DNA of 25,207 nt from the IMG/VR virus record IMGVR_UViG_3300044742_000147, positions 1 through 25,207 of that record; one strand, 5' to 3'. The stretch is from a virus. The notes under the pieces are model-generated. The model made no database searches and was not told the origin of the DNA. It saw only the letters and a program-made list of their open reading frames with translations. Positions 1 to 25,207 of this stretch are shown here, piece after piece (position 1 is the first letter of the stretch; each line of letters opens with the position of its first letter). The position numbers were made by a program, and so were the translations under genes.

Positions 1-707
1 AAACTGAAAGGACGCCACGCCCAAAAGAACGGGGAGTCTTTTGCTGCAACAAGGAACGGATCGAAGTTCTGTCGATACCAGCCCGGTGTCATGTTCTGGA
101 TTGAGAATGCGCTATCACGCGATTGCCCAACGATAATGCGTCCGAGATATTGTCCGCTCTCGCTCATGCCGTTGACAATCTTCGTCGATCGACCAAACTT
201 GATTGGCGTATGCCCAACATAGATGCGCCGCTGCAAAGTCAAAAGCCTCCCGACAAACAACACGCCGATTTCCGCTTCCGCCGTTCCTACTCCAAGGCTC
301 AAGCGGATGCTCGTATACAAAGCAGATGGGAAGCGGAAGATCGTCGGCTGATCATCAGGCAATGTCGTCGCCTGCACAATGGTCACGAAGCCAGCGCCGG
401 TGTTGCCTTCAATCGTAATCGGAATAACTTTGCTTCCAAGATTGTGCGCAGCGATGCCGACGTAATCGCTTAATCCGGTAAGGGTCGAAACCGTCACCGT
501 ATTCGCCGCGGTGGATGTCGCCTTCCATTTCAAGAAGGTCGCTGGATTGGCCATGTTCGTCGCAGGAAAATCCGTTGCCGCGGAACTTGCCGCAATATTG
601 CTGATCGTCACCTTCTGATCATAACCGATCAGCGGGCTGTTCGGGTTTGTGACACCGCCGCCCGTCGCAATCTCAGGAACATTCAACCCGTTTGCGAGAA
701 CGATCAT
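1..707 (-). CDS. Distal tail-like virion protein, N-terminal part (runs off window)
   Basis: An open frame starts at ATG 707-705 and runs off the left edge without a stop; about 235 residues are visible. It overlaps the tape measure stop by four bases (ATGA), typical of coupled translation. The N-terminal ~150 residues look like a beta-rich jelly-roll (galactose-binding-like) domain, including the stretch YVGIAAHNLGS. Further on come SESGQYLGR and FFWAWRPFS, motifs I associate with conserved tail proteins of rhizobial phages. Position directly after the tape measure is where the distal tail (Dit) or baseplate hub is expected, so a tail-tip structural role is likely. The exact family is a guess from pattern and position. 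That it is a real virion gene is well supported by the clean frame, the coupling and the sustained protein-like composition. Confidence 0.75.
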   Translation of the reverse strand, partial: MIVLANGLNVPEIATGGGVTNPNSPLIGYDQKVTISNIAASSAATDFPATNMANPATFLKWKATSTAANTVTVSTLTGLSDYVGIAAHNLGSKVIPITIEGNTGAGFVTIVQATTLPDDQPTIFRFPSALYTSIRLSLGVGTAEAEIGVLFVGRLLTLQRRIYVGHTPIKFGRSTKIVNGMSESGQYLGRIIVGQSRDSAFSIQNMTPGWYRQNFDPFLVAAKDSPFFWAWRPFS

Positions 708-2674
708 CCGTTCAACATCACCTTTCCGCCGTCACGCTGGAATTGAATGATGGCACGCGAGAGGTCGCGCACGGCGTCGCCAGAGTAAAGATCGGTTCGA
801 TTGAGTCCATTGATGTAGAGCGTTTGATTCCCGCCTCCACCGCCAGCCGCGCCAGCCGCGCCAGCCGTATCACCACCGCCCGCGGCAAAGGACGACGCCG
901 ATGCTGCGCCTGTGTTCGCGCTTTCCGGAGTGGTCCGCGCAATGGCTGCGATCTGTGCGGCAACGCCTGCGGCAGCGATGGCCGCGAACGCCGCTCCGAG
1001 CACTGGACCGCCAACGGCAGAACCATATGCATAAGCATTTACCGCAGCCTCGTATCCCTTTACGAGCGCGGTCGCCATCGAGATGGCTTTTATAATATTA
1101 AAAGCAGCGCCACCTTCCCTGCCGATGATCTGGCTTATCTGACCCATTGACGTGTCAACAACTTGAGCAAGCATGGAGTATTGACGCGCTTGAAGCATCG
1201 CCATGTCGAGTGCTTGCTTCTGCTGAAGTTTGGTGCGAAGTCCAGCAAACTTTGCTTCTTGCGCAAACCGCGATTGCTCGAACGTCGCGACTAACGCCAA
1301 CCGCTTTTCATACTCCTCTTGCATCGCTTCCGATTCCGTCAGAAGCGATTTGCGGATATCGACGATTTGATTTGCGACAAGTTGATCGTTGTATTTCTTG
1401 AAAGAGCCAGTCAACTTATCAACACCTGCGGCCGCGATATCTATTGCGTCAACGCCTGGAATATTGAGTCCCTTTAGCGCGCTTGGGAATTCTTCCGCCA
1501 TGCCTCCAAGTTGACCGAGCATCAACTTGCGCTTGACTTCAAGTTCCTTAATGGCGTCAGTGATTTGTGGAAAGATTGGGATTGCTCCCCCCTTACCACC
1601 AAGTCCAACTGTTATTTGCGTTCCAGCTTTTTCACCAGCATTGCCTAATTCCACCGTCCATTTTGTTGCTTCTTTCGCGGCGTCTTTCACGTCATGCAAT
1701 TGCTTCGCCATCAAAAGAGTGCCGGCGATAGCGCCAACCAACGCGCCAGCAGGACCAACACGTCCACCAAGTAATGCACCGCCGACAGCGCCGGTTACAA
1801 GCAGAATCACTTCCTTGTTGTCGATCATGAACTGAACAAGGTCGCGAAACTTTCCGGTAAGTGCTGCAATTTGAGTCTGCCCCTCCTTCGACCCTAAATA
1901 TTCATTCATCCTTCTGATAATGGGAAGCAATTCAGCGGCGATAAGTTGTCCAGTGACGGCCATCTGCTTCCCAAGCAACGCTGTCCTATCAGCCGCCTCT
2001 CCACCTTTTTTAATTGTTTCATCGCTAAGAACCAAACCAAGGGCCTGCGCTTCCTTTCTAAACTTCGCGGTTTCATCCGCACTCATCCGCAAAAAGTTTG
2101 CCGTCTTGCCCGCGGTACGACCAAACAACTCGTTGGCAATATTGTACTGCTTGGTTGTGCTATCGAGTCTTGAGAGCCGATCACGGACAAGATCAAAAGC
2201 CTCATCCAGCTTCATCGCGCGAATTTGCTCGATCGAAAGACCAAGCTGACCGAGCGCGGCGCGGAATGGAGTGACGTTAGTAGAAGCGTCGCCAACTTCA
2301 CGACTGAACCGAACCATCACTTGCGTCAATTGCTCGGATGACCCGCCCGCAACTGCTACCGCGGCTTGGTACTCTTGGAGCTTTCTAGTCGAAATACCTA
2401 ACGCTTGCGAAGTCTCATCAACTTCGTCGCTGATCTTGTTTGCTTTGACGGCGAAAAGCGCAAGCGCCGCAACCGCAACGCTTACATTTTTAGCGAAGCG
2501 GTCAACGTGCTCGCCCGCCTTACTGATACCTTTTCCAAGCGCTGCAAACGCACTTTCGTTCTGTCCGGTTTGCTTTTCAAATAATTTAAGCTTGGCAAGC
2601 GCGCGATCGATTGCTTGCGCCAACTCTTGCTCGGTCATCGTTAGTTTGACAGAGACTTCGCCGGCTTGCGCCAT
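704..2674 (-). CDS. Tail tape measure protein
   Basis: The 656-residue product should run inside the tail tube, set tail length and leave ahead of DNA at infection. The N-terminus (about 1-60) is Lys/Gln-rich and helical. Hydrophobic segments lie near residues 61-78 and 290-325, the second Gly/Ala/Val-rich and membrane-like; a further Ala/Gly-rich helix lies near 535-590. The middle (80-280) is largely helical and matches the style of siphovirus tape measures. The C-terminus (about 610-656) is a Gly-rich linker followed by a short beta-rich tail containing LYINGLNRTD. At the usual ~0.15 nm per residue the tail would be about 100 nm (inference). It is the largest gene after the tail chaperone, whose frameshifted form overlaps its start by 34 bases. 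The start ATG 2674 follows AAAGG. Confidence 0.93.
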   Translation of the reverse strand: MAQAGEVSVKLTMTEQELAQAIDRALAKLKLFEKQTGQNESAFAALGKGISKAGEHVDRFAKNVSVAVAALALFAVKANKISDEVDETSQALGISTRKLQEYQAAVAVAGGSSEQLTQVMVRFSREVGDASTNVTPFRAALGQLGLSIEQIRAMKLDEAFDLVRDRLSRLDSTTKQYNIANELFGRTAGKTANFLRMSADETAKFRKEAQALGLVLSDETIKKGGEAADRTALLGKQMAVTGQLIAAELLPIIRRMNEYLGSKEGQTQIAALTGKFRDLVQFMIDNKEVILLVTGAVGGALLGGRVGPAGALVGAIAGTLLMAKQLHDVKDAAKEATKWTVELGNAGEKAGTQITVGLGGKGGAIPIFPQITDAIKELEVKRKLMLGQLGGMAEEFPSALKGLNIPGVDAIDIAAAGVDKLTGSFKKYNDQLVANQIVDIRKSLLTESEAMQEEYEKRLALVATFEQSRFAQEAKFAGLRTKLQQKQALDMAMLQARQYSMLAQVVDTSMGQISQIIGREGGAAFNIIKAISMATALVKGYEAAVNAYAYGSAVGGPVLGAAFAAIAAAGVAAQIAAIARTTPESANTGAASASSFAAGGGDTAGAAGAAGGGGGNQTLYINGLNRTDLYSGDAVRDLSRAIIQFQRDGGKVMLNG

Positions 2675-3332
2675 TGCGATCGACCTTTCCCATACGCCCG
2701 GTCGTATATAGCAGCGGCTTCACTTTCGGGCATCGGATATTTAGGGCCGCCGTACGTGATCGGCGTTTTATGAGCTTCGACTAACCACCAGAACTCCGTT
2801 GGGTGGAGTTGCCAGAACTGATCGGGACTGATTCCCCATTGCGTAGCCGCTTTGAAGGCTTCTCGGACGAACTCGATGCGGCGTCCCGAGTCCGCCCGTT
2901 CGATTCCCCCTTGGATTTGCCTGCAACGTGTTCGGCAATTTTTGCGTCTGCAATATCCTCTGGCAGACCTTCAAGCTCTTTCGACATTTCCTCGATTTCA
3001 CGCATCGTGTCGGGTGGAGTAATGATCTCAATCAAACCGTTGGCGAATACAATCGCACGTTTGTATTTATCGGCGGCGTCTTTCCCCCCTGGAAAAATTT
3101 CGGCATAAACTTCTTCAGTGGAAACCGAAAGCCCGGTATACCGAAGCGCGCACGCGTAAGCCGACGCGAGCATTTCATACTTGCCACGCTGCGCACCCAT
3201 CGCAAGATCATGCGCGGTGATGTCTTCGACCCGTTCCAATCGGCGGATCAATCCCATCACACGATTGGAGGGGATAACATATTCCGACCCCCTCCACTCG
3301 ATCCTGATGTCATCCCACGGCTTGAAAGCCAT
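2641..3332 (-). CDS. Tail assembly chaperone, -1 frameshifted form (GT-type)
   Basis: A second product can be made by a -1 ribosomal frameshift at the five-G run at 2906-2910 (minus strand AAG GGG GAA). The shifted frame runs from GGA at 2907-2905 to TAA at 2643-2641 and adds 88 residues to the first 142, giving about 230. The extension contains ISPDQFWQLHPTEFWWLVEA, which closely resembles the P-x-x-F-W-x-x-x-P-x-E-F/L signature of tail chaperones of gene-transfer-agent and rhizobial phage type. The extension frame has upstream stops at 2973-2971 and 3000-2998 and no ATG, GTG or TTG before its conserved part, so it can hardly be an independent gene. The slip string is not a textbook X XXY YYZ heptamer, because the second codon would re-pair poorly. 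Slippage of the GGG codon alone is the simplest mechanism. Confidence 0.75.
2781..3332 (-). CDS. Tail assembly chaperone, unshifted form (G-type)
   Basis: This 183-residue frame begins at ATG 3332, directly abutting the stop of the upstream gp10-like gene, with AAGGGA upstream. Residues 1-142 look like a normal soluble helical protein (WRGSEYVIPSNRVMGLIRRL near the start). After about residue 142 the frame turns into low-complexity Ser/Arg/Asn-rich sequence, which suggests that the natural continuation lies in another frame. In siphoviruses the two chaperone products (G and GT, as in lambda) coat the tape measure and recruit tail tube subunits. Location between tail tube and tape measure fits exactly. 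Its GT form is listed separately. Confidence 0.85.
   Translation of the reverse strand: MAFKPWDDIRIEWRGSEYVIPSNRVMGLIRRLERVEDITAHDLAMGAQRGKYEMLASAYACALRYTGLSVSTEEVYAEIFPGGKDAADKYKRAIVFANGLIEIITPPDTMREIEEMSKELEGLPEDIADAKIAEHVAGKSKGESNGRTRDAASSSSEKPSKRLRNGESVPISSGNSTQRSSGG
2905..2912 (-). promoter_or_regulatory. Candidate -1 programmed frameshift site
   Basis: The minus strand reads AAGGGGGA across these bases. The G frame reads AAG GGG GAA. Slipping one base back at GGG keeps perfect pairing and enters the frame encoding the FWQLHPTEFWW chaperone extension. Another A-rich string (GCA AAA ATT) about 40 bases upstream is less likely, because the shifted frame between the two sites is Cys/Arg-rich and not protein-like. 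Confidence 0.6.
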
Positions 3333-3752
3333 TCATTTTCCCTTTTCGTTTAAGCCGCTCCGAACCTCACCAGCAACGTCCGGCGCAAGCTGTGACCTCA
3401 ATTCGTTGAGTGAGGACTCCAAATATTTCGGTTGACCGGCAGGCCCCCAATAAACACCAAGACGGGATGGTCGCGGCTTGCCCTTAAGTTTCTGCTCTAA
3501 GTTTTCATGAACGTACCATGCGTAGTCAGCGGAGAATCCGACATCGATTGACATCTTATCCTCGCCCGGTCGCGTGTAAGCAGAAGCCTTCAAAATCCCC
3601 TTCTCTATCGGGACGCGTTGCTGCGCGAGTCTCCGCACCTTGAGTCCAAAACTATAAAGACCCGCAAGTGCGTTTTTCTTTATACCTACACCTTGACGCT
3701 TCAATGCGGCGTTGACTTCGGCAACGCCTTTGATTTGCACATGCTTCGCCAC
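3333..3752 (-). CDS. HK97 gp10-like head-tail/tail completion protein
   Basis: The 139-residue product matches the HK97-gp10 style: an N-terminal helical region (VAEVNAALKRQGVGIKKNA), a central PIEKG segment, then the Tyr/Trp-rich YAWYVHEN followed by KPRPSRLGVYWGPAG and a C-terminal KYLESSLNELR. Members of this family sit at the head-tail interface or help complete the tail. Here it lies after the tail tube rather than before it, which is less usual. The start is GTG at 3752-3750, immediately after the TAA of the upstream gene (zero-base gap); no better ATG is near. The stop directly abuts the ATG of the tail chaperone. Confidence 0.8.
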   Translation of the reverse strand: MAKHVQIKGVAEVNAALKRQGVGIKKNALAGLYSFGLKVRRLAQQRVPIEKGILKASAYTRPGEDKMSIDVGFSADYAWYVHENLEQKLKGKPRPSRLGVYWGPAGQPKYLESSLNELRSQLAPDVAGEVRSGLNEKGK

Positions 3753-4166
3753 TTATGGCACCACTACGCCGGCTTCCTTGATATGAAGATCAATCGTTGT
3801 CGTTGCAACCGCGAAGCCGAGGAACGCCGGATACTTTCCCGTCGTTGCATCGGTCGAGATATTTGATATCGCCCCCGGAGTTGAGCTTGACCAGTACGGA
3901 GTACCTACGACAACGGTCCCACCGATGTTAATCCGCCCTGACTTTTGCACGACGACGCTTTGATTGATAGCCGCATTATCAACGGCGATCCCGTAAGGCT
4001 TACGGATGATTGCCGACGCGTTGTCATTGTCGCACAGCCCGAATCTGCCCGCTGCGCTTTTATAAACAACCTGCCCCGCGGTAATCGCTTCCAGAGCGAG
4101 AGCGGTTTCGGTTTCAGCATTTGTCCCGGGAGAGACGTTCGCCGCGGTGACAGAGAGATTTGCCAT
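3753..4166 (-). CDS. Cement/decoration-like virion protein (DUF2190-like)
   Basis: The 137-residue product is beta-rich, without Trp-rich or catalytic motifs, and has the repeated pattern of small capsid-cement proteins: AITAGQVVYKSAAGRF, then KPYGIAVDNAAINQSVVVQ, GRINIGGTVVVGTPYW and a C-terminal LGFAVATTTIDLHI. The alternating ITAGQVVY, GIAVDNA and VVVGTPYW blocks are those of DUF2190-type phage proteins that stabilise capsids. It lies between tail tube and gp10-like genes, so a tail-surface decoration role is also possible. The start ATG 4166-4164 follows a strong AAGGAGAA. A second, unrelated cement-like protein is encoded next to the capsid gene. Confidence 0.65.
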   Translation of the reverse strand: MANLSVTAANVSPGTNAETETALALEAITAGQVVYKSAAGRFGLCDNDNASAIIRKPYGIAVDNAAINQSVVVQKSGRINIGGTVVVGTPYWSSSTPGAISNISTDATTGKYPAFLGFAVATTTIDLHIKEAGVVVP

Positions 4167-4183
4167 GATCGATTCTCCTTCAA

Positions 4184-4203
4184 CTGATCAGAACTGATCA
4201 GAA
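4184..4203. repeat. Perfect 2 x 10-bp tandem repeat of a palindrome
   Basis: The 10-mer CTGATCAGAA occurs twice head to tail. Each copy contains the 8-bp palindrome CTGATCAG. It fills the short gap between the tail tube stop and the ribosome binding site of the next gene. Function unknown; it could be a duplication scar or a binding site. Confidence 0.7.
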
Positions 4204-4206
4204 TGG

Positions 4207-4593
4207 TTATGCATACGGCGTGTAGACAGTGACGCCAGTTGACTGCAACGTACATTCGAACGTCATCGCGTCGTTGTACGTGATCCCCTCATTGAAGTTC
4301 GCCATGAAGAACGAACCGGACAGAACGTCACCGTTTGGATAGGTGAACGATGCCACGCGCGTACGCGTGCCCGCGAACCAATCGACCTTCAAGCGCGTGT
4401 CCTTGGTCACGCCCGAAAGCGAAATTTCGACCTCGTTTTGCCCGGGCACGGTCAACAGCGTACGCCATCCGTTATCTTCGTCACTGGTCACGTCGATCGG
4501 TTCGCCGTTGCAAGCTGCCGATTTTTCACGGACGCCAAGCACCGCCGCGCCGTTCCATTCAAAGTCTACGTCCCGTCCTGCATTCGCAACCAT
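4207..4593 (-). CDS. Major tail tube protein
   Basis: This 128-residue protein has the features of the TP901-1/lambda-V type tail tube fold: an N-terminal DVDFEWNGAAVLGVREKS, then EPIDVTSDEDNGWRTLL, a VEISLSGVTKD strand pair, and a C-terminal FNEGITYNDAMTFECTLQS. The GWRTLL-VPG-VEISLSG order is characteristic of this family, also found as the tail tube of Rhodobacter-type gene transfer agents. It polymerises in hexameric rings around the tape measure. Its place after the tail terminator and before the chaperone supports the call. ATG 4593 follows AAAAGGAGC at good spacing. Confidence 0.9.
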   Translation of the reverse strand: MVANAGRDVDFEWNGAAVLGVREKSAACNGEPIDVTSDEDNGWRTLLTVPGQNEVEISLSGVTKDTRLKVDWFAGTRTRVASFTYPNGDVLSGSFFMANFNEGITYNDAMTFECTLQSTGVTVYTPYA

Positions 4594-4613
4594 ATCAAGC
4601 TCCTTTTGTTAGA

Positions 4614-5039
4614 TCACACACGTTGCCGAATTGTGCTGTAATTGGCGACCAAAAGATGCCGGTCGTTATCATCGCGGCCTATCGCGGAAATTTCCGTCAC
4701 CAAATTGATCAAGACGAAAGTGGAATCGACCGTGATAAGCGGAGTCCCAAGGATCAAAAGGTCGCGGATTTCTTCGTGCTTGGAGTATGCCAATTCATAC
4801 CCTGTATCGATGCCTGCGACGACAAGCTTGCGATGTCTGACGCGCACCTGAATCGTCGGATGCATCAAGTCGAGCTCGTCCGTATCCGGCTCAAGTCCGC
4901 CGGTATCGTAAACCGTAACGCAATTGTCGGGCTCCATCGGCTCGCGACTGATATTGATCGACCAGCCCGTCATGGCATTGAGAACGCCCACGCCTTGCAC
5001 GTCGAGATATTTCGCAATGTCGTGAGCGGGTGAAAGCAT
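4614..5039 (-). CDS. Tail terminator / minor capsid protein
   Basis: The 141-residue product starts MLSPAHDIAKYLDVQGVG and contains MTGWSINISREPMEPDNCV with VYDTGGLEPDTDELDLMHP and IQVRVRHR, the pattern of the tail-terminator / bacteriophage minor-capsid family (PF12691-like). The DNCVTVYDTGG and RVR elements are the most telling. It would cap the tail tube and bind the stopper ring. I chose ATG 5039-5037, which overlaps the connector stop by one base (TGATG), rather than a TTG three codons upstream. The gene sits exactly between stopper and tail tube, as in gene transfer agents. Confidence 0.85.
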   Translation of the reverse strand: MLSPAHDIAKYLDVQGVGVLNAMTGWSINISREPMEPDNCVTVYDTGGLEPDTDELDLMHPTIQVRVRHRKLVVAGIDTGYELAYSKHEEIRDLLILGTPLITVDSTFVLINLVTEISAIGRDDNDRHLLVANYSTIRQRV

Positions 5040-5383
5040 CAAACCCAAACCTTGATTAGCGTTCGGTCTTGCTTGAGCGTCGGGCTCAAATCGATCCGCC
5101 GTATCTCGAAGGCACCCTCGACATTCCGCGGGTCAGCGTCGGCAGAGATGCCGTTCACCAAGTAACCTTTTACCTCGACAAGTAGGCTACTGTAAACAAT
5201 AGCATTCGAAGAAACCTCCCGCATTTCCGAATCGCGGAATATTAGGGCGACCTCCTGCCAACGGCAAACTATTGGAACTGGCGCTAAAAATGGCACTCCA
5301 CCAAATCGGTCATTCGCCGCGACCGGTGCCCAATACGTCGCGATGTGCACCATCAGTGCGCTTGTCCAGGGGGTTATGGTCAT
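5039..5383 (-). CDS. Head-tail stopper-like connector, stand-alone copy
   Basis: The 114-residue product begins MTITPWT and contains ATYWAPVAANDRFGG, IVCRWQE, IFRD, SSNAIVY, GYLVNG, GAFEIRRID and a C-terminal IKVWV. It is the small single-domain version of a domain that also ends the 1393- and 388-residue repeat proteins just upstream, the three being clearly homologous. Its place directly before the tail terminator fits a head-tail stopper, a ring that closes the capsid after packaging and docks the tail. The family identification rests on position and motif pattern. ATG 5383-5381 overlaps the upstream TGA in an ATGA junction; an in-frame TTG at 5392 is a less likely alternative. Confidence 0.8.
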   Translation of the reverse strand: MTITPWTSALMVHIATYWAPVAANDRFGGVPFLAPVPIVCRWQEVALIFRDSEMREVSSNAIVYSSLLVEVKGYLVNGISADADPRNVEGAFEIRRIDLSPTLKQDRTLIKVWV

Positions 5384-8300
5384 AGCCAACACTTGTTCAA
5401 TTGCCGATCGGCAAAATACGCCGGAGAGACATGGGTCTGCCTAATCTCAAATGCTCCATCGACATTCAATGGATCAAGCTCATTGAATTCCCCGAGTGCA
5501 AGGTATCCTCCAATCTCAAGCTTTCGAGCAGGATAAACAATAGCGTTCGAAATCCTTTCTTGCCCTCGCACATCGCGGAACAGTTGTCCGGTGTCTTGCC
5601 ATCTGCATCTGATGATAATCGGTGGAAGTAGCAGTCTGGTACCAAAGCGATCGTCGCTGGTCGGTGGCCAATAGGTAGCAAGCGCGGTCATATTTCGAGT
5701 CCAAGGCGGAAGGCTTCCTTCCTCCGTTTCGACAATCGGACCAAAGCCAGCCGCGACGGACAATAACAACTGCGCGGTATCCGGAGAAAAGACCAATGCC
5801 CCACCCGCATCCGGAGCAGTGCTCGTTAGCAACAGGTCAGCCGCGCCCGGTCGCAACACGATACGGAACTCGATCAGCGGCGCTGTCGTGCTCAATATCA
5901 AGTCTGCGCGCGCGGGCGCGATGGTGTAGTTAAGCGCAAGGCTAGGCGCGCTTGTGCTCAACGATAGGTCAGAATTGGCTGGTGCTTGGACTGATATCAG
6001 TGTGAATGCCGGTGCGGTAGACGATAACGCCAAGTCAGCACTGGCAACGGTAATGCTTTCGCGGAACGTCAGCGACGGAGCAGTAGTTGAAAGCGTCAAA
6101 TCAAATCGAGTGGGAGAGAGAACTGCAAAGAGAGTAACCGATGGAGCAACGTTGCTAATGGCAAGGTCGGCATTTGCAGGAACGATGACAGTATTGAGCG
6201 AGGCGGCGGGAGCAACCGTCGAAAGGGTTAAATCGGTATGAGCCGGAGATGCTGCCGTAAATGTCGAGAGTGACGGCGCGACGGTCGAAAGCGTCAGATC
6301 GGCAGATGCAGGAACGGAAGATGCTAACAGCGATACATTTGGTGCTGTTGTCGAAAGCAAAAGGTCGGCATTTGCCGGAGTAAGAAAGCGGTCATCAGTC
6401 GCGTCCACAGCCGGAGCAACTGAGGACAACGCAAGCTCAGCATTCGGAATAACAAGCGATACCGAATCGCCGGTTGCGACCTGCGGCGATTGCGACGACA
6501 AGGCCAAATCGGCCGCAACCGGGAATTGATTGAGCGTAAGCAGCAGCGCCGGGGCGACGGAGGACAGGGTCAAGTCGGCAGAGGCAGGGAAGCGACCGGT
6601 CGAACTCGCGACAAGCGGGGCGACGCTCGAAAGCACCAAATCGACCCGAGCGGGAAGCAGACCGGTATTCAGGGCAAGGATCGGGGCAGCGGTCGAAAGC
6701 GACAAATCCCCGACCGCCGGGGAAATGGCCGTCTGAGCCGTTAGGAAGGCCGTGGGTGCGGTTTGGGACAGAAGGGCGTCAACGGATGCCGGGGAGTATC
6801 TGGCGTTCTCCTGGACCGTCGGAGCGGCTGTGGATAGGGCAAGATCGGCCGATGCCGAGGACAGCTTGACCGTCAGCGTGACAGACGGGGCGACGGTTGA
6901 AAGAGCAAGGTCCACCGTTGCAGGCGTCAAGGTAAACACTTGCTGCGATGATGGGGCTGCTGTGGAAAGCAATAGGTCCGCATTCGCAGGCGAAAGGCTG
7001 ACAATAAATGCAAGACTTGGCGCAACGGTCGAAAGTGCAAGATCTACGTTCGCTGGCGCGAGCACAATTCGCTCTGCCAGCGTTGGGGCGAAAGTCGAAA
7101 GCGCAAGGTCCGCATGAGCGGGTGAAATGTCGGTGCTTGCCGATATCGTAAGTATCGGCGCAACAGATGAAACAAAGAGAACCGTGTTCTGATCCCACGC
7201 CGAAAATCCAGACGGAAGCGTCACGCCGACGACAGTGAAATCGAGAGTAAGTTGGCTTTGACCAAGAATGGTGATTACTACAAAAGCATCGCCGGTAAAG
7301 CCGAGAGGAAATCCGAGGGTGCCTGTTGCCGGATCAGCGCCAGCGTCATCGTTCCAATTACCTGTTGCGACTTTGTACCAAAATTCGCGCGTGCCCATAT
7401 CAACGGCGAATAGGACTTCTTGACCAAGATTAAATGACTCGCCATTGCCTATAAATACTCCATTAAAATAAATGTCCGCGTTGGCATAAACTGCGGTGCT
7501 ATTGGTATCGAAGCCGGGCCACGAATTGCCGGAATTGTCGCTGACAGCCGAAGCATTTGCAAAACCGATGGCGGTGTCTGCACCACCAACTAAGACCTGC
7601 GTCAAAACCTTGAAACAAAACTTTCCGGCCGATTTGGAGGACAGTGAAAAAGCGCTCGGATAACTCGCTGTGCTGTCTGTGTAGGCAATTAGATTAGCGG
7701 CCGTCAGCATAATCGCCTGGTCATGCCGGTTCGGGTCAAGCGTCTCAGCGCCGACCTGAGCAGCGGTTAAGCCAATCCAATACGAAAGCGTCGGAGCAAC
7801 GCTCGATAAGGCAAGGTCTGATGCAGCAGGGGTTAAGACTAAATTCTCGGCGGCAGTTAAGATAACATCTGGCGCTGTCGTCGAAAGCGCAACGTCTCCA
7901 TTCGAGGGAGACAGTGCGATAATTAACGTGAGGGACGGAACATCGGACGAAAGGGCAATGTCGCCAGCGGCCGGGCTCAGGCGTTGCGTGAGCGTGAGCG
8001 ACGGCGCGACTGATGACAAAGCAAGGTCCACGCGCGCAGGCGCGATGTCGGTCTCAAGCTGCACGGCAGGAGCGGTCGTCGAGAGCGCAATGTCTCCGCT
8101 TGCAGGAAATATCCTTTGCGTGAGCGTAAGAGACGGAGCAACAGTCGAGATCGCGATGTCACCGCCGGCCGGAAGCAGTCCGATGTTTGTCGATAATGCC
8201 GGCTCGACTGTGGACTGCGTGACATTGCCCTGAGCAGGCGTGAACGCAATGCGCTCCGTCAGCGTCGGAGCAACGGTTGATAAAGCAAGATCAACACGAT

Positions 8301-9561
8301 CCGGAAAAGCTTGTGCATTCTGCTTTGCAATTGGCGCGGTCGGACTGAGCGCAAGATCGACTCTCGCCGGAAGCAATCCAATATTCGTCGATAACGCGGG
8401 GGCTGTGGTTGTCTGTGCAAGATCAACCCTTGCCGGAGCAAGCGCTAAAGCTTGCTGGCTTGTCGGCGCGACAGTCGAAAGAGCTACGTTCCCTTGTGGA
8501 GGAAGCGGATTGATACGCGATGAAAGAGCAGGCGCAACGGTCGTCTGTGCAATGTTGCCTTGCGGTGGTGTGATATCGACTGACGCCGCTGCCGGCGTGT
8601 AAGTGATGACGATAAGGCCAGCCCCACCAGTACCGCCAGTGCGTGTTCCTGCTGACGCGCGCGTGCCACCAGACGCGCCACCCCCGCCGCCATAATTCCC
8701 GCCGTTTCCTCCTTTGCTTACTGATGGTGAGGAGTTGGCGCTGAATTCACCACCGCCACCACCGCCGCCACCAGCACCGGCTGTCGCGCCACCGACAGTC
8801 TGTGTCCAAGTTGAAGCGTTGCCGAGAGTGCCGCCGTCTCCACCTGTTGATGTGCCTGTGGTTGTGAACCCACCGCCGCCTCCACCTCCCCCTCCAACTG
8901 TTGCAGAACCACCAGAACCACCAGCACTGCCGCCAGTACCAGCACCACCGCCAGAATTTCCCGCGCCGCCAGCAGACCCGGTTGCGACGTTGCCATTATT
9001 AACTCCTGCGGTCGATGAGCCGCCGTTGGCACCGCCGCCACCAGAGCCACCGTTAGAGGAAGTATTGCCATTTGTGCCGCCGGATTTGCCAGAACCAGAC
9101 GGCCCTGCTGCACCTCCCGCGCCACTACCGCCGGTTACTCCCGCGCCACCAGTCTGCGAAGTTGGAGTGTAGGTTACCGGAGAAGGAGTCCCATTGGTGA
9201 CTCCCAAACCTCCCGCTCCACCACCAGTACCCACTAGGCCCTTATTTCCACATCTCGCTTCGTAGGTGTTTGTTGTTGTGGTGCCCTCCCAGAATGTCGC
9301 TTGGGTATTCTGGTCTGCCGTCGCCGTGTTATTTGCTTTGACTGCAAAAGCAGTGGTCGCACCAAGAGACCCGGAGGAATACACTAGTCCGTAGTAGCCG
9401 CCACCGCCGCCACCATTCCCGGCGAAATGGCCACTACCGCCAGTGCCCGCTGCGCCATCACCACCGCATCCGACAAGCTCGACCGTGTGGCCAGCGTCGG
9501 ACCAATCGCCCGGCTTCGACCACGGCGAAGAAGATGCAGATGTGAGAAAGACGATAGTCAT
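5380..9561 (-). CDS. Giant neck-appendage-like repeat protein (Gly-rich, 34 repeats, SPRY, stopper domain)
   Basis: The 1393-residue product has five parts. Residues 1-~325: a Gly-rich domain with long Gly runs and GG-x-GG patterns, like poly-glycine adhesin or tail-tip domains. About 331-595: twelve 22-residue repeats with core PARVDLALSTVAP. About 596-800: a SPRY/concanavalin-like domain (GKFCFKV, TAIGFANAS, SWPGFD, GNWNDDAGADPATG, PSGFSAWDQ). About 801-1285: some 22 further repeats. About 1285-1393: the head-tail stopper domain (PWTR, ATYWPP, CRWQD, SNAIVYP, GGYLALG, GAFEIR). The likely role is a long fibre anchored at the neck with lectin-like modules exposed; this is inferred from architecture. 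The gene is ATGA-coupled to both neighbours. It is a single uninterrupted 4.2-kb frame, so the array is under selection. Confidence 0.85.
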   Translation of the reverse strand: MTIVFLTSASSSPWSKPGDWSDAGHTVELVGCGGDGAAGTGGSGHFAGNGGGGGGYYGLVYSSGSLGATTAFAVKANNTATADQNTQATFWEGTTTTNTYEARCGNKGLVGTGGGAGGLGVTNGTPSPVTYTPTSQTGGAGVTGGSGAGGAAGPSGSGKSGGTNGNTSSNGGSGGGGANGGSSTAGVNNGNVATGSAGGAGNSGGGAGTGGSAGGSGGSATVGGGGGGGGGFTTTGTSTGGDGGTLGNASTWTQTVGGATAGAGGGGGGGGEFSANSSPSVSKGGNGGNYGGGGGASGGTRASAGTRTGGTGGAGLIVITYTPAAASVDITPPQGNIAQTTVAPALSSRINPLPPQGNVALSTVAPTSQQALALAPARVDLAQTTTAPALSTNIGLLPARVDLALSPTAPIAKQNAQAFPDRVDLALSTVAPTLTERIAFTPAQGNVTQSTVEPALSTNIGLLPAGGDIAISTVAPSLTLTQRIFPASGDIALSTTAPAVQLETDIAPARVDLALSSVAPSLTLTQRLSPAAGDIALSSDVPSLTLIIALSPSNGDVALSTTAPDVILTAAENLVLTPAASDLALSSVAPTLSYWIGLTAAQVGAETLDPNRHDQAIMLTAANLIAYTDSTASYPSAFSLSSKSAGKFCFKVLTQVLVGGADTAIGFANASAVSDNSGNSWPGFDTNSTAVYANADIYFNGVFIGNGESFNLGQEVLFAVDMGTREFWYKVATGNWNDDAGADPATGTLGFPLGFTGDAFVVITILGQSQLTLDFTVVGVTLPSGFSAWDQNTVLFVSSVAPILTISASTDISPAHADLALSTFAPTLAERIVLAPANVDLALSTVAPSLAFIVSLSPANADLLLSTAAPSSQQVFTLTPATVDLALSTVAPSVTLTVKLSSASADLALSTAAPTVQENARYSPASVDALLSQTAPTAFLTAQTAISPAVGDLSLSTAAPILALNTGLLPARVDLVLSSVAPLVASSTGRFPASADLTLSSVAPALLLTLNQFPVAADLALSSQSPQVATGDSVSLVIPNAELALSSVAPAVDATDDRFLTPANADLLLSTTAPNVSLLASSVPASADLTLSTVAPSLSTFTAASPAHTDLTLSTVAPAASLNTVIVPANADLAISNVAPSVTLFAVLSPTRFDLTLSTTAPSLTFRESITVASADLALSSTAPAFTLISVQAPANSDLSLSTSAPSLALNYTIAPARADLILSTTAPLIEFRIVLRPGAADLLLTSTAPDAGGALVFSPDTAQLLLSVAAGFGPIVETEEGSLPPWTRNMTALATYWPPTSDDRFGTRLLLPPIIIRCRWQDTGQLFRDVRGQERISNAIVYPARKLEIGGYLALGEFNELDPLNVDGAFEIRQTHVSPAYFADRQLNKCWL
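5715..7160 (-). repeat. Coding repeat array B: ~22 copies of a 66-bp unit
   Basis: Between the SPRY domain and the stopper domain the protein is built of about 22 units of 22 residues, such as ISPAHADLALSTFAP plus a seven-residue variable part. The DNA copies are diverged at synonymous and non-synonymous sites, so this is an old array and not a recent slippage product. The conserved core is Pro-Ala-x-x-Asp-Leu-x-Leu-Ser-Thr/Ser-x-Ala-Pro. Confidence 0.9.
7150..7775 (-). other. SPRY/lectin-like domain inserted in the repeat array
   Basis: About 200 residues without the repeat interrupt the array. Motifs GKFCFKVLTQV, TAIGFANASA, NSWPGFD, FAVDMGTREFWYKV, GNWNDDAGADPATG and LPSGFSAWD follow the order of SPRY domains found in many phage virion proteins. 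Such domains are beta-sandwiches that bind protein or glycan ligands. Flanking repeats continue directly on both sides. Confidence 0.75.
7790..8575 (-). repeat. Coding repeat array A: ~12 copies of a 66-bp unit
   Basis: Twelve 22-residue units (for example LLPARVDLALSPTAP plus a variable part) join the Gly-rich N-terminal domain to the SPRY domain. Some early copies have GNV/GNI in place of VDL and QTT/QST in place of LST. The period is constant at 66 bp with one or two small insertions. Confidence 0.9.
8590..9480 (-). other. Glycine-rich N-terminal domain of the giant protein
   Basis: About 300 residues are dominated by Gly, Ser, Thr and Ala, with runs of up to nine Gly. The plus strand here is a CCACCGCCG-type triplet-rich stretch. 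The start VELVGCGGDGAAGTGG and the end GGAGLIVITYTP are typical bounds of the phage Gly-rich domain. Poly-glycine sandwiches in known phage adhesins recognise host surface molecules; that role here is inference. Confidence 0.75.
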
Positions 9562-9959
9562 GTTTCAACAATCGAGTGCAGATCGAGTGAACGTTTTGTA
9601 TGCTCAAGGCATCGCAGCTTATACATTTGAACCGCAACACTCCCCGCTTCGTCGAGGTTTGGACGCGTGTCGAGCCATTTACCAAACTCCAATTCAATAC
9701 GCGCAATCACGATCGGGATGTCATTCCATGCTATCGGTTCGTGCACAATCAATCGCGGCACAACAAACAAAAGCTCATCGCAACGCACATGGTGCCTAAG
9801 CTCCGTGCGATGCGCGACAACGAAGCGAATACCACCGTAAGTATCCAAGACACCAGCGAGACGACTGGCACGCGGATTGCGCTTGCGGCAACGCCGATTC
9901 CCGCCCCCCTTGCATTGTGTTTCATCGCCTGAACAAGCAACGCAATAGTCCGCCTTCAT
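9558..9959 (-). CDS. Unknown Cys-rich small protein between the two appendage genes
   Basis: I do not recognise this 133-residue protein. The N-terminus has four Cys (YCVACSGDETQCKGGGNRRC) in a Cys-x2-Cys...Cys...Cys layout that could bind zinc, followed by a basic patch and a C-terminal half with mixed helix and strand (RFVVAHRTEL, ELLFVVPRLIVHEP, IPIVIARIELEFGKWL). The gene is real on several grounds: ATG 9959-9957 overlaps the upstream TGA (ATGA), its own TGA overlaps the next ATG (ATGA), and it fills the space exactly. Being locked between the two repeat proteins suggests a partner, chaperone or assembly factor for the appendage. A GTG two codons upstream is a possible alternative start. 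Confidence 0.65.
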   Translation of the reverse strand: MKADYCVACSGDETQCKGGGNRRCRKRNPRASRLAGVLDTYGGIRFVVAHRTELRHHVRCDELLFVVPRLIVHEPIAWNDIPIVIARIELEFGKWLDTRPNLDEAGSVAVQMYKLRCLEHTKRSLDLHSIVET

Positions 9960-11122
9960 AACCACACCTTATTCAATTGTCTGTCACCAAGCGGAGCGGC
10001 GCTTGCGCCTATCTTCCGAATCTCAAATGCATTAGCTGCGTAATCAAACGGATCAGCAATCCCTGTTTTATCACCGAGCGCAAGATACCCGCCAAGCGCA
10101 AGCTTGCGCACCGGATAGACGATGGCGTTCGACCGGCGCTCCTCGCCCGGGATGTTTCTGAACTCCGCACGCAAATCCTCCCATCTGCACAGCACGGTTA
10201 CCGGGGGCGCAATTGTTAGCGCGCCCAAGCGGTCATTGACCAACGGAGCCCAATACGTCGCCGTTTGATACATTCCACGCGTCCACGGCTCTAAACCAAT
10301 GAACGGCGTGGTGAAGATTGGAGGCGTGGTTGAAAGAATTAAGTCGCAATGATCCGGAGACAAAACAAGACTGATTACGGATACCGGAGGCTCGGTCGAA
10401 AGAATCAGATCGCAATGAGCGCCGGAGAACGTCAGGTTCAAATGCGGTGGAGTGGTCGAAAGCGTAAGGTCAGCACCCGGCACGTAGAAGCCAACCAAAC
10501 TTTCATGAGCAGCAGTCGAAAGTGTAAGGTCTACGTGCGCAGGCGGAATGCGATAATCAAGCGACGGCGCGGTCGTCGTCAGATTGACATTAGCGTGACC
10601 GGGCTCGTAGTTGCCGACGAAAGTTGCTGACGGCGATTCTGTCGTTAAATTTAAGTTTGCTTGTCCAGGCTGATAGTCACCAAGTAATGCTGCAGACGGC
10701 GGCTCGGTCGTCAGCAACAGGTCAACATGCCCTATGGAAACGTTAAGATGGAGCGACGGTGCAAAAGTTGAAAGAGTTAAGTCGGCATGTCCTGAATGGA
10801 TATTGATATCAATCGACGGAGTAAATGAAGAAAGGATCAAATCAGCATGCGCGGGAGGAATACTGAAATTAAGCGACGGAGCGGTAGTGGTTAGATTAAG
10901 ATCCGTGTGACCGATGAAATAAACAGCACCTATAAACAGCGGCGTAGTTGAAAGAACAAGTTGTGTTGTATCAGGCGAGAGCGGATAGACTGCCGGAGCA
11001 ATAGTCGAAAGAGTAAGCTGCGCTGCATTAGGCGACAGCGATACCGATACCTCGACGGGATCAGCTTGCTGCCCGAACGCGAACTGGCCGAATGCTCCTA
11101 GCCGTGGGATGCCTGCGGCCAT
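9956..11122 (-). CDS. Second neck-appendage-like repeat protein with stopper domain
   Basis: The 388-residue product starts MAAGIPRLGAFGQFAFG, then has about twelve repeats of 18-22 residues (for example IPPAHADLILSSFTP and FSGAHCDLILSTEPP), related to but more irregular than those of the 1393-residue protein. From about residue 272 it carries the stopper-like domain (PWTRGM, ATYWAP, CRWED, SNAIVYPVRKL, GGYLALG, AFEIRK, DRQLNKVWL). By eye this domain is roughly half identical to that of the giant protein. It lacks Gly-rich and SPRY modules, so it may be the short or inner version of the same appendage. ATG 11122 has AGGA upstream; its TGA overlaps the next ATG. Confidence 0.85.
   Translation of the reverse strand: MAAGIPRLGAFGQFAFGQQADPVEVSVSLSPNAAQLTLSTIAPAVYPLSPDTTQLVLSTTPLFIGAVYFIGHTDLNLTTTAPSLNFSIPPAHADLILSSFTPSIDINIHSGHADLTLSTFAPSLHLNVSIGHVDLLLTTEPPSAALLGDYQPGQANLNLTTESPSATFVGNYEPGHANVNLTTTAPSLDYRIPPAHVDLTLSTAAHESLVGFYVPGADLTLSTTPPHLNLTFSGAHCDLILSTEPPVSVISLVLSPDHCDLILSTTPPIFTTPFIGLEPWTRGMYQTATYWAPLVNDRLGALTIAPPVTVLCRWEDLRAEFRNIPGEERRSNAIVYPVRKLALGGYLALGDKTGIADPFDYAANAFEIRKIGASAAPLGDRQLNKVWL
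10294..11040 (-). repeat. Coding repeat array C: ~12 copies of a 54-66-bp unit
   Basis: Core pattern is x-P-x-H-x-D-L-x-L-S/T-T-x-x-P with unit length 18 to 22 residues. Copies often carry His where the giant protein has Arg or Asn, and Leu-Thr-Thr in place of Leu-Ser-Thr. Same family as arrays A and B but on a separate branch. Confidence 0.85.
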
Positions 11123-11146
11123 CGTGCTGTCCTACTATTCGCCGCA

Positions 11147-11443
11147 TCAACGTTTTCTTCTGGCTGTCGCTCGCAACATCATTGCTTGCTGCATAGTCTC
11201 GCGCGCAAGCGCAACCTCCGGCCCTTCGAGCGCCGCTACCTGCACACGCAACTCTGCTATCTGGTTCTGCCGGTCAGCAATCTCCGCAATCAAAGTTTCA
11301 ATCTGAGATTTCAGCACAGAAGTTTTCGAGCCTGCCGCATCGACCACTGCCTGCTTCTGCTCGACAAGACCGTCAATCGCTTCCTTGACTTCGACTTCGG
11401 CCGCTTGCTTCACGTCAACAACTTCCGCGATTTCGTCTGCCAT
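11147..11443 (-). CDS. Small coiled-coil protein
   Basis: The 98-residue product starting MADEIAEVVDVKQAAEVEV is almost wholly helical with heptad-like Leu/Ile/Val/Ala spacing (SQIETLIAEIADRQNQIAELRVQVAALE), indicating a coiled coil over about residues 20-80, and a basic tail (ATARRKR). I chose ATG 11443 because AAGGAG lies at ideal spacing before it; a longer frame reaches back into the tailspike gene without a comparable site. It lies between the tailspike and the first repeat protein, so it may be a trimerisation or assembly helper. No family is recognised. Confidence 0.7.
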   Translation of the reverse strand: MADEIAEVVDVKQAAEVEVKEAIDGLVEQKQAVVDAAGSKTSVLKSQIETLIAEIADRQNQIAELRVQVAALEGPEVALARETMQQAMMLRATARRKR

Positions 11444-11453
11444 CGCTCTCTCC

Positions 11454-14369
11454 TTATGTGGTGAAGAACCACGTTGTTGTTGCCAAATCGTAAATCGCAT
11501 CAACATGCTTACCTGCTGCGATTGTCGTCGGCGCATTCTTGAGCGTATCCCCGTCGGGGGAACTGGTAAACGTCAACGATGTGATTGCTTCTGCAAAAAT
11601 GAACTTGGCAAGCTGCCCGTTGTTCAAGCCCTGCATATTTGGAAATAGCTGCGGCATGTTGATCGTCAGCGCCGCAAGCGTGCCGGCCGGGTTGATTACG
11701 TTATGATAGACACCGCTATCAATCTGGATCGTCTGTCCGGTAGTCGGAGTAAAGTACCCACGCCCGGAATCGTTAGCTCCGGATATGCCAATTTGGGTAG
11801 CACCTGTGAAAGTTGAGGCATCAATATAATCATAGACGCCTCCCGTCCTGACCTGAGCAGGCTGGCCAGGAACAGGAGTGCCAGTACCAAGTACGCCCGG
11901 AGCAGTGGAAGTATAGAAATCAAGAAAGTATGCACCAGCGCTTACAGAAATCGAACCGCCGGCATTCGACCAAACCCCGTCATAAAAGACGTCGACGACC
12001 TCAGAGTACCCAGGTGTATTAAGCTCTGCAAATACATTTGGCAGCATCGTGACGCCGGGCACAGCAATAAGCCGACCCGTGAACGCCACGATGAAATGCC
12101 CGTTGAAGATAACAGCCGGACTGTTCCCCATGAACCACATGAACGCTATTACTGTCCTGGCAGGATCAATTCCTGTTTGGATACAGGGGTTGGCAACGTT
12201 TGGTCCCCATGCGCAGTCGATAATTGTGTTGATCCCGGCATTGACTCGCAAGAAGGTATAGTTGGTGTTCGCGTTGAACCTAACCCTGGTCCAAGTGATA
12301 GGATCAGCCCCGACGTTCGCGCGAACGGTGCAGCTAGTATCAAGATTTGCCGGGTCAGCATCAAAGACAACGCTCGGCAGTCCTCCTTCGTCATTCAAGT
12401 TGCCTCGGACAGTCAGCGTGCCATTGCCGACCCACCCATGAACCGTGAACAAGCAGAATTCATCATTCCCGGGATTGATCGTGAAATGAGTGTCGGCAAA
12501 TTGAAGCGTGATGTCGAAGCCAGCGAAATCGTAGATTGACTGAATGGCATCGTACCCGCCTTGTGGCGTGGCGTAAGGCTGTGTTGCAGTACCATTGCCT
12601 GATGTATTGCTTCCAACGCCCGTGAGTGTGAAAGTGAAACCGCTGCCGCCTCCGATGTCTCCTGAAGCCGCCGAAAGTACGTTGCCTATGACGTACCCGG
12701 TCGGCACGGTTGTCAGATCATAAATCTGAACCATCGTCACCGCGCCAGCAGTGACGCGGATATTTGCTCGCGCGCCTGTCCCGGCTCCACCGGTAAAAGC
12801 GACGTCTGTATAAAGACCGTCCGTGTATCCCGAACCACCAGCGATGGTGCCAAACAGATACCCGATATAAAAAGTCGTGTCAGCGGTGATCAGCGTTCGA
12901 GATGCCGTCACACGACCGGAGCAATGCCAAGTGCTGGTAGATTGTCGATAAGTAGCCTCGAAGAAACCGCCGCCAGAAATCCCGGCTGGCGGATTGACGA
13001 TGAATTGCCCTGCATTCGGCAGAACGGACAATGCAGCAATCATCCGCGACGTTTTGACGTGGATGATCTGTCCGTCAAATGGAGCAGGCGGCATCGTGAT
13101 AGTGCCGCTCGCCAACATCGTTGCAGGATTGAGCACGACGTGCCAATCCAAATCGTTAAGAGTGAGAGAAAAGCCTGTGATCGGCGTCTGATAGTTAACA
13201 TTGCTATCAAGGACTCGATTTAAGCCATGCGTTGCGCCATTGTTCACATTGTCGTCAAACAGAGCACCGCCGCCAAAAAATAAAGGATCATTCGCGCCCG
13301 GCAAGGTCGTGCCGATATACCGTGCAACACCATCAGGCCCGAGCGTGATGCCTGCGGACGCCATCGGGAATCCAGCGCCACTGAAAGTACAAAATAAGAA
13401 ACTGAGTTGTCCTCCATATGCGATGAAGAACCAATCATCTGAAGCGTTGACGCCTGCTCCTATTTCAATCGCACAACTGATGAACTCAACGAGTGAGCCC
13501 GCACCTTGAATATTAAACCCGCCGGGGCCGAAGCAAGTGAATGTACCAAAGAATTTGACAGTCTGTCCTGAAACGTAGTTTGAGCAATCAACCAGCGCGC
13601 TCCCGCCGCTTATATCGCAATTGTTAATACCAAGTTGGCCGACGAAATTGCACGACACCGCCGCCCAACCCGAGGCATCGGGAATGAAAAGCTGGATATT
13701 GTTGACCCCGAGATTGCTGATGGTGCAGGCATCAACTTCAAGGGCCGCGCCTGAGAGCGCGAGATTTTCAAACCTAACCGCAGTCCTATCGCCGGCATTG
13801 CCGTTGAAAGTGAGAAAGCCGCCACCTGTCCATTCTTCCTGTATTTCAAGGACAGAGGAGCCGGTGTTGAGCGTGTAAGTTCCATCACCGCATTGAACCG
13901 CTACATTGAAGCCACCAAAGTCATAGTTGTTTGCAAGGGTGTCGTAGGCGTGTTGTGGCGATGCCCACGGCAAGCCGGCGCTCCCATCGCCCGTCACATC
14001 ACTGCCGGTAGTGGCGACGTAAAAGGTTGTATTCTCCGTCAACTTGTGACGGGGAGCATGCGCGACAGGGCCAGAGTAAATGCGCTCTGTGCCGTCAAGA
14101 TTGAGCGGCGCGTTGGCGATCTCTGTTGATGAAAGAACCGTGCGGCCGGTCAAGCGTGGCACGGTATTGTCGAGGACCGCGTAGCCTATTTCATGGCGCA
14201 GCGCGTCTTGCGGCTCAATGATGTACCAATAGGTGCGGCCGGTTATGCCACCAGCATCAGCAAACGTCTTCCAGCCAGGAACGACAGCACCAAGATTGAT
14301 GGTGCTGCCTGTCCCTGTAGACCCTACGATAACATTCGCAAGGTTGAGGAAGTCGGGTGAAATCGCCAT
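11454..14369 (-). CDS. Duplicated beta-helix tailspike/fibre protein
   Basis: The 971-residue product has an N-terminal phage fibre head domain (about 1-105, with GSTINLGAVVPGWKTFAD and RTVLSSTEIANA). Then come two copies of a beta-helix unit: the first starts near residue 115 (TTFYVATTGSDVTGDGSAG, QHAYDTL, YDFGGFNVAV), the second near 585 (TSGNGTATQPYATPQGGYDA, YDFAGFDITL). Each ends in a similar beta domain (VLNPATMLASGTITMP near 412; VINPAGTLAALTINMP near 890). A GSGYTDG-type virion domain (about 512-585) separates them. This is the fold of depolymerase or receptor-binding spikes that act on surface polysaccharide; no catalytic residues can be assigned by eye. The gene lies in the neck region and not at the tail-tip end. 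The start lies six bases after the upstream stop. Confidence 0.8.
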   Translation of the reverse strand: MAISPDFLNLANVIVGSTGTGSTINLGAVVPGWKTFADAGGITGRTYWYIIEPQDALRHEIGYAVLDNTVPRLTGRTVLSSTEIANAPLNLDGTERIYSGPVAHAPRHKLTENTTFYVATTGSDVTGDGSAGLPWASPQHAYDTLANNYDFGGFNVAVQCGDGTYTLNTGSSVLEIQEEWTGGGFLTFNGNAGDRTAVRFENLALSGAALEVDACTISNLGVNNIQLFIPDASGWAAVSCNFVGQLGINNCDISGGSALVDCSNYVSGQTVKFFGTFTCFGPGGFNIQGAGSLVEFISCAIEIGAGVNASDDWFFIAYGGQLSFLFCTFSGAGFPMASAGITLGPDGVARYIGTTLPGANDPLFFGGGALFDDNVNNGATHGLNRVLDSNVNYQTPITGFSLTLNDLDWHVVLNPATMLASGTITMPPAPFDGQIIHVKTSRMIAALSVLPNAGQFIVNPPAGISGGGFFEATYRQSTSTWHCSGRVTASRTLITADTTFYIGYLFGTIAGGSGYTDGLYTDVAFTGGAGTGARANIRVTAGAVTMVQIYDLTTVPTGYVIGNVLSAASGDIGGGSGFTFTLTGVGSNTSGNGTATQPYATPQGGYDAIQSIYDFAGFDITLQFADTHFTINPGNDEFCLFTVHGWVGNGTLTVRGNLNDEGGLPSVVFDADPANLDTSCTVRANVGADPITWTRVRFNANTNYTFLRVNAGINTIIDCAWGPNVANPCIQTGIDPARTVIAFMWFMGNSPAVIFNGHFIVAFTGRLIAVPGVTMLPNVFAELNTPGYSEVVDVFYDGVWSNAGGSISVSAGAYFLDFYTSTAPGVLGTGTPVPGQPAQVRTGGVYDYIDASTFTGATQIGISGANDSGRGYFTPTTGQTIQIDSGVYHNVINPAGTLAALTINMPQLFPNMQGLNNGQLAKFIFAEAITSLTFTSSPDGDTLKNAPTTIAAGKHVDAIYDLATTTWFFTT

Positions 14370-14375
14370 CGCATC

Positions 14376-14822
14376 TTAATTCAATTCGAAGATGCCGTTC
14401 GCACTCGGCGTGATGGTCAAGCGGTTGCCGGCAGTGATCGAGAACTGCGCGGTGGAGAGGGTCGAACGCACAAGAATCTTCCTCGCGCCCGCCGAAGCAC
14501 CTGTAACCCAAATCACAGCGAACTTGACGTTCGCGATGGTGCCGGCGTTGGCCGACCAGAACGACGCCGAGCTTGAGAAGCGATACTCCGACGCGGATGC
14601 ACCGGCCGTCCATGTCACGCCAGTGATTGCCTTGCCAGAGGACGAATAGCCGTTCGCCTCCGTCAATTCTCCCGTCACCGAACCGATTGTCGAAAGCGTC
14701 ACGGTCGCGGCATTTGACGCGGACGTGTAAAGACTCATTCGATACGAAGATGACGAAAGAAGCGACCCGTTGAAAAGGTTCTTCTTCGCTTTGTTGTAGA
14801 ACACCCATGCGCCAGCGGCCAT
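14376..14822 (-). CDS. Conserved phage virion protein of unknown role
   Basis: The 148-residue product MAAGAWVFYNKAKKNLFNG... belongs to a type I recognise from many proteobacterial phages: W-x-x-Y/F-N-x-A-K near the start, SYRMSLYTSASNAATVTLS, a VTGELTEANGYSSSGK strand region, and the C-terminal signature RLTITPSANGIFELN. It is beta-rich and typically sits near capsid or tail fibre genes; its precise function is not known to me. ATG 14822 was chosen because AGGAGG precedes it at good spacing; a longer frame to 14849 lacks this. The previous gene ends two bases upstream. Confidence 0.75.
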   Translation of the reverse strand: MAAGAWVFYNKAKKNLFNGSLLSSSSYRMSLYTSASNAATVTLSTIGSVTGELTEANGYSSSGKAITGVTWTAGASASEYRFSSSASFWSANAGTIANVKFAVIWVTGASAGARKILVRSTLSTAQFSITAGNRLTITPSANGIFELN

Positions 14823-14823
14823 G

Positions 14824-15678
14824 TTAGCCTCCTGTTTCGAGTGATGCACCTGTCCGCATCGCGGTCGCGATCAAGCCTGGACCGTGAACGTTGAGGCGGA
14901 ATAGATTCCCTCGCTCCTTGATCAAGGATTGAAAATCCTCGAATTGCTTCATATGCCACGGAGCGCATTCAAACATTTGCGCAAAGCCGCTGCCGTCGTT
15001 TGATCGAAGCCACGTACGCACACGACCATCCTTGTCATTTGCACCCTGCACATAGGCATGGTGCTTGCCATCAATCCAGCAAGAGTCGAGACCGAATATG
15101 TGGAAGCTCACAAAGCCGAGCATCCGCATGACTGATATGACCCGCACGCCGATCGTCGTGCCAATGGTGACAGGATTTAGCCGGCCAAAATAATATTCCT
15201 TGAGCAATTCAAGCTCGGCTTCGCTTCCGGTACCAAGCGCATGCCAGATCAGGATATCGCGCCCGCGGCATGTCTCAAACGTCTTCGGATGACATTGCGA
15301 TGCGAGCAAATAACGACAACCTTCGATAGGACGCTTGACCATATCCGCCATGAATTCGCGCGCGTCGATCATTACAAAAGCGGATGGTTTGAGGTTCCGC
15401 GACAAGCACCATTCATAGCCGCCGTTGACCGCGACTATTTTTCCGCCTGCCCAATACTCCGCGACAAGTTCCTGTTCCGTCATATCAAGAGACGGACCGC
15501 CACAAACAATCAACAAGACCTCCGAATTAGGTTCGTGCTTTTGAACCTGCGGAAGACCGCGCCGAATGTTGGTTGCGATTTGATCAAGCAAAACTTCGTC
15601 GGTCGTATTGCACCCGCAGTCAGGAGCAAACGAAACCGGATAAACCTTGCTTTCGTCAAATGCGACTTGCAGGTTCAT
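14824..15678 (-). CDS. DUF115 / Maf- and MptE-like protein
   Basis: The 284-residue product matches the DUF115 (PF01973) type: LLIVCGGPSLD near residues 55-65, IVAVNGGYEWCLSRNLKPSAFVMIDAR around 80-106, a central TGSEAELELL and IGTTIGVRVISVMRMLGF, then FHIFGLDSC. DUF115 proteins include Maf, which transfers nonulosonic acids to flagellin Ser/Thr, and the archaeal pterin kinase MptE. Phage members are common but poorly characterised. In this operon with three glycosyltransferases a sugar-transfer role is more plausible than pterin metabolism (inference). ATG 15678 overlaps the stop of the methyltransferase (ATGA); an upstream in-frame start ten codons earlier is less likely. Confidence 0.75.
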   Translation of the reverse strand: MNLQVAFDESKVYPVSFAPDCGCNTTDEVLLDQIATNIRRGLPQVQKHEPNSEVLLIVCGGPSLDMTEQELVAEYWAGGKIVAVNGGYEWCLSRNLKPSAFVMIDAREFMADMVKRPIEGCRYLLASQCHPKTFETCRGRDILIWHALGTGSEAELELLKEYYFGRLNPVTIGTTIGVRVISVMRMLGFVSFHIFGLDSCWIDGKHHAYVQGANDKDGRVRTWLRSNDGSGFAQMFECAPWHMKQFEDFQSLIKERGNLFRLNVHGPGLIATAMRTGASLETGG

Positions 15679-16262
15679 GCTTGCACCACAAACATACCGA
15701 CGCCGCAAAGGTCGCGCGCATCAATTACCTTGCCGACCGCCGACAAGTGTTCAAGCCACCAAGAGTAGGGCATGACGGTCAAGTGCAAGTCCTTTCCGAT
15801 CGCTTGCCCGAAGCCGTCCGGAAAGAATGCTATTTGGAACCATACGACCCGACACGCGCGAAGCAATCGGAGAACGACCGCCATCGTATACTCAGGCGGG
15901 ATGTGTTCCATCACGTCGCAGCAAAAGCCCCATTGCCAATGAACCGGCGATGGCTTTGGGATGTGCTGCCACAGTGGTTGTTCGATGAAGCGATTTCTTG
16001 GAACGTCTTCCTTCAGAGCGAAGCCGGTGATATCGAGCCAATGGACATCAAGCCCGCGACTTGCAAATTCCAACCCCGCCACCCCCGCTCCGCAACCTGC
16101 ATCAAGCAGCATCGTCTCGCGCTTCGGCTTTATGACTGACATGAAGCGATCGACGTTCTCAAGCCCGGGCGATTTCTTGTGGTAATCTTCAACGTCCCAC
16201 ATTTCCTCATATTTGAGGCGTTCGGCCGCCGCGGAATCAGGGATATGAAGTTGCGGCATCAT
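15675..16262 (-). CDS. SAM-dependent methyltransferase
   Basis: The 195-residue product has a class I methyltransferase core: motif I LLDAGCGAG at 52-60, followed by VAGLEFASRGLDVHWLDIT with the acidic residue ending strand beta-2 (DIT). CCDVMEHIPPE near 113-123 fits the D-x-x-E-H-x-P region of small methyltransferases that modify sugars or small molecules. The length is that of a bare methyltransferase domain with no DNA-recognition region, so DNA methylation is unlikely. It is ATGA-coupled to genes on both sides, including the Maf-like gene, which suggests a joint role in glycan modification (inference). Confidence 0.8.
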   Translation of the reverse strand: MMPQLHIPDSAAAERLKYEEMWDVEDYHKKSPGLENVDRFMSVIKPKRETMLLDAGCGAGVAGLEFASRGLDVHWLDITGFALKEDVPRNRFIEQPLWQHIPKPSPVHWQWGFCCDVMEHIPPEYTMAVVLRLLRACRVVWFQIAFFPDGFGQAIGKDLHLTVMPYSWWLEHLSAVGKVIDARDLCGVGMFVVQA

Positions 16263-16552
16263 TGCACGCTGCTCCGCAACTTTTGTTCCAGTGCAGTAAT
16301 TATTTCCGCGAGCTTGTTGATCGTCGCCTGCAATATTCCAGCCTCGTCGTTTAGTTTCTCACGCTGGTCTTCCGGAGTCTTTTCGATATGTGCGCGCATA
16401 CGCGCCAAAGCAGAAATCATTTCGTCGCGGTCGCGACGCATTATTTCGATTTCAGCAATTTTCGGCTTCAACGCGTCAGCGCCGAAATTGCTGGTCGGCC
16501 GCGCTTTCCCCACAGCAACCGCTGGCGGATGACTTTTGAAACTACCTTTCAT
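16259..16552 (-). CDS. Small coiled-coil protein
   Basis: The 97-residue product MKGSFKSHPPAVAVGKARP... has a basic, flexible first third and a helical remainder (IAEIEIMRRDRDEMISALARMRAHIEK and ILQATINKLAEIITALEQKL) with coiled-coil spacing. No family is recognised. ATG 16552 is chosen; an in-frame GTG at 16609 would add 19 residues but overlap a neighbouring small ORF further. Its TGA overlaps the methyltransferase ATG (ATGA). It may be a structural or assembly helper. Confidence 0.55.
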   Translation of the reverse strand: MKGSFKSHPPAVAVGKARPTSNFGADALKPKIAEIEIMRRDRDEMISALARMRAHIEKTPEDQREKLNDEAGILQATINKLAEIITALEQKLRSSVQ

Positions 16553-16649
16553 GCGATATCTCGCTGAGAGCCCGCTGATTGAACGTGCATTTGTCGACCA
16601 TAAGCCCACCGCTAATGATCAACGAAAGCGTAACAAGAAGATAAGCCAT
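16542..16649 (-). CDS. Candidate 35-residue membrane peptide
   Basis: A short frame starts at ATG 16649-16647 with CAGGAGC about eight bases upstream and ends with TAG at 16544-16542. The product MAYLLVTLSLIISGGLMVDK plus a 15-residue polar tail has one hydrophobic helix at its N-terminus, like a signal anchor. The gene fits between the DUF4054 stop (17 bases upstream) and the next gene, whose ATG it overlaps by 11 bases. The clear ribosome site and hydrophobic segment support it; the size makes chance possible. Confidence 0.45.
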   Translation of the reverse strand: MAYLLVTLSLIISGGLMVDKCTFNQRALSEISHER

Positions 16650-16665
16650 GATGTTGCTCCTGTTA

Positions 16666-17061
16666 TTAAGTCCACGCGACCGCCGGAAAATTGCGCCGCC
16701 GTAAGGCAAGAAACCTGAGACCGTACGGTGTCGATGCAAATTCCCGCTCGTCTAACGAAACAGAGCTTGATGCGCCGCGGTCGGAATATTCGATTGACGC
16801 GTCACCAAGCTTTTCGCCTTTGATCGGTCCACTCACGCTCCCGAACGATGCCGCGCCGGGGGTGGAAAAAATAGCGCCCTCGTATGCCATCATATGCGCG
16901 GTCAAGGTTTGGATCGCGATCGTGTAGTCGCCTTCCAACCAAGATTCATCGACCCACATTTTCGCCTCGGCAATAAACAGATCGACTCGCGGGTCAGCCA
17001 CGCTATCGAACTCAGGATAGCGCGTCTTAACGTCCGTTGCGGTTGGATCGACGTACGCCAT
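16666..17061 (-). CDS. Head-tail adaptor (DUF4054-like)
   Basis: The 131-residue product MAYVDPTATDVKTRYPEFDSV has the DUF4054 signature: F/Y-x-x-R-Y-P-E-F, then VDLFIAEAKMWVDESW and TLTAHMMAYEGA (A-H-x-x helix). The family is related to adaptor proteins that bind under the portal and start the neck. ATG 17061 overlaps the upstream TGA by one base (TGATG); a TTG one codon earlier is not needed. The position after capsid genes is as expected, but the stopper that should follow is displaced by more than 11 kb. Confidence 0.85.
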   Translation of the reverse strand: MAYVDPTATDVKTRYPEFDSVADPRVDLFIAEAKMWVDESWLEGDYTIAIQTLTAHMMAYEGAIFSTPGAASFGSVSGPIKGEKLGDASIEYSDRGASSSVSLDEREFASTPYGLRFLALRRRNFPAVAWT

Positions 17062-17522
17062 CAATCATTCGCTGCTTTGCGCAACGCCTCAATCACGTCA
17101 GGACGCTTCGCTTGTGCGCCCGGCCACGCCTTCCCCAAAACGCGACGGGCCGACTGCCGAAGCTGGAACCACGGCATCCCCGCTTCAGCCTGGATCAGCA
17201 AAGCGCCCGGTCCTGCATCGACCGGATATCGCCTTCGGGAGCCCGTAGGAAGGGCAAGGGTGCGTTTTTCTTGCTCCGGGGGTGCTTCCTCAAGATCCAC
17301 GTCTGACCGCACCCGCTCGTCGCGCTGGTCTTGCGCGCCCGGGGAAAGTGCCCGGATACACCTGACGCCGACACCAGAGCGGTTCATTTCTTCGAGAATT
17401 GTGATGGTTGCTTGATCGAGGTCCGCCGTAACACTCTTGCCGCCTTCGATCGCGACAACCCGCCGATTGGTATCGTACACGACCCGGAGAGCATTTTCTC
17501 TGTTGGTCAATGTGCACAGCAT
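17061..17522 (-). CDS. Unknown head-region protein
   Basis: I do not recognise this 153-residue protein with certainty. It begins MLCTLTNRENALRVVYDTNRR, has a small beta-rich start (RVVAIEGGKSVTADLDQATI), a charged central linker (QDQRDERVRSDVDLEEAPPEQEK as a whole) and a C-terminal region with Trp/Gln and Ala-rich helices (PWFQLRQSARRVLGKAW). Rhizobial phages often have a short protein of this N-terminal type between capsid and adaptor; the extra C-terminal half is unusual. ATG 17522 follows GGGAGG at nine bases. Function unknown; a head or neck role is inferred from position. Confidence 0.6.
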   Translation of the reverse strand: MLCTLTNRENALRVVYDTNRRVVAIEGGKSVTADLDQATITILEEMNRSGVGVRCIRALSPGAQDQRDERVRSDVDLEEAPPEQEKRTLALPTGSRRRYPVDAGPGALLIQAEAGMPWFQLRQSARRVLGKAWPGAQAKRPDVIEALRKAAND

Positions 17523-17536
17523 TCTTCAGCCTCCCG

Positions 17537-17662
17537 CTACTCGTTGTCCAAATCCCAAAGTGCCCACGCCATCTCTCGTGCAAGCCAGAGCAACGTCATT
17601 CCGAAAAACATGGTGACGGAAGCAAGTGAGACGATTGCGACAGTACACCCGGTAGAGCACAT
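17537..17662 (-). CDS. Candidate 41-residue membrane peptide
   Basis: A frame from ATG 17662-17660 to TAG 17539-17537 encodes 41 residues with a hydrophobic helix (TVAIVSLASVTMFFGMTLLW) followed by a Trp-rich acidic tail (LAREMAWALWDLDNE). It lies in the only sizeable gap of the capsid region, just after the terminator hairpin and 14 bases before the next gene. Its ribosome site is weak (GACGGGG). It may be a small membrane protein or a chance ORF. Confidence 0.35.
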   Translation of the reverse strand: MCSTGCTVAIVSLASVTMFFGMTLLWLAREMAWALWDLDNE

Positions 17663-17678
17663 CCGGAAGCCCCGTCAG

Positions 17679-17708
17679 AAAACGGGGAGGGCGGCCCACG
17701 CCCTCCCC
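17679..17708 (-). terminator. Rho-independent terminator after the capsid gene
   Basis: On the minus strand GGGGAGGGCG and CGCCCTCCCC form a perfect 10-bp GC-rich stem with a five-base loop, followed by GTTTTC. It lies 21 bases past the major capsid stop. Termination or attenuation here would make capsid mRNA more abundant than downstream neck and tail mRNA. Confidence 0.75.
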
Positions 17709-17729
17709 CACCACGCCGCCATAAGAACC

Positions 17730-18704
17730 TTAAGAAGCGTAGTCCGAAATACCATCCACATAGCGCACCGCACCCGGGCGACGGATTTCGAGACCACCAA
17801 GCCGGAAGATTCCTGGAATGTCGTAAGTGATCGGCCCTGTCTGCCATACCGGCATGAACCGATGCGGCATGGGGATGTGCATCTTGAGCACTTGCGGATC
17901 ACGGCGATAAACAACCATGCGTCCCTTGTCGCCGCCGACGCCGGCATTCTCAAGACCGCGCACGCCGACGATCTTCAACGGCTGTCCGGTGATCTGGCTA
18001 TAGATGTTGTACCGCCTTAGCCATTCCAGAACGTTGGTATCCGTTCCGCCGGTCGTGCTCATGCGCGTGCCGGCGAGCCTGGACATCTCCGCAACCGGGA
18101 GCAAAACCGTGTCCGCCATTTCGACCGTCAGCGACGCCGTGTAGACGCCGGATAGCGCATCGTTCACGTCCGCCGCGATTTGGTCGCCCGTCTTGTTCGC
18201 CCACGCCGCTGAGCCGCCGGTGCCCGTCGCCGCCGCCGCCGCGATGGTCACGATCGCATCGGCATTGAGAAGGCCCGTAAAGCCTTTGGTCGTGTCGCCG
18301 CGGAGTGCTTTGTCATCCACGAATTCCTCATACGCGCGTCGCGCTGCTTCCGCGCGCTCGGTCGTAAGGTTCATTCCGGGGATCATCATCGCCTGCCCAA
18401 GTTCTTCCAGGGTGTAGCGATAGCCGATGCCGGCCATCTCGATACCCTGCTCGAACTTCGAGCGTTGCACATCGGCAAGCGGAAGATCGGTCGCGGAATG
18501 GTGAAACCAATTCGCTTGACCCGCCTTGTCGAGCGAATAGTACGTGACGCTTTTTGCCCATTCCGGAGCCGAACTATCGACGGGGATCAGCGCCGGATAT
18601 TGCACATCCGGATACTGAATGCGGTAGACCTCGGCTTCGATGTACGAAACCTGAGAAACGAGGAAGCCCATCGCTTGCTGAGCATCCTTCACAAAATTGC
18701 GCAT
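17730..18704 (-). CDS. Major capsid protein (DUF2184-like, HK97 fold)
   Basis: The 324-residue product matches DUF2184-type capsid proteins: RIQYPDVQYPALIPVDSSAP near the N-terminus, SVTYYSLDKAGQANW, LPLADVQRSKFEQGIEMAGIGYRYT, an E-x-A-R-R-A-Y-E-E-F-V-D helix (E-loop/spine region), and C-terminal VYRRDPQVLKMHIPMPH and FRLGGLEIRRPGAVRYVDG. I chose ATG 18704-18702 because AAGGAG stands before it; a frame extending to 18926 is in antisense-like, Arg-rich sequence overlapping the decoration gene. No N-terminal scaffold domain is present, in keeping with a separate nested scaffold upstream. A terminator hairpin follows. Confidence 0.92.
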   Translation of the reverse strand: MRNFVKDAQQAMGFLVSQVSYIEAEVYRIQYPDVQYPALIPVDSSAPEWAKSVTYYSLDKAGQANWFHHSATDLPLADVQRSKFEQGIEMAGIGYRYTLEELGQAMMIPGMNLTTERAEAARRAYEEFVDDKALRGDTTKGFTGLLNADAIVTIAAAAATGTGGSAAWANKTGDQIAADVNDALSGVYTASLTVEMADTVLLPVAEMSRLAGTRMSTTGGTDTNVLEWLRRYNIYSQITGQPLKIVGVRGLENAGVGGDKGRMVVYRRDPQVLKMHIPMPHRFMPVWQTGPITYDIPGIFRLGGLEIRRPGAVRYVDGISDYAS

Positions 18705-18751
18705 TTGGTTTTCTCCTTCAAGAGGAAAGCGCAGGAAGCGCGGTTTCAGGA

Positions 18752-19225
18752 TTACGTGCGTTGCAATCCGCTGATGCGAACGATTGCGAGACCAGCGCCG
18801 GTGACAGAAGTCATCCATCGCGCGCCGGGGATAGGTCCGCTGCCGCCCGAATTGCCAAGGATGCCGCTCGTTGCGTCGTAATGCACAACCTCGCCAGCGG
18901 CGACAGTCGCGTCCGTCGTCACCCAAATGTCGCCCATCGTGAGGATGCCGGCATTTGCATACTGCGGATACTCGTCGAGGTAGTCGGAGTCCGCCGTGAC
19001 CGGAGCCAGCGTCACATCACGCACTGAGATGCCGGCGAATGCGGTCAGAGCCCCACCAAGCCCGACTCCCTTGTCGTTCGCGCCTTGCTTGACGGCGCGA
19101 CCAAAGGGAAGACCGGATGAAGGCTCAACGGTGCGCGTATCGATTTGATACGGATTCTCGTTCGCGACCATGCCGGCATAAGCCTTCACAATCCGTTCGA
19201 GGTAGGTTGATTGAACAACAGCCAT
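18752..19225 (-). CDS. Capsid cement/decoration protein
   Basis: The 157-residue product begins MAVVQSTYLERIVKAYAGMVANE, then TRTVEPSSGLPFGRAVKQGA and GISVRDVTL, the pattern of gp24-like structural cement proteins that bind the outside of HK97-fold capsids. The C-terminal half is beta-rich (GDIWVTTDATVAAGEVVHYD; AGLAIVRISG). It lies between the protease-scaffold and the capsid gene, the usual place for decoration proteins. AAGGATC precedes ATG 19225. It is expected to bind after expansion and to be present in high copy number. Confidence 0.85.
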   Translation of the reverse strand: MAVVQSTYLERIVKAYAGMVANENPYQIDTRTVEPSSGLPFGRAVKQGANDKGVGLGGALTAFAGISVRDVTLAPVTADSDYLDEYPQYANAGILTMGDIWVTTDATVAAGEVVHYDATSGILGNSGGSGPIPGARWMTSVTGAGLAIVRISGLQRT

Positions 19226-19257
19226 AGCGGTGATCCTTCTCTTGTCTCAAAAGTATT

Positions 19258-19271
19258 TCAGAGCGCTCTGA
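19258..19271. repeat. 14-bp perfect palindrome
   Basis: TCAGAGCGCTCTGA is a perfect inverted repeat in the 56-base gap between the scaffold/protease stop and the decoration gene. In RNA it would form only a short loop-less hairpin, so a protein-binding site is as likely as a structural role. No promoter was recognised beside it. Confidence 0.5.
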
Positions 19272-19281
19272 TCGAAGATGA

Positions 19282-19899
19282 TCAATTCGTCTGTGCGGGC
19301 TGCGGATTCTTCCAAGCGGATTGAAGCCGCTTGTTGTATTCGTCGTAGGCTTTGTCGGCCGCACTGATGCCGTGCTGTGGTTGACCCGACAGCGCATCCG
19401 CAAGGCGATCGACACCGTTGCCTTGACCCGCATCATCGACCTTGACGCCAGCGGCGAGTGTATTGAACGAAGCGGTGATCGCGTCTTCGGTCCATCCCTT
19501 CGCCGTGTCGCCAAGCTTCACATCGACGACTTGCTTGCGCATGTCGGCAACGGTCTTGCCATCGACGACCAGCTTGTCACCAATCAGCGCGCGTGCCTTG
19601 CCAGCGATTTCGGCGCGTTCCTTGACCAACGTGTCAAGAGCAGCCGGCGTGATCTTCGCGTCCTCAAGCTGCTTCTTGAGCGTCGCGATTTCGGCATCCT
19701 TGGTGGCGATCGCCTTCGCGCTTTCGTCGATCGCATCCTTGCTCTTTTTGGAGGTTTCTTCTTCCTCCTTGAGCTTGGCCGACAACGTGTCGATTTGCTT
19801 TTGCAGCGCCAACAGATGCCGCTCGACAACCTTCGAAGCCATGTCGGTCATCGCGACAGCAAGCCCGTCAATGGTCACGCTCTTAAGTTCTTCAGTCAT
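19282..19899 (-). CDS. Nested scaffold protein from an internal start
   Basis: ATG 19899-19897 lies in frame inside the protease gene and is preceded by AAGGAG (19914-19909) with nine bases spacing. The product would be 205 residues: MTEELKSVTIDGLAVAMTDM, a long coiled coil and a C-terminal acidic-to-polar tail. This is the same arrangement as lambda C/Nu3, where the scaffold is made from an in-frame start within the protease gene. The protease half then acts as minor component and the short form as bulk scaffold. The ribosome site is as strong as those of real gene starts here. Confidence 0.7.
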   Translation of the reverse strand: MTEELKSVTIDGLAVAMTDMASKVVERHLLALQKQIDTLSAKLKEEEETSKKSKDAIDESAKAIATKDAEIATLKKQLEDAKITPAALDTLVKERAEIAGKARALIGDKLVVDGKTVADMRKQVVDVKLGDTAKGWTEDAITASFNTLAAGVKVDDAGQGNGVDRLADALSGQPQHGISAADKAYDEYNKRLQSAWKNPQPAQTN

Positions 19900-20760
19900 G
19901 GTGTCTTTCTCCTTCCGATTCCGTCTTTCGATTTCGTCCGCAAGACGGCGGACCACATCACCCGAAAATGTTTCCTCTGTCTGATCCCCAATCGCAAGCG
20001 CCGACCCGCCGCGCGCCGCGCGCACAAGCGCGAGATGGTTGGCGCGAATATCGGTCTGGAAAGCGTCGTAAGCCTCGCCGGTTGGAGTCCGACCGGACTC
20101 CCATTTCAAGTCCATCGTGTAACCGAGAGACAATTGGCGCTTACCGTTTTGCACGTCCCTAACCGCGTCGTGATCCATGAACATTGTCGGGACGCGGATA
20201 TAGTCCCCGTCACGCAACACTTCGCTGCCAAGTATCCCGACCGAGAACTTTTTCCAATTCTTCGAATTCACAAGCACGGGCGGGTGATCATTCGTAATCG
20301 GCCTGCCGGCATACGAGTGCAAGGAATCCTTCGCGAAGACGACCGCTTCCGGCCGATACACGCGAACGTCGTCCATCTCCGGACGACCCAATTCCTTGCC
20401 CTTGTAGATTTGAATGCCGGTTCGAGCGATCCGCGGCATGGCAACCAAATAGCCGGCATCGGTCGTGCGGATATCGGAACCAGCGTCAAAAGCAATCGTT
20501 TCGCGCACGTCGAACGAATCAACTACCTCGGAATCACTTGTTCCGAACTCGTCCTTTGTCCACTTGCCAGAGCCGGATTCGGGAGGACTCCAACCATCGC
20601 TCGAAACTTCCGTCCACGCACGCTTGAAGCACGTCGAATCAGCCATATCCGGCTTCGCCGCTACAATCGCGTTGTAAGCCTTGCGGAAGATCGTCTGCGC
20701 TTCTTCGGGGAGCGACGACCGGACTGATTTCGGAAGATCTGAATTCTTGGCGTACGGCAT
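19282..20760 (-). CDS. ChaB domain-DUF2213 prohead protease-scaffold fusion
   Basis: The 492-residue product begins MPYAKNSDLPKSVRSSLPEE, a ChaB domain (1-~60). A DUF2213-type prohead protease follows (about 80-260) with GRPITNDHPP (candidate catalytic His159), KRQLSLGYTMDL (candidate Ser211) and ANHLALVRAARGG. The order His-Ser resembles the S78/assemblin proteases; catalytic assignments are by motif only. From about residue 288 a Lys/Glu/Ala-rich coiled coil (LQKQIDTLSAKLKEEEETSK) looks like a scaffold domain, ending QPAQTN. The protease would cleave scaffold and itself during prohead maturation. ATG 20760 overlaps the BA14K stop (TGATG) and gives the conserved MPY start; GTGs upstream are rejected. 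An internal ribosome site before residue 288 is listed separately. Confidence 0.87.
   Translation of the reverse strand: MPYAKNSDLPKSVRSSLPEEAQTIFRKAYNAIVAAKPDMADSTCFKRAWTEVSSDGWSPPESGSGKWTKDEFGTSDSEVVDSFDVRETIAFDAGSDIRTTDAGYLVAMPRIARTGIQIYKGKELGRPEMDDVRVYRPEAVVFAKDSLHSYAGRPITNDHPPVLVNSKNWKKFSVGILGSEVLRDGDYIRVPTMFMDHDAVRDVQNGKRQLSLGYTMDLKWESGRTPTGEAYDAFQTDIRANHLALVRAARGGSALAIGDQTEETFSGDVVRRLADEIERRNRKEKDTMTEELKSVTIDGLAVAMTDMASKVVERHLLALQKQIDTLSAKLKEEEETSKKSKDAIDESAKAIATKDAEIATLKKQLEDAKITPAALDTLVKERAEIAGKARALIGDKLVVDGKTVADMRKQVVDVKLGDTAKGWTEDAITASFNTLAAGVKVDDAGQGNGVDRLADALSGQPQHGISAADKAYDEYNKRLQSAWKNPQPAQTN
19909..19914 (-). promoter_or_regulatory. Internal ribosome binding site for the nested scaffold
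   Basis: The minus strand reads AAGGAG nine bases before an in-frame ATG, inside the junction between the protease and coiled-coil domains (residues RRNRKEKDT just before). Coincidence of a strong site with a domain border supports function. Confidence 0.65.
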
Positions 20761-21125
20761 CACGGACACCTGTGCGCAAATCCGTCGTAACCCATGTAGC
20801 TCTGGGTCTGCGGATTGTAAGAGCGGAAGCGCTGAATGCAGTACGCAATCTGCGGATCAACGTACTGTTGTTGCGGAACATATTGCGGCTGGTACATAAC
20901 CGGCGGCTGATAATAAACCGGAGGGGGTGGAGGTCGGTAGTAAACCGGAGGCGGCCCAATCATTCCGCCTATAACTCCACCGGCAATCCCACCAACGATC
21001 CCACCGAATATCGCCGCGCCCGGATCAAAGCCACGGTTGCGATGATGTCGCCATTGAGCATCGGCCGGCGTCGCAATTAGCAGAAGGAGAAAAACGACTA
21101 AGCCCGCCAGTGCTTTCTTATCCAA
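20760..21125 (-). CDS. BA14K-like secreted Pro/Tyr-rich protein
   Basis: The product is about 121 residues with a signal peptide (KKALAGLVVFLLLLIATPADA, cleavage likely after ADA). A basic stretch and a Gly-rich segment (IFGGIVGGIAGGVIGGMIG) precede a Pro/Tyr-rich region (PPPVYYRPPPPPVYYQPP). The C-terminus YCIQRFRSYNPQTQSYMGYD...RCP matches the BA14K family (PF07886), immunoreactive, lectin-like surface proteins of Brucella and rhizobia. The likely start is TTG 21125, which places the signal peptide at the N-terminus; the frame stays open upstream to 21293, so this is not certain. It overlaps the glycosyltransferase gene by 28 bases. It is a host-type surface protein in a head operon, so a cargo (moron) gene is likely. 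Confidence 0.75.
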   Translation of the reverse strand: MDKKALAGLVVFLLLLIATPADAQWRHHRNRGFDPGAAIFGGIVGGIAGGVIGGMIGPPPVYYRPPPPPVYYQPPVMYQPQYVPQQQYVDPQIAYCIQRFRSYNPQTQSYMGYDGFAHRCP

Positions 21126-21811
21126 GGCGTTTCCGCCTGAGAACGAGCATCCCAAGGCTTGTGCTTGCCATTGAAAGAAACGATGCGGGCATTGTCCGGC
21201 AACGGTCGCTGTCGAAGATCGCGCGAGTACGAATACACGCCGTCTGCGATATCCCAACCGGGGGCAGTACCGTTCAGCTTCAACGACAACCATGCCTGAT
21301 CAGAGCCGAAGTACCTTGCCTCGCGTGTCTGCTGTGGAGATTTTTCGGGATCGAATTCATCCCAAAGCCACCGCATACACCCCGCTTTGAACATAAACAA
21401 CGAGCCGTTGTATACTACTGGACGGAAGCTGCCAACCCCCCTCCACCCTACAAATTCATCATCCCGCTCGAACAAAGGTTTGAGGTCGCCAACAAGAACT
21501 ACGTCGAGGTCCATCGACACTACGCGTTCGCCCTTTGCAATTCCGATGTCATCGGTCGCCGCAACGAACAATTTAAGCCGGCGATAACACGATGGGAGCA
21601 TTGCGCCGGAAGGATTACGAAGCCCATTGCAGTCGGTCCAAAGCGGGAAGGTTTCGCACTCCACACCGTCCGTATTGTCGGTAATACAAATCAGGCGATG
21701 CTTGCCGGCATAATGCCGATCGAGCATCGCCTTAAACGTGTTGACGTGCTTGTGGGTGAATATCGTTCGATATTCAGGTGATGCCCATTTCCACACGACA
21801 AACGTGATCAC
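21098..21811 (-). CDS. Glycosyltransferase, DxD type
   Basis: The 237-residue product starts MITFVVWKW and carries VSMDLDVVLVGDL (Asp101-Leu-Asp103, a metal-binding DxD motif) and RPVVYNGSLFMFKAG, with FGSDQAWLS later: the pattern of GT8-like phage or capsule glycosyltransferases. It should transfer a sugar from a nucleotide donor in the cytoplasm. The start is GTG 21811-21809, overlapping the upstream TGA (GTGA); AAGG lies upstream. It is one of three glycosyltransferases here and is similar in style to the one at 23052-23768, so the two may be paralogues. Confidence 0.82.
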   Translation of the reverse strand: MITFVVWKWASPEYRTIFTHKHVNTFKAMLDRHYAGKHRLICITDNTDGVECETFPLWTDCNGLRNPSGAMLPSCYRRLKLFVAATDDIGIAKGERVVSMDLDVVLVGDLKPLFERDDEFVGWRGVGSFRPVVYNGSLFMFKAGCMRWLWDEFDPEKSPQQTREARYFGSDQAWLSLKLNGTAPGWDIADGVYSYSRDLRQRPLPDNARIVSFNGKHKPWDARSQAETPWIRKHWRA

Positions 21812-21990
21812 ACGCGCGTCACCTTGTAGCCGCGCCCGCGCAAGTGATCGAGGATTTCCTGCGCACCTTCCGGAGTGATCTTCATCACCCTGTGGTCACC
21901 GAGAATCTTTCCGGTGAAAGTCACATTCAAGCCGGTCAGATCATTAACGACTGCCCTCGAAAGCTTCTGTGTCTCGTCTTCGCCGTTCAT
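21808..21990 (-). CDS. Unknown 60-residue protein
   Basis: The product MNGEDETQKLSRAVVNDLTG... is small, charged and predicted to have a helix-strand-helix pattern (LNVTFTGKILGDHRVMKI, then TPEGAQEILDHLRGRGYK). ATG 21990 follows AAAGGAGAA at good spacing, and its stop is coupled to the glycosyltransferase start. It is a real gene by these signs; no family is recognised. Confidence 0.65.
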   Translation of the reverse strand: MNGEDETQKLSRAVVNDLTGLNVTFTGKILGDHRVMKITPEGAQEILDHLRGRGYKVTRV

Positions 21991-22024
21991 TGGGTTCTCC
22001 TTTGTTAAAGCTCGATATCATCAT

Positions 22025-22780
22025 TCACAGCTTAATCTCATGATGCGGGAAGCTCAAGACCTTCGGCTTCCAATTTGGCCCACGCGCGCGGATCATTTGC
22101 TTTACGCCAGCATCTTCCGGCTGCTTGCGCTTGTACCGCGTCGTCGAGGAATCTTCGTAGTGCTCATACCGATGCAATTCGTCGGTCATTATCCGGATCG
22201 GCGCGGTCGCGGCGCATCGCCTCCGATATTCTCCATCCGTCCCGTAATGCCCGGACAATGCTTCGTCGTACCCGCCGACCTTCCAGAACATCTTGCGCGT
22301 CATGAACCACGAATTCGGGTGCGGATGAATTGGCCCTCCATCGCGCTCCCGTCGTGAGAAACGATAGATAATATTCGGATCGTGCTCTCCGTGGATCAGC
22401 GCCTTCGCCGTATCAAATGGGATGACGTGATCCATGTCGGTCAGGACGCACCAGCAATCCGGGGCGTTCTTCATTCCGATATTGCGCGCCGCAAGCCAGT
22501 TCCATCGCACGTCAACGTCGATCCGAAAGAGCCGCATCGCGATCGGGGGCGGGTGCCCGCGCAAAACATCTCCCGCTGGATATGTTGGCGAACCGTCATC
22601 AACGATGATAGCGCCCAAGCGCAATCTCACGCCCACGTTGAATGCCCACCAACGCCGCATTTGATATTCAAAGAACTGTGGATTGTCGTAGTACGGCATA
22701 ACGATGCAGACGAAATCTTTTCGCATGTCGCCGCGCTTGACCTCGACGATTGGCGCGTCGTCACACCCGGGAGCGCCCAT
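22025..22780 (-). CDS. Glycosyltransferase family 2-like
   Basis: The 251-residue product has a GT-A fold pattern: FVCIVMPYYDNPQFFEYQ near the start, LGAIIVDDGS (Asp61-Asp62) and VLTDMDHVI (Asp115-x-Asp117, the DxD metal site). NPHPNSW-like IHPHPNSWFMTRKMFWKVGGYDEALSGHYGTDGEY (taken in pieces) matches the conserved GGYDE...G-x-D/E region of GT2 enzymes. The acceptor cannot be told. ATG 22780 follows GGAG, three bases after the upstream stop. The C-terminus is basic and Trp/Pro-containing. Confidence 0.85.
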   Translation of the reverse strand: MGAPGCDDAPIVEVKRGDMRKDFVCIVMPYYDNPQFFEYQMRRWWAFNVGVRLRLGAIIVDDGSPTYPAGDVLRGHPPPIAMRLFRIDVDVRWNWLAARNIGMKNAPDCWCVLTDMDHVIPFDTAKALIHGEHDPNIIYRFSRRERDGGPIHPHPNSWFMTRKMFWKVGGYDEALSGHYGTDGEYRRRCAATAPIRIMTDELHRYEHYEDSSTTRYKRKQPEDAGVKQMIRARGPNWKPKVLSFPHHEIKL

Positions 22781-22783
22781 TGT

Positions 22784-23101
22784 TCAACTCCCGACTTGCT
22801 GTTGAGTACCGTCCCAAACGAATTGATCTAACGGAAAGTGTTCGCGGCAATGGACGCAAAATGTACCACTGTAGAACGTCGGATTACATGCGTACGTTTC
22901 AGCAATCGATTGGCCCATGCTCGTAACCTTTCCGCACGTTTTGTGCAGATAGGTTTTGCGGACCGGTCGGACGTATCCCTTCGCGCGTTCCTCTGCGGAC
23001 AAGACCACGTAACCCTTTTGCATTCCCGTCGCTGGATCAATCTCCCGATGGTCATGCGTGACCGGAGAACCGTCCGTCAGCGTCGTTTTTGGATCGCTCA
23101 T
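22784..23101 (-). CDS. Conserved phage protein with Cys pairs
   Basis: The 105-residue product MSDPKTTLTDGSPVTHDHRE... has a conserved look seen in rhizobial phages: IDPATGMQKGYVVLSAEERAKG (in pieces), YVRPVRKTYLHKTCG, then YACNPTFYSGTFCVHCREHFP and VWDGTQ. Cys-x2-Cys plus other Cys and His residues suggest a zinc-ribbon-like site. ATG 23101 is chosen because AGAGGAAAGC precedes it; a longer frame overlaps the upstream gene further. It overlaps the upstream glycosyltransferase by 50 bases. Function unknown. Confidence 0.7.
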   Translation of the reverse strand: MSDPKTTLTDGSPVTHDHREIDPATGMQKGYVVLSAEERAKGYVRPVRKTYLHKTCGKVTSMGQSIAETYACNPTFYSGTFCVHCREHFPLDQFVWDGTQQQVGS

Positions 23102-23768
23102 GCTTTCCTCTTGCACCCCACGCTTCATCAAACCACGGCCACTGCATCGCAGCGATATGATTCTTCGGTCGCTTCATCAAAACAACTTTCGTCCCAAGCG
23201 GCCATTTCGGCGGATTGTGTATTTCCGAAATACGCGGAAACCATGCAAGCGGCATCGTCAGCTGATTCGGCAATCGTTCGCCAATCCAATCCTGATCACC
23301 CCAAAGCCGGCGCGTCACGGATGCGTTGAATTCGGTATATAGCTCAGGATGCTTCCCAGCTTCAAAACGCATCACGCTTGAATTGTACCGCTTTACGACG
23401 CGCTTCCCGCCGCGTCCCTCAAACGCACCGGCATGCGGTATCAAAGCAAGATCGGTCTTGAGCCCCGCAATCAATTCAAGCGAATTGACAATCAGCACGT
23501 CGAGGTCGAAATACAAAACCGGACCGTATAGCCAATGGTGCGGCGAAAAAAGCTCGATCTTTGACCACCATCCGGCATTTCCGTTTTGCGGCTTCGGTAT
23601 TTCAATCACATCGCAATTTTGCTCCAACAAAAGCGACGGCCTGTCTGTCAAACAAACAAACCGGTGCGGGACGCTCAAGTGCTTGCGCACCATCGCCCGC
23701 AAGCGCCACACGTAATCCGGTGTGAACGGAACATTCGCTTCGACCCAAACGCAAGCAACGGTAAGCAT
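23052..23768 (-). CDS. Glycosyltransferase, DxD type
   Basis: The 238-residue product starts MLTVACVWVEANVPFTPDYV, has FVCLTDRPS and VLYFDLDVLIVNSL (Asp88-Leu-Asp90, metal-binding DxD) and a later VKRYNSSVMRFEAG, WGDQDWIGE, then ALPRI-like AWFPRISEIHN. This is the GT8-like layout shared with the 237-residue enzyme at 21098-21811 (CxTD...DLDV...YNSS/YNGS...DQDW/DQAW). ATG 23768 follows AAGGCGGGG. The C-terminus is Lys/Arg-rich. Substrate unknown. Confidence 0.82.
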   Translation of the reverse strand: MLTVACVWVEANVPFTPDYVWRLRAMVRKHLSVPHRFVCLTDRPSLLLEQNCDVIEIPKPQNGNAGWWSKIELFSPHHWLYGPVLYFDLDVLIVNSLELIAGLKTDLALIPHAGAFEGRGGKRVVKRYNSSVMRFEAGKHPELYTEFNASVTRRLWGDQDWIGERLPNQLTMPLAWFPRISEIHNPPKWPLGTKVVLMKRPKNHIAAMQWPWFDEAWGARGKHERSKNDADGRFSGHA

Positions 23769-23810
23769 GTCTAAAACCCCGCCTTTTTGTCGGTCAATAC
23801 AATTCCGGCA

Positions 23811-24005
23811 TCAGCCTTTTCCTTTACCTGACCCAACGTCAACTGTAGCACTGATTTTAGCGAACATGGTGATCTTACATTCTGTCGGACCATCGCCAGC
23901 TTTGAATTCGATGCTCTTGACGCGATTAAGTTTCTTGCCGTCCAAATAAACAAGACCTTTACCGGTTTCGTCTACATCGATACTGATTTTACTGAATTCT
24001 GTCAT
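23811..24005 (-). CDS. Unknown 64-residue beta-rich protein
   Basis: The product MTEFSKISIDVDETGKGLVY... is short, with strands rich in Ile/Val/Lys and a C-terminal GSGKGKG tail. ATG 24005 has GGGGG upstream; an alternative GTG at 24011 would overlap the upstream stop (GTGA). No family is recognised. The neat operon spacing supports a real gene. Confidence 0.55.
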   Translation of the reverse strand: MTEFSKISIDVDETGKGLVYLDGKKLNRVKSIEFKAGDGPTECKITMFAKISATVDVGSGKGKG

Positions 24006-24007
24006 CT

Positions 24008-24727
24008 TCACCCCCTCATCCAGTGATTGGCGTGCAAGCTCTCGATATCTTCCTCGCTGTCTTCGCAGGAAACCACATCGCCAACGCCGCGGCGGATCAC
24101 GCCGGCATCGCGTAAGGCTTTCGACTTGTGGTCCGGTCCGCGTATCTTCAGATCGCTCGACAAGATTGGTTTCAAATCCTTGTGGTATCGCCCTTGCTGC
24201 GGAACCATGAAGCGCTGATTGTTCGTCTTGCGCAGCACGCCGCGGACCAAATGACCGCGCGTCGTTTCCGCGCGCTCGAACGCTACAACCTCATAGCAAT
24301 TCGCCCACGCCACCGCGGCAATCAAGTTTGGCTGGATCAAATAGAAGCAATGCCCCTCATATCCGGCGCATGGCCGATCGAACACGATATAACCACCGAC
24401 CTTCGTCAGCATGTGCATGGTGCGCCATACCTGATGTTGATCAAAGACATGCTCTCCCGTACCGAAGTCAGTCACAAGATCAAACTCACAGCGCCAAAAC
24501 ATGCCCCACTTTTCGATCGGAATATTGAGGTCTTGGGTGCACGTGCCGCGACCGTTACCGTCGATCGACTCATAACGATTGCATCCGAGTTCTTCGTAAA
24601 ACTTACGCGCCAATTGATGCTTACCCCCACACGTCACCCATTGGTCGCCCAATTCCGCGACCGCAAAGCATCCTTTCGGCAATTTGAGGTCGCGAATATA
24701 CTGCAACGGCTCAGTCAGAATTCCCAT
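24008..24727 (-). CDS. Class I methyltransferase-like protein
   Basis: The 239-residue product shows a methyltransferase-like fold: GCFAVAELGDQWVTCGGK as a motif I-like strand-loop, YESIDGNGRGT as an acidic strand end, FDLVTDFGTGEHVFDQHQ around 82-98 (motif IV region) and LTKVGGYIVFDRP (strand beta-5). Such proteins with D-F-G-T-x-E-H occur in sugar and natural-product loci. Motif I is atypical, so catalysis is not certain. It lies between small unknown genes; its ATG overlaps the preceding gene by 17 bases. Confidence 0.65.
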   Translation of the reverse strand: MGILTEPLQYIRDLKLPKGCFAVAELGDQWVTCGGKHQLARKFYEELGCNRYESIDGNGRGTCTQDLNIPIEKWGMFWRCEFDLVTDFGTGEHVFDQHQVWRTMHMLTKVGGYIVFDRPCAGYEGHCFYLIQPNLIAAVAWANCYEVVAFERAETTRGHLVRGVLRKTNNQRFMVPQQGRYHKDLKPILSSDLKIRGPDHKSKALRDAGVIRRGVGDVVSCEDSEEDIESLHANHWMRG

Positions 24728-24911
24728 TGTCGTCCTCCCGTAAATTGATAAGCGTTTCCGCTTCCGCGATTTCCTCTGGCGTCATGTAGTGCGCCATCAC
24801 GCGTAAATGGTCTATTTGCGGCAACACCATCAACAGCGCACGTTCCGCGGCGAATTGGAATTCCCATCGCAACGGACAAACATTGTCACGATATTGCGTC
24901 AGCCGATTCAT
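24711..24911 (-). CDS. Unknown 66-residue helical protein
   Basis: MNRLTQYRDNVCPLRWEFQF... is helical, with an acidic C-terminus (LREDDNGNSD). ATG 24911 overlaps the upstream TGA (ATGA), and its own end overlaps the next gene by 17 bases. No domain recognised. Confidence 0.6.
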   Translation of the reverse strand: MNRLTQYRDNVCPLRWEFQFAAERALLMVLPQIDHLRVMAHYMTPEEIAEAETLINLREDDNGNSD

Positions 24912-25105
24912 TCGTATTGGTTCATTGATCGATTATCAGAAGCAACAGCGCCGACCTCCATGCAATGACAACACGGAAACTTCACGATTTGCCCGTCGTA
25001 GACATCCTCAACCCACGGCGTCGTGGCGGATGCAGCCGACATCGAGCATGTCGGCTCAAAGACTTCCAAAAACTTTTTCCCGTGGCAGCACGGACATTCG
25101 ATCAT
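24908..25105 (-). CDS. Small zinc-ribbon-like protein
   Basis: The 65-residue product MIECPCCHGKKFLEVFEPTC has Cys-Pro-Cys-Cys-His-Gly at the N-terminus and a second pair VKFPCCHCMEV near residue 45, the two knuckles of a likely zinc ribbon. ATG 25105 follows AAGGAG at good spacing; a longer frame upstream lacks this. ATGA-coupled to the next gene. It may bind nucleic acid or protein; function unknown. Confidence 0.65.
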   Translation of the reverse strand: MIECPCCHGKKFLEVFEPTCSMSAASATTPWVEDVYDGQIVKFPCCHCMEVGAVASDNRSMNQYE

Positions 25106-25207
25106 CGTCCATCTCCTTGAAATCGAAAATCTGGAAACAAGCGCTTGGCCATTCCAAAAACATACCGTATCCGACCCATCCGATTCCCACGCCATCGGTA
25201 TAGATCG
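25056..25207 (-). CDS. Possible C-terminus of an upstream gene (cut by window edge)
   Basis: A frame open from the right edge to TGA 25058-25056 reads YTDGVGIGWVGYGMFLEWPS... and ends VLPREKVFGSL. It would overlap the zinc-ribbon gene by 50 bases, the same overlap seen at 23052-23101. An alternative frame ends at TGA 25104-25102 in an ATGA junction (ending RFQGDGR). I cannot decide between them; the first has the more protein-like composition and codon ending. Confidence 0.3.
   Translation of the reverse strand, partial: IYTDGVGIGWVGYGMFLEWPSACFQIFDFKEMDDDRMSVLPREKVFGSL

Follow-up and report, generated by a model that had tools for sequence, protein, structure and literature searches.

Two putative glycan-modification modules among the virion genes of an uncultured tailed phage

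A tailed-phage fragment of 25.2 kb from a viral contig collection (25,207 nucleotides, analysed whole and called the window here) carries two sets of putative glycan-modifying genes, module A (MT1, GTa, GT2 and GTb) and module B (MT2, DUF115 and p157). We give a probability of about 60% to the reading that the phage uses both modules to modify its own virion proteins, in the cytoplasm and late in infection. Our observations concern gene content, the modelled fold of DUF115, the coupling and linkage of genes, their natural fusions and their recurrence beside unrelated capsids; enzyme activity, sugar donor, acceptor and timing are inferred.

Gene content of the window

All recognisable genes of the window lie on the minus strand (Table 1). 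The head genes are typical, with a DUF2213 protease, a cement protein, a DUF2184-type major capsid protein and a DUF4054 adaptor, and past them the order runs through fibre-like, repeat, neck and tail genes. A first-pass annotation of this DNA had described three DxD glycosyltransferases, a DUF115 protein and two methyltransferases, interleaved with head genes as a glycan-modification set inside a virion operon. All of these enzymes were found where it had placed them, on the minus strand and interspersed with the genes for protease (DUF2213), cement (PF22758), capsid (PF09950) and DUF4054 proteins, and gene content and neighbours bore out the presence of such a set within a virion operon.

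Table 1 Features of the window, in order along the minus strand
Feature	Coordinates	Strand	Basis or remark
MT1, putative class-I SAM methyltransferase	24008..24727	-	weak Pfam methyltransferase matches, best E 0.0044
GTa, DLD glycosyltransferase	23052..23768	-	PHROG glycosyltransferase phrog_1962, 1e-11
115-aa Cys-containing protein between GTa and GT2	22784..23131	-	ORF
GT2, family-2 glycosyltransferase, DMD motif	22025..22780	-	PF00535 2e-5
GTb, DLD glycosyltransferase (GT8-like)	21098..21811	-	phrog_1962 7e-9; GT8 5e-5
Head maturation protease/scaffold (ChaB + DUF2213)	19282..20769	-	PF09979 6e-47; phrog_530 2e-91
Capsid cement protein	18752..19225	-	PF22758 4e-34
Major capsid protein	17730..18719	-	PF09950 6e-85
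DUF4054 head-tail adaptor-type protein	16666..17064	-	PF13262 1e-17
MT2, class-I SAM methyltransferase	15675..16262	-	phage methyltransferase phrog_24759 3e-7
DUF115, stand-alone Maf-like transferase	14824..15678	-	PF01973 2e-14, above cut-off
p157, small beta-rich tail-type protein	14376..14822	-	phrog_644 4e-13
971-aa fibre-like protein	11454..14369	-	weak tail-fibre match phrog_5342
rep1, ~9 x 20-aa L[ST][ST]x[AEP]P repeats + C-terminal domain	9956..11122	-	
rep2, Gly-rich N-terminus, ~30 x 22-aa repeats, C-terminal domain of rep1	5380..9561	-	
Stand-alone copy of the rep C-terminal domain	5039..5392	-	adjoins connector/tail-terminator-type gene; phrog_797

Scans with the capsid protein, DUF115, GTb and p157 as queries returned more than 200 loci (given L numbers below), and each gene group recurs in the same order in independent contigs, beyond what chance would give. 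The enzymes had been taken for a single cassette, a view that we rejected in favour of two independent modules: GTb homologues fell into 69 distinct clusters, and DUF115 was missing from the fetched flanks of every one of them. Both modules were found together only in the window, L089 and L110/L112. Among the capsid relatives, MT2-DUF115-p157 follows the capsid gene in L004-L006, with no overlap with the loci that hold GT2-GTb. What had looked like one cassette is thus two modules brought together in certain lineages.

Two further proteins lie within or beside module A. The 115-aa protein between GTa and GT2 gave no confident family in the Pfam/PHROG comparison. Between GTb and the protease is a BA14K-domain protein (20760-21293) with a signal or membrane-like segment, its start uncertain because its open frame overlaps GTb; the domain hints at an alphaproteobacterial host.

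Module B and its candidate acceptors

The AlphaFold2 (AF2) model of the DUF115 protein (pLDDT 83.6) found its best fold match in Maf (5MU5; Z 20.9 over 223 residues, 3.0 Å), followed by archaeal HPPK/MptE (8SD5; Z 14.5) and then the GT42 enzyme CstII (Z 10.2). This fold, together with a match to PF01973 above the cut-off, upholds the initial description of the protein as Maf-like. The likeness is to the central PF01973 domain of Maf, which has the same fold: flagellin glycosyltransferase Maf has three domains, whereas the window protein is a single PF01973 domain of 285-294 aa, and the alignment covers only residues 244-503 of 632 in 5MU5. The setting differs too: DUF115 neighbours a gene of phage tail type in place of flagellin, and a methyltransferase or sulfotransferase accompanies it as a partner gene or a fused domain.

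The three genes of module B are tightly packed. MT2 carries the motif DAGCGAG, and its stop overlaps the DUF115 start as ATGA; the DUF115 frame opens at 15708, with the probable start at the ATG at 15678, and the p157 ATG at 14822 stands behind AGGAGG just past the DUF115 stop. This arrangement recurs, p157 being next to DUF115 homologues in every locus with room. Among 18 DUF115 clusters, p157 comes next whenever the contig extends far enough, and L118 and L119 are the only ones in which MT2 does not stand in front. Seen from p157, DUF115 lies upstream in 34 of 36 eligible clusters and MT2 in 33 of 36, and in 79 capsid-relative loci DUF115 and p157 were either both present (3) or both absent (76). 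DUF115, MT2 and p157 diverge in a correlated manner (r 0.58-0.77, a level reached by 0 of 2000 permutations), a co-divergence that can reflect shared descent of linked genes. A methyltransferase domain is fused to DUF115 in three loci. In L247 (6452-7996) a sulfotransferase (PF13469) and DUF115 share one open frame, and a second, shorter DUF115-like gene lies upstream of the MT2-DUF115 pair in L096 (7246-7866) and L229 (4220-4948).

Module B was found with three unrelated capsid types, PF09950 in the window, PF05065 in L096 and L121, and PF13252 with a P22-type portal in L085, which makes the capsid an unlikely partner for it. Among 84,980 species genomes, scanned twice, no relative of DUF115 or p157 was confirmed, and tblastn with the DUF115 proteins of the window and L279 found none in 50,697 phage records. 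When DUF115, GTb, p157 and the neck-type domain (below) were compared by sequence with solved structures, no convincing relative emerged.

We propose that DUF115 would transfer a sugar, by analogy with Maf a nonulosonic acid, to Ser/Thr residues of a protein from its own cassette, and that MT2 would methylate the product. The acceptor would most likely be p157, possibly also the repeat protein. Because DUF115 stands upstream of p157 in 34 of those 36 clusters and the Ser/Thr of the repeats have been lost in two lineages (below), p157 appears to be the more regular partner of DUF115 and the better candidate acceptor, as judged from the sequences. Several Ser/Thr of p157, which was modelled with a pLDDT of 84, are kept in at least 95% of 38 sequences, and could have a structural role. 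One distant homologue of p157, Bruin gp29, closes a run of minor tail genes, and p157 homologues also occur in mycobacteriophages with no glycosyltransferase annotated near them.

The first-pass annotation had looked to the repeats instead, suggesting that fibres or capsid might be glycosylated on the regularly spaced Ser/Thr of LST-x-AP units. Regular repeats do exist (about 30 units of period 22 in rep2 and 9 units in rep1), but outside the 14824-24727 stretch to which the cassette had been assigned. The strict LST-x-AP motif occurs 16 times in rep2 and 2 times in rep1, within a unit of about 22 aa with the core L-x-L-[x1]-[x2]-x-A-P. Positions x1/x2 are Ser/Thr in 97%/90% of the rep2 units of the window and in 100%/91% of those in L089, but in only 22%/9% in L097 and 15%/4% in L121, where Ala/Gly/Glu replace them, yet MT2 and DUF115 are kept. 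The overall Ser+Thr content of the repeat region drops from 23% to 14% and 10% in L097 and L121. The LST Ser/Thr were therefore rejected as a family-wide conserved acceptor.

The repeats are nonetheless associated with module B. Of the 16 DUF115 clusters with room, 14 have a repeat protein no more than 5.3 kb beyond MT2-DUF115-p157, and only module B, of the two modules, tracks it. No sequon is known for Maf enzymes, which prefer Ser/Thr close to apolar or low-complexity stretches (PMC11339370), so the repeats could serve as sequon-free acceptors. Over their last 110 residues rep1 and rep2 share 43-48% identity with the stand-alone protein at 5039-5392. That protein lies just before the connector/tail-terminator-type gene and is presumed to belong to the neck; through the domain that they share with it, rep1 and rep2 are probably virion proteins. 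Against these points, several DUF115-p157 loci (L117, L119, L264, L267, L271 and L277) hold no recognised repeat protein, and the LST motif appears to alternate in the manner of a structural beta repeat. That the LST-x-AP Ser/Thr are glycosylated by DUF115, alone or together with the DxD enzymes, to form a mucin-like stalk is thus a possible but unlikely and not favoured mechanism. Glycosylation of the virion remains the best reading and is likely, with p157 the likelier target of module B.

With copies of the neck-type domain at 9956-10285, 5380-5709 and 5039-5392, the repeat arms seem to be fused to a protein of neck type, an arrangement seen only in the window, L082/L002 and L089. Two of eight members of the domain family weakly match a head-tail connector family. 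Head-closure homology was considered and dropped, as profile comparison with S20 Hc1 and the Firecracker stopper gave no support; what remains is position and the weak connector match. Another long repeat protein, with LVTL-type units, occupies the corresponding region in L012 (7769-11698), L013 and L020 (9209-13030), where DUF115 is absent.

Module A and the Corndog-type locus

Module A stands directly before the head protease in the window. MT1 is the weakest assignment among the named enzymes, being only weakly methyltransferase-like with its best match (E 0.0044) below Pfam cut-offs, and its homologues lie upstream of GTa-GT2-GTb in L089, L122, L124, L128, L157 and L185. GTb falls just under the family cut-off for GT8 (5e-5), and its resemblance to glycogenin in the sequence search of solved structures was weak. 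The GT2-GTb pair adjoins head genes in tens of viral contigs, and sits directly before the protease among the capsid relatives L011, L014, L018 and L025. Of 62 clusters with room, 31 have GT2 immediately upstream of GTb. Among 63 genes that come next after GTb, 15 were head maturation proteases, 11 head-tail adaptors and 7 Hc1 (head closure), counts that may overlap, with members possibly counted under more than one family.

The closest known counterparts of module A are the Corndog-type (Cluster O) locus and Che8 gp108-110. The Corndog-type layout is portal-MT-GT-GT-GT-protease-capsid, and the window likewise has a methyltransferase and several glycosyltransferases beside its protease and capsid genes. 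In Cluster O phages, an O-methyltransferase and three transferases lie between portal and protease, and capsid modification was proposed from the locus (PMC4351075). A further study reports that virions of Che8, Corndog and Myrna are glycosylated (PMC12363180). The glycosyltransferases Che8 gp110 and Corndog-type gp36 of Firecracker (GT25-type) are reported to be essential. The GT2 profile matched Che8 gp109 (92% probability) and Firecracker gp35 (86%), the latter annotated as a polypeptide GalNAc-transferase. Probabilities were below 1% for the GTb and GT2 profiles against Che8 gp110 and for the GTb profile against Firecracker gp36. GTa and GTb are phrog_1962/GT8-like, whereas the Corndog-type enzymes reported essential are GT25-type, and the capsid family of the window phage also differs from the Corndog type. 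Because these comparisons detected no homology between GTb and the enzymes reported essential, our reading of module A is based on gene order and the GT2 family. As the Corndog-type locus has the same order, we take a head protein as the candidate acceptor, on which MT1, GTa, GT2 and GTb may build a short, possibly methylated glycan.

Tetraselmis viridis virus S20 also has an island among its head genes, with homologues of GTb (41% identity) and GT2 (44%) and a methyltransferase; unlike that of the window, it is placed between early head genes and head closure. The window DUF115 had no match in S20, and we found no published function for the S20 island.

Remaining alternatives and implications

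Related islands (L110, L089 and L003) have variable neighbours: a GT9 heptosyltransferase, FkbM methyltransferases, a hexapeptide transferase and an epimerase. These four families also act in surface-glycan pathways, and the enzymes might accordingly alter the host surface polysaccharide, for example in superinfection exclusion, as the annotation had offered in the alternative. We consider this improbable, and less likely than virion modification, as the module genes sit in a late virion gene setting, with head and tail genes for neighbours inside the operon of many contigs, and module B brings its own tail-type protein. A membrane-like segment was present in 1 of 35 enzymes of five compared islands and in none of the window's enzymes, and in the islands examined we saw neither a membrane glycosyltransferase nor a flippase or lipid-carrier enzyme. 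That DUF115 is an MptE-like nucleotide enzyme, and MT2 a small-molecule or nucleic-acid methyltransferase, would suit the Pfam name of PF01973 (MptE-like) and the archaeal HPPK as second-best fold match, DUF115 sharing the fold of MptE as well as that of Maf. We consider it improbable, as Maf and GT42 sialyltransferases match DUF115 over most of the domain and as fusion to a sulfotransferase and close coupling with a tail-type protein are easier to reconcile with modification of glycans or proteins.

Modification of the phage's own virion proteins is thus the reading that we retain. More tentatively, MT2-DUF115-p157, often with the 22-aa repeat protein, might constitute an undescribed, self-contained glycosylation cassette, in which a minimal Maf-type enzyme, a dedicated methyltransferase and a tail-type acceptor have moved as a unit between phages with unrelated capsids. 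Virion glycosylation in phages has been reported in a few mycobacteriophages. The present findings extend the gene-order signature to uncultured phages and add a second type of enzyme, Maf-like and with its own candidate acceptor. They also reduce the acceptor question to three small genes, which makes it testable by co-expression, and might supply a compact enzyme-acceptor pair of Maf type with which to glycosylate proteins.
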